Shown here piece after piece: positions 1-64,000 of a stretch of 64,000 nucleotides of DNA. How positions within the stretch are numbered: position 1 is the stretch's first letter; each line of letters starts with the position of its first letter. The notes below the pieces were generated by a model that was not told the DNA's origin, did not search any database, and worked only from the letters and a program-made list of their open reading frames with translations. Both the position numbers and the translations under genes were made by a program. The DNA is from Burkholderia mayonis (lineage in GTDB: Bacteria; Pseudomonadota; Gammaproteobacteria; Burkholderiales; Burkholderiaceae), in NCBI RefSeq assembly GCF_001523745.2, contig NZ_CP013386.1, positions 2,046,001 to 2,110,000 of the forward strand. The letters are read 5' to 3'.

Positions 1-1094
1 TTGCCGACGTACACCTTCGTCGTGTTCGAATAGATCTCCTGCATCGTCTCGAGGTACATCCGCTCGCGGATCACCGCGGGCGCCTTCGAGTACTGCGCAT
101 AGACTTGCTTGAAGCGCTCGGCGTCGCCTTCCGCCTGTGCGACGACGCGCTCCGCGTACGACTTCGCGTCGTCGACCATCTTCGCCGCGTCGCCCTGCGC
201 ACGCGGCAGTAATTCGCTCGCGTACGCCTGCGCGGCGTTCTTCGCGGCTTCGCCGTCCTGACGCGCCTTCGCGATGTCGTCGACGGCCGCCTGCACCTGC
301 TCGGGCGGCGCGACGCTCTGCACGGTCACGCCGGTGACGACGAGCCCCGTCCGGTAGCGGTCGAGGTCGTGCTGGATCGCCTTCGCGAGCGCATCGCGCA
401 GCGCGTCGCGATCCTGTGCGAGCACGTCGTCCGCGCTCTTCGCGCCGACGATCTCGCGCACCGCCGCCTGCGCCGCCTGCGACACGCTGCGCTCGGGATC
501 GGCGGCACGGAACAGGTAGTCGGTCGCAGACCCGATCCGATATTGAACGGCGAAGCGCACGTCGACGATGTCGGCGTCGCGCGTCAGCATCGACGCGTCC
601 TTCACGTTCGCGAGCCGCACGACGTTGTTGCGTCCGATCTCGATCGACCGCACCTGCGCCGTATCGACGATCTCGTGCGATTCGAACGGATATGGCAGGC
701 GCCAGTGGACACCGTCGCCGACCGAGCCCTTGTACTCGCCAAAGCGCAGCACGACGCCCGTCTGACCGTCCTGAACGATGAAAATGCCGCTGCCGAGATA
801 GATTGCGATCAGCACGCCCGCGACGATGCCGACGCCGACACGCGCTGCGCGCCCGTTGTCCGGACGAAAGCCGTTGTTGCCGCCACCCTTGCCGCCGAAC
901 CAGCCGCTCAGGCGACGGTTGAAGCTCCGCCACATCTCATCGAGGTCCGGGGGGCCATCGTCGCGTCCGTTCGGGCGCTTCGATTCGTTCGGTCGCGGCT
1001 TGTCGCCGTTGCCGCCGCGTCCCCAGCGGGGATCGTTGATCGACAGCAAGGCGCACATCCGCCGCCAGGTACTCCGCTCGTTGTAGTCATTCAC
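1..1094 (-). CDS. hflK: HflK, regulator subunit of FtsH protease (3' end cut by window edge)
   Basis: The minus-strand frame gives a glycine/arginine/proline-rich cytoplasmic N-terminus, one membrane segment around residues 75-95, then an SPFH/prohibitin domain and the coiled region reading ERMYLETMQEIYSNTTK at the window edge. HflK with HflC forms a membrane complex that restrains FtsH. The start is best placed at GTG 1094: it yields VNDYNERSTWRRM and continues without interruption for 364 codons, while the nearby ATG at 1090 is in a different frame. The usual length is about 450 residues, so the C-terminus and hflC lie outside. It is the last gene visible of the hfq-hflX-hflK block, 45 bp downstream of hflX. 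Confidence 0.93.
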   Translation of the reverse strand, partial: MNDYNERSTWRRMCALLSINDPRWGRGGNGDKPRPNESKRPNGRDDGPPDLDEMWRSFNRRLSGWFGGKGGGNNGFRPDNGRAARVGVGIVAGVLIAIYLGSGIFIVQDGQTGVVLRFGEYKGSVGDGVHWRLPYPFESHEIVDTAQVRSIEIGRNNVVRLANVKDASMLTRDADIVDVRFAVQYRIGSATDYLFRAADPERSVSQAAQAAVREIVGAKSADDVLAQDRDALRDALAKAIQHDLDRYRTGLVVTGVTVQSVAPPEQVQAAVDDIAKARQDGEAAKNAAQAYASELLPRAQGDAAKMVDDAKSYAERVVAQAEGDAERFKQVYAQYSKAPAVIRERMYLETMQEIYSNTTKVYVG

Positions 1095-1139
1095 CTGTGT
1101 TTGTTCACCAGATTGGAGCAACTTGACCGGCCGCAGCCG

Positions 1140-2318
1140 TCAGCGCCCATGTTCGGAAACCGGGTGGTCTTCGTGTGGTTGCGCCGGCGCGCCGTCGAGC
1201 GGCACGGCGCCGACAAGATGTTCCGCGGTAGCGATCTCGGCGATGGCGGCACGCAGCGAGTCCAGACCCTGGCCCGTGCGCGCGCTCAAAAAGACGCGCG
1301 AGATATTACCATACTCGTCCCGCTCGACCGCATCCCCGCGGGCCTCGAGCTCGGGCACGGCATCGATCTTGTTGAACACGAGAATCTGGCGGATCGAGTC
1401 CGCGCCGATTTCGTGCAGCACCTCGTTGACCTGCTCGATCTGCTCGAGCCGCACCGCGCTCGACGCATCGACAACGTGCAGCAGCAGATCCGCGTGGATC
1501 GTCTCTTCGAGCGTCGCGCGGAATGCCGCGACCAGTTGGTGCGGCAGCTCGCGGATGAAGCCGACGGTATCGGACACGACGATCTGCCCGACCTCGTCGC
1601 CGAGATACACGCGCCGCGACGTCGTGTCGAGCGTCGCGAACAATTGATCCGCCGCGTATGCCTGTGCTTTCGTCAGCGCATTGAAGAGCGTCGACTTGCC
1701 CGCATTCGTGTAGCCGACGAGCGACACCGACATCGTGCCGCTGCGCGCACGCTGCCGACGCTGCGTGTGATGCTGGCGGCGCAGCTTGTCGAGCCGAGTC
1801 TTCAGCATCTTGATGCGCTCGCCGATCAGGCGCCGGTCGGTTTCGAGCTGCGTTTCGCCGGGGCCGCGCAGGCCGATACCGCCCTTTTGGCGCTCGAGGT
1901 GGGTCCAGGCTCGAATCAGCCGGGTCGCAAGGTATTGGAGCTGTGCGAGCTCGACCTGCAGCTTGCCTTCGTGACTGCGCGCGCGCTGCGCGAAGATGTC
2001 GAGGATGAGGCTCGTGCGGTCGACGACGCGCCGATTAAGCATGCGCTCCAGATTGCGTTGCTGGGCGGGGGCGAGCGCGTGATTGAAGATGACGATTTCG
2101 ACGTCGTTCGCTTCGCAGGCAAGCCGGAGTTCGTCCGCTTTGCCGCTGCCGACGAACATGGCGGCGTCGGGACTGGAACGGCGGCCCGTCAGCGTGACGG
2201 CGGGATGGGCGCCCGCACTGGAGGCGAGCAGACTGAGTTCTTCGAGACTGGCTTCGAAATCGGTCTTGCCGAAATCGATGCCCACTAACGCTGCGTTGAT
2301 CAAATTATCGGATGTCAA
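1140..2318 (-). CDS. hflX: GTPase HflX
   Basis: Ribosome-associated GTPase of the Obg-HflX class that splits stalled 70S ribosomes under stress. The N-terminal HflX domain is followed by a basic coiled linker and a G domain with G1 GYTNAGKST near residue 202, G3 DTVGF and G4 NKID. At 392 residues the length is normal. No ATG exists near the N-terminus: TTG 2318 (MTSDNLINAALVG) and TTG 2303 (LINAALVG) are both possible, with no clear ribosome site before either. It follows hfq by 56 bp and precedes hflK, the classic hfq-hflX-hflK order. Confidence 0.95.
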   Translation of the reverse strand: MTSDNLINAALVGIDFGKTDFEASLEELSLLASSAGAHPAVTLTGRRSSPDAAMFVGSGKADELRLACEANDVEIVIFNHALAPAQQRNLERMLNRRVVDRTSLILDIFAQRARSHEGKLQVELAQLQYLATRLIRAWTHLERQKGGIGLRGPGETQLETDRRLIGERIKMLKTRLDKLRRQHHTQRRQRARSGTMSVSLVGYTNAGKSTLFNALTKAQAYAADQLFATLDTTSRRVYLGDEVGQIVVSDTVGFIRELPHQLVAAFRATLEETIHADLLLHVVDASSAVRLEQIEQVNEVLHEIGADSIRQILVFNKIDAVPELEARGDAVERDEYGNISRVFLSARTGQGLDSLRAAIAEIATAEHLVGAVPLDGAPAQPHEDHPVSEHGR

Positions 2319-2374
2319 GGTAAGGCGGCTGGCATCGGAAGCCGACGGCGACGCGAGCCAGCCGCGGCAATGGG

Positions 2375-2614
2375 TTAGGACGCTGCTTCCGCATCCGGGT
2401 GGAAGTTCACCGGACGCGCCGGCACGACCGTCGAAATGGCGTGCTTGTAAACCATCTGTGTAACCGTGTTCCTGAGCAACACGACGTACTGGTCGAACGA
2501 TTCGATGTTCCCTTGAAGCTTGATGCCGTTGACGAGATAGATCGAAACCGGCACGTGCTCTTTACGCAGTGCGTTCAAAAACGGGTCTTGTAACAATTGC
2601 CCTTTGTTGCTCAT
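2375..2614 (-). CDS. hfq: RNA chaperone Hfq
   Basis: Hexameric Sm-like protein that pairs small RNAs with mRNAs. The 79-residue product starts [18 protein letters not shown] and shows Sm1 ([19 protein letters not shown]) and Sm2 (VYKHAIST) motifs; the short acidic tail ends DAEAAS, much shorter than the enterobacterial tail. An in-frame start four codons upstream (2626) exists, but the family N-terminus supports 2614. It lies between der and hflX on the same strand. Confidence 0.98.
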
Positions 2615-2747
2615 GGCGTACTCCATCTTTTTTGCAGGTTGACTAGATTGGGGCGAAGAAAAAGAGATCCGCCGCCAATCGCTACACTATAGCCGATTTT
2701 GTCCGCCCCGCCCGGCTCTGCCGTCCGGCTGACGCGGCGCGCCTCAC

Positions 2748-4085
2748 TCACTCCTTATCGGCGTAAGGGTTCGTCGACGAGCGAAACTCTATGCGCAATG
2801 GAGTGCCCATCAGCGAGAAAGTTTCTCGGAATCGATTCTCGAGATAGCGTTTGTACGTCTCGGTCACCGCGTCGAGCGCGTTGCCGTGAATGACGATGAT
2901 GGGCGGATTCTGTCCGCCTTGGTGCGCATAGCGCAGTTTCGGCCGCACCGGGCCGCGTCGGCGCGGCTGCTGGAACTCGACCGCATCGATCAGCGCGCGC
3001 GTGAGCTTCGGCGTCGGCAGCTTCTTCATCGCGGCCGCATACGCGTCGTCGACCGAGCGCATCAGCGGGCCGATGCCCGTCTTCTCCGCTGCCGAGATGA
3101 AGTGGGACTTCGCGAAATCGAGGAACTTGAGCTTGCGCGCGAGATCGGCCTTCGCGCGCTCTCGCACGTGCGGATCGAGGCCGTCCCACTTGTTCACGCC
3201 GACGACGAGCGCGCGCCCCTGCTCGACGACGAAGCCCGCGATGTGCGCGTCCTGATCGGAGATGTCCTGCCGCGCATCGAGCAGAAGAATGACGACGTTC
3301 GCGTCGGAGATCGACTGCAGCGTCTTCACGACCGAGAATTTCTCGATCGCCTCGAACACCTTGCCGCGACGGCGCAGGCCCGCCGTGTCGATCAGCGTGT
3401 ACTGCTTGCCGTTGCGTTCGAAGTCGACATAGATCGAATCGCGCGTCGTGCCCGGCATGTCGAATGCGATCACGCGGTCTTCGCCGATCAGCGTGTTGAC
3501 GAGCGTCGACTTGCCGACGTTCGGCCGGCCGACGATCGCGATCTTGATGCCGCGCGCGGCGGCGTCTTCTTCGCTCTCGTCCGGCTGGCCCGCGTACGCG
3601 ACTTCGAGCGCCTCGTTGATCATGTCGGTCACGCCGTCGCCGTGCGCGGCCGAGATCGCGCGCGGATCGCCCAGGCCGAGCTCGTAGAAATCCGACGCGA
3701 CCGCCGTGTATTTCATTCCCTCGGCCTTGTTGACGACGAGGAAGATCGGCCGTCCGGTCTTGCGCAGATAATCGGCGATCGACTTGTCCTGCGGCGCGAG
3801 GCCGTTGCGGCCGTCGACGATGAACACGACGACGTCCGCCTCCTCGACCGCCTGGCGCGTCTGTCGCGCCATCTCGTGCAGGATGCCGTCCTTCGCGACG
3901 GGCTCGAAGCCGCCCGTGTCGACGACGAGATACGGCCGCGCACCGACTCGCCCCTCGCCGTAATGGCGATCGCGCGTCAGGCCGGGCAGATCGGCGACCA
4001 GCGCATCGCGCGAGCGCGTGAGCCGGTTGAACAGCGTGGATTTCCCCACATTGGGGCGCCCAACGAGGGCAATGACCGGTTTCAT
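2748..4085 (-). CDS. der: Ribosome biogenesis GTPase Der (EngA)
   Basis: Tandem-GTPase factor needed for 50S subunit maturation. Two G domains each begin with GRPNVGKST (about residues 9 and 185), with G3 motifs DTGGF and DTAGL and G4 motifs NKAEG and NKWDG, followed by a C-terminal KH-like domain. The start ATG at 4085 gives [16 protein letters not shown], the family N-terminus; an upstream in-frame extension to 4130 is rejected. 445 residues is the usual size. Gene order bamB-der-hfq is conserved in betaproteobacteria. Confidence 0.97.
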
Positions 4086-4357
4086 CTGATGATGTCGTCT
4101 ACGTGAAACGCAGCGGCGGTGAGCCCGCATGCCGCAGGCGGCTGCGCTTGATGGAAATTAGCACGAATTCACGCCGCGTCGGCGCAGGCGGCGGCATACG
4201 TGTCGCGCCGCTCTTTTTTTTCGATTCGCTCCCAGCCCCCGCGGATCGCGTCATGCCGCGCCGCCGGGCTGCGGCCGCCCGGCAATGGCCGAACGCACGC
4301 GCAAAAAATACGACGCACGGCCGGCGAAGCGCGCGGCCGCGCGGTTGCGTCGCGCGC

Positions 4358-5503
4358 TTAGCGCGGACGGAAACCGTACACGCCGCCGTCCTGCGTCTGG
4401 ACGACGAGCGTGTTGCCGGCGAGCACGGGCGCCGCGTTGATCGCGCTGCCGTCCGTCTTCAGCCGCGCGACGAACGTGCCGTCGTCGCGCGACAGAAAGT
4501 GCACGAAGCCCTTGTAGTCGCCGAACACGACCGCACGGCCGAGCAGATACGGCACGCCGACGTCGCGGCTCTTCAGCTTGTCGTTGCGCCAGAGCTCCTT
4601 GCCCGTCGCGACGTCGTACGCCGACACGACCGACCAGTCGTCGCCGCCTGCGACCACCGTATCGTCCTGCGCGACGCCGCTGCGGCTCGAGAACGCCTTC
4701 TCCCACAGAGGACGGCCCGAGTTCGCGTCGAAGCAGCCGAGCTGGCCCTGGAACGTCACCGCGCACGTCTCGGCGCCGACGAGCGTCGGCGCGCCCGTCA
4801 CGTCGTTGATCCGCTCGACTTCGGTCACGCCCTTCGGGAACGACACGGGCGTCTGCCAGAACGGCTCGCCCGTCTGCAGGTTCAGCGCGACGAGACCGCC
4901 GCCCGGGAAGCCCGCGAGCACCGCCGCATCGCCGGCGAACGTCATGCCGGCCGACACGCGCAGATTGAGCGGCACTGCGCGATTGCGGTAACTCCACTTC
5001 TGCTCGCCCGTCTGCGCGTTGAATGCGATCACTTGGCCGTCGATCGTGCGCACGATCACGAGGCCGTTGCCGACGAGCGGCGGCGAAAAGACTTCGCCCT
5101 GCACGGTCGTCTTCCATAGCAGCTTGCCGTCCGGGCCGAGCACGAACACGCCGCCCTTCAGCGCGCCGACCGCGGTCAGGTTGCCGTCGCTGCCGACGCC
5201 CGCCGACAGATCGGAACCCACCTTCGCGCGCCAGACTTCCTGGCCTGTCTTCGCGTCGATCTTCTCGACCGAACCGTTCGCGCCGGCGACGTACACCGCG
5301 TCACCCACCGCGATGGGCGAGAACGAGTAGCGGCCGCCCTTGCCGACGCTCGCCTTCCACACCTGCTGCACGTCGAGCACGGGTTTGAACTCGGTGAGCG
5401 GCGTCGGCACGCGGCGTGCGTCCTTCGTTGACGAACAGGCCGCGAGAACCAGGACGGCCGCCGCGCAGGCAACGGGTGCAGCGTAACGTTTCAGCAGATT
5501 CAT
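4358..5503 (-). CDS. bamB: Outer-membrane assembly lipoprotein BamB
   Basis: Beta-propeller lipoprotein of the BAM complex that inserts outer-membrane proteins. The start ATG 5503 gives MNLLKRYAAPVACAAAVLVLAACSS, a type II signal peptide with lipobox LAAC (Cys 22 or so). The mature part has repeated PQQ-like blades with tryptophan-docking motifs such as AKTGQEVWRAKVG and AQTGEQKWSYRN. 381 residues is normal. It starts 43 bp after the TPR protein gene, also a BAM/YfgM-type neighbour, and is followed by a 272-bp gap before der that holds nothing I can name. Confidence 0.95.
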   Translation of the reverse strand: MNLLKRYAAPVACAAAVLVLAACSSTKDARRVPTPLTEFKPVLDVQQVWKASVGKGGRYSFSPIAVGDAVYVAGANGSVEKIDAKTGQEVWRAKVGSDLSAGVGSDGNLTAVGALKGGVFVLGPDGKLLWKTTVQGEVFSPPLVGNGLVIVRTIDGQVIAFNAQTGEQKWSYRNRAVPLNLRVSAGMTFAGDAAVLAGFPGGGLVALNLQTGEPFWQTPVSFPKGVTEVERINDVTGAPTLVGAETCAVTFQGQLGCFDANSGRPLWEKAFSSRSGVAQDDTVVAGGDDWSVVSAYDVATGKELWRNDKLKSRDVGVPYLLGRAVVFGDYKGFVHFLSRDDGTFVARLKTDGSAINAAPVLAGNTLVVQTQDGGVYGFRPR

Positions 5504-5546
5504 CGATAGCGAAGCAAAGTTAAGTTGTAAAACGGAGCGTGGGCGC

Positions 5547-6176
5547 TCAACCGCCGAGCGCGTCCAGCTTGAACTGCACGAGTTGGCGCGCAGACGTGTC
5601 GTCCTTCGACAGCGAATCGAGCGCGAGCCTGTACGCGGCGCGCGCGTCGTCGCTCTTGCCCTGCGCGGCGAGCAGATCGCCGCGGCGATCGGCGACGATG
5701 CCCTTGAACGCGTCCGACGGCGTGCCCGACAGCAGCGCGAGGCCAGCATCGTACGCCTTCTCGTCGAGCAACAGCGATGCGAGACGCAGCTTCGCGATCT
5801 GCTTGTACTCGTCGTCCTTCGCGTGATCGGCGGCCCACTGCAACTGCGCCTTCGCACCCGCCGCGTCGCCCGCGCCGTACAGCGCCTTCGCCGCTTCGAG
5901 CGCCGTCATCTGCGCATATGCGGTGCCGCCGAACTTGTCTTCCATGTCCGACGCGACGCGCGCGACCTTCGCCTTGTCGTTCGACTGGACCGCCTGCTGC
6001 ACCTGCTCGTACAGCACGGCCGCCTGCGCGGCCTGGCGCCGTTGCCAGTAATTCCAGCCGTTCCAGGCGGCAGCGGCGGCGAGGACGGCAATCGCGATCC
6101 AGGTCGTCAGATTGCCCCATCGAGCCCACCACGCCTTCAGGCTTTCAATCGATTCTTGTTCGTCGTGATAACTCAT
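5547..6176 (-). CDS. YfgM-like membrane-anchored TPR protein
   Basis: 209 residues with a short cytoplasmic N-terminus (MSYHDEQESIESLKAWW), one transmembrane helix around residues 23-43 and a periplasmic region of TPR-like helical repeats. This matches the YfgM/TPR_21 family, which associates with the Sec translocon and periplasmic chaperones. It sits between hisS and bamB, the position yfgM occupies in many proteobacteria. Assignment to the family is firm; the exact partner in this organism is inferred. Confidence 0.88.
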   Translation of the reverse strand: MSYHDEQESIESLKAWWARWGNLTTWIAIAVLAAAAAWNGWNYWQRRQAAQAAVLYEQVQQAVQSNDKAKVARVASDMEDKFGGTAYAQMTALEAAKALYGAGDAAGAKAQLQWAADHAKDDEYKQIAKLRLASLLLDEKAYDAGLALLSGTPSDAFKGIVADRRGDLLAAQGKSDDARAAYRLALDSLSKDDTSARQLVQFKLDALGG

Positions 6177-6227
6177 CGCCTAGCGATTCCTTCCTGTACA
6201 CGCTTTTGTCGAGCGGATGCGCCGCGA

Positions 6228-7568
6228 TCAGTCGTCGCCGTCTTCGGCGGTTGCAACCATCGCATTGATTAGAAAATCGGTCAAGCTTTCGACCGGCACG
6301 GACTGTTGAACGTTCTTGTCGCCTTCGGCGCCCGTGCCGCGCAGCGGCTTCACGCTCGCCGTGCCGTTCGCGATCTCGTCTTCGCCGAAAATCACCGCGA
6401 ATGCCGCGCCGCTCGCGTCCGCGCGCTTCATCTGCGACTTGAAGCTCGCGCCCGCGCCGTCCGCGCTGCAGTGGAGAACCACGTCGAGGCCCGTGTCACG
6501 CAAACGCTCCGCGACGACGAACGCCTGCTCGCGCGCCGCATCGCCCTGGTGGACGACGTACACGTCGACGCCCTCCTGCTCGGGCACGAGGTTCTCTTCC
6601 TTCAGGAGCTCGAGAATGCGCTCGACGCCCATCGCCCACCCGCACGCGGCGGTCGGCTTGCCGCCCAGTTGCTCGATCAGCGGATCGTAGCGGCCTCCCG
6701 CGGCGACCGTGCCTTGCGCGCCGAGCTTGTCGGTCACCCACTCGAACACGGTCAGGTTGTAGTAGTCGAGCCCACGCACGAGACGCGGGTTGATCGTAAA
6801 CGGCAGGTTGTTCGCCTTCAGCAGCTTCTGCAGGCCTTCGAAGTGCGCGCGCGACGCGTCGCCGAGGAAGTCGATCAGCTTCGGCGCATTCTGCACGATC
6901 TCCTGCAGCGCGGGATTCTTCGTGTCGAGCACGCGCAGCGGATTCGTGTAAAGGCGGCGCTGCGCGTCGTCGTCGAGCTGCTCGGCGTGCTGCTCGAGAT
7001 ACTGGATAAGCTCGACGCGGTGCGCGGCGCGCTCTTCGGCAAGGCCGAGCGAGTTGATCTCGAGCTTGATGCCCGTCAGGCCGAGATCGTCCCACAGGCG
7101 CTGGCACATCATGATGATTTCCGCATCCGCGTCCGGGCCCGCGAAGCCGAGCGCCTCGACGCCGACCTGGTGGAACTGGCGATAGCGGCCGCGCTGCGGA
7201 CGCTCGTGACGGAACATCGGGCCGACGTACCACAGGCGCTTCGGTCCGTCGTACAGCATGTTGTGCTCGATCGCCGCGCGCACGACGGCGGCGGTGTTCT
7301 CGGGACGCAGCGTGAGGTTCTCGCCGTTCAGCGCGTCGACGAAGCTGTACATCTCCTTCTCGACGATGTCGGTCACTTCGCCGATGCCGCGCGTGAAGAG
7401 CTGCGTGTGCTCGACGATCGGCGTACGGATGTTCTGATAGCCGTACGCGCGCAGCAGCGACTTCACGGTCGCCTCGAAGAATTCCCACAAGCCGGCATCC
7501 TGCGGGAGGATGTCGTTCATACCCTTCACGCCCGTCAGCTTCTCGAGCTTTCGCTTTTGTTCTGTCAT
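6228..7568 (-). CDS. hisS: Histidyl-tRNA synthetase
   Basis: Class II synthetase that charges tRNA-His. The N-terminus carries [10 protein letters not shown]; motif 2 includes [16 protein letters not shown], a His-specific [13 protein letters not shown] segment follows, and motif 3 contains [12 protein letters not shown]; the C-terminal anticodon-binding domain follows. 446 residues. It begins 19 bp after ispG and is followed by the TPR gene, suggesting one transcript. The cognate tRNA-His is also in the window, at 45720-45796, but is transcribed separately. Confidence 0.97.
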
Positions 7569-7587
7569 CTGAAATACGGTAGACGAA

Positions 7588-8892
7588 TTAATTCTGGACC
7601 GCAGCGCGGCCGTAGGTGCGCGCGACGTAGTCGCTCACGATCTGCTGGAATTCTTCCGCGATGTGCTCGCCGCGCAGCGTCTTCACTTTCTGGCCGTCGA
7701 CGAACACGGGCGCGGCCGGGTTCTCGCCCGAGCCCGGCAGGCTGATGCCGATGTTCGCGTGCTTCGACTCGCCCGGGCCGTTGACGATGCAGCCCATCAC
7801 CGCGACGTTCATCTTCTCGACGCCCGGATACGCCTTGCGCCACTCGGGCATCTGCTCGCGCAGGTACGTCTGGATCTGCAGCGCGAGCTCCTGGAACAGC
7901 GTGCTCGTCGTGCGCCCGCAACCCGGGCACGCGACCACCATCGGCGCGAACGAGCGCAGCCCCATCGTCTGCAGGATCTCCTGGCCGACGATCACTTCGC
8001 CCGTGCGCGGCGCGCCGGGTTCCGGCGTGAGCGAGATGCGGATCGTGTCGCCGATCCCTTCCTGCAGCAGCGCACCGATCGCGGCCGTCGACGCAACGAT
8101 GCCCTTCGAGCCCATGCCCGCCTCAGTGAGGCCGAGGTGCAGCGCGAAGCCGCAGCGGCGCGCGAGCTCGCGGTAGACGGCAATCAGGTCCTGCACACCG
8201 CTCACCTTGCACGACAGCACGATCTTGTCGCGGCCGAGGCCGAGTTCGACCGCACGCTCGGCAGAGCCGATCGCTGACTGGATCAGCGCCTCGTACATCA
8301 CGCTTTGCGCTTCCCACGGCTCGGCGCGCGCGCCGTTCTCGTCCATCATCCGCGCGAGCAGATCCTGATCGAGGCTGCCCCAGTTCACACCGATCCGCAC
8401 CGGCTTGTCGTACTTGATCGCGGCTTCGATCATTTGCGCGAACTGCGAATCGCGCTTCGCGCCCTGGCCGACGTTGCCCGGATTGATCCGGTACTTCGAC
8501 AGCGATTCCGCACAGCCGGGATAGTCGCGCAGCAGCAGGTGGCCGTTGTAGTGGAAATCGCCGACGAGCGGCACCGACACGCCCATCCGGTCGAGCTGCT
8601 CGCGGATCGCCGGCACGGCGGCGGCGGCCTCCGGCGTGTTCACGGTGATGCGCACGAGCTCGGAGCCCGCGTTCGCGAGGTCCTTCACCTGGATCGCGGT
8701 GCCGATCGCGTCGGCCGTGTCGGTATTGGTCATCGACTGCACGCGCACGGGCGCGGCGCCGCCGATCGTCACGAGCGTTCCACCCCAGCGGACGTCGACC
8801 GCATGCGACACGCGCCGCGGCGCATGCCCGCCGAACACCGGCTCGGTTGAACAAATCTGACTGCTGCGTGGGGATTGAGCTTCGGATTGCAT
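7588..8892 (-). CDS. ispG: 4-hydroxy-3-methylbut-2-en-1-yl diphosphate synthase (flavodoxin)
   Basis: Iron-sulfur enzyme of the non-mevalonate isoprenoid pathway, converting MEcPP to HMBPP. The N-terminal TIM barrel includes [16 protein letters not shown]; the C-terminal cluster-binding motifs are [16 protein letters not shown] and GCIVNGPGE, giving the three Cys ligands. The start ATG 8892 ([12 protein letters not shown]) gives 434 residues, the usual size for the family in Burkholderia; a longer upstream frame to 9204 overlaps rodZ and is rejected. Confidence 0.97.
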
Positions 8893-8980
8893 CGATAGAT
8901 CCAATTTACGCCAAACGCGCCGCCATCGGCCGCGCGCGAAAGAGAAAAGCGCCGTGTCCCGTCGGCCACGGCGCTTGCCG

Positions 8981-10054
8981 TCAGGGCAATGCGAAACGCG
9001 CGACGTTGCCCCGAGCCGTCGAGTATTTTGCCGGATCGACGGGTTTGCCGTCGAAAGCGATCGATTCGAGCCCGGCCTTGTTGCCGATCGTGACCTTGAG
9101 CGGCGCGTCACCCGCGATCTGCTTGGTCTCGCCGGCGCGCACGAGCGACGAGAACAACTCCTTGCCGTTCTTGTCCCGCACGCTGAACCAGCAGTCCTGC
9201 GCAACCTTCAGTGCGACGACCGACTGGCCGGGCGCGACCGTCACGGCTGCGTTCGCGCCGTCGGCCGCCGGCACGGCCGGCTGAACCGCCGCCGCAGGCG
9301 CAACCACAGCCGACGCGGGCGGCGCGGTCACGGTGCTCGCGACTGCCGGCGCGGAACCGGCGGCCGGCGCGCCCGCCGTAGCCGCGTCACCGCCCGATGC
9401 GCCGCTGACGGGCTGCACCGCAGGCGCCGTGACGGCGCCCGCCTGCGTCACCGTGCCCGACACGGCCGTGCTCGCGGGCAGATCGGACGCGGCGCCTTCC
9501 GGCTGCTGCGCATGCGCGGCCGATGCGGCTTCGTCCGCGCCGCTCGACTTGAAGCGCGCAAGCCAATTCGACGATTCGCCGCCCGTGTGCCACATCACCG
9601 CGGCGACGAGCGCGACGACGACCGCCGCGACCGCCCACAGCCATGGCCGGCCGCGCGACGAACCGCCGAGCGGAATCGATACCCGGCCGCGCGGCAGATC
9701 GGTGCCGGCCGATGCGGGCATCGACAGATCGACCTCGGGCACGCCCTTCTCGCGGCGCAGCGCCTGCGCGAACGGCTCCGGATCGACACCGAGCATCTTC
9801 GCGTAGCTGCGCACGAGGCCAAGCGCGAAGGTCGTGCCCGGCAGCTGGCTCGTATCGCCCGCCTCGAGCGCCTGCAGCTTCGGCGCCGCAACCTTCAGCC
9901 GCGCGGACACGTCTTCGACCGACCATCCCCTCGCCTCGCGCAACTCCGCGAGCCGTGCGCCCACTGCCGCGACCGACGCAATGCCGGCGCCAGCCACCGC
10001 CGGTTTCTCGCCTGCGTTCGTCTCTGGGCTCTTAGACGGCTGCGGTTCGCTCAT
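8981..10054 (-). CDS. RodZ-like helix-turn-helix membrane protein
   Basis: 357 residues. An N-terminal Xre-type HTH ([20 protein letters not shown] onward, about residues 40-105) is followed by a single membrane helix ([18 protein letters not shown]), an Ala/Pro/Thr-rich periplasmic linker and a C-terminal DUF4115-type beta domain ([16 protein letters not shown]). This is the RodZ architecture, a cytoskeletal adaptor that links MreB to the elongasome. The position between rlmN and ispG is where rodZ lies in proteobacteria; pilF is absent here. Start ATG 10054 ([11 protein letters not shown]) avoids a doubtful 27-residue extension. Confidence 0.88.
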
Positions 10055-10201
10055 TCTCTTCCTCGCGTCGATTCTTCTTGCCTGCACGCCCGCGCCGGCT
10101 CCGGCCGGGCTCGCAACATCACCGTTGTCACACACTGCGCGGCGCCGCGCGCCGCCCCCGATCGCTTTACGCGTATTTCACTGCCAGCCCGGGCATTCCC
10201 G

Positions 10202-11338
<1,137 letters not shown>

Positions 11339-11380
11339 GATGCCCTGCCTTGCCCCCAAACGCGCCGGATCCCGACCCGC

Positions 11381-11806
11381 TTAGCGCGAGTAGACGTTCA
11401 TTTCCGGGAAGAAGAACGCGATTTCGACGCGCGCCGTTTCCGGGGCGTCCGAGCCGTGCACGGCGTTCGCGTCGATGCTGTCCGCGAAGTCGGCGCGGAT
11501 CGTGCCCTTTTCCGCCTTCTTCGGATCCGTCGCGCCCATCAGGTCGCGGTTCGTGAGGATCGCGTTCTCGCCTTCCAGAACCTGGATCACCACCGGGCCC
11601 GAGATCATGAATTCGACGAGATCCTTGAAGAACGGACGCTCGGCGTGCACGGCGTAGAATTTCTCCGCATCGGCGCGCGACAGGTGCGCCATGCGCGCCG
11701 CCACGATCTTCAGGCCGGCGCTTTCGAAACGGCTGTAGATCTGGCCGATCACGTTCTTCGCCACCGCATCCGGCTTGATGATCGACAGGGTGCGCTCGAT
11801 TGCCAT
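11381..11806 (-). CDS. ndk: Nucleoside diphosphate kinase
   Basis: Balances NTP and dNTP pools by phosphotransfer through a histidine. 141 residues, with the active-site motif [20 protein letters not shown] and the N-terminal [15 protein letters not shown]. It is the first gene of the minus-strand block ndk-rlmN-rodZ-ispG-hisS. A divergent spacer of 248 bp separates it from the BI-1 family gene, and contains the promoters of both. Confidence 0.98.
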
Positions 11807-12054
11807 AAAAACTCCAAGAAATTAAGAGGTTACAGTTTCAAATGAATCCGCCATTGTAACACGTTCCCGTGTATCATTGCGATTGAACCCTTACACGAAC
11901 GAAAGGTTCCAATACTTCGTGTTTCGCGGGCGCCGAGGCGTTGAAACCTCCGCCCTCGAAACCTATCTTAGGGGGTAGCGGCCTCACGGTTTTTGCGGCG
12001 CAACAAGCGCGCCGCCCGCCGGCGGCGCCGCGACGTTCCATGTTAGGAGAAACC

Positions 12055-12750
12055 ATGAACGACTCGTACAACTTCGGCCGCAGCGGCGCGATCAGCACGG
12101 CCGAGACTCGCAACCGCGTGCTGCGCAACACCTACTGGCTCCTCGCGCTGTCGATGGTGCCGACCGTACTCGGCGCGTGGGTCGGCGTCGCGACGGGTTT
12201 CTCGCTGTTCGCCGCGACGAGCCCGATGATGAGCCTCCTCGCGTTCTTCGCGATAGCGTTCGGCTTCATGTTCGCGATCGAGCGCACGAAGAACAGCTCG
12301 GCCGGCGTGTTCGTGCTGCTCGGCTTCACGTTCTTCATGGGCCTGATGCTGTCGCGCCTGCTGAGCTTCATTCTCGGCTTTTCGAATGGCCCGTCGCTCA
12401 TCATGCTCGCGTTCGGCGGCACCGGCGTGATCTTTGCCGCGATGGCGACGGTCGCGACCGTCAGCAAGCGCGATTTCTCGGGCCTCGGCAAGTGGCTCTT
12501 CGTCGGCGTGATCGTGCTCCTGCTCGCGATGGTCGCGAACATGTTTCTGCAGTTGCCGGCGCTGATGCTGACCGTGTCGGTGCTCGCGATCGTGATCTTC
12601 TCGGCGTACATGCTGTTCGACGTCCAGCGCGTCGTGAACGGCGGCGAAACCAACTACATCAGCGCGACGCTCGCGATCTACCTCGATCTGTACAACGTGT
12701 TCACAAACCTGCTCGCGCTGCTTGGCATCTTCGGCGGCAACCGAAACTGA
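12055..12750 (+). CDS. Bax inhibitor-1 / YccA family membrane protein
   Basis: 231 residues with seven predicted membrane helices, typical of the BI-1 (TMBIM) family: the segments WLLALSMVPTVLGAWVGVA, FAIAFGFMFAIE and AIYLDLYNVFTNLLALLGIFGG are characteristic, with the conserved C-terminal Asp-Tyr stretch. Bacterial members such as YccA modulate FtsH or act as pH-sensitive calcium leak channels. The start ATG 12055 has a TAGGAGA ribosome site at 12043-12049; an upstream in-frame start at 11941 lacks support. It is followed by a strong terminator. Confidence 0.93.
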   Translation: MNDSYNFGRSGAISTAETRNRVLRNTYWLLALSMVPTVLGAWVGVATGFSLFAATSPMMSLLAFFAIAFGFMFAIERTKNSSAGVFVLLGFTFFMGLMLSRLLSFILGFSNGPSLIMLAFGGTGVIFAAMATVATVSKRDFSGLGKWLFVGVIVLLLAMVANMFLQLPALMLTVSVLAIVIFSAYMLFDVQRVVNGGETNYISATLAIYLDLYNVFTNLLALLGIFGGNRN

Positions 12751-12779
12751 GCCTGAGCGACACCTCGGCGCACGTCACG

Positions 12780-12807
12780 AAAAACCGGCCCTCTGGCCGG
12801 TTTTTTT
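12780..12807. terminator. Bidirectional rho-independent terminator
   Basis: A perfect GGCC-rich stem (AAAAACCGGCC, loop CTCT, GGCCGGTTTTTTT) with A tract on the left and T tract on the right. It can terminate the BI-1 gene on the plus strand and rlmD on the minus strand. Confidence 0.9.
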
Positions 12808-12833
12808 GCGTGCGTGCCGCGCGGGCGCCGCCG

Positions 12834-14231
12834 TCACGCGCGCTCGAAGAGCGCGATCGATTCGACGTGCGACGTGTGCGGGAACATGTTGACGACGCCC
12901 GCGCCCTTCAGGCGGTAGCCCGCCTCGTGCACGAGGAGACCCGCGTCCCGCGCGAGCGTTGACGGATTGCACGACACGTAGGCGATCCGCGAAGGCAGCG
13001 GCCCGACGCCACTCTGCGCGATCTCCGCGAGCGCCTTCGACACCGCGAGCGCGCCTTCGCGCGGCGGATCGATCAGGAACTTGTCGAACGCGCCGAGTGC
13101 TCGCAGATCGTCGGCCGTGACCTCGAACAGGTTGCGGCATGCAAACGACGTATGGCCGCCGACGCCGTTTTCCCTCGCATTCTCGAGCGCGCGCGACGTC
13201 AGCGTTTCGCTGCCCTCGATCCCGACCACCTCGCGCGCGAGCCGCGCGAGCGGCAGCGTGAAGTTGCCGATCCCGCAGAACAGATCGAGCACTCGATCGT
13301 CGCGCGAGGGCGCGAGAAGGCGCAGCGCGCGGCCGACGAGCACGCGGTTGATCTGGTGATTGACCTGCGTGAAGTCGGTCGGCTTGAACGGCATCCGGAT
13401 TCCGTATTCGGGCAGCGTGTAGTCGAGCTGCACGTCGAGCGGATAGAACGGCGCGACCGTATCCGGCCCCTTCGGCTGCAGCCAGAACTGTACGCGGTGC
13501 GCGTCGGCGAATTCGCGCAACAGCGCCTCGTCGGCCGCGTTGATCGGCTCGAGCACGCGCAGCACGAGCGCCGTCACCTGCGAGCCGACCGCGAGCTCGA
13601 TCTGCGGCATGCGGTCGCGGATCGACAGTTGCTCGACGAGCCGACGCAGCGGCACGAGCATCGCCGATACGTGCGGCGGCAGCACTTCGCAGCTCGTCAT
13701 GTCGGCGACGTAGCTGCTCTTCTTCTCGTGGAAGCCGACAAGCACGCCGCCCTTCTTCGCGACGTGGCGCACGGTGAGGCGCGCCCGATACCTGTAGCCC
13801 CACGACGGACCGTGAATCGGCGCGAACATCGCCTCCGCGCGCAGCTTCGCGAGATGCCACAGATTGTCCTCGAGCACGCGCTGCTTGATCGCGACCTGCG
13901 CGCGCATGTCGAGATGCTGCATCGAGCAACCGCCGCAGGTTCCGAAAAACACGCATTTCGGCTGCGTGCGCATCACGCTCGGGCGCAGAATATCGACGAC
14001 CTGCGCCTGCTCGTAGGTCGGCTTCCGGCGGAAGCTCGAATACGTGACGCGCTCGCCGGGCAACGCGCCCTCGACGAAGATCACCTTGCCGGGCTTGCCG
14101 TTTTCGTCGACGACGCGGCCGACGCCGCGCGCTTCCATGTCGAGCGAATCGATATCGAGAACCGGGGCGCGATCGGGGGCGGCAGGCGCATTCGACGCGC
14201 GGCGCAAGGAGAGAGGGACGGCTTCTGACAC
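12834..14231 (-). CDS. rlmD: 23S rRNA (uracil-1939-C5)-methyltransferase RlmD
   Basis: TRAM domain at the N-terminus ([15 protein letters not shown]), a 4Fe-4S motif ([14 protein letters not shown]), a SAM-binding [14 protein letters not shown] and the catalytic cysteine in [12 protein letters not shown]. All are features of RlmD/RumA, which makes m5U1939 in 23S rRNA. GTG 14231 ([11 protein letters not shown]) is chosen as start because AGGAAAAGCTG precedes it; a longer upstream frame to 14432 overlaps the divergent nuclease gene. 465 residues. Confidence 0.93.
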
Positions 14232-14307
14232 CAGCTTTTCCTGACGAACGATTGTGGGCAAAGACGAGATTGTAGACGAACGGCCGTCACACAATGGAGA
14301 TTCGACG

Positions 14308-15168
14308 ATGCGACTCATCAGTTGGAACATCCAATGGGGAAGGGACGCCGACGGCACGGTCGACCTTGCTCGCACGGTCGGCGCCGCCCGGCGGCTCGGC
14401 GACTTCGACGTGCTGTGCATGCAGGAAGTCACGCGCGGCTTTCGCGCGCTGCCGGGCGGTCCGTCCGACGATCAGTATGCGGAACTGGCCGCGCTATTGC
14501 CAGGCTACGCCGTGTTCGACGCGATCGGCGTCGATCTGCCGCCGCTCGAGCCGGGCGCGCCGCGCCGGCAATTCGGGAACGCGCTCGCGACACGGCTGCC
14601 CGTCGAGCGCGTGATGCGCCACGCGCTGCCGTGGCCCGCGAGCGCGGCCGCGCCATCGATGCCGCGCTGCGCGCTCGAAGTCACGCTGCGCGCGCCGCTC
14701 GGTGCGCTGCGCGTCGTCGTCACGCATCTCGAGTACTACTCGGCCGAGCAGCGGCTCGCACAGGTCGACGCGCTGCGACGCCTGCATCGCGAGGCAGCCG
14801 CGCATACGCGCGCGAGCGCGCCGCCGGAGACGCCGACCGGCCCGTTCGCACCGTCGGCGCGCGCGGCCGACGCGATCGTCTGCGGCGACTTCAACAGCGC
14901 GTACCGCAGCGACGCGTACCGGCGCTTTCTCGCGCCGCTTCCGGACGCGCCGCGCTTCGTCGACGCGTGGCTCGCGCGCCATCCGGGCGAGACGCCGCCG
15001 ATGACGGCGGGCGTCTATGACATCGAGCAATGGAAGGAAGGGCCGCTCACCTGCGATTTCGTGTTCGTCACCGATACGCTCGTCGGCCGTCTGTCGCGCT
15101 GCGAGATCGACGGCGCGATTCGCGCGTCCGACCACCAGCCGATCGTGCTCGAATTGAGCGACACGTAA
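14308..15168 (+). CDS. Endonuclease/exonuclease/phosphatase family protein
   Basis: 286 residues of the EEP (DNase I-like) metal-dependent phosphodiesterase fold. Visible landmarks are [13 protein letters not shown] (the N of the first motif), MQEVTRG (metal-binding Glu), a [10 protein letters not shown] motif and the terminal [10 protein letters not shown]. Substrates in the family range from DNA to phosphoinositides, so the actual substrate is unknown. It starts 76 bp from the divergent rlmD. Confidence 0.88.
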
Positions 15169-15225
15169 GCATCGAAGCGCCGGTCGGTCAGGCGGATGGA
15201 GGCGAACGGGAAGGGCGACGTCCGG

Positions 15226-16002
15226 TCACGCGTCGAACGCGGCGAGGTATTCGGCCCAGTGCGGCGCAGGCTCCTGCACGAGTGAGTTCTTCACGAGCGC
15301 GATTTCTTCGGCGTACTCGGCGGGCGACAGGCCGCCGCGCATCTGCTGGAACCGGCAATACAGCAAGTACGTGTTCACGACGTCGGTCTCGCAGTAGTTG
15401 CGGATCTCTTCGATCCGCCCTTCCTGGAACGCCGCCCATACCTGGCTGCCATTCATCCCGAGCTTGCCCGGAAAGCCGCACAGCTTCGCGAGCGCGTCGA
15501 GCGGCGCGCTCGCGCGCGGCTGATAGAGCGCGAGCAGATCCATCAGGTCGAGGTGCCGCGTGTGATAGCGCGACAGGTAGTTGTTCCACTTGAACTCGCG
15601 ATCATCCTCGCCCATGTCCCAGTAGCGCGGCGCCGCGACGCCGTGCACGAGTCCGCGGTAATGCAGCACCGGGAGATCGAAGCCGCCGCCGTTCCACGAC
15701 ACGAGCTGCGGCGTGTATTTCTCGATCACGCGGTAGAACGACTGGATCAGTGTCGCTTCCGGGTCGCCCGGCGCACCGAGCGAGCGCACGCGAAAGCCGG
15801 TGTTGTCGCGAAACACGCACGAGATCGCCGCGACCCGTTGCAGATGAAGCGGCAGGAAATCGCTGCCCGTCTTCTCGCGGCGCGCGGCGAACGCGCGCTC
15901 GGCCACATCGGCGTCGGCGAGGTCGGCGGGGAGATCTTCAAGACGGCGAATGCCGTCGACATCGGGAATCGTCTCGATGTCAAAAACCAGAATCGGTGTC
16001 AT
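15226..16002 (-). CDS. Predicted 3'-5' exonuclease related to PolB exonuclease domain
   Basis: 258 residues with a DEDDy-type exonuclease core: Exo I VFDIETIPD, an Exo II-like SWNGGGFDLPVLHYRG and Exo III YCETDVVNTYLLYCRFQ (Tyr and Asp). This corresponds to the stand-alone PolB-like exonuclease family (PF10108). It begins 7 bp after the rpoS stop on the same strand, so co-transcription with rpoS is likely, though its role is not known. Confidence 0.88.
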   Translation of the reverse strand: MTPILVFDIETIPDVDGIRRLEDLPADLADADVAERAFAARREKTGSDFLPLHLQRVAAISCVFRDNTGFRVRSLGAPGDPEATLIQSFYRVIEKYTPQLVSWNGGGFDLPVLHYRGLVHGVAAPRYWDMGEDDREFKWNNYLSRYHTRHLDLMDLLALYQPRASAPLDALAKLCGFPGKLGMNGSQVWAAFQEGRIEEIRNYCETDVVNTYLLYCRFQQMRGGLSPAEYAEEIALVKNSLVQEPAPHWAEYLAAFDA

Positions 16003-16009
16003 TGATCAG

Positions 16010-17098
16010 TTACAGAACGGCGTCCTTGCGTACGCCGTTGGATGCGAAAAACCGCTTGAGCCGCACGAGCGCTTCCTGCTGGATCTGGCGGACCCGCTCG
16101 CGGGTCAGCCCCATCTCGTCGGCAAGCTCCTCGAGCGTCGCGGGTTCGATGTGATTGAGGCCGAAGCGCCGCTCGATCACGTGGCGGTGCTTGTCGGACA
16201 GGCGCGACAGCCACGCGCGCGTCAGCGTCTCCAGCTCGCGATGCTGAACCTCCGCGTCGGGCGACTGGCTCTGATCGTCGGGCAGCAGATCGAGCAGGCT
16301 GCTCGCCGGATCGAGATCGAGCGGCGCGTCGAGCGACGCGGTGTGCTCGTTCAGCGCGAGGATGTCCGTGACCTCCTCGGCCGTCTTGCCAGTCAGATAC
16401 GCGATGTCGTCGATGCTCGCCTCGCGGCGTTCGGCCGCCTCGCCCGTCGACATCGAGTTCTTCTCCAGATGGCGCTTCGCGCGCAGCACCTGGTTCAGCT
16501 CGCGGATCACGTGCACCGGCAGCCGCACCGTGCGCGCCTGATTCATGATCGCGCGCTCGATGCTCTGGCGGATCCACCAGGTCGCGTACGTCGAGAAGCG
16601 GAAGCCGCGCGTGGGATCGAATTTCTCGATCGCATGCATGAGCCCGAGGTTGCCCTCTTCGATCAGATCAAGCAGAGGCACGCCGCGATTCAGATAGCCT
16701 TTCGCGATGCTGACGACGAGCCGCAGGTTCCGCTCGATCATCACTTGCCGCGCGTCGAACTCGCCCGCCTTCGCGAGCCGCGAATAGCGTTGTTCCTCCT
16801 CGACCGTCAGGAGCGGCTTCACGCTGATGCGGTTCAGGTAGTGCTGGATCGTGTCGGCAGTGAGCTCCGCCTGCAGAAGCGCCCGGAAGTCGTCGAGATC
16901 GGGCGCCGCGTCGGCTGTGCCGCCGCGCTCTTCGCCCGAGTCGTCCGAATCGGCTTCGCGCGACTCGTAGTCGCGTTCGTTGTCGGCGACGTCTTCGTCC
17001 TCGTCCGTCGAAGCACCAGCACGCTCCACCGATGCTTGCGTGGCTCGACTGATTTTCTCAGACTCGGCTTGCGGCTCGTGGCGCTTCGATTTCGGCAT
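16010..17098 (-). CDS. rpoS: RNA polymerase sigma factor RpoS
   Basis: Stationary-phase/general-stress sigma factor of the sigma-70 family. A 100-residue acidic N-terminus (ADNERDYESREADSDDSGEE) precedes region 1.2, region 2 (GNLGLMHAIEKFDPTRGFRF, then STYATWWIRQSIERAI), region 3 and region 4 with ATLEELADEMGLTRERVRQI. 362 residues. It lies 11 bp after nlpD, the same order as in most proteobacteria, where the rpoS promoter usually sits inside nlpD. Confidence 0.96.
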   Translation of the reverse strand: MPKSKRHEPQAESEKISRATQASVERAGASTDEDEDVADNERDYESREADSDDSGEERGGTADAAPDLDDFRALLQAELTADTIQHYLNRISVKPLLTVEEEQRYSRLAKAGEFDARQVMIERNLRLVVSIAKGYLNRGVPLLDLIEEGNLGLMHAIEKFDPTRGFRFSTYATWWIRQSIERAIMNQARTVRLPVHVIRELNQVLRAKRHLEKNSMSTGEAAERREASIDDIAYLTGKTAEEVTDILALNEHTASLDAPLDLDPASSLLDLLPDDQSQSPDAEVQHRELETLTRAWLSRLSDKHRHVIERRFGLNHIEPATLEELADEMGLTRERVRQIQQEALVRLKRFFASNGVRKDAVL

Positions 17099-17109
17099 GG
17101 TCGTCTCGT

Positions 17110-17994
17110 TTATTGAGGCGGCAAATACTTCAGCGGATCGACAGGTTTACCCTGCCGGCGAACCTCGAAATGCAGCATCACGCGGTCGGAATCGTTGCTA
17201 CCCATCTCGGCGATCTTCTGGCCTTTCGTCACCGCGTCCCCCTCTTTTACCATCAAAGCGCGATTGTGTGCATATGCCGTGAGATAAGTTGCGTCGTGCT
17301 TGATGATAATGAGGTTGCCGTAGCCGCGCAGCCCGTTCCCCGCATAGACCACACGGCCGTCCGCGGCGGCCTTCACGGCCTCGCCGGCCGAACCGCCGAT
17401 GTCGATTCCCTTGTTCTTCGAATCGTCGAACGTGTTCAACAGCGCGCCGCGCACCGGCCACGCGAACGACACGTTGCTGCTCGCGGCAGGTGCGCTCGTG
17501 TCGCTCGGCGCAGGCGCGGCAGGCGCGGAGCTCGCGCTGGAACCGGAGCCATAGATCGGGGGCACCGCGGCCGGGCCGCTGGAGAGCGGCGGCGTCGCCG
17601 CGCCGCCCGCGATCGGTGCGGCCGTCGTCGCGCCGCCTGCCGGCGGCGCGACGCGCAGCAACTGATCGACTTCGATCTGGTTCGGGTTCGTGAGGTTGTT
17701 CCACGCGGCGATGTCGCGATAATTCTGACCGTTCTCGAGCGCGATCCGATAAAGCGTGTCGCCTGGTTTCACCCGGTAAAAGCCCGGTGGCGGCGGCGGC
17801 AGCGGCGCGGCCGGCTGCGCCGCTGCCGTCGTGCCGAGCGAACCGGAACGGTCGACGACGGGCGCCTGGTCGAGCCGCGTCGCGCACGCGCCGAGCAGCG
17901 TGAAAGCCGCCACGCAAATCGCGCGCTGAGCGAGCGAGAGCGGAACCTTCGAACGATTGTTTTGCATCGCGCGCAGCATACTCATCGGTATCAA
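17110..17994 (-). CDS. nlpD: NlpD-like LysM/M23 lipoprotein (murein hydrolase activator)
   Basis: A type II signal peptide ends in lipobox LLGAC; a LysM domain ([20 protein letters not shown], about residues 70-115) and a C-terminal M23 domain follow, with a Pro/Ala/Ser linker. NlpD activates the amidase AmiC at the septum; its own peptidase domain is usually catalytically dead, and here the zinc His pattern is also not intact as far as I can judge. The start is ambiguous: TTG 17994 overlaps the pcm stop as TTGA with GGAG four bases upstream, while ATG 17985 gives a shorter signal. Confidence 0.9.
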
Positions 17995-18989
17995 ATCACT
18001 CCGGATTTTAAAGGGACAAAGAAAACGCGATCAAGCCGCGACTCGCGCCACTGCGCGGGTGCGACGCGCTCCACGAGCGTCAGCACCTGCTCGCCCGCCT
18101 GCTCGCCGACAGGCGCGACGAGCCTACCGCCGATCGCCAATTGTTCCAGCAGCGCCCGCGGTACGTCGAGCCCCGCCGCCGCGATCACGATCGCGTCGAA
18201 CGGCGCGGCAGCGGGCAGGCCCACGCGTCCGTCGCCATAATGCAGGCGGATGTTCGGCACGCGCAGCGGCCGCAAATTCAGTTTCGCGCGCTCGTAGAGC
18301 GGCTTCACGCGTTCGATCGAATACACGTCGCGCGCGACGCGGCTCAGCACCGCGGCCTGATAGCCGCAGCCCGTGCCGATTTCGAGCACGCGCTCGAGCG
18401 TGCGGCCCGCCGCGGCAAGCTCGATCATTCGCGCGACGACCGACGGCTTCGAGATCGTCTGCTGATGGCCGATCGGCAGCGCCGCATCTTCATACGCCTG
18501 GGCCGCGAGCCCCGGATCGACGAACATGTGGCGCGGCACGGCCGCCATCGCGGCGAGCACACGCGGATCGGTCACGCCGTTCGCCTGCAGCCGTTCGACC
18601 ATGCGCTCGCGCACCCGTTCCGAAGTGAGCGCGAGCGCGCCCGTCAGCGCGACGTTCGGCGCGGCGCTCTTGTCGCCGCTCTTCGCAGATGCGGGCGGCG
18701 CGCCCTTCGCGCCGCCGGGCGCACCCGACGCATGCTTCTTCGCGTGCGTAGCCTTCGCCTTCGGAACGGACGCGCCAGCGGCCCCCGTCGCACCGGCCGC
18801 GCGATACGTGCGCCGATCGGGCGCGAGCGCGGATGCCGCGGCGGGCGCCGCAGCCGCCGCGGCGGTGAGGCGCTGGCGGGCGGCGTCGCCCGTCGCCTGG
18901 CGCTCGGCCGCGCGCCCTTCGGGCTTGCGCGGCTCGCGCTTCAGGTCCTCGAGCGCGAGCGGAAACCGCTTCGCGCGCTCGCCGCTCAT
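17991..18989 (-). CDS. pcm: Protein-L-isoaspartate O-methyltransferase
   Basis: Repairs isoaspartyl residues in aged proteins. The catalytic domain (about the last 210 residues) has the SAM site [18 protein letters not shown] and the family sequence [20 protein letters not shown]. The first 115 or so residues are a low-complexity Arg/Ala/Lys-rich extension absent from the short enterobacterial enzyme. It overlaps surE by four bases (ATGA) upstream and nlpD downstream, so surE-pcm-nlpD are likely translationally coupled. Confidence 0.93.
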
Positions 18990-19747
18990 GAAGCGCCGCT
19001 CCCAGCCCGCGCCCAATCGCGCGTGGCTGCCAGCATCTGCGTGTGCGTGAGATCGAGCTGCAGCGGCGTGATCGACACGTAGCCCGCCTCGGTCGCGTGG
19101 AAATCGGTGCCTTCGCTCGCGTCGAGCGCCTCGCCCGACGCCCCGATCCAGTAGATCGGCTCGCCGCGCGGATTGGTTTGGCGAATCACCGGCTGCGACG
19201 GATGGCGCTTGCCAAGCCGCGTCACGCACCAGCCCTTCAGCTCGTCGTAAGGCAGGTTCGGAATGTTGACGTTCAGGAGCGGCTGACCGGGCAGCGGATT
19301 GTCGAGATAGTGGCGAACGACCTCGGCCGCGACGCGCGCCGCATCCGCGAGATGCGCCCAGTCCTTGTGAACGAGCGAGAACGCGATCGCCGGCATGCCG
19401 AACATGATGCCTTCGGTGGCGGCGGCGACCGTGCCGGAATACAGCGTGTCGTCGCCCATGTTCTGGCCGTTGTTGATCCCCGACACAACGAGGTCCGGCT
19501 TCGCGTCGAGCATGTCCGTCAGCGCGATGTGCACCGAATCGGTCGGCGTGCCGTTCACGTAGTAGAAACCCGTGGTCGCCGAGCGCGACACCGAGAGCGG
19601 ACGCGACAGCGTCAGCGAGTTCGACGCGCCGCTGCAATTCTGCTCGGGCGCCATCACCATGACCTCGGCGATCGGGCGCAGCGCTTCGTACAGCGCGGCG
19701 ATGCCGGGCGCGAGGTATCCGTCGTCGTTGCTGAGTAGTATTCGCAT
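18986..19747 (-). CDS. surE: 5'/3'-nucleotidase SurE
   Basis: Metal-dependent nucleotidase/exopolyphosphatase of the stationary-phase block. The N-terminus [16 protein letters not shown] carries the metal-binding Asp-Asp; [20 protein letters not shown] and the C-terminal [21 protein letters not shown] are diagnostic. 253 residues from ATG 19747. A longer frame to 21529 is only an open frame through the antisense of neighbouring genes. Confidence 0.96.
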
Positions 19748-19839
19748 CCGGCGATTGTAACCGAGGAAAGATTGCGCGAGAGCGACAGCCGGGGCCGCCT
19801 CGCGCGCAGCGGGCAGCGGTGCGCGCGCGGCCTCAACGC

Positions 19840-21045
19840 TCAGATCGCGCGCTTCTCGCGCAGCGCGGCGATCGCCTGCGCGTCGTAGCCGAGCGCGCCG
19901 AGCACCTCGTCCGTATGCTCGCCGAGCTCGGGGCCGAGCCAGCGCGTTTCGCCCGGCGTATCGGACAGCTTCGGCGTCACGTTCGGCAGCGGGATCTCCG
20001 CGCCGCCCGCGAGTTTGAAACGCTGGATCATCTGGCGCGCGACGAATTGCGGATCGGTGAACATGTCGGCGACGCTGTAGATCCGCGACGCCGGCACGTC
20101 GGCCGCGTTCAGCACCGCGAGCGCGTCGTCGATCGTGCACTCGGCGAGCCATGCGCCGATCGCCGCGTCGATCTCCTGCGTGCGCGGCACGCGGCCGTCG
20201 TTGTGCGCGAGCGCCGGATCGGCCGCGAGGTCGTCGCGGCCGATCGCCTTCATCAGGCGCTTGAAGATCGGATCGCTGTTGCCGCCGATCACGATGCTGC
20301 CATCGCGGCACGGATACGTGTTCGACGGCACGATGCCCGGCAGCGACGCGCCCGTGCGCTCGCGCACGAGCCCGTAGACGCCGTATTCGGGCACGACGCT
20401 CTCCATCATGTTGAAGACGGCCTCGTACAGCGCGACGTCGACGACCTGCCCCGCGCCGCCGTTCGCGTTGCGATGATGCAGCGCCATCAGCGCGCCGATC
20501 ACGCCGTGCAGCGCCGCGATCGAATCGCCGATCGAGATGCCGATGCGCGGCGGCGGCAGTTCCGGGTAGCCCGTGATGTGTCGCAGCCCGCCCATCGATT
20601 CGGCGATCGCGCCGAAGCCGGGACGGTCGCGGTACGGGCCCGTCTGCCCGTAGCCGGACAGGCGCACCATCACGAGGCCCGGATTTTCCGCGGACAGCAC
20701 GTCGTAGCCGAGCCCGAGCTTTTCGAGGAGACCCGGGCGAAAGTTCTCGACGACGATGTCGGCTTCGCGCGCGAGGCGGCGCACGATCTCCTTGCCCTCG
20801 TCGGACTTCAGGTTGATCGTCACCGATTTCTTGTTGCGCGCCTGCACCGACCACCACAGCGACGTGCCGCCCGCCTCCGGATACAGCTTGCGCCACTTGC
20901 GCAGCGGGTCGCCGCCATCCGGATCTTCGATCTTGATGACTTCCGCGCCGAACTCGGCGAAGAGGCGCGCGGCGAACGGGCCCGCGATCAGCGTGCCGAG
21001 TTCGAGCACCTTGACGCCCGCGAGCGGGCCGTGGGTTGCGCTCAT
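19840..21045 (-). CDS. Family III CoA-transferase (CaiB/BaiF)
   Basis: 401 residues. The N-terminus [40 protein letters not shown] is the signature of CaiB/BaiF transferases, whose catalytic Asp lies in the later [18 protein letters not shown] region. These enzymes move CoA between acyl-CoA and a free acid such as formate, carnitine or succinate. No partner acyl-CoA gene is adjacent, so the substrate cannot be given. It stands alone between recR and surE on the same strand. Confidence 0.9.
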
Positions 21046-21108
21046 GTCGCTTCCTTGGATCGTTGAACGAAGCGCGGCGTTCGGCCGCGCGGTGCCGGCG
21101 TGCGCCGC

Positions 21109-21711
21109 CTAGATGGTGCGCCTGTCGAGCATCGCACGGGCGATCGTGCCGGCGTCGACGTATTCGAGCTCGCCGCCCACCGGCACGCCGCGCGCGAGCC
21201 GCGTGACGGCTAGGCCGCGCGCCTTCAACGTCTGGCCGAGGTAGTGCGCGGTCGCCTCGCCTTCGTTCGTGAAGTTCGTCGCGAGCACGACTTCCTTCAC
21301 GACGCCGTCCGATGCGCGGCGCACGAGCCGGTCGAAATGGATCTCCTTCGGACCGATGCCGTCGAGCGGACTCAGGCGGCCCATCAGCACGAAGTACAGC
21401 CCGCGGTAAGTCATCGTCTGCTCGAGCATGATCTGATCGGCCGGCGTCTCGACGACGCACAGCAGCGTCGGATCGCGCTCCGGATCGCTGCAGACCTCGC
21501 AGATCTGCGCCTCCGTGAACGTGTTGCACTTCTCGCAGTGACGCAGATGCTCGGTCGCGAACAGGAGCGACCGTCCGAGCCGCTCCGCGCCCTCCCGATC
21601 GTGCTGCATCAGGTGGTACGCGATGCGCTGCGCGGACTTCGGTCCGACGCCCGGCAGCGCGCGCAGCGCTTCGACGAGCCCGGACAGCGCGGAAGGCGGC
21701 TTGATGCTCAT
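21109..21711 (-). CDS. recR: Recombination mediator RecR
   Basis: Ring-forming partner of RecO/RecF in gap repair. HhH motif ([19 protein letters not shown]), a four-Cys zinc finger ([16 protein letters not shown]) and a Toprim domain ([17 protein letters not shown]) are present. ATG 21711 gives [16 protein letters not shown], 200 residues; a TTG two codons upstream is less likely. dnaX-ybaB-recR is a standard order, and here recR is the last. Confidence 0.96.
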
Positions 21712-21742
21712 GCGCAAACGGCGTCGACCGTACGGTTCATCG

Positions 21743-22069
21743 TCAGAACGGCAGCTTGAAGCCGGGCGGCAGCGGCAGGCCCGCCGTCATGCCGCTCATC
21801 TTCTCCTGCGACGTCGCCTCGGCCTTGCGCACCGCATCGTTGAACGCGGCGGCAACGAGGTCCTCGAGCATGTCCTTGTCGTCGGCAAGCAGGCTCGGAT
21901 CGATCGACACACGGCGCACTTCGTTGCGGCAGGTCATCGTCACCTTGACGAGCCCCGCGCCCGACTGGCCCTCCACTTCGACGAGGGCCAGTTGCTCCTG
22001 CATCTTCTTCATGTTTTCCTGCATCTGCTGGGCCTGCTTCATCAGCCCCGCGAGTTGGCCTTTCATCAT
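21743..22069 (-). CDS. YbaB/EbfC nucleoid-associated protein
   Basis: 108 residues of the YbaB/EbfC family: [22 protein letters not shown] is the characteristic N-terminal helix, followed by the small beta-sheet with [17 protein letters not shown]. Members form dimers that bind DNA. It lies between dnaX and recR, the usual location. Confidence 0.95.
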
Positions 22070-22163
22070 GGACTTGCTCCTTCGTAATCGATTGCGAACG
22101 GGCGCGATCTTAGCGCCGGTTCATGAATATGGGAATCGGACGCGGGGAGGCGTCCGATTCGCG

Positions 22164-24611
22164 TCAATGCAGCGTCGGCGCAGCGCCGTCCGCAGCGCCC
22201 GCATCCGGGCCGACGGGTCGGATCGAACCCTCGACGATGCTCGCGCCGAATTCGCGCAGCAACTGCTGGACGAACGGATCGGCGCTCATTTCCTGCTCGG
22301 CCTCGCGCTGCCGCTTCACGCGCTCGGCGGCGGCGATCGCGGCCGCGGTGCGGCGCGCCGGCCCGACTTCGACAGAGACGTCGACCGGCTTGCCGAGCGC
22401 ATCCGCGAGCGCCGCCTTCAGCTTCGAGATTTGCGCGGCATCCGCGTATTGCTGCACCGGCACGGCGAGCTTGAGCACGCCGCCGTCGACGGACGTCAGC
22501 TCGCTGTTGAACGCAAGCTGATAAGCGACGCCCTTGAGCGGCAGGCTGGCAGCGAGCGTCGGCCATTCGCCGTCGTAGCCGATCGCGTCGAGCGGAATCG
22601 CCTCCGGCAGCGGACGCGTGTCGACGGGCGGCGCGGGCGCCGGCTTCGGCGCGACCCGAACGTCGTCGGGACCGCTGCCGAATACCGGCATGAATCCGTC
22701 GTCGGGCGGGATGAAACCGTCGTCCATCGAAAACGGCACGTAGTCGTCGGGCGGAATGTCCTCCCACGGCGGCGGCGCGTTGCGAGACTCGGATCGCGCA
22801 TCCGCGCGCGCAGCGCCGTTCGGCGACGCATCGCCTTGCGCCGAACGGGCGCGCGGCGTCGGCACCGGCACCGGCGCGTGCGGCGCGGACTTCGCCGCGG
22901 GTGCGGCAGCCGGCTCGGCCGAGCGGGCGGCACCGGCGCCACGACCGCGATCGGACGACACGCGCATGCCCGCGTTGCGCAGTACGTCGAGCGCCGCGGC
23001 CGCACCGGTCGCGCGCGACGCGGATGCGGAACCCTGTGCGGCGAGCGCGGCCGGAGCCGGCGCTTGCCCGGCCGCGACAGGCACCGGCTCCGCAGCGGTT
23101 TCAGCCGTCGATGCGGCAGCAGCAGGCGTGGCCGCGGCGATCGTCGCGGCGGATGCCGGCTCGTGCGAAGCGGTCGCGCGCGCCGCGGATTCGGATGCAA
23201 CGCTTGGCTGCGAGTTTTCCGGTGCGCTCGATTCGGCGCGCGGCGCAGCGGAACGCAATTGCGCGTCGTCCGATCGAGCGCTGGCCGGAACACGCGCGTT
23301 CGTGGGCGCGTCGCCACTTCGCTCTGCCGCTGCCGGCTCCGCTTGCGCAGGCGGCAAGTCGGAGCGAACCGCCGCCGCGCGTGCGCCAGCCGCCTTCGGC
23401 GCTTGCGCCGTAGCGGCAATCGCCGCCGGCGATGCACTGAGTGCCGCAGCCGCGCGCGCGCTCGACTTCGTCGCCGCGCCGCTCGCCTGAGCCGGCAACC
23501 CGCCGCCCGGCGCGCCGCCGCCCGTCGTCGCGGGTTCGAACGCGAGCATCCGCAGCAGCGTCATCGTGAAGCCCGCGTATTCATCGGGCGCGAGACCGAG
23601 CTCGCCGCGCCCGACCGTCGCGATCTGATAATAGAGTTGCACCTGCTCGGGACTCATCAGCTCGGCGAAGCGGCGCAGATCGGCCGCTTCCGGCCATTCG
23701 TCGAGCACCGACGCCGGTGCGAACTGCGCCCATGCGATCCGGTGCAGCAGGCTCGCGAGATCCTGCAGCGCGGCCGAGAACGACAGGCTGCGCAGCGCCA
23801 TCTCGTCGGCGACGGCAAGGATCTGCGGACCGTCGGCCGCTGCTAGCGCATCGAGGAGGCGCACCATGTAAGTCTGGTCGAGCGTGCCTAGCATGCCGGA
23901 CACGGCGGTTTCCGTCACTTCGTTCGCCGAATACGCGATCGCCTGGTCGGTCAGCGACAGCGCGTCGCGCATGCTGCCTTGCGCGGCGCGCGCGAGAAGA
24001 CGCAGCGCCTGCGGCTCGAACGCGATCTTTTCTTCGCCCAGAATCCGTTCGAGATGCGACACGATGTGCCCAGCCGGCATCTGCTTCAAATTGAACTGCA
24101 GGCAGCGCGACAACACAGTGACAGGGATCTTTTGCGGATCGGTGGTCGCGAGGATGAATTTGACGTGCGGCGGCGGCTCCTCGAGCGTCTTCAGCATCGC
24201 GTTGAACGCGTGGTTCGTCAACATGTGCACTTCGTCGATCATGTAGACCTTGAAGCGCGCATCGACGGGCGCGTACACCGCGCGCTCGAGCAGCGCGGCC
24301 ATTTCGTCGACGCCGCGATTGCTCGCCGCGTCCATTTCGACATAGTCGACGAAGCGTCCCTCATCGATTTCGCGGCACGCGCGGCACACGCCGCACGGCT
24401 GCGACGTGACGCCCGTCTCGCAATTGAGCGCCTTCGCGAAGATTCGCGACAGCGTGGTCTTGCCGACGCCGCGCGTGCCTGTAAATAGATAGGCGTGGTG
24501 CAAACGCCCGCCGTCGAGCGCGTGCGTGAGCGCCCTGACGACGTGCTCCTGGCCGACGAGCGAAGCGAAATCCTTCGGACGCCACTTGCGTGCGAGAACT
24601 TGATAGGTCAT
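22164..24611 (-). CDS. dnaX: DNA polymerase III subunit tau/gamma
   Basis: Clamp-loader ATPase of the replicase. Walker A GTRGVGKTTLSR, a four-Cys zinc module (CETGVTSQPCGVCRAC) and the sensor/lid regions lie in the first 370 residues. A long Ala/Pro/Ser-rich tract (about residues 375-640) leads to the tau-specific C-terminal domain ending ADGAAPTLH. 815 residues is large, mostly because of the Ala-rich linker. I see no A6-type slippery site, so separate gamma production is not evident. Confidence 0.95.
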   Translation of the reverse strand: MTYQVLARKWRPKDFASLVGQEHVVRALTHALDGGRLHHAYLFTGTRGVGKTTLSRIFAKALNCETGVTSQPCGVCRACREIDEGRFVDYVEMDAASNRGVDEMAALLERAVYAPVDARFKVYMIDEVHMLTNHAFNAMLKTLEEPPPHVKFILATTDPQKIPVTVLSRCLQFNLKQMPAGHIVSHLERILGEEKIAFEPQALRLLARAAQGSMRDALSLTDQAIAYSANEVTETAVSGMLGTLDQTYMVRLLDALAAADGPQILAVADEMALRSLSFSAALQDLASLLHRIAWAQFAPASVLDEWPEAADLRRFAELMSPEQVQLYYQIATVGRGELGLAPDEYAGFTMTLLRMLAFEPATTGGGAPGGGLPAQASGAATKSSARAAAALSASPAAIAATAQAPKAAGARAAAVRSDLPPAQAEPAAAERSGDAPTNARVPASARSDDAQLRSAAPRAESSAPENSQPSVASESAARATASHEPASAATIAAATPAAAASTAETAAEPVPVAAGQAPAPAALAAQGSASASRATGAAAALDVLRNAGMRVSSDRGRGAGAARSAEPAAAPAAKSAPHAPVPVPTPRARSAQGDASPNGAARADARSESRNAPPPWEDIPPDDYVPFSMDDGFIPPDDGFMPVFGSGPDDVRVAPKPAPAPPVDTRPLPEAIPLDAIGYDGEWPTLAASLPLKGVAYQLAFNSELTSVDGGVLKLAVPVQQYADAAQISKLKAALADALGKPVDVSVEVGPARRTAAAIAAAERVKRQREAEQEMSADPFVQQLLREFGASIVEGSIRPVGPDAGAADGAAPTLH

Positions 24612-24747
24612 CGGGAAATTGTATCAGCAACGCTGCGCCGCGCCGACAGGTTGAACGTCGCGAAGCACGCGCACATCGGAGTCGATTGGGAAGCGAAAGG
24701 AAAGGGAGGAAAACGGAAGAACGTGCGCGGGAAATACAAGCGGAAGG

Positions 24748-24844
24748 TGACGAGCCCGACCCTCGGCACTGGCGGAAAACGGCTGTGGCTGCTTCGTTCC
24801 CGACCTGACCAGGTTGACCACCCCACCATGCGAGGAGGCCCGTC
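24748..24844 (-). ncRNA. ffs: 4.5S signal recognition particle RNA (small bacterial SRP RNA)
   Basis: The minus strand reads GGTCAGGTCGGGAACGAAGC then AGCCA, the conserved SRP RNA apical loop that binds Ffh. The ends pair (24837-24844 GACGGGCC with 24749-24756 GGCTCGTC), giving about 97 nt. The gene lies upstream of dnaX on the same strand, a common betaproteobacterial arrangement. A TAGAAT -10 element at 24852-24857 (minus) is placed correctly for a start at about 24844. Confidence 0.93.
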
Positions 24845-25241
24845 ACGGCGCATTCTAGCATCGCTTCGCGCGCGGCGCGACCGTTATTCGCATACGAGAC
24901 GATAAATCGCGCCATTCCCAATGCCGATCCGCGCTTTCCCGAACGCACCGCGGTCGATTATCCGATTGCCCGCCCCTTGCAATTCGCTGCGCCGCGCCCA
25001 TTTGATGCACATGCGGGCGGCGAGCCGGATGCGCATCACCCCCTATTCGCGTAGCGGCTACTATCGCCGTCAACAGCAGATAGCAATTTAGGCTAATATG
25101 ACGCCCGAATGACCCGCGAGCCGCGGCATGCAGCGCTCACGCCCTTCTTTTCGCAAGAGCGGAGCTTCCTGCCCCGGCGACCGGCAAAGCCCGTGGGCAG
25201 CCGGCGCAGGCAGTCCCCGAACCGAAAGAGGTATTGACCCA
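24845..25241. other. Intergenic spacer between ffs and trxA (397 bp)
   Basis: Divergent control region. On the minus strand it holds the ffs -10 element (TAGAAT, 24852-24857). On the plus strand TAATAT at 25094-25099 is a possible trxA -10 with a poorly conserved -35. No credible coding frame. Confidence 0.6.
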
Positions 25242-25568
25242 ATGAGCGAACAGATCAAACACATCAGCGACGCATCGTTCGAGCAGGACGTCGTCAAGTC
25301 CGACAAGCCGGTCCTGCTGGACTTCTGGGCCGAGTGGTGCGGTCCGTGCAAGATGATCGCCCCGATCCTCGACGAAGTCGCGAAGGACTACGGCGACAAG
25401 CTGCAGATCGCGAAGATCAATGTCGACGACAACCAGGCGACGCCCGCGAAGTTCGGCGTGCGCGGCATCCCGACGCTGATCCTCTTCAAGAACGGCGCGG
25501 TCGCCGCGCAGAAGGTCGGCGCGCTGTCGAAGTCGCAACTTACCGCGTTCCTGGACAGCCATCTCTAA
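25242..25568 (+). CDS. trxA: Thioredoxin
   Basis: 108-residue thiol-disulfide reductant with the active site WCGPCKM and the conserved cis-proline region [14 protein letters not shown] 25242 ([12 protein letters not shown]) is chosen although an upstream frame is open from 25128. It is followed by rho on the same strand, as in many proteobacteria, with a strong hairpin in between. Confidence 0.97.
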
Positions 25569-25578
25569 ACGGATACAC

Positions 25579-25618
25579 CGCGGCGCACGTGTTGTCAGCC
25601 GACAACACATGCGCCGCG
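25579..25618 (+). other. Long hairpin between trxA and rho
   Basis: An 18-bp inverted repeat with one mismatch and a four-base loop (arms at 25579-25596 and 25601-25618, beginning CGCGGCGCACGTGTTGTC). There is no T tract after it, so it is not a textbook intrinsic terminator; it may protect or process the trxA 3' end or shape the rho leader. Confidence 0.6.
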
Positions 25619-25762
25619 AAATCCGCCGATCGGCCGCTCAAGCCCGAATCGGCCTATGCTAGAATCAAAAACGTCGATAAGACGCATATAAGTCTCTGAG
25701 CGCTTCCGCTCGCCCTCCTCCCTATATCTTTCGTCGCATCTCCTCCCTGGCGGGATCTCCGT

Positions 25763-27025
25763 ATGCATTTATCCGAGCTCAAGTCTCTGCACGTCTCCGA
25801 ATTGATCGAAATGGCCAATGGCCTGGAGATCGAAAACGCGAACCGCCTGCGAAAGCAGGAGTTGATGTTCGCCATTCTCAAAAAGCGCGCCAAGACGGGA
25901 GAAACGATCTTCGGCGACGGCACGCTCGAAGTGCTGCCGGATGGTTTCGGCTTCCTGCGCTCGCCGGAAATGTCGTACCTCGCGAGCACCGACGACATCT
26001 ACATCAGCCCGTCGCAGATCCGCCGCTTCAACCTGCACACCGGCGACACGATCGAAGGCGAAGTCCGCACGCCGAAGGACGGCGAGCGCTATTTCGCGCT
26101 CGTGAAGGTCGACAAAGTCAACGGGCAGCCGCCCGAGGCCTCGAAACACAAGATCATGTTCGAGAACCTCACGCCGCTCCACCCGAACAAGCCGCTGTCG
26201 CTCGAGCGCGAAATGCGCGGCGAGGAAAACGTGACGGGCCGCATCATCGACATGATCGCGCCGATCGGCAAGGGCCAGCGCGGCTTGCTCGTCGCGTCGC
26301 CAAAGTCCGGCAAGACCGTGATGCTTCAACACATCGCGCATGCGATCAAGCAGAACCATCCGGACGTGATCCTGTTCGTGCTCCTCATCGACGAGCGCCC
26401 CGAAGAAGTGACCGAAATGCAGCGCTCGGTCGCGGGCGAAGTGATCGCGTCGACGTTCGACGAACCGGCCACGCGTCACGTGCAGGTCGCCGAAATGGTG
26501 ATCGAGAAAGCCAAGCGCCTCGTCGAAATGAAGCACGACGTCGTGATCCTGCTCGACTCGATCACGCGTCTCGCACGCGCGTACAACACCGTGATCCCGG
26601 CGTCGGGCAAGGTGCTGACGGGCGGCGTTGACGCGAACGCGCTGCAGCGCCCCAAGCGCTTCTTCGGCGCGGCGCGCAACATCGAGGAAGGCGGCTCGCT
26701 CACGATCATCGGCACCGCGCTGATCGAAACCGGCAGCCGTATGGACGACGTGATCTACGAAGAGTTCAAGGGCACGGGCAACATGGAAGTGCACCTCGAG
26801 CGCCGCCTCGCGGAAAAGCGCGTCTATCCGTCGATCAACCTGAACAAGTCCGGCACGCGTCGCGAAGAAATGCTGATCAAGCCCGAGATCCTCCAAAAAA
26901 TCTGGGTGCTGCGCAAGTTCATCCACGACATGGACGAAGTCGAAGCGATGGAATTCCTGCTCGACAAGATCCGCCAGACGAAGAGCAACGCAGAATTCTT
27001 CGATCTGATGCGCCGCGGCGGCTGA
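25763..27025 (+). CDS. rho: Transcription termination factor Rho
   Basis: Hexameric RNA helicase that ends transcription. The N-terminal Rho domain ([20 protein letters not shown]) precedes a cold-shock-like RNA-binding domain ([20 protein letters not shown]) and a RecA-type ATPase with P-loop [10 protein letters not shown], Walker [17 protein letters not shown] and the Q/R-loop region. 420 residues. The 194-bp leader and the strong terminator after the gene suggest its own transcription unit; autoregulation is typical of rho. Confidence 0.98.
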
Positions 27026-27055
27026 CGCCCGCTCCGCTCGCTCGCCGCAGTGAAG

Positions 27056-27082
27056 AACCGCCCGTTCGCCGGGCGGTTTTTT
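27056..27082 (+). terminator. Rho-independent terminator of rho
   Basis: Stem AACCGCCCG / CGGGCGGTT with a five-base loop TTCGC, followed by TTTTTT. The T tract runs directly into the large palindrome that precedes the merR gene. Confidence 0.9.
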
Positions 27083-27122
27083 ATAGATCAACATGTACGT
27101 GAACGTACACGTTGATCTATAA
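27081..27122. promoter_or_regulatory. Large palindrome, likely MerR-type operator
   Basis: Two 20-base arms around a central GA, with only one mismatch (TTATAGATCAAC..GTACGT GA ACGTAC..GTTGATCTATAA). The right edge makes a TATAAT (27118-27123) usable as -10 of the downstream merR-MFS pair. The CGTGAACG centre and position 41 bp before the merR start fit an autoregulatory operator; the match to a -35 is poor. Confidence 0.65.
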
Positions 27123-27163
27123 TCGCGGATATCGACCCTTCGTCGTCCGGAGATTTCCCCGCC

Positions 27164-27679
27164 ATGAGCGACGCCCCTCCCACCCTGCTCCTGACCGTAC
27201 GCGACGCCGCCGCGCGGCTCGGCGTGACGCCGCGCACGCTCAAGTACTACGAGGAGCGCGGGCTCATCACGCCGTCGCGCAGCGAAGGCCGCTACCGGCT
27301 GTATGACGCCTCGGATCTCGAGCGCTTCGAGCGCATCCTGCGGTTGCGCGCGCTCGGCTTCTCGCTGCACGGCATCACCGAGATGCTGAAGCGCCCGCTC
27401 GAAGCGACGGGCGACGGGCGGCGGCGCTACTCGGACGCGTCGCTGCGCGACATTCACGCGGATCTGTCGCAGCAGATCGCGACGCTCGATGCGCGCATCG
27501 CCGCCGCACAGCGTGAATTGAAGGAGGTGCGCGCGCTGAAGAAAGAGTTGCAGCACGACATCGATTATGTCGAGCGCCGGCTCGCCGGCGAAAACCCCGA
27601 CGAGTTGATCGCCCAGCGCCGGGCCGCGGCGCACGGCCGCCAATCGAGCAGCCGCAAGACGGGCGGGACCGACGCATGA
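27164..27679 (+). CDS. MerR family transcriptional regulator
   Basis: 171 residues. A winged HTH (TVRDAAARLGVTPRTLKYYE, then ERGLITPSRSEGRYRLYDAS) at residues 10-78, followed by a long dimerisation coiled coil (about 105-150) and a short basic tail. No cysteine, so a metal or thiol sensor is unlikely and a small-molecule ligand is more plausible. It overlaps the MFS exporter gene by four bases (ATGA), which makes the exporter its obvious target. Confidence 0.92.
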   Translation: MSDAPPTLLLTVRDAAARLGVTPRTLKYYEERGLITPSRSEGRYRLYDASDLERFERILRLRALGFSLHGITEMLKRPLEATGDGRRRYSDASLRDIHADLSQQIATLDARIAAAQRELKEVRALKKELQHDIDYVERRLAGENPDELIAQRRAAAHGRQSSSRKTGGTDA

Positions 27680-29232
27680 GCGCAACGCCGGATCGGCCGC
27701 CGCTTTGGAGCGCCGCGAACCTGCGCGGCGATTTCTTTCCATGGGTGCTCGCGATCGTCACCGGCCTCGACTACTTCGACAACGCGGCGTTCTCGTTTTT
27801 CGCGAGCTACATCGCGGGCGGGATCAATGCGTCGCCGGACGAGCTCGTGTGGGCGTCGAGCACGTACGCGGTGACCGCGGTGCTTGGCATCCTGCAGCAG
27901 CAATGGTGGGTCGACCGGCTCGGGCATCGCCGCTACGTCGCCGGCTGCATGCTGATGTTCTCGCTCGGCGCGGCGGCCGCGGCGCTCGCGGACACGTCGC
28001 TGCAGCTCGCATTCGCGCGCGGCTTTCAAGGCTATTTCATCGGCCCGATGATGGGCGCGTGCCGGATCCTGATCCAGACCAGCTTCGCGCCGAAAGACCG
28101 CCCGCCCGCGACGCGCGCGTTCCTCATCATGCTGCTGCTCGGCAGCGCGCTCGCGCCGATCGCGGGCGGCCTGCTGGTCGCGCACTTCACGTGGCGCGCC
28201 CTGTTCGCGTGCACGGTGCCGACGGGCATCCTGTTCGCCGCGCTCGCATTCGTCGCGCTGCCGGATTTCGGCCACACGCCGCCCGACGAGCGCGGCAGCG
28301 CGCACTTCTGGCCGTACGTGACCTTCGCGCTCGCACAGGCCGCGCTGCAGATCGTGATGCAGCAGGTGCGCTTCCAGCTCTTCGCCGGCTCGCCGCAGCT
28401 CGTGCTGCTGACGGCGGGCGGCCTCGCCGCGCTCGCGTGGTTCGGCTACCACCAGTGGCGCCATCCGGCGCCGCTCGTGCGGCTGCACGCGTTTCGCGAG
28501 CGCACGTTTCAGGTCGGCCTGCTGCTCTATATGTTCTATTACTACGAGACGACGGGCTACAGCTACCTGATCTCCCGCTTTCTCGAAACCGGACTCGGCT
28601 ATCCGGTCGAGAACGCCGGGCGGCTCGTCGGCACGATGTCGCTGATCTCCGCGAGCGCGCTCTTCGTCTATCTGCGCTACGCGGCGCGGCTCACGCACAA
28701 GAAATGGATCATCGTGCCGGGCTTCGCGATGGCCGCGTTCGCCGCACTGTGGATGACGCGGATGGCGCCCGACGTCGGCCAGGCCGCGCTCGTCGTGCCG
28801 CTCCTGATGCGCGGGCTGCTGCTCCTTTTCATCGTGCTGCCCGTCGCGAATCTAACGTTCCGCGTGTTCGCGATCGAAGAATATTCGCACGGCTACCGGC
28901 TGAAGAACATCGTTCGACAACTGACGATCTCGTTCGCGACCGCGTCCGTCATCATCGTCGAGCAGCACCGGCTCGCCGTGCATCAGACGCGGCTCGTCGA
29001 GCAGGCGAACGTCTACAACCCGCTGTTCCAGCAGACCATCGATACGCTGACGCGCAGCTTCGCCGAGGCGGGCCACGCGCTGAACGAGGCGCACGCGCTC
29101 GCGCTCGTCACCGTGAGCCGGACGATCGCGCAGCAGGCGTCGTTTCTGTCGTCGCTCGACGGCTTCTATTTCCTCGCGGGCGTCGCGATCTGCGGCGGCA
29201 TCTTCGCCGCCTGGCAAAAAGAGATCGATTGA
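27676..29232 (+). CDS. MFS transporter, DHA2-like drug exporter
   Basis: 518 residues with about 14 membrane helices, as in the EmrB/QacA (DHA2) group of proton-coupled exporters. The N-terminus FFPWVLAIVTGLDYFDNAAFSFFA carries the conserved acidic residue of helix 1; a loop DRLGHRRYV after helix 2 matches motif A. Translationally coupled to the MerR gene. The substrate is unknown; I see no outer-membrane or membrane-fusion partner next to it. Confidence 0.9.
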   Translation: MSATPDRPPLWSAANLRGDFFPWVLAIVTGLDYFDNAAFSFFASYIAGGINASPDELVWASSTYAVTAVLGILQQQWWVDRLGHRRYVAGCMLMFSLGAAAAALADTSLQLAFARGFQGYFIGPMMGACRILIQTSFAPKDRPPATRAFLIMLLLGSALAPIAGGLLVAHFTWRALFACTVPTGILFAALAFVALPDFGHTPPDERGSAHFWPYVTFALAQAALQIVMQQVRFQLFAGSPQLVLLTAGGLAALAWFGYHQWRHPAPLVRLHAFRERTFQVGLLLYMFYYYETTGYSYLISRFLETGLGYPVENAGRLVGTMSLISASALFVYLRYAARLTHKKWIIVPGFAMAAFAALWMTRMAPDVGQAALVVPLLMRGLLLLFIVLPVANLTFRVFAIEEYSHGYRLKNIVRQLTISFATASVIIVEQHRLAVHQTRLVEQANVYNPLFQQTIDTLTRSFAEAGHALNEAHALALVTVSRTIAQQASFLSSLDGFYFLAGVAICGGIFAAWQKEID

Positions 29233-29273
29233 GGTACGTTTAGCGCCTGTCGCTTCACGCCCTCGCCATCCCG

Positions 29274-30119
29274 ATGTTTTCCAAACTCACCCAGTGGTTC
29301 GACGCGCGCCGCCGCGACCGCGCGCTGCGCGCGCATCCGATCCCGGATGCGCTGTGGCGCGACACGCTCGAGCACCTGCCGTTTCTGTCGTATCTGTCGA
29401 CCGAAGACCGTGAGCGGCTGCGCGAGACGACGAGTCTCTTTCTCGCTCAGAAGTCGTTCTCGACCGCGCACGGGCTCGAGCTCACCGATGCGATCGTCGT
29501 CGGCATTGCCGTGCAAGCGTGCGTGCCCGTGCTGAATCTCGGCCTCGACCTGTATCGCGGCTGGGTCGGCATCGTCGTCTATCCGGGCGAGTTCGTGATC
29601 CGCAAGACGGTCGAGGACGAGGACGGCGTCGTTCACGAGGTCGAGCACGACGCGAGCGGCGAAGCGTGGGAAGGCGGCCCGGTGATCCTGTCGTGGGAGG
29701 ACGTGCAGATGTCGGACGGCTCGGACGCGTACAACGTCGTGATCCACGAATTCGCGCACAAGATCGACATGATGAGCGGCCCGGCCGACGGTCATCCGCC
29801 CCTTTTTCGCCGCTGGCACGCGCCGGACCTCGACGCCGAACGCTGGGCCGACGTGTTCGACCATGCGTACGACCAATTCTGCGACCGCGTCGACGCGGTG
29901 CCGGACCGCGCGTGGGCGCGCTTCGAGCGCGATTCGCTGATCGATCCGTATGCGGCCGACCACCCGTCGGAATTCTTCGCGGTCTGCAGCGAAGCGCTCT
30001 TCGTCAAGCCCCGGGCGTTCGAGGCCGAATTTCCGGAGCTTTACCGGCTGCTCGCCCGCTATTACCGGCAGGATCCCGCGCAAACGGGTGTCCTCGCGCA
30101 GCCCGCAGCGCGCGCTTGA
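29274..30119 (+). CDS. mtfA: MtfA-like zinc-dependent peptidase
   Basis: 281 residues with the zinc-binding motif HEFAHKID (about residues 160-167) and a distal Glu in [12 protein letters not shown], as in MtfA (YeeI). In E. coli MtfA binds the glucose repressor Mlc and has peptidase activity. The first 50 residues ([22 protein letters not shown]) are the family N-terminus. It starts 41 bp after the MFS gene and may share its transcript. Confidence 0.92.
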
Positions 30120-30258
30120 CGGACGAAAAATTCGCCAGGCGTCTGATTTTCTGGCATAATCGCGAGCTTTCGACCTTAGGCAAGTGGCTCGCGCCGGGCT
30201 TTCGCACCTCGGCACCGCGCAGCGCCGACCGGCGTCGATTCACGACGCGCCCAGCACG

Positions 30259-30280
30259 CATGTCCGGCTGTCCGGACATG
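30259..30280 (+). promoter_or_regulatory. Inverted repeat in the rpmE2 leader
   Basis: CATGTCCGG - CTGT - CCGGACATG, a perfect 9-bp stem with a four-base loop, 58 bp before the rpmE2 start. A CATAAT at about 30156-30161 is a candidate -10 upstream. It could be a ribosomal-protein leader hairpin or a protein-binding site. Confidence 0.5.
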
Positions 30281-30337
30281 ATGCGAAGCGCGATGCGCAA
30301 GCGGCGGGCTGGCTACCGCTCTTACACTGGAAAAACC

Positions 30338-30601
30338 ATGAAACAAGGCATTCACCCGGATTACCGCGAAGTCGTCTTCCAAGACATGTCGAACGGCTTC
30401 AAGTTCATCACGCGCTCGACGATCCAGACGCGCGAAACCGTCGAGCTCGACGGCAAGACCTACCCGCTCGCGAAGATCGAAGTGTCGTCGGAGTCGCACT
30501 CGTTCTACACCGGCCAGCAAAAGATCATGGATACGGCGGGCCGCGTCGAGAAGTTCAAGAACAAGTTCGGCGCACGCGCCAGCGGCAAGGCTGCGAAGTA
30601 A
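30338..30601 (+). CDS. rpmE2: 50S ribosomal protein L31 type B (zinc-independent)
   Basis: 87 residues starting [20 protein letters not shown]. It lacks the CxxC zinc ligands of type A L31, so it is the C-minus paralogue usually induced on zinc limitation. A perfect 9-bp inverted repeat sits in the leader (30259-30280). A rho-independent terminator follows. Zur regulation is known for this type in other bacteria; I see no clear AT-rich Zur box here. Confidence 0.96.
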
Positions 30602-30650
30602 GCTTCGCGCCCCGTCGGCACCGGCCTCGCGCCGGACCGGCTCCGCAAAG

Positions 30651-30676
30651 AAGGCAGCCCAGGCTGCCTTTTTTTG
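30651..30676 (+). terminator. Rho-independent terminator of rpmE2
   Basis: AAGGCAGC / GCTGCCTT stem with a four-base loop and a T7 tract. Confidence 0.9.
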
Positions 30677-30825
30677 TCCCCGCTCATCCCGCACGGTCGC
30701 CGAGCGCCGCGCGGGCCATCCGGTTCGCTGACGCGCGTCGTCCAGCGCGTCTACAATGCCGGATGCTCGAAATGGCCCGCCGCGCCCGCGTCGGGCATGT
30801 CACCCATCCTCTGCCGCCCATCTGC

Positions 30826-32574
30826 ATGAAGCCTGTCGTTCGCCTTACCGCTTCCGCCACCCGAGCACTGCCGCGCTGGCTGCTGCTCACGCTTTGCATC
30901 GTCTATGCGGCGTTCGGGCTGTTCGGCCGCGATCCGTGGAAGAACGAGGACGCGGCGGGCTTCGGCGTGATGTGGACGATGGCGCAAGGCGGGCTGCACG
31001 ACTGGCTGCTGCCGAATCTCGTCGGCAAATTCGTCACGTCCGACGGGCCGCTCGGCTACTGGCTCGGCAGCCTTGCGATCCGCGCGCTGCCGTGGATCGA
31101 CGCGAGCAACGCGTCGCGTGTCTATTCGGGTGTGTTGTTCTGCGTCGCGTCCACGTTCGTCTGGTACGCCGCGTACCTGCTCGGCCGGCGCGCCGAAATC
31201 CAGCCGTTCAAGTATGCGTTCGGCGGCGAGCCCGAGCCGCGCGATTACGGCCGCACGCTCGCCGACGGCGCACTCCTCGTCCTGCTCGCCTGTTTCGGCC
31301 TCGCCGAGCGCGGCCACGAAACCACGCCGCAGCTCGCGCAATTCGCATGGATCGCGATGTTGGTCTACGGGCTCGTGCGCGCGATCGACAAGCCCGCGCA
31401 AGGCGCGCTCTGGTGGGGCATCGCGCTCGGCCTCGTCGCGCTGTCGGGCAATCCGGTGCTCGTCGCCGCGCTCGCAGTCGGCACGCTCGCGCTCTATCTC
31501 GTCACGCCCGAGATCCGCTGCGTGCAGTTGCCCGCGATCGGGCTGCCGCTCGCCGTCGCGGTGTTCGCGATCTGGCCGTTCGCCGCGCTCGCCGCCTTCC
31601 CGGATGACGCGAGCTGGTTCTTCAATCAATGGCTGCACGGCAGCCTGATGCGCTTCTCCGGCCCGCCGACGACGGTGCTCGCGTACGCGGCGAAGAACCT
31701 TCCGCTCTTCACGTGGCCCGCTTGGCCGCTCGCGATCTGGGCGTGGGTGAGCTGGGCGGGCCTGCGCCGCCGGCCGCATATCGCGATTCCGCTGTCGGTC
31801 GTCATGCCGCTCGTCGCGCTCGTGATCCTGCAAAGCCAGCAGACGAACCGGATGTACATGCTGCTGCTGCCGCCCCTCGCCGTCGTCGCGACGTTCGCGC
31901 TGCCGACGCTCAAGCGCGGCGCGATCAACGCGATCGACTGGTTCGCGGTGCTGAGCTTCACCATCCTCGGCACGTTCGTGTGGCTCGTGTGGCTCGCGTC
32001 GCTGACGGGCTTCCCGCATCCGCTCGCGCGCAATCTCGGCCGCCTCGTGCCGGGCTACGAGCCGCACTTCAAGGTGCTGTCGTTCGTCTGCGCGGTCGCG
32101 GCGACCGCGTGCTGGCTGATGCTCGTGCGCTGGCGCATCTCGCGGCAGCCGAAGGTGCTGTGGCGCAGCGTCGTGCTGTCGAGCGCGGGCACGACGCTGA
32201 TGTGGGTGCTGCTGATGACGCTGTGGCTGCCGATCGTCAACTACAGCCGGACCTATCGCGACGTCGCGCAGCAGATCGCCGCGCACCTGCCGTCCGACTA
32301 CGAGTGCATCTCGCCCGTGCGCCTCGGCGACGCGCAGATCGCGACGTTCGCGTACTTCGGCGACATGCACTTCTCGTTCACCGAGGATTGCGACGTGATC
32401 CTGCGCCAGGACCGCGCGGACTTCGGCGAGCCGAGCTCGATGTCGCAGTACGTGTGGCGCCTCGTGTGGGAAGGCCGCCGCGCCGCCGACCGCGACGAGC
32501 GCTTCCGCCTGTACGAACGGATCGAACGCCCGAAAACGCCCGTCAAGCGCCGCCCGCTGCACAAGGCCCGCTGA
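30826..32574 (+). CDS. GT-C/ArnT-like multi-spanning membrane glycosyltransferase
   Basis: 582 residues with about 11-12 membrane helices and a soluble C-terminal third. The early periplasmic loop FGRDPWKNEDAAGFGVMW fits the acidic loop of GT-C transferases such as ArnT, which use polyprenyl-phosphate sugars. Start ATG 30826 (MKPVVRL) is preferred because TACAAT at 30751-30756 looks like a -10 that would put an alternative start at 30763 at the transcript end. It ends three bases before the MATE gene. The sugar and acceptor are unknown. Confidence 0.78.
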   Translation: MKPVVRLTASATRALPRWLLLTLCIVYAAFGLFGRDPWKNEDAAGFGVMWTMAQGGLHDWLLPNLVGKFVTSDGPLGYWLGSLAIRALPWIDASNASRVYSGVLFCVASTFVWYAAYLLGRRAEIQPFKYAFGGEPEPRDYGRTLADGALLVLLACFGLAERGHETTPQLAQFAWIAMLVYGLVRAIDKPAQGALWWGIALGLVALSGNPVLVAALAVGTLALYLVTPEIRCVQLPAIGLPLAVAVFAIWPFAALAAFPDDASWFFNQWLHGSLMRFSGPPTTVLAYAAKNLPLFTWPAWPLAIWAWVSWAGLRRRPHIAIPLSVVMPLVALVILQSQQTNRMYMLLLPPLAVVATFALPTLKRGAINAIDWFAVLSFTILGTFVWLVWLASLTGFPHPLARNLGRLVPGYEPHFKVLSFVCAVAATACWLMLVRWRISRQPKVLWRSVVLSSAGTTLMWVLLMTLWLPIVNYSRTYRDVAQQIAAHLPSDYECISPVRLGDAQIATFAYFGDMHFSFTEDCDVILRQDRADFGEPSSMSQYVWRLVWEGRRAADRDERFRLYERIERPKTPVKRRPLHKAR

Positions 32575-32577
32575 CCG

Positions 32578-33933
32578 ATGCTCGGCGACATCCGCAAGAT
32601 TGCCGGTCTCGCGTGGCCGGTGCTCGTCGGCCAGCTTGCGATCATCGCGTTCGGCGTGATCGACACTGCGATGGTCGGCCGCTTCTCCGCGCTCGATCTC
32701 GCGGCGCTCGGGCTCGGCACGTCGATCTACATCTCCGTGTTCATCGGGCTGACCGGGATCCTGTCCGCCCTGCAGCCGATCGCGGGACAGCTGTACGGCG
32801 CGCGACGCTACGCCGAGATCGGCGAGGAAGCGCGCCAGGCGATGTGGCTCGCCGCGCTGCTCGCGATCCCCGGCTTCCTGCTGCTGCATTTTCCGCAACC
32901 GCTGCTGCAAATCGCGCACGCGCCCGCCGAGTTGCACGAGCGCACGGTTGCCTATCTGCGCATTCTGTCGTTCGGGCTGCCCGCGAGCCTCCTCTTTCGG
33001 ATCTACAACGCGCTGACGAACGCGGCAGGCAAGCCGCGGCTCGCGATGATCCTGCAGCTCGGCGCGCTCGTCGTCAAAGTGCCGCTCAACATCTGGTTCA
33101 TTTTCGGCGGCCTCGGCGTGCCCGCGCTCGGCGGCCCCGGTTGCGGGCTCGCGAGCACACTGGTCAACTGGGCGCTCGCGACCGTCGGCTTCACGCTGCT
33201 CGCGAAACTCGACGTGTTCGAGCCGCTCGCGATCTTCTCGCGCTTCACGCGGCCCGTCTGGCAGCGGCAGAAGGCCCTCCTCACGCTCGGCGTGCCGATG
33301 GGGCTCTCATATCTGATCGAGGTCACGTCGTACACGTTCATGGCGCTCTTCATCGCGCAGTTCGGCACGACGACGCTCGCCGGCCATCAGATCGCGAGCA
33401 ACGTCGGCGCGGTGCTGTACATGACGCCGCTTTCCATCGGCGTCGCGTCGTCGACGCTCGTCGCGCGCGCGCTCGGCGCGAAGCGGCTCGACGAAGCGCG
33501 CGCGCTCGGCCGACACGGGATCGCGCTTGCATGCGCGGCCGCGTGCGTATACGGGATCGTCGTGTTCGCGCTGCGGCCGCTGATCGTATCGGGCTACACG
33601 CCGAATCCGGCCGTCGCCGCGGCTGCGATGCCGCTCATCGCGATCGTGACGTTCTATCACTTCTTCGACGCGCTGCAGATCACGACCGCGTTCGTGCTGC
33701 GCGCACACAAGGTCGCCGTCGTGCCGACCGCGATCTATGCGATCGCGCTGTGGGGCGTCGGGCTCGGCGGCGGCTATCTGCTCGGCTTCGACGTCGGCGG
33801 CGTCGTGCCGGCGTCGCTCACGGGCGCGCGCGGCTTCTGGATCGCCAACACGGCGAGCCTGATCCTCGCGGGCGGCGGGCTCGCGCTCTATCTGCGACGC
33901 ATCGGGCGGCGGGATCTGAGCGGCGGGCGGTGA
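32578..33933 (+). CDS. MATE family efflux transporter
   Basis: 451 residues with 12 membrane helices in two related halves; the N-terminus MLGDIRKIAGLAWPVLVGQLAIIAFGVIDTAMVG is typical of NorM-type MATE pumps, and GLGVPALGGPGCGLASTLVNW is a conserved loop. It begins three bases after the glycosyltransferase-like gene, so the two are likely co-transcribed; a MATE next to a lipid-linked sugar enzyme could also act as a flippase, which is inference. Confidence 0.92.
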   Translation: MLGDIRKIAGLAWPVLVGQLAIIAFGVIDTAMVGRFSALDLAALGLGTSIYISVFIGLTGILSALQPIAGQLYGARRYAEIGEEARQAMWLAALLAIPGFLLLHFPQPLLQIAHAPAELHERTVAYLRILSFGLPASLLFRIYNALTNAAGKPRLAMILQLGALVVKVPLNIWFIFGGLGVPALGGPGCGLASTLVNWALATVGFTLLAKLDVFEPLAIFSRFTRPVWQRQKALLTLGVPMGLSYLIEVTSYTFMALFIAQFGTTTLAGHQIASNVGAVLYMTPLSIGVASSTLVARALGAKRLDEARALGRHGIALACAAACVYGIVVFALRPLIVSGYTPNPAVAAAAMPLIAIVTFYHFFDALQITTAFVLRAHKVAVVPTAIYAIALWGVGLGGGYLLGFDVGGVVPASLTGARGFWIANTASLILAGGGLALYLRRIGRRDLSGGR

Positions 33934-34142
33934 CGGGCGGCGGGTGCCGCGCGCTTCCTGCCCTTGCGGTTTTCGATGCGCGAATTCTGCCTTCTGCATT
34001 CCGGCGCTCGGCCTCTCGCCCCTATGTCGAGCCTGCATGTCAGCGCCCACGCGCCAGTTCCCCCGAGTGGCGTATCGCCAAGTACGGCATCGTCGCGCCG
34101 CATCGCGCGTGAGCGCGGCGGCGTCGGCCGCCGCAGCGGTCG

Positions 34143-34553
34143 TCACGCATGCGCGCGCGCGTCGGCGGCATCACGTTGTTCGAACACGTCGCGTGCGGCG
34201 AAGAGCGCGTTGATCGCGGCCGGGAAGCCCGCGTACACGGCCATCTGCATGAACACCTCGACGATCTCGTCGCGCGTGCAGCCGACATTGAGCGCCGCCT
34301 CGATGTGCACCTTCAGCTGCGGCTGCGCGTGGCCCAGCGTCGCGAGCGACGCGATCGTCGCGATCTCGCGCGACCTCAGATCGAGCTGCGGCCGGCTGTA
34401 GATGTCGCCGAAACCGAACTCGACAAGCAGCCGCCCGAAGTCGGGCGCGATCGGCGCGAGCGCCGCGACCACGCGCTCGCCGACGTCGCCGTCGATTTCC
34501 TTCAGCTTGTTCCAGCCTCGCGTATAGCGGTCTTCTGCGGTGCATTGTTCCAT
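34143..34553 (-). CDS. Carboxymuconolactone decarboxylase family protein
   Basis: 136 residues, MEQCTAEDRYTRGWNKLKEIDG, with the family core HIEAALNVGCTRDEIVEVFMQMAVYAGFPAAINAL. It has one conserved Cys in the core and one at residue 4, so it lacks the AhpD CxxC redox pair. Its start lies within the 3' end of the merR gene (52-base overlap). In Bacillus the similarly regulated YraC belongs to this family and is part of the AdhR aldehyde-response regulon, which suggests a role in carbonyl or electrophile stress here. Confidence 0.9.
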   Translation of the reverse strand: MEQCTAEDRYTRGWNKLKEIDGDVGERVVAALAPIAPDFGRLLVEFGFGDIYSRPQLDLRSREIATIASLATLGHAQPQLKVHIEAALNVGCTRDEIVEVFMQMAVYAGFPAAINALFAARDVFEQRDAADARAHA

Positions 34554-34987
34554 CGTTCGTCCTTGTCCGGTTGAGGTTGATTCGCCTGTCGAATCGCGTC
34601 GCGCTCGGCCCGCTCGTAATACGCGATCTTGTCGACGATCGCGTCGAGGTTCGTCTGCAGCGTGTCGATCTGTGCGCGCACCCTGTCGCGATGCGCGGCG
34701 AGAAGCGCACGCCGCTCGCCGATCGTCGCGTCGCCCAGCGCGCGCAGCTCGGCGAACGCGTGCATCCCGGCGATCGGCATCCCGGTCGCCTTCAGGCGCA
34801 TCACGAAGCGCAGCCAATCGAGATCGGCGGGCGCGTACAGCCGATGCCCCGACTGCGTGCGCGAGATCGACCGCAGCAGGCCGGCCTGTTCGTAGTAGCG
34901 CAGCGTGTGCGTCGACACGCCGACGAGCGCGGCGACCTGGCCGATCGTCAACGCGCGCGGGGACGTTTGCTTCGATGCGTTCGACAT
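34502..34987 (-). CDS. MerR family regulator, NmlR/AdhR-like
   Basis: 161 residues. The N-terminal winged HTH (ALTIGQVAALVGVSTHTLRY, then YEQAGLL) is followed by a coiled coil with RAQIDTLQTNLDAIVDKIAYYE, a pattern typical of the NmlR/AdhR branch. There is no cysteine, although members of that branch often use a Cys to sense aldehydes. A 22-bp perfect palindrome lies just upstream. Start ATG 34987 leaves only a very short leader after the predicted -10. Confidence 0.9.
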   Translation of the reverse strand: MSNASKQTSPRALTIGQVAALVGVSTHTLRYYEQAGLLRSISRTQSGHRLYAPADLDWLRFVMRLKATGMPIAGMHAFAELRALGDATIGERRALLAAHRDRVRAQIDTLQTNLDAIVDKIAYYERAERDAIRQANQPQPDKDERWNNAPQKTAIREAGTS

Positions 34988-34997
34988 GACGTTCTCA

Positions 34998-35028
34998 AGG
35001 TTAGGACTTAGAGTGCACTCTAAGTCAA
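34998..35028 (-). promoter_or_regulatory. MerR-type promoter with perfect 22-bp palindrome
   Basis: On the minus strand TTGACT (35028-35023) and TAACCT (35003-34998) are separated by 19 bp, the long spacer typical of MerR-activated promoters. The palindrome GACTTAGAGTGCACTCTAAG TC occupies 35005-35026, mostly inside the spacer. It resembles the CTTAGAGT..ACTCTAAG type operators of AdhR-like regulators. Confidence 0.8.
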
Positions 35029-35430
35029 GCAGCGCGTGATGGCCAGCGGCGGCATAGTGCGAATCGCCTCGCGGCGACGGAGGTCGCACTGCCGGCGAGA
35101 ACGGGCGTTGACGAGTAAGCGGGCGGAGGTCCGGGCGACCCGGCAAACTGCAGCCGATATCCGGGATTTGGGACCCGCGGATCTCGGTCGGCAGGGTTCG
35201 TGATTACCGATTGCCCCCGTCCGGCCCGATTTCCGTCAAAGATGGTAAAAACCCGCCCGCATGCCCCGCCGCAGCCTTTACAGTGTGGCCGTCGATGCGC
35301 AACATTGCCCCCGCTGTCTTAAAAAGGGCACGCATTTGTCCTATGCTTGAACGCAACGCCCGGCCCGCGCCGCGCGCCGGCGTCCGTTCTGACAGCCATT
35401 CATCCGTTTCGTCACAAGGGAGCCCCCGCC
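35029..35430. other. Spacer between merR and the HHH gene
   Basis: GC-rich, no convincing gene. TTAAAA (about 35318-35323) and TATGCT (about 35342-35347) could form a plus-strand promoter for the HHH gene, whose ribosome site AAGGGA is at 35416-35421. Confidence 0.45.
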
Positions 35431-36012
35431 ATGCTGAAAAAGCTGCTGATGCTGGTCGTCGCACTGTCGCTTTCGCTGACCGCAGCGTTCGCCGCCGCGG
35501 TCGAAGTCAATACCGCCGATCAGGCGGCGCTCGAATCGGTGAAGGGCCTCGGCCCGGTGAAGTCGAAGGCGATCATCGACGAGCGCGCGAAGCACGGCCC
35601 GTTCAAGGACGCCGACGATCTCGCGAGCCGCGTGAAGGGCCTCGGCGCGAAGTCGGTCGCCAATCTCGAGGCGGCAGGCTTGACGATCGGCGGCTCGTCG
35701 ACGCCGCCGGCGGGCGCGAAGGCGAAGACCAGCACGGCGAAGCCGGCCGCGACCACGACGACCGCCGCACCGGCGCCGACGCCGGCCACGATGACGCCGT
35801 CGCCTGCCGCCACCACGCCGGCGACGGCGGCGAGCACGCCGATGGCGAAGAAGACGCGTGCGTCGAAGAAGAAGGAAAAAGCCGCGGCAGTTGCAAGCGC
35901 CGCAACCGACGCGAGCGCGCCGGCCGCCGCGTCGTCGACAAAGGCGAAGGGCTCGAAGAAGAGCAAGAAGAACAAGGCGGCGACGCCCGCGCCCGCTGCA
36001 TCGGGCGCATAA
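35431..36012 (+). CDS. Secreted ComEA-like helix-hairpin-helix protein with Lys/Ala-rich tail
   Basis: 193 residues. A signal peptide (MLKKLLMLVVALSLSLTAAFAAA) is followed by a HhH DNA-binding motif (VEVNTADQAALESVKGLGPV, then KSKAIIDERAKHG), as in ComEA, and by a low-complexity Ala/Thr/Pro and then Lys-rich tail (ASKKKEKAAAVAS; KSKKNKAATP). ComEA binds incoming DNA in the periplasm, so a DNA-binding role is likely; the basic tail adds non-specific affinity. Confidence 0.88.
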   Translation: MLKKLLMLVVALSLSLTAAFAAAVEVNTADQAALESVKGLGPVKSKAIIDERAKHGPFKDADDLASRVKGLGAKSVANLEAAGLTIGGSSTPPAGAKAKTSTAKPAATTTTAAPAPTPATMTPSPAATTPATAASTPMAKKTRASKKKEKAAAVASAATDASAPAAASSTKAKGSKKSKKNKAATPAPAASGA

Positions 36013-36092
36013 GTCGGGCGCCGCGCGCCGCGCGCGGCGTCTTCGTTCCACCGGCGCCGTTCGCGGCGCCGCCTCAACCTAGCAGGTGAATC

Positions 36093-36515
36093 ATGGGTCT
36101 ACTCGACATCGTTGGCGGTCTGATCGGCGGCCAAGGCGGCAATCAGAACGCGCTCGTCAGCGCCGCGCTGGAATTCATCAACAACCAGCCGGGCGGCCTG
36201 AACGGCCTCATCGAGAAATTCAACGCGGGCGGCGCGGGCGGAATCATCGGCTCGTGGATCGGCACCGGCGAAAACCAGCCGATCTCGTCGGAGACGCTGC
36301 AGAATGTGCTCGGCTCGGACACGGTCGGCGCGCTCGCGCAGAAGATCGGCGTCGATCCGCAGCAGGCGTCCGGCATCCTCGCGCAGGTGCTGCCGCACAT
36401 CGTCAACGGCGCGACGCCGAACGGCGAAGTGCCGGCGAACGGCCAGCTCGACACGTCGAACGTGCTCGGCACGCTGTCGCAGCTGGCGGGCCTGTTCGGC
36501 AACAAGCAGGCCTGA
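36093..36515 (+). CDS. YidB-like protein (DUF937)
   Basis: 140 residues, Gly/Gln/Ile-rich, starting MGLLDIVGGLIGGQGGNQNALVSAA. The region LSSxTLQNVLGSDTVGALAQKIGV and a C-terminal VLGTLSQLAGLFGN are typical of DUF937/YidB. Function is unknown. It is the last gene before the genomic island. Confidence 0.88.
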   Translation: MGLLDIVGGLIGGQGGNQNALVSAALEFINNQPGGLNGLIEKFNAGGAGGIIGSWIGTGENQPISSETLQNVLGSDTVGALAQKIGVDPQQASGILAQVLPHIVNGATPNGEVPANGQLDTSNVLGTLSQLAGLFGNKQA

Positions 36516-36601
36516 GCGGCAGCGCACGGCATCGCGTGCGGCGCCGTCGGCGCCCCGCGCGATGCCCCCGCCACGGCGGCCGCAGAAACGCGCCGCCGGT
36601 A

Positions 36602-37243
36602 ATCGGGATAGGGGCGGCCAGTGACCTAGCCGATCCCCTCCCACACCACCCGGCATGCGGGTCCGCACCGGGCGGTTCGAGTAGTTGAGGTCAGGTGAGG
36701 CGAGGCCTGCCCAGGCGATCAAAGTAGGCAATCGTCAGGACGTGATGCAGCCCGGTCATGCTGTTGTGCCACGAGCGACGGCTGAGGGCCGCCACCGATT
36801 GGGCCACGCTTGGCTTGGCCCCAAGCTTGAGCAGCTCCCGGTATATCGTCTTGCCGCGCCGCCAATGCTTCAGATGGAGCGCGCGCATCCGCCGGCGCAT
36901 CCACTCGTCCAGCTGTTGCCAGCGGCGATAGGTCTGCGCCAATTGGAAGTACGCTTTCCAGCCCAGCATGTAGCTGCGCAGCCGCTCGATCACTTCGCTT
37001 ATGCTGCGCCCGCCGGATCGGCCGGTGAGCTGCCTGATCCTTTGCTTGAACGTCTCCAACGCCTTGTCTGACACGATGCGTTTAATCTCGCCTTTCCGAG
37101 TTTCCCATGGGGCGTACCCCAGAAACTTGCGACCCAAGACGCTTGCCACCGCACTCTTCGATTCGTTGATCTTCAGGTGCAGCTTGTCATAACAGCGCTT
37201 GAGTCGTGCCATCACCCGCTCGCCAGCCTTCCGGCTGCGCACG
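36602..37243 (-). mobile_element. Group II intron fragment (3' end with truncated maturase)
   Basis: The minus strand ends with an intron domain V (about 36640-36680: GAACCGCCCGGTGCGGACC and GGGTGGTG pairing) and domain VI. Upstream lies the maturase C-terminus (frame 36691 to about 37243): KAGERVMARLKRCYDKLHL, the X/thumb domain, ending HNSMTGLHHVLTIAYFDRLG. The reverse transcriptase domains and 5' ribozyme part are gone: homology stops at about 37243, where a zinc-finger phage protein begins on the other strand. Confidence 0.85.
36691..37243 (-). pseudogene. Group II intron reverse transcriptase/maturase, C-terminal fragment
   Basis: About 184 residues of an LtrA-type protein remain, from HVRSRKAGERV (end of the RT palm/thumb junction) to the stop at 36691. 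RT motifs including YADD are missing, so it cannot support splicing or retrohoming alone. The open frame extends to 37443 only because of neighbouring DNA. Confidence 0.85.
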
Positions 37244-37534
37244 TGGCCGTGGACCTTCCTCTGCCGCACGTGCCGCGCGTACGTCAGGCTGCATCCGTTC
37301 ACCCACATTCCGCTCGGCACGCTCGCCGACGCGCCGACCCGCGAGGCACGGAAGCGCGCGAAGGCTGAATTCAACCCGATCTGGCAGTCCGGCGCGATGA
37401 CGCGCATCGCCGCGTACGTCTGGCTGGCCCAGCGGCTCGGCATCGAGAACCACGAGGAATGTCACATCGATCGGTTCGACATCGAAACTTGCGACCGCGT
37501 GGTCGCCGCAATCCGCGAGAAAAAACACCAATGA
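37243..37534 (+). pseudogene. Phage zinc-finger protein (DUF3268-like), 5'-truncated
   Basis: The reading frame runs WTFLCRTCRAYVRLHPFTHI and then PLGTLADAPTREARKRA, with a CxxC pair and a C-terminal ECHIDRFDIETCDRVVAAI. This matches the DUF3268 family seen in phages. The N-terminus with the first zinc ligands is lost at the intron junction. The stop is 37532-37534 and overlaps the next start (ATGA). Confidence 0.75.
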
Positions 37535-37596
37535 CCGATACCCAAGATCCGCTCTGGCGCGCGCTCGCGCGCCTTGAGCACGCCGAGCTAGTCGGC

Positions 37597-39067
37597 CCTG
37601 AACAATTCGTTTTGTCGCGCAGATGAAGCTACGCCGCCGACGGCGCAGCGGCTCGGAAGCTGAGCAAAGCGACGAGAATCAGGGCGTAAAAAAGCCGCAG
37701 GTTGCGCAGGATCATCCGCAGGTTGTGGCCAGCGCCGCACAGCACCGCATGAATCGCATCGCCCAACGAACCCTTGAGCCAATTTCGATCGAGCTTGCCG
37801 TCGGCCTTCATGTGCCCGATGGCCGGTTCGATTGCGCTGCGACGCCGGATCATTGCTCGCAGGCCGCGTGTGATACCGCGTCGCAAACCTGGGTGATAGA
37901 CCTTCACACCATCGACGGCGACGCCCTTGTAGCCGCGGTCGACGACGGCGATCTCCGGCTGCACATCGCTCAGGATCGCCGCTTGTTCCAACGCTTCGGC
38001 CAACGTGTGCCCGTCGTATGGATTGCCCGGCATTGAACGAGCTCCGACTACCAGACCTTCCTTGTGCGTCGTGGTGATCGACACCTTCACGCCAAATTCG
38101 TACGGCTTGCGCGCTTTGCCTTTCGCCAGGCACTCGACTTCCGGCGCGTGCAGCGCATACAGCTTGTTTTTGTCCTTCTGCTTCTGCGTGAGAATCCGCT
38201 TCGTGCGGCTGATCAAGTCTTCCAACTCCGCGCGACTTTGCTGAACAACGCCTTCCAGTTGCCGCTCCACGTCACGCATCACGCGCCCCACTCGTGAACG
38301 CAAAGTGCGCAGCGCCTTCTTCATCCGCTTGTACTGCTTCGCATGCGCATAGCGCCCGATCTGGCCCGCCAGACGCGGCGCTTCGCGGTTGTAGTTCTGC
38401 CGCAGCTTCAGCCCGTGCTGGGCGGCGGCCTTCACCAGATGTTCCCGGCAACGTTCGAGCAGGCGCGAATCGGTGGGATGCGCAATCGCCTTTTCCATCA
38501 CCGTCGTATCGACAATCACCCGCTTCAGGCTCGTCGTCTTGATGACCTTTGCGCGTTTGGCCGCTTCGATCGTCTCAGCCAACAGTTCTTCAACGCCGGC
38601 TTCGCCCAGGCGCTTACGCCAGCGCGTCAGGCTCGACGGATCGATCGGCGGTTTCGTCTGCAAGTACGTCTCGCCGGTGAACACTTGCCAGTACGGGTTC
38701 TCCAGCCATTGCCAGACGACCTCTTCATCCGACAGGTCGAACGCGTGCTGCAAGTACAGCAGCCCTGCGATCAAACGCGGCGACGTTGCCGGTCGGCCAC
38801 GAGACGATGCGAAACTCGCACTCATCGTCGTGCTCAACCGAGCCCAGTCGATCAGATCGGCCAGGCGAATCAACGGATGCTTCAGATTGATCTGCTCGCG
38901 CAGCGGTTGGCGGAAGAAATCTCCCTCTGTCACCGGCAACTTCGGACCCATCCACACCTCGTCAGGATTTGCAGGATTCACGCGTCAATATGCCTGCTTC
39001 CTGCAAATCCAACAACACCGTTTCGGCCTCACCGCCTTTCCGTATAAGCCGTCCAGGATTGTTCAGG
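37597..39067 (-). mobile_element. IS element, IS5-superfamily, about 1.47 kb
   Basis: The ends are inverted: CCTGAACAAT at 37597-37606 and its complement ATTGTTCAGG at 39058-39067. It carries one transposase gene on the minus strand. Target duplication is not evident. The sequence is intact as far as can be read. Confidence 0.8.
37629..38981 (-). CDS. IS5-superfamily DDE transposase
   Basis: 450 residues with an InsH-like N-terminal domain (GRPATSPRLIAGLLYLQHAF), the central coiled segment and a DDE core: first D in VIVDTTVMEKAI, second D in AVVDRGYKG and the E in RRSAIEPAIGHMK. GTG 38981 or ATG 38951 (MGPKLPVTEG) may be the start. No stop or frameshift, so it is probably active. Confidence 0.9.
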   Translation of the reverse strand: MNPANPDEVWMGPKLPVTEGDFFRQPLREQINLKHPLIRLADLIDWARLSTTMSASFASSRGRPATSPRLIAGLLYLQHAFDLSDEEVVWQWLENPYWQVFTGETYLQTKPPIDPSSLTRWRKRLGEAGVEELLAETIEAAKRAKVIKTTSLKRVIVDTTVMEKAIAHPTDSRLLERCREHLVKAAAQHGLKLRQNYNREAPRLAGQIGRYAHAKQYKRMKKALRTLRSRVGRVMRDVERQLEGVVQQSRAELEDLISRTKRILTQKQKDKNKLYALHAPEVECLAKGKARKPYEFGVKVSITTTHKEGLVVGARSMPGNPYDGHTLAEALEQAAILSDVQPEIAVVDRGYKGVAVDGVKVYHPGLRRGITRGLRAMIRRRSAIEPAIGHMKADGKLDRNWLKGSLGDAIHAVLCGAGHNLRMILRNLRLFYALILVALLSFRAAAPSAA

Positions 39068-39215
39068 TTCGACGAGCTACTGGAAGACGACCGCAACCAG
39101 CTGCGGCCCACGTTCGCCGCGTTGCACGGCAGTCACGCGATGCGCATCCCCGACACGATCGTCGCGCGCATCCGTCATCTGGACGCGACGCTGCCGAAGA
39201 CGACGGAGACCTGAC

Positions 39216-39623
39216 ATGCTGCTCGACAAGATAGGCGGCGCTGACGCCGCGTTCCGCGCTCAGATCGAAGGCATCTACTGGGACGGCAAGATCGGCTGCG
39301 AGCCGCATCCGAAATACGGATACGGATGCGACACGCTACCGAACGGCTGGACCGAGATCACGTGGGAAGTGTTCGCGAAGTCGAAGTTCTTCTGCACGCC
39401 AATCGCGACTGGCTGGCTGCGCACGACGATCGGCAATGCGCGGCTGTTCTTCATGCATGACCGGGTCGGCTTCGCGCTGCTCGGCGACTACCGCGTCGGC
39501 ACGGTACAGGTATTCCGGTTTGGTTGCGAACACGAAATGAAGAGCGAAACCGTTGGCAACTGCCTGCACCGCTACACGTGCACGAAGTGCGGCTTCAGCG
39601 AAGTCGTCGATTCGTCCGACTGA
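39216..39623 (+). CDS. Hypothetical phage-type protein with Cys/His-rich C-terminus
   Basis: 135 residues, MLLDKIGGADAAFRAQIEGI. The last 30 residues contain CEHEMKSETVGNCLHRYTCT KCGF, which looks like a zinc ribbon. It starts two bases after the split gene's stop, so it belonged to the same prophage operon. No function known to me. Confidence 0.65.
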   Translation: MLLDKIGGADAAFRAQIEGIYWDGKIGCEPHPKYGYGCDTLPNGWTEITWEVFAKSKFFCTPIATGWLRTTIGNARLFFMHDRVGFALLGDYRVGTVQVFRFGCEHEMKSETVGNCLHRYTCTKCGFSEVVDSSD

Positions 39624-40009
39624 CGCCAATCAAGCCAAGGAAGTGCATACCGCGACGCGCGATCGCGCCGCGGTGATCTACATCGCGCCTTCACACCTCA
39701 ATGGCGGGTGCTCGGGTGACGGGTGGGCGCCGTCACATCGCGCACCTTGGCCTGCAGCCGCCGCACAGCGCTTTCATGCTACCCCGCTGCCATATGCGAG
39801 CCGAGTACCCGCCATTGAGGTTTATCGGAAGCGCCACTATCAGGTCATTTGTAAGAGCACTCCCCAGATATAATTCGGCGCATAGAAAATTAGTGATCCG
39901 ACAAGCTGCGTGTCTCGACCGCATTGCAGTGTTGCATTTCACGATCTGCCACGAAATTCAGATTGAAGGCGGCAAGCGCAAGCCTGCCGCACAATAAAAA
40001 ATTAATCGC
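39624..40009. other. Spacer with structured 125-bp element, GC drop
   Basis: The left part is GC-rich; from about 39830 the DNA becomes AT-rich and stays so to 40840. It contains the inverted-repeat element at 39696-39820 and no credible gene. Confidence 0.6.
39696..39820. repeat. 20-bp inverted repeats bounding a 125-bp element
   Basis: CCTCAATGGCGGGTGCTCGG at 39696-39715 and its near-perfect complement at 39801-39820 (one mismatch). An inner hairpin GTGACGG..CCGTCAC lies at about 39716-39736. It sits just before the base-composition boundary. Confidence 0.7.
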
Positions 40010-40483
40010 TCATCCCTTGCGGGTCACCGATTCATTTTTTAATTGCATTGGCACGATCGTACTATAATACGGCCAAATATAAGGACCACCTGCACCTTGA
40101 TTCAAGTCCTGATGGATTGCGGTATAACCTTCAATCGCAGGCGGAGAAGAACTATCAATCACAAGCAGCATGATTGCGGTGATAGGCTTTTTGCCCGCCT
40201 CTCCGTTCTTCCATGTCATGTAGATGTATTTCCCGCCCGCACCCGCATTCAGATCTTGCGGGCTCCAATTCCAACCCGACGGTGGATTGGATTGAGCTTG
40301 GTCGTACGCAACGAAATTCAGTGACGTGACCGGATTGCTATCACCGCATTGATAACCGAGATAGATATATTGACCGCCCACGCCGGTGTTTGTGTCAACA
40401 GAAATGAAATCCCATGGCGGCTGGTACTGTGGTCCCGGAGTGCTTCCTGCTTGAGTCGTGAGAGCATTAATCGGACTTGTCAT
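40010..40483 (-). CDS. MABP-like beta-prism protein
   Basis: 157 residues with three repeats of a W-x-D-x-N-x-G-x-G-G-x-Y-I-Y pattern (DTNTGVGGQYIYLGY, DLNAGAGGKYIYMTW, DLNQGAGGPYIWPYY), spaced about 50 residues. This is the signature of the MABP beta-prism fold known in MVB12 and some pore-forming proteins, where it binds membranes. No signal peptide is visible. Base composition is far lower in GC than the neighbours, and the gene stands alone. AGAGGGG precedes the ATG at 40483. Confidence 0.7.
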   Translation of the reverse strand: MTSPINALTTQAGSTPGPQYQPPWDFISVDTNTGVGGQYIYLGYQCGDSNPVTSLNFVAYDQAQSNPPSGWNWSPQDLNAGAGGKYIYMTWKNGEAGKKPITAIMLLVIDSSSPPAIEGYTAIHQDLNQGAGGPYIWPYYSTIVPMQLKNESVTRKG

Positions 40484-40839
40484 TTTTCAACCCCTCTCTA
40501 TGTCTAAGAGACAAATCCAGTATATTAAAAACCTTCGAATACGCAATCGGAAATTTTCCATACCCATCATCATATCGAGATTTATTTCGCCTTCGTCAAT
40601 TATCCTTTAATTTAATTATTATTTAAATCACCCCCATTTATAAGTACGCACCACCTTACAATGACTTTCGAGTGCTTTTGCCCCTCATGTTCTCGTAGTG
40701 GATTGCGAATTTGTCATCAAACATATACATCGTTGCAGTGATATGCATCTTCATCGTCAAGTGATCTCTCTTTAGCTCAAAGCGCACCTTCACGCGCGTA
40801 GGTGAATCGCTATGCATAGCGTGCCCGGCCGCTATCAAA
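40484..40839. other. AT-rich spacer upstream of the beta-prism gene
   Basis: Strongly AT-rich (for example 40560-40640), it presumably holds the promoter of the minus-strand beta-prism gene. A minus-strand frame of 53 codons (40656-40817, MHSDSPTRVKVRFELKRDHL) is possible but unsupported. Confidence 0.5.
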
Positions 40840-41512
40840 ATGCCAATCACCTGGATCGAATGGGACGGCTTCGAAGAGGACTCGCGTTCGCGTTGTCACA
40901 TCCGGATCGTCGACTTCGAAACCGCAAGCCGCAACGGCGAACCGTTCTCGCGCCTCAATGAGGCGCTCGGCATCCTCCCGAATCCGGTCATGCGCACCTG
41001 CACTGCGAATCTGAAGGTAAAGGCCGGTCGGGCGTTCATGCAGTCACGGGGATACGGCGAATGGCAAAACGTGATGGGCATTCGTGCAGACGAACCACGG
41101 CGCGTCACTCATCTTACATCACCTGGCCGAGACAACAGCGGCGGGGAGCCGAATCTTCCACTCGCACGCGCCAACGTCCGCAAGGCTGACGTTCTCGCCT
41201 TCTGGCGTGCTCAGCCGTTCGACCTCGCGCTCGATCCGGAAGGCGACTTCGGGAATTGCGACGGATGCTTCCTGAAAGCGCCGCACAAGATCGTGCGCGT
41301 TCGTTACACGGCCCGAGCTGGCTACCTGGTGGATCAGCGAAGAATCACGCCCGTCAGGCGCCACATTTCGAAACGACCGCCCACGCTATTCCGAACTGCT
41401 GCGCGAGGCCGAGTTCTACGCGAAGCAAATCCCGCTTGCATTTCCCGAGCACGAAGAGGACGACGCCCTCATCGACTGCATGTGCGGCGACGGACCCACA
41501 GAGGACACCACC
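40840..41512 (+). pseudogene. Phage PAPS-reductase-like protein, truncated and frameshifted
   Basis: The frame from 40840 reads ITWIEWDGFEE and later MGIRADEPRRV and KADVLAFWRAQPFDLAL, DGNCD-like NCDGCFLKAPHKIVRV: the core of phage phosphoadenosine-phosphosulfate reductase family proteins. The N-terminal P-loop (SGGRTS) is absent. After KIVRV the homology shifts frame at about 41300 and continues as TRPELATWWISEESR and EAEFYAKQIPLAFPEHEEDD. So one end is deleted and a one-base shift has occurred. Confidence 0.8.
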
Positions 41513-42223
41513 ATGACCCAATCTAATAGCCGCGCTGATGCGCCCGTTTCACAACGGTATTCGTGGGCCACGACAGGCATGAAACGAGATACTGAAGGCT
41601 CGTTTGTGCTCGCGTCGGATGACGGCGCGAGAAACAGCCGCGCTGATGCGCTGACGGACGACCAGCGGCAAGCGCTCGGCGAAGCAATTTCCGAGTACTT
41701 CGGCAAGCTGGATTCCGATGAGGGAGTTCGCGCGCCGGAGGGCCGCATCCTTCGCACCTTCGACTACTGCGAATCACGGAACATCGACGACCTGATCGAC
41801 CGCGCAATCGTGCCGGCCCTCGCTGCATCCCCTGTCGAGCAGCCCGCAGCAGCGCCAACAGTCATTGCCGAACTGGCGAGCATGACGCGCATGTTCCATG
41901 CAGCCTGCCACGATCTCGGGCTCATCAACGAAGCACTCGGCCTCGATCCGGACGACGGCGGTGCGGCGCCGATCCTCGACGCCATCGCCGAACTGAAGGG
42001 CCGCGCCACCTCTGCCAATGAGACAGGTGCGGAAAGGTCTGACGACCTGAATGAACGCGCGCACCTTGCCGCCGGTCAGTGGGCGAACGCGAACACACCG
42101 ATCTCCGAAGCACTCGCCTATCGCGATGGCTACATCGCCGGTGCAAGCTCCCCCGCTATCAGTTCCTCGACGCGCGCGCGAAGGCCGGCGCGCCGATCGG
42201 CGCGAACAAGGACATGGCGCTGA
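41513..42223 (+). CDS. Hypothetical prophage protein, 3' end altered
   Basis: 236 residues from ATG 41513 (MTQSNSRADAPVSQRYSWA). It has the segment LNERAHLAAGQWANANTP and ends in an arginine-rich tail read out of frame from integrase DNA, so its natural C-terminus is lost at about 42150. It continues in frame from the PAPS-reductase-like remnant. Burkholderia phages carry similar proteins, function unknown. Confidence 0.55.
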   Translation: MTQSNSRADAPVSQRYSWATTGMKRDTEGSFVLASDDGARNSRADALTDDQRQALGEAISEYFGKLDSDEGVRAPEGRILRTFDYCESRNIDDLIDRAIVPALAASPVEQPAAAPTVIAELASMTRMFHAACHDLGLINEALGLDPDDGGAAPILDAIAELKGRATSANETGAERSDDLNERAHLAAGQWANANTPISEALAYRDGYIAGASSPAISSSTRARRPARRSARTRTWR

Positions 42224-42972
42224 TGTCGACGATGTGCAATTACTGGATCCGCTGGGGGCTCATCAAAGCGAATCCGTTCGTCGGCATGATGCAGAACAAG
42301 GCCGAGAAGGACGTTCGCGCAATCGAGCGGCACCAGGTGTTGCGCTTCTACGTCTGGTCACTGCGGCAGGATCAGGCGTATCGCACGATGGGCGTCGCCG
42401 CGATGTTCTGCTACCTCACCGGCTTCCGCGCTGCCGAGGTTCGTCCGTACCATATGGGCGGCTTGACCGACGAAGGTGTGAAGGTGATCGCCGCAAAGCG
42501 GAAGAAAGGCGAGGCGCAGACGGTAAAGCTGCGCCACTGGTCGCCGCGGTTGCGCGCCGTCGTCGAGCGGGCAAAGCGCGATCGCCAGACGGAAAGCTTG
42601 TTCCTGTTTCCGAACCGGAAAGGCCAGATGTACTCGAAGAGCGGCTGGGCGTCAGTGTGGCAGGACGCGATGTACGCATTCATCGGCGCACGCGACCCGG
42701 AGATTGCGAAGGAGCAGGAGGTGAAGAAGATGCGCGAGGCCGCGCAGCGCATCGCGAACCGTATCAACCGGCCAGTCAAGGGCGGAATGGAAACGATGTT
42801 GACGAAGCACCCCGATTACTTTTCGCTGCAGGACATTCGCCCGGCCGCCATCACGACGAAGCTCACGAATCGCGATGCCGATGCATACGATTTCGCGGCG
42901 CACTCGAACCCGAGCGCGACGCATCGACACTACGATAGGCGGAAGGTAAAAACCGCCAGCGCCACCGAATAA
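42150..42972 (+). pseudogene. Tyrosine-family phage integrase, N-terminally truncated
   Basis: About 273 residues from LPRYQFLDARAKAGAPIGAN. The catalytic Arg I is in YLTGFRAAEVRPY, the second Arg in LQDIRPAAITTKL, and the Tyr nucleophile in HSNPSATHRHYDRRKV; the second motif lacks its usual leading His (the text is LQDIR). The arm-binding N-terminus is missing. The open frame starts before 42150 but the homology does not, indicating a deletion that fused it to the preceding gene in another frame. Confidence 0.8.
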
Positions 42973-42999
42973 GGCACGGCCCCCGCGTAAAGGTGAATC

Positions 43000-43731
43000 C
43001 TACGCGAGTGCCTCAATATCTGCGTTCTGAGCGAACGGAACGAAGTCATTCGGCCACGCAGCATCCAACGAACAAAGAAGGCGCATCGTGAGCGGGGCAC
43101 GTAAATTTACCTGCTTCACATTGATTTTCACACTCGCAGGGTCCTTGGCTAGAAGCCTGCAAATGTCGCTCGTATAGTACTTAGGGCAATATCCGACGAG
43201 ATACGACGGATCATCTGTCCGCAAACATAGTGCGAAGCGATCGTGTTCGTTCTGCAAGTCATGCATAACGTACAGTCGGGCACCGGGTACAAGCTTGTCG
43301 GCCGCTTCGATGTTAGGTTCAGCGAAGTGCCTCATACCGCGAGCAAAAAAATCGATCTTCAGTCGACCATCTTCGCTCTTGTGAGGAAGTGGAAAAAGCT
43401 CGATCCGATCCGTGCCACGGAGGCCACCCGTGACGGCGAGGATACGTAGTGGATCATCGACCGAAGTACTCGGTAAACCGGTCCACTGGAAGTAACTAGA
43501 AAACTCCGGACGCGAGCGGGTAAGCAGTCGGTTAGAAAACAGCGGGAACAGTTGTTCGGAGTGGTAGATGGCGGACAAATCATCCATCCGCCCGAACGGT
43601 CGAAAGCCCTCTGCTCGCTGAGCACCCTTCGTATACACGAAACGGTACCCACTCTCGTCACGGTCGACGCGGGCTACCGGAATCCATTCCCGTGAGGATG
43701 CTTGTTGCCACGCAACGAATAGTGTTTCCAT
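43000..43731 (-). CDS. HIRAN-domain protein with HipA N-domain-like start
   Basis: 243 residues. The first 90 or so (WIPVARVDRDESGYRFVYTK, SEQLFPLFSNRLLTRSRPEF) resemble the N-terminal subdomain of HipA; the middle is unassigned; residues about 140-205 (GARLYVMHDLQNEHDRFALC and SYLVGYCPKYYTS) match a HIRAN domain, known for binding DNA ends and damaged DNA in SWI/SNF2 helicases. ATG 43731 overlaps the kinase stop (TGATG), so it is the second gene of a two-gene cassette. Confidence 0.75.
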   Translation of the reverse strand: METLFVAWQQASSREWIPVARVDRDESGYRFVYTKGAQRAEGFRPFGRMDDLSAIYHSEQLFPLFSNRLLTRSRPEFSSYFQWTGLPSTSVDDPLRILAVTGGLRGTDRIELFPLPHKSEDGRLKIDFFARGMRHFAEPNIEAADKLVPGARLYVMHDLQNEHDRFALCLRTDDPSYLVGYCPKYYTSDICRLLAKDPASVKINVKQVNLRAPLTMRLLCSLDAAWPNDFVPFAQNADIEALA

Positions 43732-44144
43732 CACTGTTTGCCAGGTTCGAGCGCAAGCAAGCGCTCTTGGTTCAACATCAAAAACTCTACCAAGAACTTA
43801 CGACGAACGGGCGACAGTATCTCGTCGGGAAACGTTGCAACAATATCCTGGACTTGAGCGGCACCAACAGCACCGAGCCGATTCAGCCAAGCTCGTGCCG
43901 CATGAGGCCACAACTTACAAAGAAATGAAAACGCTTCAATCGTCAGCAGTGACTTGACGCCACCGGCTCCGCTGTGTGGATACAGTCCCGACCTTGCTTT
44001 CCCCACAAACGTGCTGATGTGGCAGCCCATGTCTTTCGTAGTCAGCATGTTGTCGCACTTAGCCTCGGTCAAATTGCGCGCGAAGCTAGACCCATGATCG
44101 AAGCTCGGCGCGAGATACAGGCTCGCACTCGCAAGAGGATCTAA

Positions 44145-45058
44145 GAGACGGTTTCAAAAAGGCCCGGTGGGGCTGTTAACTTTCGCGGCGAGCTGTTAAC
44201 CTCAGGCATCGGAACAACCGAGACCGAGGAGATGGCCAAGCCGATCATCGACGACGAACTGTGGATATTGATCGAGCCGTTATTGCCGCCACCCAAGCCG
44301 CGGCGCGAGAAGAACCCAGGCCGCCTGCCTGTTTCGAATCGCGCCGCGCTGACCGGCATCCTGTTCGTTCTCAAGACGGGACTGCGCTGGCGCGACCTGC
44401 CCGCCGAGATGGGCTGCGGCTCGGGCGTGACTTGCTGGCGACGGCTACGCGATTGGCAGGCTGCGGGCGTATGGGATCGCCTGCACGAATTGCTGCTCGC
44501 GAAGCTGCGAGCAGCAGACCAAATCGATTTCTCGCGAGCCGCAGTCGATTCCTCATCGATTCGCGCCGTTGGGGCGGGCCAAAAACTGGGCCAAACCCCA
44601 CCGATCGCGCGCGACCCGGTTCCAAGCACCACATCGTCACCGACGCCAATGGCACGCCGCTGGCGGCGATCCTGACCGGCGCGAACGTTCACGATGTCAC
44701 GCAGCTGCTGCCGCTGATCGATGCGATTCCGCCAATTCGTGGATTGCGCGGCCACCCACTGCAGAGACCGCGCGTGGTCTACGCCGATCGCGGTTACGAC
44801 TCTGAGCGGCATCGACGAGCGTTGCGCGATCGCGGTATCGAGCCGGTTATCGCCAAGCGCCGCACCGAACATGGCAGCGGCCTTGGAAAATATCGCTGGG
44901 TCGTTGAACGCACGCATGCCTGGCTGCATCACTTCCGTCGTCTCCGCATTCGTTTCGAGCGCCGTGCAGACATTCACGGCGCGTTCCTCAAACTCGGTTG
45001 CTGCCTGATCTGCTGGAATACCCTTCGGCGGGCCGACCAGTCTTTATGAAACCGTCTC
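44145..45058 (+). mobile_element. IS5-family (IS427-type) insertion sequence, 914 bp
   Basis: Terminal inverted repeats GAGACGGTTTCA at 44145-44156 and the complement at 45047-45058. A TAA target duplication flanks it (44142-44144 and 45059-45061), as expected for the IS427 group. It carries two overlapping transposase frames read on the plus strand. Confidence 0.92.
44232..45049 (+). CDS. IS427-type transposase made by -1 frameshift (orfAB)
   Basis: The first frame runs from MAKPIIDDELWILIEPLLPP to about QK; the second frame continues TGPNPTDRARPGSKHHIVTD and VVYADRGYDS to RFERRADIHGAFLKLG. The switch is at AAAAA 44581-44585, a slippery A run where a -1 shift joins them. DDE residues: D in AAVDSS, D in VYADRGYD and E in WVVERTHAW. 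The first frame alone ends at 44675. Confidence 0.88.
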
Positions 45059-45680
45059 TAAAACAACCCCCCAATTCTGATCATGCCGATCTTGGTTTCC
45101 GATCCACGTATCGAGCATGAGATAGCCAACCACGACGTCCGCTGCGGTCGACACCCCATCAAACGGCTCGAAGTCCTTCGGAGGCACCACAAGGCCGTCC
45201 TCGGTCGCTCGTTTGAAAAATGCCGCGAAGAGCGTGACCGTATGAGCTCTAGATCGATAATTTTTTGCGTCCGCAAACTCCGCGTACTGACGGCTCTTCG
45301 AGAAGATCTCGTTTCCGTGGATCAGCCGGCCGCCCTTCGGCACAAAGTTCGGACAAACAACGCCCGTTTGGTCGCCGCATCTGGCGAGTTCGTAGTAAGC
45401 ATGCGGGATACCCAGTGCCGCTGCAAGCTCGCACGCAAGCTTCTCGGCCCAATTCTCACCGGTGTTCGCGCGACCAATTTTGAATAGGCTTCGACCCAAC
45501 TGCGCGTCGGCGTACCAGAATTTTTCTTTTGTACCGAGCTGCTCTAGCAGGTCTGCGGAACCGACTGGAACCTCAATGATGGGAAACACTGTGCCCCCGT
45601 AGAGTCGCTCCGTGGACAACCACACTGGAAGCGATATTCCGAAATTCGCATTTCCGTTCCGAAATTCACATCGCGGAAAG

Positions 45681-45708
45681 CAAAACAGGCACCTAAGTGC
45701 CTGTTTTG
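45681..45708 (-). terminator. Terminator of tRNA-His
   Basis: CAAAACAGGCAC, four-base loop, GTGCCTGTTTTG: a 12-bp stem directly downstream of the tRNA on the minus strand, followed by CTTT. Confidence 0.8.
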
Positions 45709-45719
45709 TTTGGGAATTT

Positions 45720-45796
45720 TGGGGTGGCTGATGGGACTCGAACCCACGACGACAGGAATCACAATCCTGGACTCTACCAACTGAGCTACAGCCACC
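45720..45796 (-). tRNA. tRNA-His (GUG)
   Basis: The minus strand folds as a tRNA: acceptor GTGGCTG/CAGCCAC, D-arm AGCTCAGTTGGTAGAG, anticodon loop ATTGTGATT (GUG), T-arm GGGTTCGAGTCCC. The extra G-1 unique to tRNA-His is encoded at 45796, with C73, and CCA is encoded at 45722-45720. Islands often use this gene as an integration site. Confidence 0.95.
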
Positions 45797-45851
45797 ACTC
45801 ATTTTTTCTCCGTTTGATTCGCCGTAGCGGGCTCATCAACGAAGAAGCGAA

Positions 45852-45879
45852 ATTATACAAAGGCTGTTTAACTTTGCAA
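45852..45879 (-). promoter_or_regulatory. Promoter of tRNA-His
   Basis: TTGCAA (45879-45874) and TATAAT (45857-45852) with a 16-bp spacer. It overlaps the stop codon of dusA (45868), so the tRNA is read from inside the end of that gene. Confidence 0.75.
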
Positions 45880-46887
45880 AGCCTTTTTTTCCAAAAATTC
45901 TTCCGGGCTCGTCAGGTAAGTGCGCGCCTCATCGAAGATCGACAGATCGCCGCGCGCGAGACGCTTGTTATCCGACAACACGCGGCGCCAGCCGCGCGCG
46001 CCCGCGACGCCGCGATACAGGCCGAGCGCATGCCGGACGATCGCGCCGAGATATGTGCCGCGCGCGAGTTCGGTCGCACAGTATTCGACGAGTTGCACCT
46101 CCACTGCCTCACGCGTCGGCGCCAGCGTGGTCGCGCCGTAGAAGCGCGCGTCGATGTCCGCGAGCACGTACGGGTTGTGATAGGCCTCGCGGCCAAGCAT
46201 CACGCCGTCGACGTGCCGCAGGTGCTGCTCGACTTCGTCGAGCGTCGTGACGCCGCCGTTGACGACGATCTCGAGCTGAGGAAAGTCCTGCTTCAGCCGA
46301 TACGCATAGTCGTACTTGAGCGGCGGGATCTCGCGATTCTCTTTCGGCGACAAGCCCTTCAGGATCGCGTTGCGCGCATGCACGATGAACACGTCGCAGC
46401 CGGCCGCGGCGACCGTGCCGACGAAGTCGCGCACGAATGCGTAGTCCTCGGCCGCGTCCACGCCGATCCGGTGCTTGACCGTCACCGGAATCGACACCGC
46501 GTCGCGCATCGCCTTCACGCAATCGGCGACGAGTTGCGGCTCGTTCATCAGGCACGCGCCGAACGCGCCGCGCTGCACGCGCTCGGACGGACAGCCGCAA
46601 TTCAGATTGATTTCGTCGTAGCCCCAGCGCTCGCCGAGCTTCGCGGAATGCGCGAGATCCGCGGGCTCGCTGCCGCCGAGTTGCAGCGCGACGGGCGCTT
46701 CGTCGGGCGTAAACGCCAGATGGCGCGCGACGTCGCCGTGGATCAGCGCGCCCGTCGTCACCATCTCCGTGTAGAGCCACGTGTGGCGCGAGATCGTCCG
46801 ATGAAACAAACGGCAGTGGCGATCGGTCCAGTCCATCATCGGGGCGACGGACACTCGGCGTGGACTGGACGAAGACGAGGCAGACAT
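45868..46887 (-). CDS. dusA: tRNA-dihydrouridine(20/20a) synthase DusA
   Basis: FMN enzyme that reduces U20/U20a of tRNA. 339 residues with the flavin-binding VAPMMDWTDRHCR, the catalytic-Cys motif NLNCGCPSERVQRGAFGACLM and HARNAILKGLSPKENREIPP typical of DusA. ATG 46887 (MSASSSSSPRRVSVAP) is the start. It precedes tRNA-His by 71 bp. Confidence 0.95.
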   Translation of the reverse strand: MSASSSSSPRRVSVAPMMDWTDRHCRLFHRTISRHTWLYTEMVTTGALIHGDVARHLAFTPDEAPVALQLGGSEPADLAHSAKLGERWGYDEINLNCGCPSERVQRGAFGACLMNEPQLVADCVKAMRDAVSIPVTVKHRIGVDAAEDYAFVRDFVGTVAAAGCDVFIVHARNAILKGLSPKENREIPPLKYDYAYRLKQDFPQLEIVVNGGVTTLDEVEQHLRHVDGVMLGREAYHNPYVLADIDARFYGATTLAPTREAVEVQLVEYCATELARGTYLGAIVRHALGLYRGVAGARGWRRVLSDNKRLARGDLSIFDEARTYLTSPEEFLEKKALQS

Positions 46888-47329
46888 AGGCGGTACGGTA
46901 AAGCGCGGCGGCGCGTGGACAACCGCGCATTTTACCGCAATGCGGCCGGTAGGCTGGCGCGAGACGCGCGGCGCGCCGTTCGCGCATGCCCAATCCCAAA
47001 CGCGAAAGCCCCGACCGCATGACGCAACCGGGGCTTTCTTTTGCATCAGATCCTTTGGCACGAGGAGAAGATGCGTTACCAGTATATTCGACGCGCGCCA
47101 CGCGGTACGCCGATTCTTTGTGTCTATTTGTATCGTATTTAAGCGTTCTCGCGAAAACCGATCCAATTGCATGGATCGATGCGAATACCACCATCAAAGG
47201 TACGTCGACAGCCCTGCGACATCGGCGATGCACCTCCTCGAACCCGATGCCGCACCCAATCGATTCGCGCCTCGCTCCCGCACGATCCGGGCGTGGGTAG
47301 CCGGCGCGACCGAGCACGGAAAAAGTCCG
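46888..47329. other. Spacer upstream of dusA (442 bp)
   Basis: Contains a hairpin AAAGCCCCG..CGGGGCTTT near 47003-47037 followed by CTTTTG, which looks like a plus-strand terminator, and a CGATCCA..TGGATCG repeat at 47159-47178. No gene recognised; a small RNA ending at the hairpin is possible. Confidence 0.5.
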
Positions 47330-47584
47330 TCAAACGACCCCCGCCCCCAGCAGTTCCCGATCGACCGTCGACCGCGCGACGGCGAGCGTCTGCTCGATCA
47401 CCCTGCGCTCGCTGAGCAGCAGCCCGTCGATATGCACGAGCCGCCAGTCGATCACGACCGCGCCGCCCTGCAGCACCCGGTAATGGGCCTTCTCGCCCGC
47501 CCAGACCTGCTCGGTCTTTACTTCGATGTCGTAGCCCTTGTAAGACTCGCCGAAGTCGCCGATGTCATTGCCTTTCGGTTCCAT
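47330..47584 (-). CDS. Hypothetical small protein
   Basis: 84 residues from ATG 47584 (MEPKGNDIGDFGESYKGYDI), ending VDRELLGAGVV. Charged, no membrane segment or motif that I recognise. An upstream extension to 47668 is less likely because the next gene ends there. Confidence 0.6.
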   Translation of the reverse strand: MEPKGNDIGDFGESYKGYDIEVKTEQVWAGEKAHYRVLQGGAVVIDWRLVHIDGLLLSERRVIEQTLAVARSTVDRELLGAGVV

Positions 47585-47664
47585 TTTGCCGCCTCCCCGA
47601 TCCGGACGGACCGTGCGCCGGAGCATACCCGGGCAAACCCTGCGCCCGGCGTCCGCCGTCTCCG

Positions 47665-47862
47665 TCAATCGTACGCTTCAGATAGGTAAGCCTTGCCGTC
47701 GTCGGTGATGTCGACCCGGTCGGGGCCGCTCAGATAAACGAAGCCGTCGTTCAGAAGCTCCTCGAGCGGCAGTCGGAAACCCGCCGGCAACGGCCGGCCG
47801 GCGCCGAACTGGTCGATCCATTTCAGCGCTTCGATCGCTTCGGGACTCAGGATAGGAAACAT
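47665..47862 (-). CDS. Hypothetical small protein
   Basis: 65 residues from ATG 47862 (MFPILSPEAIEALKWIDQFG), ending GKAYLSEAYD. The text LEELLNDGFVYLSGPDRVDI looks like a winged-helix fragment of a small regulator but I cannot place it. It lies 130 bp after the Mop gene on the same strand. Confidence 0.6.
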   Translation of the reverse strand: MFPILSPEAIEALKWIDQFGAGRPLPAGFRLPLEELLNDGFVYLSGPDRVDITDDGKAYLSEAYD

Positions 47863-47992
47863 GGCCCGCCTCCGCCGTCGGTTTGATTGCATCCTAGCAC
47901 TTTCACAAGTGCTGGGAAGAACGGCGAAGCCGGTGCCCGGCCGGCGCGAGAGACCGCCCCTCGCCGGCGACACGTTCAACGCAACCGCCCGC

Positions 47993-48208
47993 TCACAGGC
48001 GCGCGATCGACACTTCCGTCGACTTGACGAGCGCCACCACCTCGGCGCCGACCTTCAGCTCCAGTTCGTCGATCGAGCGCGTCGTGATGACCGACGTGAC
48101 GATGCCGAACGGCGTGTCGACGTCGACCTCGGACACGACGGGCCCGCGGATGATCTCTTTCACCTTGCCTCGAAATTGATTGCGTACGTTGATTGCCGTG
48201 ATGCTCAT
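47993..48208 (-). CDS. Molybdenum-pterin-binding protein (Mop/TOBE), SsuF-like
   Basis: 71 residues made of one Mop domain: MSITAINVRNQFRGKVKEII and STEVSIARL are typical of small molybdate-binding molbindins. In Pseudomonas putida ssuF, a protein of this type, closes the sulfonate operon, and here too it follows ssuB. The role in sulfonate use is not understood. Confidence 0.9.
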   Translation of the reverse strand: MSITAINVRNQFRGKVKEIIRGPVVSEVDVDTPFGIVTSVITTRSIDELELKVGAEVVALVKSTEVSIARL

Positions 48209-48289
48209 CGGGTATTCGCTCCGAATGGTTCGTCTGATTGATCGATGCGATCGGTCCGATCGCGTGGGCCGCGCCTCGGCGCACGCCCG

Positions 48290-49309
48290 TCATACCGCCC
48301 AGCGCAGCCCGCCCGCCGCCGTCGCTCGACCACGCATGCCGCCCTGATTCGCCGCGGCCGGCGCCGCACCCGCCGCATCCGCGCCCGTCAGCACGCGTTG
48401 CAGCACACGATCCTCGAGCGCGGCGAACGCCGCCGACGCGCGCGCGCGCGGCCGGTCGAGCGGCACCGGTTGATCGAACGCGATCCTGCCCGCCTCGATG
48501 AGCAGGATCCGGTCGGCAAGCGCGACCGCTTCCTGCACATCGTGCGTGACGAGCAGCGCGGTGAATCGGTGCTCACGCCACAGGCGCTCGATCAGCGCAT
48601 GCATCTCGATGCGCGTGAGCGCATCGAGCGCGCCGAGCGGCTCATCGAGCAGCAGTAGCTGCGGCCGGTGAACGAGCGCCCGCGCAAGCGCGACGCGCTG
48701 CCGCTGGCCGCCCGACAGCTGCGCGGGCCAGTCGTTCGCGCGCGCGAGCAGCCCGACTTCGTCGAGCACCGCGCGCGCATCGTCCTTCGCGCGCCGCCCG
48801 AGACCGAGCATCACGTTCTGCAGCACGGTCTTCCACGGCAACAGGCGCGCGTCCTGATACATGATCCGCGTGTCGAGCGCCCCGCCGCCTTCGCCTTCGC
48901 CTTCGCCGTCGCCGCGCTTGACGAGCGCGCCGGCGCTCGGCGTCTCGAGCTCCGCGACGAGCCGCAGCAGCGTGGACTTGCCGCAGCCGCTTCGGCCGAC
49001 GATCGCGACGAAGCTGCCGCGCTCGATCGACAGATTGACGTCGGCGAGCACGGTCCGCTCGCCGTAGCGCTTGCTCACGCGCCGCAGGCGCACCGAAGCG
49101 TCTTCGGCGGCGTCGCGAGCGTCGTCGCCGCGCGGCGCGCGGCGCAGTTCGCCGCCCGACGCGAACGGCAGCACGTGCGCGCCGCCATCGCGCTCGAGCA
49201 CTGCGGCGTCCTGCGCGTCGCCGTCCGTGGTGCGCGGCTGCGCGAGCTCGGCTTCGAGATCCGCGCCCGCGATCGGGCCGTAGGTGGCGGCCAACGTGGT
49301 TCCAGTCAT
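48290..49309 (-). CDS. ssuB: Sulfonate ABC transporter ATPase SsuB
   Basis: 339 residues. The first 80 residues are an unusual leader ([20 protein letters not shown]). Then an ABC ATPase with Walker [15 protein letters not shown], signature [16 protein letters not shown] and Walker [17 protein letters not shown] Gly/Glu repeat ([11 protein letters not shown]) sits between Walker A and the Q loop, encoded by a six-base repeat. It overlaps ssuC by four bases. The partner permease is ssuC. Confidence 0.92.
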
Positions 49310-50118
49310 GCCTGGGCTCCCGGTTGATACGCGGGGTGCCAGCGCAGTGTCGCACGCTCGAGCCACTTCGCGAGCACGTCGGCGAGCTTGCCGAGTGCCG
49401 CGTACAGCAGGATGCCGACCACCACCACGTCGGTTTGCAAGAATTCGCGCGCGTTCATCGTCATGTAGCCGATGCCCGATTGCGCGGAGATCGTTTCGGC
49501 GACGATCAGCATCACCCACATCAGCCCGAGCGCGAACCGCACGCCGACGAGAATCGACGGCAGCGCGCCCGGCAGGATCACGTCGCGATAGAGCGCGAAG
49601 CCCTTCACGCCATAGCTCCTCGCCATCTCGACGAGGCCCGCGTCGACCGACCGGATCCCGTGATACGTGTTGATGTAGATCGGAAAGAACACGCCGAGCG
49701 CGACGAGGAACAGCTTTGCCTTCTCGTCGATGCCGAACCACAGGATCACGAGCGGGATCATCGCGAGCGCCGGGATGTTGCGGATCATCTGGATCGTCGA
49801 ATCGAGCGCGACTTCGGCCGTCTTCGAGAGTCCCGTCGCGAGGCCGAGCGCGAGCCCGACGCCCCCGCCAATCACAAAGCCGACGAGCGCGCGCCACGTG
49901 CTGACCTTCACATTCGCCCACATGTCGCCCGATTCGACGAGCGCCCACGCGGCGCGCACGACGGCGAGCGGCTCGGGCAGCACGCGGTTCGACAGCGCGC
50001 CCGAGCGCGCGCCGAGTTCCCACGCGAGCACAAGCACGAGCGGCACGAGCCACGGCGCGATCGCGCGCGCGGCCTGGCCGGCGCGGCGGACCGCGAAGCT
50101 GGAGCGCTTCGTTGTCAT
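49306..50118 (-). CDS. ssuC: Sulfonate ABC transporter permease SsuC
   Basis: 270 residues, six membrane helices, with the EAA-type loop [25 protein letters not shown] that contacts the ATPase. ATG 50118 is preceded by GGAGG eight bases upstream; another ATG at 50133 lacks a ribosome site. It starts 17 bp after ssuD and is translationally coupled to ssuB. Confidence 0.94.
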
Positions 50119-50135
50119 GTCGATGTCCTCCATGC

Positions 50136-51293
50136 TCAGCTCTGGCTCGCCTTCGGCAGATACTGATTGCCGACGACTTCGCCGAACGGCCCCGACAGCG
50201 GCCCCGCGCGGCGCGCGTTGCCGCCGCCCTTGACGAGCGGGAACACGAGCTCGGCGAAGCGGTACGACTCTTCGAGGTGCGGATAGCCGGACAGGATGAA
50301 CGTCTCGATGCCGAGCGCTGCGTATTCGCGCATCCGCGCGGCGACTTGTTCTGGATTCCCAACGAGTGCCGTGCCCGCACCGCCGCGCACGAGGCCGACG
50401 CCCGCCCACAGGTTCGGATAGATCTCGAGCTCCTGGCGCGAGCCGCGCTTGCCGCCGTGCAGCGCGGCCATCCGGCGCTGTCCTTCGGAATCCATCTTCG
50501 CGAACGCCTGCTGCGCGCGTGCGATCGTGTCGTCGTCGAGCCGGCTGATGAGGCGTTCGGCATCGCGCCACGCTTCTTCCTCGGTCTCGCGCACGATCAC
50601 GTGCAAGCGGATCCCGAACTTGATCTTGCGGCCGCGTTCGGCCGCGCGCGCGCGGATGTCGGCGATCTTTTTCTCGACCGCCGCGGGCGGCTCGCCCCAG
50701 GTCAGGTAGGTATCGATGTGATCGGCCGCGATCGCATGCGCGGCGGGCGACGAGCCGCCGAACCACAGCGGCGGATGCGGATGCTGGACGGGCGGATAGA
50801 GCAGCTTGCCGCCCTTCGCCTGCAGATGCTCGCCGTCGAATTCGACGCTGCCGTTCTCGTGTGATTCGGCGAGCAGCTTGCGCCAGATGTGCAGGAAATC
50901 GTCGGTGATCGCGTAGCGCGTGTCGTGATCGGCGAAGAGGCCGTCGCCCTCGAGCTCGGCCGAATCGCCGCCCGTCACGACGTTGATGAGGAGACGCCCG
51001 CCGGAGAGCCGGTCGAACGTCGACGCCATCCGCGCGGACAGCCCCGGCGACGACAGCCCCGGCCGGATCGCGACGAGGAACTTCAGCCGCTTCGTCGCCG
51101 GAATGAGGCTCGACGCGACGACCCACGCATCCTCGCACGAGCGGCCCGTCGGCAGCAGCACGCCGTCGTAGCCGAGCGTGTCGGCCGCGACGGCGACCTG
51201 CCGGAAGTAGTCGTAGTCCGCGGCGCGCGCGCCCTCGGACGTGCCGAGATAGCGGCTGTCGCCGTGCGTGGGGATGAACCAAAACACATTCAT
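50136..51293 (-). CDS. ssuD: Alkanesulfonate monooxygenase SsuD (FMNH2-dependent)
   Basis: 385 residues of the bacterial luciferase-like family; [42 protein letters not shown] and [17 protein letters not shown] are SsuD hallmarks. It cleaves C1-C14 alkanesulfonates to sulfite and aldehyde, using FMNH2 from SsuE. SsuE (FMN reductase) and the binding protein SsuA are not in this window. Confidence 0.95.
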
Positions 51294-51644
51294 GCGATGC
51301 TCCTGCCTGACTGATCGTGCAAAAAAATGGGCGACGGCGACGCGACGATGCGCGATCGGACGCGGCACGCGCGACGCTCGCGGATGAGTTGGGGAACACA
51401 TGCCGCAGCGGATCGAGCGGCGTGCGCGCGCTTTCGCGCGGTGGGCGGCTTGGCCGTCTCTGGGAAATCAGTCTAGGGAGCGCGGTTTCGTATAGGAACG
51501 ATTTTTTTGAGCTTAAGTTTTCCGCTTTCGTGCTTTGCGTGCTGCTGCAGCGAATATGAACGCACGGGCCCCTATAATGTCGCACCAAGTCCCTGACAAC
51601 CCGGCGCGCGCCGCACGGTGCCGCGCCCTCACGTGGCGCTCTCG
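51294..51644. other. Divergent spacer upstream of ssuD (351 bp)
   Basis: Holds the ssu promoter on the minus strand: TTCCTATACGAAA at about 51494-51506 with a T-rich run next to it. On the plus side TATAAT at 51573-51578 serves the small membrane protein gene. No ssuA/ssuE gene. Confidence 0.5.
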
Positions 51645-52076
51645 ATGCAGAAAGTGATCCTGCCGTTTCTGTCCGGTTTCCTCGCCGCTCTCTTCTTCCG
51701 TGAGGCGACGCTCGCGCTTTTGCATACGGCGGGCCTCATCGAGGCGACGGGCTTCTCGACCGCACCGTTCGCACCGCTCGGCATTCCTGAATTCGTCGCG
51801 AACGCGATCATGAGCGCGTGCTGGGCGATCCTGATGGCGTGGCTGCTGCGCGTGTCGCCCGAGCGCGCGGCGCCATGGGTGCCGTCGCTCGTGTTCGGCG
51901 GCATCGTGCTCACCGCCGCGCGCGTGTTCGCGATCGATCCGCTGCGCGGCATCTGGCCCGCCGGCAACATGCTGCCGCCGCTCGTCGTCGGCTTCGTCGC
52001 GAACGCGATCTGGGGCTGGGGCGCGCTCGTGTTCATGCGCGCGTTCATGTCGGACGACGGCGGCGGCGACGCGTGA
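51645..52076 (+). CDS. Small membrane protein of unknown function
   Basis: 143 residues with about four hydrophobic helices (ILPFLSGFLAALFFREATLA; EFVANAIMSACWAILMAWLL). ATG 51645 (MQKVILPFLSG) is chosen over an upstream start. Not a family I can name. Confidence 0.75.
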   Translation: MQKVILPFLSGFLAALFFREATLALLHTAGLIEATGFSTAPFAPLGIPEFVANAIMSACWAILMAWLLRVSPERAAPWVPSLVFGGIVLTAARVFAIDPLRGIWPAGNMLPPLVVGFVANAIWGWGALVFMRAFMSDDGGGDA

Positions 52077-52448
52077 GCGTCGCCCGTCGGGCTCGGCGTT
52101 CCATCGTCGTCACCGGGGCGTGACGCGAGCGTCGTTCATCGGATGATCGTGCGGTCGTCGGCGCAGATCGGCGCAGTCGCCGACGAATCGACGTTCCGGC
52201 ATCGCGTCGTCAGGTTATCGCCCTATCGTTCGGTCTTCGTTCGGTCTTCGTTCGGTTATTGTCCGGACCGATCGTCCGAGCGCTGGTCGCAAGCCGATCC
52301 GGCACCGGCCGTCGATCGCGCGACGTCGTACGACACGCCGCGCTCCCCGCCTGCTGATATGATGCGAAGCCCGCCTCCCGGCGACGAACGAGCACGGCGG
52401 GCGCGTCGTCCGCCCACGCTCACGCCCCCCCCTACGCGCGCCGTGACG
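52077..52448. other. Spacer with an 11-bp tandem repeat (372 bp)
   Basis: Convergent gene ends. Two full and one partial copies of CGTTCGGTCTT occur at 52227-52257. No gene seen. Confidence 0.5.
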
Positions 52449-53594
52449 TCATCGGTCGCGCAAACCCATGAGCGGATGCTCGTCCGCGCGCCACGGGCTC
52501 TCGAACATCTTCGCGACTGCATCCGCGGTCACGTCCGGAATCGTCGGATAACGCCACTTCGGCGCATGATCCTTGTCGACGATCACCGCACGCACGCCCT
52601 CGATCACGTCGCCGCACGCGAACGTCGAGCGCGTCAAGTCGAGGTCGCGCCGCAGGCAATCGGCCATCGTCGCGCCGCGTGCGCGCTCGACGACTTCGAG
52701 CGACACCGCCATCGACAGCGGCGACAGCGAACCGCCGCGCATCGCATCGCGCGCCTTATCAACCCACGCGGCGCGCACGGCGTCGTCGCGCTCGGTGTCG
52801 AGCGACGCGGCGATCGCGGCGACGTCGGCGCGCGCGAAATGCTTGTCGATCGACGCACGCGCGGCCGCGAGCGCCGACGCGTCCGGCGCGGGCGTCACCG
52901 CGTGCCGCGCGGCCTCGGCTGCGACGCGCGCCGTCACCGCCGCGCCGTCGTCGAAGCGCTCGGCGCGCAACGCGTCGAGCAGCGCGGGCAGCGCCGCATC
53001 CGGCAGATACGCGTCGGCGAGCCCCGCGTACAGCGCGCCCGCCGCGTCTAGCGTCGCGCCCGTGACGGCGAGATAACGGCCGAGCGCGCCCGGCGTGCGC
53101 GCGAGGAACCAGCTCATGCCGACGTCCGGAAAGAGTCCGATGCGCGTTTCCGGCATCGCCATCTTCGTCGAATCGGTCACGACGCGCAGCCCGCCCGTGC
53201 GCTTCGCCGCCTGCGAGATGCCCATCCCGCCGCCCATCACGACGCCGTGCATCAGCGCGATGTACGGCTTCGGATACGTGAAGATCGCGTGATTCAGCGA
53301 ATACTCTTCGATGAAGAACGTGTCGATCGACGCTTGATCGTCGCGCCGGTGCGCATCGTAGAAGAAGCGCACGTCACCGCCCGCGCAGAACGCACGCGGA
53401 TGCGGGCTGTGGATCACCACCGCGAACACGTCGGGATCGTCACGCCACGCGTCGAGCGCGCGGTGCAGTGCGCGGATCATCTCGGTCGACAGCGCGTTGA
53501 GCGCCTGCGGACGGTTCAGTTCGAGAAAGCCGATGTGGTTCGCGACATGTGCTCGGACGTCGGCCTGCGGAGAATCGTTATGGGCAGCGTTCAT
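52449..53594 (-). CDS. Enoyl-CoA hydratase/isomerase family, 3-hydroxyisobutyryl-CoA hydrolase-like
   Basis: 381 residues of the crotonase fold. The oxyanion-hole segments are FCAGGDVRFFYDAHRRDD and GVVMGGGMGISQAAK, and the catalytic-Glu region is MPETRIGLFPDVGMSWFLAR, which together with the longer C-terminus point to HIBYL-CoA hydrolase of valine degradation. No valine-pathway partner is adjacent, so the substrate is inferred from family only. Confidence 0.85.
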   Translation of the reverse strand: MNAAHNDSPQADVRAHVANHIGFLELNRPQALNALSTEMIRALHRALDAWRDDPDVFAVVIHSPHPRAFCAGGDVRFFYDAHRRDDQASIDTFFIEEYSLNHAIFTYPKPYIALMHGVVMGGGMGISQAAKRTGGLRVVTDSTKMAMPETRIGLFPDVGMSWFLARTPGALGRYLAVTGATLDAAGALYAGLADAYLPDAALPALLDALRAERFDDGAAVTARVAAEAARHAVTPAPDASALAAARASIDKHFARADVAAIAASLDTERDDAVRAAWVDKARDAMRGGSLSPLSMAVSLEVVERARGATMADCLRRDLDLTRSTFACGDVIEGVRAVIVDKDHAPKWRYPTIPDVTADAVAKMFESPWRADEHPLMGLRDR

Positions 53595-53627
53595 GGCAAT
53601 GGAAAATGAAGTGAGCGGGCGCGACCG

Positions 53628-53966
53628 TCAATGCGCCTGCATCTTCGAAAAGAGATTGAGCACCGCGACGCCCGATACGATGAGCGCGAGCCCGACGACC
53701 GCGGGCCAGTCCGGCACCTGCCGATAGAGAACGACCGCGACGAGCGTGATGAGCACGATGCCCGCGCCCGACCAGATCGCGTACACGATGCCGACGGGCA
53801 TGCTCTTCAGCGTCAGCGACAGGCAATAGAACGCGGTGCCGTAGCCGACGGCGACGACGAGCGTCGGCCAGAGCCGCGTGAAGCCTTCGGCCGCGCGCAG
53901 CGCCGACGTGCCGATCACCTCGGCGACGATCGCGATCGCGAGCCATGCGTAACCTGGTAGTTGCAT
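53628..53966 (-). CDS. SMR family multidrug efflux protein
   Basis: 112 residues with four membrane helices; WLAIAIVAEVIGTSALRAAEGF contains the essential Glu of helix 1, and YAIWSGAGIVLI the conserved helix-3 WSGAG. This is EmrE/SugE-type. ATG 53966 (MQLPGYAWLAIA) is chosen. It starts four bases before the UPF0303 gene's stop, on the same strand. Confidence 0.92.
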   Translation of the reverse strand: MQLPGYAWLAIAIVAEVIGTSALRAAEGFTRLWPTLVVAVGYGTAFYCLSLTLKSMPVGIVYAIWSGAGIVLITLVAVVLYRQVPDWPAVVGLALIVSGVAVLNLFSKMQAH

Positions 53967-53970
53967 CGCG

Positions 53971-54468
53971 TCAGTTCCTAGCGAGTGCAAGCGCGTCGTA
54001 CGCGTGGCCGAGTTGCGCGCACAGCGCCTCGACGACGAGTTCGTGGTCGCCGCGCTGCGGCAGCCCCGACACGGTGACCGAGCCGATCACGCCCGCCCCC
54101 GCGACCGTCAGCGGAAACGCGCCGCCATGCGACGCGTATTCGGCGACGGGGAGCCCGTGCTTGTCAGCAAGCGTCGCGCCCGTCTGCTGCATCCGCAGGC
54201 CGACCGCATACGAACTGCGCCGGAAATGCGCGACGACGTTGCCTTTGCGGCGCGCCCAGTCGACGTTGTCGGGCGACGCGCCGTCGAGCAGCGCGAAGAA
54301 GAGCGGCTGGCCGAACGTGCGCACGTCGATCGCGACCGCGTGGCCGCGCGCGAGTGCGAGTTCGCGCAGCTGCGAGCCGAGCGCCCACGCGCGTGCGGCG
54401 TCGAACTGCGGGAACACGAGGGTCTTTTCCTGTACGGCGATCGACTGCAGATCGAGAGCAATGTCCAT
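53971..54468 (-). CDS. UPF0303 family protein (heme-degrading-domain-like)
   Basis: 165 residues starting [36 protein letters not shown] and [20 protein letters not shown] are signature segments of UPF0303, related to the HbpS/GlcG fold. Function unknown. Forms a two-gene unit with the SMR pump. Confidence 0.88.
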
Positions 54469-54641
54469 GAAGCGTGTGTGCGAACGATGGCGAAAATACG
54501 GAAAGGGAATGGCCGCTCGCATCGGACGGCAGGCGCACTGCGCGGCCCGTGCGACGCGGCCGACGAGATCGCCCGATTCTAGCGCAGCACCGCCTTCGAA
54601 CCGTTCGAGCACGGCGGCGAATAGAAATCGTCGGCAAGGTG

Positions 54642-54670
54642 TTGCAATTCTTCGGGCAACTCCTTATAAT
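54642..54670 (+). promoter_or_regulatory. Promoter of initiator tRNA
   Basis: TTGCAA (54642-54647) and TATAAT (54665-54670) with a 17-bp spacer, 16 bp before the tRNA. The same -35 hexamer precedes tRNA-His. Confidence 0.88.
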
Positions 54671-54685
54671 TTCGTTTTCGACGGA

Positions 54686-54762
<77 letters not shown>

Positions 54763-54835
54763 AGCCAGATTTCGCAAGCAGCGCTCAACGCGCACGAGCA
54801 TGCGAAAACGGATGAATCCACGTCGAAATCGATCA

Positions 54836-54872
54836 GAAAGCCCGCCCTCCACGGTGGGCTTTTTGCTTTTTC
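54836..54872 (+). terminator. Terminator after tRNA-fMet
   Basis: AAAGCCCGCC..GGTGGGCTTTTTG: a seven-base-pair stem plus T tract about 75 bp beyond the tRNA. Confidence 0.8.
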
Positions 54873-55104
54873 GGCGCCTGCGCAATTGCGTCGCCGATCT
54901 GCATTCGGGCGCCATCGCACATCGCCGGCGCGAAGCGTGCAAACGGAAATGCGCAAACGGAAATCGGGAAATCGCGGCGGCGCGGAACGCAGGCGACGTA
55001 CCGCGCCGCCGCGCCCGCCCGTTCGGCGTCGCGCTCGACAGCGGGCGTTCGAGAATGCCGTCGCCCGGTGATACACTCGCATCACCATTTCCCATCCCCT
55101 TCCT

Positions 55105-55650
55105 ATGAAATTCTGTTCCGTTTGCGGTCACGAAGTCATTGCGCGCATCCCGCCGGGAGACAATCGCGAGCGCTTCGTCTGCGACCATTGCGGCACGATC
55201 CACTATCAGAACCCGCGCAACGTCGTGGGCACGATCCCCGTCTGGGGCGATCAGGTGCTGCTGTGCCGGCGCGCGATCGAGCCGCGCTACGGCTACTGGA
55301 CGCTGCCCGCGGGCTTCATGGAGATGGGAGAGACGACGGCCGAAGCCGCCGCGCGAGAGACGCTCGAGGAAGCGGGCGCACGCGTCGAGGTGCAGAATCT
55401 CTTCACGCTGCTGAACGTGCCGCACGTTCATCAAGTACATTTGTTCTATCTTGCGCGCCTTGTCGATCCGTCGTTCGAGGCGGGCGAGGAAAGTCTCGAG
55501 GTGCGGCTCTTCGACGAGCCCGACATCCCGTGGGACGAGATCGCGTTCCCGACCGTCAGCCAGACGCTGCGGTTCTTCTTCGCCGACCGCGAGGCGGGCG
55601 ACTACGGCGTCCATACGGGCGACATCTTCCGCTCGCTGCGTAACGGCTAG
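55105..55650 (+). CDS. Nudix hydrolase with N-terminal zinc ribbon
   Basis: 181 residues. CSVCGHEV and CDHCGTIH form an N-terminal zinc ribbon; the Nudix box [23 protein letters not shown] follows at about residues 70-92. The pattern recalls the NudC/YfaO-like NAD or nucleotide pyrophosphatases. It is followed by aat with an 11-bp gap, so co-transcription is likely. Confidence 0.9.
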
Positions 55651-55660
55651 GCGCGCGCGC

Positions 55661-56428
55661 ATGGTCCCCTGGCTCGGCCCCGACGATCCGTTTCCGAGCG
55701 TCGAGCGCGCGCTCGGCGCGGCGAGCGGCGCGCCCGGCCTCCTCGCCGCGAGCGCGGATCTCCTGCCGTCGCGCCTGATCGACGCGTACCGGCGCGGCAT
55801 CTTCCCGTGGTATTCGGACGGCCAACCGGTGCTGTGGTGGAGCCCCGATCCGCGGATGATCCTCGCGCCGACCGAATTCAAGATCTCGGCGACCTTCCGG
55901 AAGACGCTCAAGCGCGTGCTGCGCGAGCCGCGCTGGGAGATCCGCGTCGACTGCGACTTCGCCGGCGTGATGCGCGCGTGTGCGCAGGCGCCGCGACGCG
56001 GGCAACGCGGCACGTGGATCACCGCGGAGATCATCGACGCGTATTCGTCGCTGCACCGTGCGGGCGACGCGCACAGCATCGAAACCTGGCTCGACGGCCA
56101 GCGCGTGGGCGGCCTCTACGGCGTGTCGTTCGGCCGGATGTTCTTCGGCGAATCGATGTACGCGGACGTGAGCGATGCGTCGAAAATCGCGTTCGCAGCG
56201 CTCGTCGCCCACCTTCGCGAGCACAGGGTGGAAATGATAGACTGCCAGCAGAACACGTCACATCTGGCGTCGCTCGGCGGCCGCGAGATCGCGCGCAAGG
56301 CGTTCGTCGCGCACGTGCGCCGCGCCGTCGGCGAGCCGGCGATACCGTGGCGGTTCGACAAGACCGTCGTCGCCGGGCTGCTGGGCCATGCCGCTTCGGC
56401 GACGGCAACGGATGCATTGGATCGTTAG
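55661..56428 (+). CDS. aat: Leucyl/phenylalanyl-tRNA-protein transferase
   Basis: 255 residues. [27 protein letters not shown] and [20 protein letters not shown] are diagnostic. Aat adds Leu or Phe to N-terminal Arg/Lys of proteins so that ClpS/ClpAP degrades them. It lies 33 bp before bpt, the second N-degron transferase, so both feed one pathway. Confidence 0.96.
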
Positions 56429-56461
56429 CGCGGCAAAACATCAATACATCGAGAGCTGCCC

Positions 56462-57292
56462 ATGACTCATCCCACTGAGCTGCCGCTTTCACCGCTTTCG
56501 GCGTTGCAATTCTATGCGACGGCCCCCTACCCGTGCAGTTATCTGGACGGGCGCATCGCGCGCTCGCAAGTCGCGACGCCGAGTCATCTGATCAATTCCG
56601 ACATCTACACCGAACTCGTGAAGGCGGGCTTCCGTCGCTCCGGCGTGTTCACGTACCGCCCTTACTGCGACGGCTGCCGCGCGTGCGTGCCGGTGCGCGT
56701 GCCGGTCGACGCGTTCACGCCGAACCGCACGCAGCGGCGCATGTGGAAACGCCATCGCGCGCTCGTCGCGACCGTCTCGCCGCTCCACTACGACGAAGAG
56801 CACTACGCGCTCTACATGCGCTACCAGTCGGCGCGCCACGCAGGCGGCGGCATGGACCGCGACAGCCGCGATCAATATGAGCAATTCCTGCTGCAGAGCC
56901 GGATCAACTCGCGGCTCGTCGAGTTTCGCGATCTCGATCCGCCCGAGAACGGGGCGAGCGCGCTGCGGATGGTCAGCATGATCGACATCCTCGGCGACGG
57001 CCTGTCGTCCGTCTACACGTTCTTCGATCCGGACGAGCCGCACGCGAGCTATGGCACCTACAACATCCTCTGGCAGATCGAACAGGCGAAGAGCCTGCGC
57101 CTGCCGTACGTCTACCTCGGCTACTGGATTCGCGAGAGCCCGAAGATGGCCTACAAGGCGAACTTCCATCCGCTCGAAGGGCTCGTCGACGGCCGCTGGA
57201 AAGTGCTCGACCCGACGCTCGTGGACCTGCCGCCCGTCGATGCCGCGCTCGGACGCGCGCCGCTGCCGGGCGGCCATTCGGGCACGCGCTGA
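56462..57292 (+). CDS. bpt: Aspartate/glutamate leucyltransferase (Bpt)
   Basis: 276 residues of the ATE/Bpt family: [40 protein letters not shown], and the C-terminal [20 protein letters not shown]. Bpt transfers Leu onto N-terminal Asp/Glu, making Leu/N-degrons. Together with Aat it forms the local N-degron cluster. Confidence 0.95.
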
Positions 57293-57394
57293 CGGCTTGA
57301 GCGGCGCCCACGCCGCGCCGCCCGCGGAAGGCGCGGCGGCGCTTCTCGGCTAAAATAACGGGTTGTCAATTTTCCGGCCGCCGCCGCCTCTTCC

Positions 57395-58432
57395 GTGTTT
57401 AGCTCCCTCTATCCGCTTGCCCGCGCATCCCTCTTCAAGATGGATGCGGAAGACGCCCACCATCTGACCCTGCGCATGCTCGGCGCCGCGGGCCGCACCG
57501 GCCTCGCGTGCGCGCTCGCCGCGCGCGTGCCCGATGCGCCGCGCACCGTGATGGGGCTCACGTTCCGCAACCCGGTCGGGCTCGCGGCCGGTCTCGACAA
57601 GGACGGCGCGGCGATCGACGGCCTCGCCGCGCTCGGCTTCGGCTTCATCGAGGTCGGCACGGTCACGCCGCGGGCGCAACCCGGCAACCCGCGCCCGCGG
57701 ATGTTCCGGCTGCCCGAGGCGGAGGCGCTCATCAACCGGATGGGCTTCAACAACAGCGGCGTCGACCAGTTCGTGAAGAACGTCCAGGCGGCGCGCTACC
57801 GCGACGTGCTCGGCCTGAACATCGGCAAGAACGCCGACACGCCGATCGAGCGCGCGGCCGACGACTACCTGTACTGCCTCGAGCGCGTCTACCCGTTCGC
57901 GAGCTACGTGACGATCAACATCTCGTCGCCGAACACGAAGAACCTGCGCCAGTTGCAGGGCGCGGGCGAGCTCGACGCCCTCCTCGCCGCGCTGAAGGAC
58001 AAGCAGCAGCGCCTCGCCGACCTGCACGGCAAGCTCGTGCCGCTCGCGCTGAAGATCGCACCCGATCTCGACGACGAGCAGATCAAGGAAATCGCCGCGA
58101 CGCTCTTGCGCCACAAGATCGAAGGCGTGATCGCGACCAACACGACGCTGTCGCGCGAAGCGGTGAAGGGCCTGCCGCACGCCGACGAAGCGGGCGGGCT
58201 ATCCGGGCGGCCGGTGTTCGACGCGTCGAACGCGGTGATCCGCAAGCTGCATGCGGAGCTCGGCGACGCCGTACCCATCATCGGCGTGGGCGGAATCTTC
58301 TCCGGCGAGGACGCCCGTGCGAAACTCGCGGCGGGCGCGTCGCTCGTGCAGGTGTACACGGGCTTCATCTATCGCGGCCCGGCGCTCGTCGCCGAGTGCG
58401 TGAAGGCGGTCGCTCGCGGGCGCGCGCAGTGA
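57395..58432 (+). CDS. pyrD: Dihydroorotate dehydrogenase, class 2
   Basis: 345 residues. Membrane-associated quinone-linked flavoenzyme of pyrimidine synthesis. N-terminal membrane anchor [23 protein letters not shown] site [20 protein letters not shown], catalytic Ser in [14 protein letters not shown], phosphate-binding [20 protein letters not shown]. The start codon is GTG 57395. Confidence 0.96.
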
Positions 58433-58529
58433 TATAGAAATAAACAAAGGATATTTAGATATCGATTGTTATATCGCTATCATTGCGCGATCGATATCAA
58501 GGTCTCATCCCAGGCAAGGAAACAACACG

Positions 58530-59324
58530 ATGAAAATTGCGTCGCTGAAGAAGCTTCTGGTCGCCGGCCTGATCGGCGCGTCGTTCGTCGCCGCCACCGC
58601 GCACGCCGCGGACCTGCTCGACGAAGTCAAGCAACGCGGCACGCTGCGGATCGGCCTCGAAGGCACGTTCCCGCCGTTCAACTCGAAGAACCCGCAAGGC
58701 GAGCTCGTCGGCTTCGACGTCGACATCGCGAAAGCGATCGCGGCGAAGCTCGGCGTGAAGCCCGAATTCGTCACGACTGAATGGAGCGGCATCATCGCCG
58801 GCCTGCAGGCAGGCAAGTTCGACGTGATCGTCAACCAGGTCGGCATCACCGACAAGCGCCGCGAAACGCTCGACTTCTCGCCGGCATACACGTTCTCGTC
58901 CGCGCAACTGATCCAGCGCAAGGACGACGCGCGCCAGTTCAAGTCGCTCGAGGACCTGAAGGGCAAGAAGCTCGGCGTCGCGCTCGGCACGAACTACATG
59001 GACATGGCGAAGTCGGTGCCGGGCATCGACGTGAAGACGTATCCGGGCGCGCCCGAATACCTGCGCGACCTCGCGGCCGGCCGGCTGGATGCGGCGCTCA
59101 ACGACCGTCTGATGCTCGCGTATCTGACGAAGACCTCGCAGCTTCCGCTGCGCCCGGGCGCGAACGTCGGTTCGGCGAACCCGTCGGGCATCCCGTTCAA
59201 GAAGGGCAATCCGAAGTTCGCGAAAGCGATCGCCGACGCGATAACGCAGCTCGAAGCCGACGGCACGTTCAAGAAGATCTCGGACAAGTGGTTCGGCATC
59301 GACGTGACGAAGCCCGTCAAGTGA
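58530..59324 (+). CDS. Amino-acid ABC transporter substrate-binding protein, cystine/FliY-like
   Basis: 264 residues with signal peptide MKIASLKKLLVAGLIGASFVAATAHAA. The mature protein (RGTLRIGLEGTFPPFNSKNP, FDVDIAKAIAAKLGVKPEFV, VNQVGITDKRRETLDFSPAY) is a type II periplasmic receptor; the closest family in memory is FliY/TcyJ, binding cystine. A permease follows by 130 bp; no ATPase gene is nearby. Confidence 0.88.
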   Translation: MKIASLKKLLVAGLIGASFVAATAHAADLLDEVKQRGTLRIGLEGTFPPFNSKNPQGELVGFDVDIAKAIAAKLGVKPEFVTTEWSGIIAGLQAGKFDVIVNQVGITDKRRETLDFSPAYTFSSAQLIQRKDDARQFKSLEDLKGKKLGVALGTNYMDMAKSVPGIDVKTYPGAPEYLRDLAAGRLDAALNDRLMLAYLTKTSQLPLRPGANVGSANPSGIPFKKGNPKFAKAIADAITQLEADGTFKKISDKWFGIDVTKPVK

Positions 59325-59454
59325 GCGCGTAGTCGCGTAGTCTTGCCGCGCCCATCCGGCGGCGAACGAGGGCGGCATCCGCAACGGTGCCGCCCTTTGC
59401 ATTGCGCGCCCGGTTTATGATTGCGCTTTCGCGCAAGCTTCGTCCTCGCTTCAC

Positions 59455-60114
59455 ATGTCGATCACTTCTCTCCTCGTCCAGTCGCTCCCCGTGCTGCTCC
59501 AGGGCGCGCTCCTGACCGTCAAGTTCGCCGTGCTGTCGATGGTGCTCGGCCTCGTCGGCGCCGTCGTGCTCGCGCTGATGGGCATCGGCCGCAGCGCGAT
59601 CCTCGCCGGCCTCGCGCGCGCTTACGTGAGCGTGATGCGCGGCACGCCGCTCCTCGTTCAGATCTTCGTCATCTATTACGGACTGCCGAGCCTCGGCATC
59701 TCGCTCGAACCGACGCCCGCCGGCGTGATCGCGCTGTCCGCGAACGTCGCCGCTTACATGTCCGAAAGCATGCGCGGCGCGATCAACGGGATCGACAAAG
59801 GACAGTGGCTCGCGGCGTACAGCCTCGGGCTGTCGTGGCGGCAGACGCTGCGCTACGTGATCGGCCCGCAGGCGCTGCGCATCGCGGTGCCAAGCCTGTC
59901 GAACAGTCTCATCAGCCTGATCAAGGACACGTCGCTCGTGTCGGTGATCACCGTCACCGAGCTACTGCGCAGCGCGCAGGAAATCATCGCGTCGACCTAT
60001 CAGCCGCTGCCGCTCTATCTCGCCGCTGCGGCCGTCTACTGGGTGCTGTGCCAGATCCTCGAATGGGTGCAGCGCTGGTATGAGCGGCGGCTCGCGTTGC
60101 CGAGCCGACATTGA
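59455..60114 (+). CDS. Amino-acid ABC transporter permease, His/Glu/Gln/Arg/opine type
   Basis: 219 residues, five or six helices; AYVSVMRGTPLLVQIFVIYYGLPSLG and the EAA loop AYSLGLSWRQTLRYVIGPQALRIAVPSL are typical (TcyL/YecS). It works with the preceding receptor. Its ATPase is not encoded here, so it must be elsewhere. Confidence 0.92.
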   Translation: MSITSLLVQSLPVLLQGALLTVKFAVLSMVLGLVGAVVLALMGIGRSAILAGLARAYVSVMRGTPLLVQIFVIYYGLPSLGISLEPTPAGVIALSANVAAYMSESMRGAINGIDKGQWLAAYSLGLSWRQTLRYVIGPQALRIAVPSLSNSLISLIKDTSLVSVITVTELLRSAQEIIASTYQPLPLYLAAAAVYWVLCQILEWVQRWYERRLALPSRH

Positions 60115-60170
60115 TCGGAATTGTTGCGCCGACGCGCGCGTCGCGCGAGCCAACGCGCCCGCGTCATCAA

Positions 60171-61154
60171 TCAATCCATCGGATAGCGTACGCCGAGCGC
60201 CGCGCGCGCCGCGTCGGTCATCGTGATCATCCGCCGCGAATGATCGTGCGTCATCACCGGGCTCTCGAGCGCTCCCGCGCGCAGCAGCTCGCAGAAGTGC
60301 GCGGTCTCGTAGTTGAGGCCGCCGCCCTCGAACGGCTCGTCGAGCTCGACGACACGGCCGTCCGCGTAGCGGATCGTCGCGCGCGCCGGATTCCACCAGT
60401 TCTCGTGAATCGTCACGTAGCCGCCCGCCGCCGCGAGGAGCGCGTCGCCGCGTCCCATCACGTCGAGCCCGCAGAATAGCTGCGACACGCCGCGCTCGTG
60501 CCGCGCGTTGACGCTCGCGAACACATCGACGCCTGTCGCGCCGACGCGGCCGAGCGTCTGCACGTCGAGCGGCGCGCCAAGCCAGTCGACCGCAAGAAAC
60601 ATCTCGTAGATGCCGATGTCGAGCAGCGCGCCGCCCGCCCGCTCGAAGCGGTAGACGGGATGCTCGGCCGGCACCGTCGACGATGCGCAGCCCGCGCGCA
60701 CGAGCGCGACGTCGCCGATCGGATCGCGCTCGAGATGCGTGCGCAGCTTCCGGTACAGCGGATAGAACGGCGGCTTCATCGCCTCCATGAACAGGCGCTT
60801 CTTCGCGCGCGCGACGGCCAGCACCTCATCGAACTCGCGCGTGTTGACGGTCGCGGGCTTTTCGCAGAGCACCGCCTTGCCGGCCGCAAGCGCCGCGCTT
60901 GCATAGCGCGCGTGGCTGTCGTTCAGCGTCGCGATGTAGACCGCATCGATGTCGGATGCGAGCAACGCGTCGAAGCTTGCGCACGGCACGCCGCCATGCG
61001 CGCCGCAAAACGCGGCCGCCGCATCGGCGCGGCGCGCCCACACGTGCGCGAGCGCGGCGTCGCGCACGTGCGCGACGCTCTGTGCGAACCGGCGTGCGAT
61101 GCTGCCCGCGCCGACGATGCCGAAGCGAATCGGCGTCGGTTGATATTCGGTCAT
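60171..61154 (-). CDS. Gfo/Idh/MocA family oxidoreductase
   Basis: 327 residues. Rossmann motif FGIVGAGSIARRFAQS and the EKP motif LCEKPATVNTREFDE, as in sugar or inositol dehydrogenases. ATG 61154 (MTEYQPTPIRF) is the start; an upstream frame to 61253 overlaps the regulator. It lies just downstream of the GntR gene on the same strand; the pair likely serves one sugar pathway. Confidence 0.9.
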   Translation of the reverse strand: MTEYQPTPIRFGIVGAGSIARRFAQSVAHVRDAALAHVWARRADAAAAFCGAHGGVPCASFDALLASDIDAVYIATLNDSHARYASAALAAGKAVLCEKPATVNTREFDEVLAVARAKKRLFMEAMKPPFYPLYRKLRTHLERDPIGDVALVRAGCASSTVPAEHPVYRFERAGGALLDIGIYEMFLAVDWLGAPLDVQTLGRVGATGVDVFASVNARHERGVSQLFCGLDVMGRGDALLAAAGGYVTIHENWWNPARATIRYADGRVVELDEPFEGGGLNYETAHFCELLRAGALESPVMTHDHSRRMITMTDAARAALGVRYPMD

Positions 61155-61249
61155 CGAGTCAATTCCGTGTCGCTGAGAAAGTCCGGCGTCGGGCCCGCAG
61201 CCCCGCCGGCCGTCATGATAAACGGCCGGCATGCGACACGGCACGGCGT

Positions 61250-61963
61250 TCAATTGCGCTCGGGCACCTCGACTGCGAAGTCGCGCATCTCCTCTGCCGT
61301 GTAGTCGATCAGCTCGAGCGCGGCCGCTTCCGCCTCGCGCGCATCGCGCCGTTCGATCGCCTCGACCACCCGCCCGTGCGACTTGAGCGCGAGCGCGCGG
61401 ATGTCGTCGCGCCTGCTCATCCGTGGATTCACGACGCGCAGCGCGCCGCGAATGATCGCCGCCATTTGTTGGAAGAACTGATTGCCGCTCGCATGCACGA
61501 TCCGCGTATGCAGCAGCTCATCCGCCTCGTCATATGCCGGTGTCCCCGGCTCGGCCAATTTGAACAGCTCGAATGCCTCCCGTATGCCCTCGATCTCGGC
61601 CGCGGTCGCGCGGCTTGCCGCCTGCGCGGTCGCGCGCGGCTCGATCAGTGTCCGAAACTCGATCACGTCGCGCATGAACTGCCGATCCGGTTTGGCCCGG
61701 AAACGCCAGTTCACGACGTCTTCGTCGATCATCCTCCAGTGGTTCATCGGCCGCACGCGCGTGCCGACCTTCGGACGCACGTCCAGCATGTCGCGCGCCA
61801 GCAACATCGAGAGCGCTTCACGCATCACGGTGCGGCTGACGTCGAACTCTTTCGACAGCACATCCTGCGGCGGCAAGATGCCGCCATACTTGTCCTCGAC
61901 GATTCCCGTGACAAGCCCATCCATCACTTTACTGACCAGTGACCGGTCCTTTCCCTGCTCCAT
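61250..61963 (-). CDS. FadR-type GntR family transcriptional regulator
   Basis: 237 residues. N-terminal winged HTH (ILPPQDVLSKEFDVSRTVMREALSMLLARDML) and an all-helical FCD domain with acidic/His residues (ELLHTRIVHASGNQFFQQMA) that likely bind a metal and a ligand. It is 96 bp upstream of the Gfo/Idh gene and probably controls it. Confidence 0.92.
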   Translation of the reverse strand: MEQGKDRSLVSKVMDGLVTGIVEDKYGGILPPQDVLSKEFDVSRTVMREALSMLLARDMLDVRPKVGTRVRPMNHWRMIDEDVVNWRFRAKPDRQFMRDVIEFRTLIEPRATAQAASRATAAEIEGIREAFELFKLAEPGTPAYDEADELLHTRIVHASGNQFFQQMAAIIRGALRVVNPRMSRRDDIRALALKSHGRVVEAIERRDAREAEAAALELIDYTAEEMRDFAVEVPERN

Positions 61964-62299
61964 GAGACCTCTCCCCGAACATCACCTGTGTTGGCACAAT
62001 GCCCTCGCAGTCTCGCCGGCCCTCTGTATCGAAATGACGTGACTTTCAGCTTTGTTCTTATGAACGATACGTTGCTGAGTTCGTCGCAATTCCGCTATCT
62101 GGAAAACACCTGACAGGGTAATCCCTCTTACTATATCCAGAAAAAAACGACCCCAAAAAAATAGGTCCAGCAAGCTTGTTGCAAGCTCGCTGGACCTCGG
62201 ATTGAAGGGGTGCCGAAAGCGTCGGCAATCAAAATTCTTATGATTGGATTTAACCGACTTAATTGCTTTCGCGCATCGAATTCATTCTTGAATGATTGA
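61964..62299. other. Spacer between gntR and rpiA (336 bp)
   Basis: Contains the rpiA terminator on the minus strand (62151-62197) and the promoter of the GntR gene. No coding frame. Confidence 0.6.
62151..62197 (-). terminator. Rho-independent terminator of rpiA
   Basis: The minus strand reads GGTCCAGCGAGCTTG..CAAGCTTGCTGGACC followed by TATTTTTTT: a long stem with a U tract, about 100 bp past rpiA. Confidence 0.85.
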
Positions 62300-62995
62300 T
62301 TAACGCTTGACGTAGCGCAGCGTCTCGACGCCGTGTTCGGTGCCGAGCAGGCACAGATCCGCGCCGCGCTCGGCGAACAGACCGACCGTCACGACGCCGG
62401 GCCAGCCGTTGATCGTCGCTTCGAGCGCGCGCGGGTCTTCGATGCGCAGGCCCTTCACGTCGAGGATCTCGTTGCCGTTGTCCGTGACGTACGGCGCGCC
62501 GTCCTGCTTCACGCGCAGCACGGGCACGCCGCCGAGCACGGCGAGCCGGCGGCCGATCGCGGTGCGCGCCATCGGCACGACCTCGACAGGCAGCGGGAAC
62601 TGGCCGAGCACCGCGACGCGCTTGCTCGCGTCGGCGATGCAGACAAACGTTTCGGCGACCGAAGCGACGATCTTCTCGCGCGTCAGCGCGCCGCCGCCGC
62701 CCTTGACCATCGCGCCGCCGCCGTCGATCTCGTCGGCGCCGTCGATATACACCTGGAGCGACTCGATCTCATTCAGGTCGAAGACCTTGATGCCATGCGA
62801 CTTCAGCCGCTCGGTCGTCGCTATCGAGCTCGACACCGCGCCGCGATAGCGGTCCTTGACGGCCGCGAGCGCGTCGATGAAGCAGTTGGCGGTCGAGCCC
62901 GTGCCGACGCCGATCACCGCGCCTTCCGGCACGTTGTCGATCACGTATTGGGCAGCGGCCTCGCCGACGAGGCGTTTGAGTTCGTCTTGTGTCAT
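62300..62995 (-). CDS. rpiA: Ribose-5-phosphate isomerase A
   Basis: 231 residues from ATG 62995 ([18 protein letters not shown]). [30 protein letters not shown] and [22 protein letters not shown] are the RpiA substrate-binding and catalytic segments. It links the pentose phosphate pathway branches. Ends in a clear terminator. Confidence 0.97.
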
Positions 62996-63314
62996 GAGAA
63001 GCGTCGAGCAATCGAAGTGCGAAAAACGCAAGTTTACCGGAGACGCTCCGCTCGACGTTTTTTTTCGATCCGACGGCGACAGCGAGGCCACGTGTCGCGG
63101 CGGCGACGCTTGGCCGTTTGGATCAGTAATCGCTTCGTCGCTTGATCGCTTGGTCTTCCGGCCGCTCGCCGCTCGCCGCTCGCCGCTCGCCGCTTGGCGG
63201 CTCGGTCGCTCGGCCGTTCAGTCGCTTCGCCGTTCAGTCCCGCAGTCGATTAGCCGCATAGTCGATTAATCGCTTAGCGACTCGGCCGCATCGTCGCCCG
63301 AGCGCCAAACACGT
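62996..63314. other. Spacer with short tandem repeats (319 bp)
   Basis: Upstream region of rpiA. Four copies of GCCGCTC plus one GCCGCTT at 63161-63195, and degenerate CGCTT/CGATT-like repeats to about 63290. No gene. Confidence 0.6.
63161..63195. repeat. 7-bp tandem repeat (GCCGCTC)n
   Basis: Five consecutive units, the last with one change. A likely variable-number locus; Burkholderia of the pseudomallei group are rich in these. Confidence 0.85.
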
Positions 63315-64000
63315 TCACGGCGCCGCAACCGCGCTTGCCACGTCGGCCGCCGCCGCGTCGCGCTCGGGCGCCGGCTGCGAGGGCATGTACTTATCGAGCA
63401 GCGCTTGCGCGATCGCGTCGGTTTCCGCATCCGGATTGCCGGCGTAATCGGTCGGCCGGAAATGCATCTGGAACGCGGCGATCACGCGCCGTGTGCGATC
63501 GTCGAGCACGCCGTCCGTCGCGACGTCGTAGCCGTAGCGCGCGAGCTTGAGTTGCAGTTCGCACACGTCGACGAGCGACTTCGGCGGCCTCCCCGCGAGA
63601 CGCGCGGCCACCGTCGCGTCGTCGGGCCACGCGCCGACGCCCGCCTTCGCGAGCGCGCGCCACGGGAACAGCGGGCCGGGATCGGTCTTGCGCTGCGGCG
63701 CGATGTCGCTGTGACCGACGACGCGCGTCGGCGGAATCTGGTAGCGGGCGACAATGTCCTTCGCAAGCCGAACGATCGCGTCGACCTGCGCGGGCGGATA
63801 CGGCGCCCACATGCGGCCCTGCGGCGTATCGATCGGGCCGCGATTCACGTTCTCGATGCCGATCGACACGCCGTTCAATTCGGTCGTGCCCTGCCACGAG
63901 CTCACGCCCGCGTGCCACGCGCGCTCGCTTTCCGGGACGAGCTGATAGACGACGGGAACGCCTCGCTCGAGGCTCGGCTGATCGGGCACGACGTAATGGG
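63315..64000 (-). CDS. N-acetylmuramoyl-L-alanine amidase, AmiD/AmpD-like (N-terminus cut by window edge)
   Basis: At least 228 residues of a PGRP-type amidase: HYVVPDQPSLERGVPVVYQL, HAGVSSWQG, and VVGHSDIAPQRKTDPGP carry the zinc His and the catalytic Lys/Asp. A C-terminal peptidoglycan-binding domain follows (LQLKLARYGYDVATDGVLDD). The extra domain points to AmiD rather than the cytoplasmic AmpD. The N-terminus and signal peptide lie beyond the window. Confidence 0.9.
   Translation of the reverse strand, partial: HYVVPDQPSLERGVPVVYQLVPESERAWHAGVSSWQGTTELNGVSIGIENVNRGPIDTPQGRMWAPYPPAQVDAIVRLAKDIVARYQIPPTRVVGHSDIAPQRKTDPGPLFPWRALAKAGVGAWPDDATVAARLAGRPPKSLVDVCELQLKLARYGYDVATDGVLDDRTRRVIAAFQMHFRPTDYAGNPDAETDAIAQALLDKYMPSQPAPERDAAAADVASAVAAP

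What the first reader, a model, noticed from the sequence alone, without database searches (positions are those of the whole stretch)
43000..45589. Two-gene cassette pairing a HipA-like kinase with a HIRAN protein, kinase now split by an IS
Seen: the kinase has the nucleotide-binding and catalytic-loop motifs of the HipA family, and its stop overlaps the start of a protein that begins like the HipA N-subdomain and carries a HIRAN domain. Known: HipA toxins act with HipB; HIRAN binds DNA ends. Inference: this looks like a split HipA (N-domain moved to a DNA-sensing partner) that could be a defence or toxin-antitoxin system; it lies next to a phage integrase and tRNA. I do not know a described system with this exact pair.
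Basis: partly seen in the sequence, partly recalled or inferred. Interest (0 to 1): 0.72.

Follow-up and report, generated by a model that had tools for sequence, protein, structure and literature searches.

The report
A hipIN toxin-antitoxin pair, kinase IS-broken
Two neighbouring bacterial genes, a HipA-like kinase and a partner with a DNA-end-binding type (HIRAN) domain, form a pair that was described and named in 2021 as a predicted toxin-antitoxin or phage-defence system; here a jumping gene has cut the kinase in two, and comparison with other genomes shows the kinase being lost while the partner is kept, as expected if the kinase is the toxin and the partner its antidote.

Summary
Window 45589-43731(-) carries both pieces of a HipA-like kinase, cut by an IS5-family element (44145-45058, TAA on both sides); its stop overlaps the start of a 244-aa protein whose model folds as a HipS/HipA-N domain plus a HIRAN domain.

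What I add. (1) Adjacency: 68 of 68 kinase-seeded loci in viral contigs have HipN next. (2) Asymmetric decay: in 291 Nostocales genomes, 41 of 41 intact kinases have an intact HipN beside them, but 35 of 76 intact HipN have a broken or missing kinase, as for toxin and antitoxin. Orphan HipN shows purifying selection in one clade. (3) Mobile cargo: 18 of 53 distinct viral modules lie in the P2-phage gpA-gpQ slot; 4 of 4 matching phage records are tailless Vibrio phages with the pair beside the integrase; in this window the pair fills a gap between an integrase stop and a tRNA-His flank that is closed in three relatives. Kinase target and trigger are untested. A decayed new member of a known kind.

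The parts
45047..45589 (-). HipI-like kinase, N-terminal piece (GTG start 45589); its own codons end at the IS (about 45059), the frame then stops inside the IS at 45044-45046. Holds GTKEKFW, the conserved Lys and the catalytic loop NQDRHDQNW
   Evidence: PDLC04344 1.9e-67, profile 5-173/305; key columns invariant in 52 of 52 aligned relatives; motif names are my reading
43731..44144 (-). HipI-like kinase, C-terminal piece; holds SFDHGSS (taken as the Mg-binding motif); stop TGA 43733-43731
   Evidence: PDLC04344 1.1e-34, profile 178-301/305
43000..43734 (-). HipN: HipS/HipA-N-subdomain-like domain (residues 2-117) plus HIRAN domain (about 121-240), 244 aa, intact
   Evidence: (PDC-M03B 8.7e-90)
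44145..45058 (+). IS5-family insertion sequence with transposase frames 44232-44675 and 44261-45049, inserted in the kinase gene; TAA at 44142-44144 and 45059-45061
   Evidence: (IS5 model 104.8 bits, cut-off 110)
42079..42972 (+). tyrosine integrase, C-terminal part, convergent with HipN; probably a remnant
   Evidence: Phage_integrase 1.1e-4, below cut-off; phrog_1 7e-17, profile 211-386/611
45720..45795 (-). tRNA-His, integration site of islands in this genus
42973..45635 (.). cargo module: all between the integrase stop and the tRNA-His-proximal sequence ATTCCGAAA; this gap is closed in three relatives with a similar integrase
   Evidence: L290, L295, L305

Best explanation
A hipIN module carried as cargo of a tRNA-His genomic island, now dead as a two-gene system because an IS split the kinase. 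In intact relatives the short HipA-fold kinase (HipI) is the toxin: it would phosphorylate an essential host protein (for HipA and HipT an aminoacyl-tRNA synthetase; target of HipI unknown) and stop growth. HipN holds it inactive by docking its HipS-like domain on the kinase, as HipS does with HipT. The HIRAN domain of HipN most likely senses DNA ends or single strands made by an infecting phage and releases the kinase, giving abortive infection. Shown here: domain folds, adjacency, gene overlap, asymmetric kinase loss, location in phage accessory slots. Inferred: neutralisation, DNA sensing, target, defence. In this genome only HipN is left intact, as a stand-alone antidote or a decaying remnant.
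For: Folds: HipN = HipS-like + HIRAN; the intact Trinickia kinase matches CtkA, HipA and HipT. Catalytic columns invariant in 52 of 52. Pairing: 68 of 68 kinase-seeded viral loci have HipN directly downstream (many near-identical prophages); of 60 HipN-seeded genome loci with intact HipN and enough flank, 38 have an intact kinase upstream; of 6 plasmid loci opened (of 8 found), 5 have a one-frame kinase and 1 a remnant. Polarity, same 291 genomes searched with both queries: 41 of 41 intact kinases have an intact HipN, 35 of 76 intact HipN lack an intact kinase, 0 of 7 partial or broken HipN have an intact kinase. Setting: P2 gpA-gpQ slot in 18 of 53 distinct viral modules, reported as an antiviral hotspot in PMC9122126 (passages); hsdR-hsdS-kinase-HipN-hsdM row on a Rhodococcus plasmid. 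Sister pair HipA-like kinase + DUF3037: deleting the kinase ends defence, deleting DUF3037 is toxic (PMC12548924, passages). HipS inhibits HipT at the active site (PMC10627512 abstract and passages; PMC9325769 passages).
Against: No experiment on any hipIN turned up in my searches. Pfam HipA_C is below its cut-off even for the intact kinase (27.7 against 30.5 bits). 12 of 76 intact HipN have no kinase trace, so some HipN may work alone. The 35-to-0 count is not corrected for shared ancestry: the 35 fall into 23 clusters at 80% and 10 at 70% HipN identity; two of the 35 (G967, G1001) are mildly cut kinases that could still work. The kinase query was built from kinases that all have a HipN neighbour. 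The HipS residue Trp65 was not traced in HipN; HIRAN DNA-contact residues were only partly compared.
Confidence: 0.72

Rival explanations
1. hipIN is a plain addiction (maintenance) module of mobile elements; the HIRAN domain only binds DNA for autoregulation or tethering, with no phage sensing.
For: It rides on islands, plasmids and prophages; HipB antitoxins autoregulate transcription (PMC8262856). The strict need of the kinase for HipN fits addiction as well as defence.
Against: HIRAN is a DNA-end domain, not a sequence-specific HTH (PMC8262856). The P2 slot and the RM gene row are antiviral settings.
Confidence: 0.22
2. HipN has its own cellular or defensive function and the kinase is the accessory partner; kinase loss is then neutral and no evidence for toxicity.
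For: 12 of 76 intact HipN have no detectable kinase trace; orphan HipN in one clade with the same upstream neighbour has dN/dS 0.14-0.24.
Against: Intact kinases without HipN were not seen (0 of 41 in Nostocales; 0 of 68 loci in viral contigs), which neutral loss of either gene would give.
Confidence: 0.2
3. About this copy only (compatible with the best explanation for the family): in this window both genes are decaying, and the HipN frame is intact only because the IS insertion is recent.
For: Three IS copies are identical; the integrase is a partial match; G000 shows no second tRNA-His 3' end copy while at least 17 genus genomes do.
Against: Elsewhere HipN persists after kinase loss.
Confidence: 0.45

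Closest known systems
hipIN (Gerdes, Baerentsen, Brodersen 2021, PMC8262856)
   Same: Short kinase without N-subdomain (311 aa in the intact relative; the paper gives 279-321 aa for the four short clade XI families), downstream partner with HipS-like plus HIRAN domains
   Different: Kinase split by an IS here; clade XI phylogeny not retested
PADLOC candidate PDC-M03A / PDC-M03B
   Same: Both proteins match: 8.7e-90 (HipN), 1.9e-67 and 1.1e-34 (kinase pieces)
   Different: Nothing beyond the IS; the library gives no mechanism
hipBST (HipT kinase, HipS antitoxin)
   Different: No HipB; partner lies downstream and carries a HIRAN domain
HipA-like kinase + DUF3037 (PDC-M66 / DS-6)
   Same: Two-gene HipA-like kinase and neutralising partner, shown to defend against a phage (PMC12548924 passages)
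   Different: Partner has DUF3037, not HipS-HIRAN
HipL (single-chain kinase-HipS-HIRAN, PMC8262856)
   Same: Same three domains in the same order
   Different: One chain instead of two genes
CtkA (H. pylori kinase)
   Same: Closest solved structure of the kinase (profile 1.2e-17; Foldseek 1.3e-13)
   Different: No HipN partner in the solved entries listed; role differs

Membership tests
hipIN | Kinase gene followed directly by its partner gene | tested here: met
   Stop/start overlap at 43731-43734; intact relatives
hipIN | Partner = HipS-like domain + C-terminal HIRAN | tested here: met
   Pfam HIRAN above cut-off; fold matches for both domains
hipIN | Short kinase (279-321 aa), no N-subdomain | tested here: met
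   311 aa in L002; the two window pieces, kept as separate rows, align to it over its whole length
hipIN | Conserved Hip kinase motifs | tested here: met
   K, DRH, N/W and DH columns invariant in 52 of 52 and present in the window pieces; that they are the paper's four motifs is my reading
hipIN | Kinase falls in clade XI, HipI subclade, of the Hip tree | not tested
   Reference sequences of the tree were not fetched
hipIN | Working two-gene module in this genome | tested here: not met
   Kinase interrupted by an IS; no second HipN in the genome. This lowers 'working hipIN', not 'descends from hipIN'
PDC-M03 | PADLOC model hits for A and B, adjacent | tested here: met
   (kinase as two pieces)
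Toxin-antitoxin system | Kinase toxic alone, partner neutralises | not testable with these tools
   Indirect: asymmetric loss
HIRAN DNA-end binding | HLTF DNA-contact residues kept | tested here: inconclusive
   N162, A168, G181, P184 kept in 68-71 and D165 in 60 of 71 HipN; contact residues were not mapped one by one
hipBST | HipB gene in the operon, HipS as separate small protein | tested here: not met
   Only 130 bases lie between the kinase start and tRNA-His; partner has a HIRAN domain
Phage defence system | Protects against phage | not testable with these tools
   Setting only

The most novel reading that the evidence does not exclude
Stand-alone HipN is a kept antidote: after a cell loses the HipI toxin, HipN stays under selection because it disarms hipIN modules brought in by P2-like, tailless or other phages and islands (anti-addiction or anti-abortive-infection immunity), or because its HIRAN domain has gained a job of its own. 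The IS-cut kinase with an intact HipN in this window would be a young case of that state.
Probability: 0.22. Interest if true: 0.6.

Novelty: new member of a known kind. Interest (0 to 1): 0.38.

Why it matters
hipIN was a prediction in 2021, and I found no test of it. The matched count of intact and broken genes gives a comparative test of which gene is toxin and which antitoxin, and the P2-slot and tailless-phage settings say where to look for a phenotype. If HipN does release the kinase on DNA ends, it would link a DNA-repair type sensor directly to a growth-arrest kinase.

Tried and rejected
Undescribed system: rejected. Chance HIRAN match: rejected. hipBST or hipBA membership: rejected, no HipB. 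Attachment-site repeat at the far side of the island: none seen in window 30000-46200 (only the 20 largest of at least 60 repeat families are shown) and no second tRNA-His 3' end in G000 among its 2 matches, so the far border stays unknown. The protein-database search for HipN relatives could not be made. NCBIfam gave nothing for the kinase or HipN at a meaningful score. Reverse-order loci: 5 of 23 were given to Pfam (10 proteins) and the same 5 to PADLOC (8 proteins). Phylum scan: besides the window only 3 weak HipN matches (E 6.9e-6 to 2.4e-4) in 398 genomes; in L007 the weak HipN follows a kinase-profile match, in L008 only short partial matches, in L009 none.

Rows set aside before counts: of 68 genome loci, 4 at contig edges and 4 with broken HipN, leaving 60. 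Of 87 Nostocales HipN loci, 4 at edges (G960, G760, G975, G824:C248), 6 partial HipN (edges not checked) and 1 HipN broken together with its kinase (G884:C6), leaving 76. G895, a kinase in two pieces with a HipN stub at a contig end, counts in neither; G978 and G961, kinase fragments without HipN, are not intact kinases. HipN pieces under 150 bits were not counted. The search tool scored at most 7 (kinase) or 9 (HipN) first-look candidates per genome, so some matches may be missing.

Full report
WHAT IS THERE. On the minus strand a GTG-started frame (45589) encodes the N-terminal part of a HipA-like kinase and runs into an IS5-family insertion sequence at about 45059, stopping inside it (45044-45046); the kinase frame resumes on the other side (44144) and ends with TGA at 43733-43731, overlapping the GTG/ATG start of a 244-aa protein that ends at 43000. 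The IS spans 44145-45058, has ends GAGACGGTTTC, is flanked by TAA on both sides and exists in three identical copies in the genome, this one included, plus one at 89% and two partial matches. Its transposase matches DUF4096 and, just under the cut-off, an IS5-family model.

KNOWN ALREADY. Gerdes et al. 2021 (PMC8262856; [quoted passage not shown] PADLOC-DB 2.0.0 has the pair as PDC-M03A/B. PMC11706625 (passages) reports HipA plus HIRAN genes next to about a third of diDNase genes, says they were predicted to have phage-defence functions, and cites HipI. My searches for later experimental work (only CC0, CC BY and CC BY-SA papers of PMC are held) listed none on hipIN; other journals are not covered.

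PAIRING. A HipN-seeded scan of one genome per species returned 68 loci. Frames were scored with HMMs from the session alignments: 64 have an intact HipN, 60 of them with at least 1.1 kb upstream; 38 of 60 have an intact kinase directly upstream, 13 a broken one, 9 none. Of the 4 loci with broken HipN, 0 have an intact kinase. A kinase-seeded scan of viral contigs returned 68 loci, 68 with HipN directly downstream and 2 (L138, L147) with a split kinase. The 70 viral loci hold 53 distinct kinase-HipN sequences. The kinase query was built from kinases with a HipN neighbour, so more distant kinases without HipN could have been missed. On plasmids 8 of 72,556 records match HipN; of 6 opened, 5 have a one-frame kinase match upstream and 1 (Oscillatoria, L013) only its last 37 profile positions, behind a transposase-like ORF.

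ASYMMETRIC LOSS. To remove the bias of the seed I searched the same 291 Nostocales genomes with the kinase alignment and the HipN alignment, tallied them and read the frames of the doubtful and kinase-less loci. Main-type HipN (150 bits or more) occurs at 87 loci. Intact, in one frame and not at a contig edge: 76. Of these 41 have an intact kinase just upstream, 20 a kinase broken by stops, frameshifts or truncation (two of them, G967 and G1001, only mildly), 15 none or a small remnant (3 of the 15). All 41 intact main-type kinases have an intact HipN. Seven loci have a partial or broken HipN; none has an intact kinase. So 35 loci lost the kinase and kept HipN, 0 lost HipN and kept the kinase. 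By length alone the kinase should take about 56% of single losses (312 against 244 profile positions). The 35 are not independent: their HipN fall into 23 clusters at 80% identity and 10 at 70%. The species scan overlaps this set and is no independent test. Outside it, the window (IS) and, in the same family, L006 (kinase in two frames) and L005 (no kinase match) show the same direction, while L018 and L019 are intact. This is what a toxin and its antitoxin would give.

ORPHAN HipN. Three genomes with no detectable kinase and the same upstream neighbour (G929, G939, G830; neighbour read from the ORF listing) give pairwise HipN dN/dS of 0.14, 0.15 and 0.24 at dS 0.16-0.26, like kinase-bearing pairs (0.16-0.27 in 15 of 16 pairs; the 16th, at dS 0.02, gives 0.55). 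Other orphan pairs give 0.27, 0.43, 0.68, 0.68 and one with no synonymous change; the pair G856-G842:C62 (0.17) has small kinase remnants. The 0.43 and 0.68 values, at low dS, weaken the case. HipN is kept by selection without its kinase in at least one clade, not evidently in all.

SETTING. The tRNA-His flank was found in 65 of 65 genus genomes, and at least 17 carry a second 47-52-nt copy of the tRNA 3' end on the same contig 3.4 to 60 kb away (my count from the list, which is capped; three more have it on another contig), so it is an island site. HipN is in 2 of 65 genus genomes, the window's included, and in 3 others besides the window's among 299 of the family. In the window, L018 and Trinickia L019 the pair lies beside tRNA-His. 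In L290, L295 and L305 a similar integrase (97, 75 and 88% DNA identity) ends, by alignment, directly before ATTCCGAAA, the sequence that in the window stands at 45636; the hipIN module thus fills the gap between integrase stop and tRNA-proximal sequence. In phage records 4 of 50,697 match; all 4 are Vinavirales records from Vibrio with the kinase, HipN and an integrase in a row. Of 53 distinct viral modules, 20 have a P2 gpA-type gene (phrog_91) within 5 kb upstream, 21 a gpQ-type portal gene (phrog_68) within 3 kb downstream and 18 both, i.e. the cos-proximal slot that PMC9122126 (passages) describes as a hotspot of anti-phage genes; that paper's text does not name HipA or HIRAN. Of 60 downstream neighbours given to Pfam (of 89 listed), 20 are portal proteins and 9 integrases. 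Plasmid examples include hsdR-hsdS-kinase-HipN-hsdM in Rhodococcus (hsdR and hsdM by the annotation 'DEAD/DEAH box helicase' and 'class I SAM-dependent DNA methyltransferase') and a Nostoc plasmid next to DUF499/DUF1156 genes.

HOW IT LIKELY WORKS. In HipBST the HipS protein, a free-standing HipA N-subdomain, blocks HipT: through Trp65 at the Gly-rich loop in E. coli (PMC10627512, abstract and passages) and through a loop-to-helix change that stops ATP binding in Legionella (PMC9325769, passages). HipN has the same domain and so probably the same act; whether it has a residue like Trp65 I did not test. The HIRAN domain makes release on DNA ends plausible but unshown. A related pair, HipA-like kinase plus DUF3037, protects against a phage with the kinase as toxin (PMC12548924, passages), which raises the prior for defence here.

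VERDICT. The finding is real, correctly located and well read, but the pair is a described one and the copy in the window is decayed. What is of use is the comparative evidence for toxin/antitoxin polarity and the phage-slot setting.

Noticed in passing
L222, L224, L225, L226, L227 (Nostocales genomes G824, G807, G790, G1000, G866): A reverse-order variant: a diverged HipN-like gene lies upstream of the kinase. 23 loci in 11 of 291 genomes (one contig has a tandem array, so its order is ambiguous). The 8 proteins tested match PDC-M03A/B, but the 5 HipN-like ones give no Pfam HIRAN. This order is not among the organisations in the section of PMC8262856 that I read.
   Followed up: partly
L010, L011, L314, L315: hipIN in 4 tailless (Vinavirales) phage records from Vibrio cyclitrophicus, beside the integrase; the two read whole also have a PM2-like capsid gene.
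   Followed up: partly
L016 3076-4675: hipIN pair inside a type I restriction-modification gene row on a Rhodococcus plasmid.
   Followed up: no
window 45657-48195 against L285, L286, L288, L302: In these relatives the tRNA-His/dusA block lies the other way round to the following genes, which come directly after the tRNA.
   Followed up: no
window 37629-38981: A second, different transposase-like gene (450 aa, minus strand) about 3 kb from the integrase frame; family not checked.
   Followed up: no
L012 2075-6856: Nostoc plasmid hipIN next to DUF499 and DUF1156 genes, a defence-like setting (the defence link is recalled).
   Followed up: no
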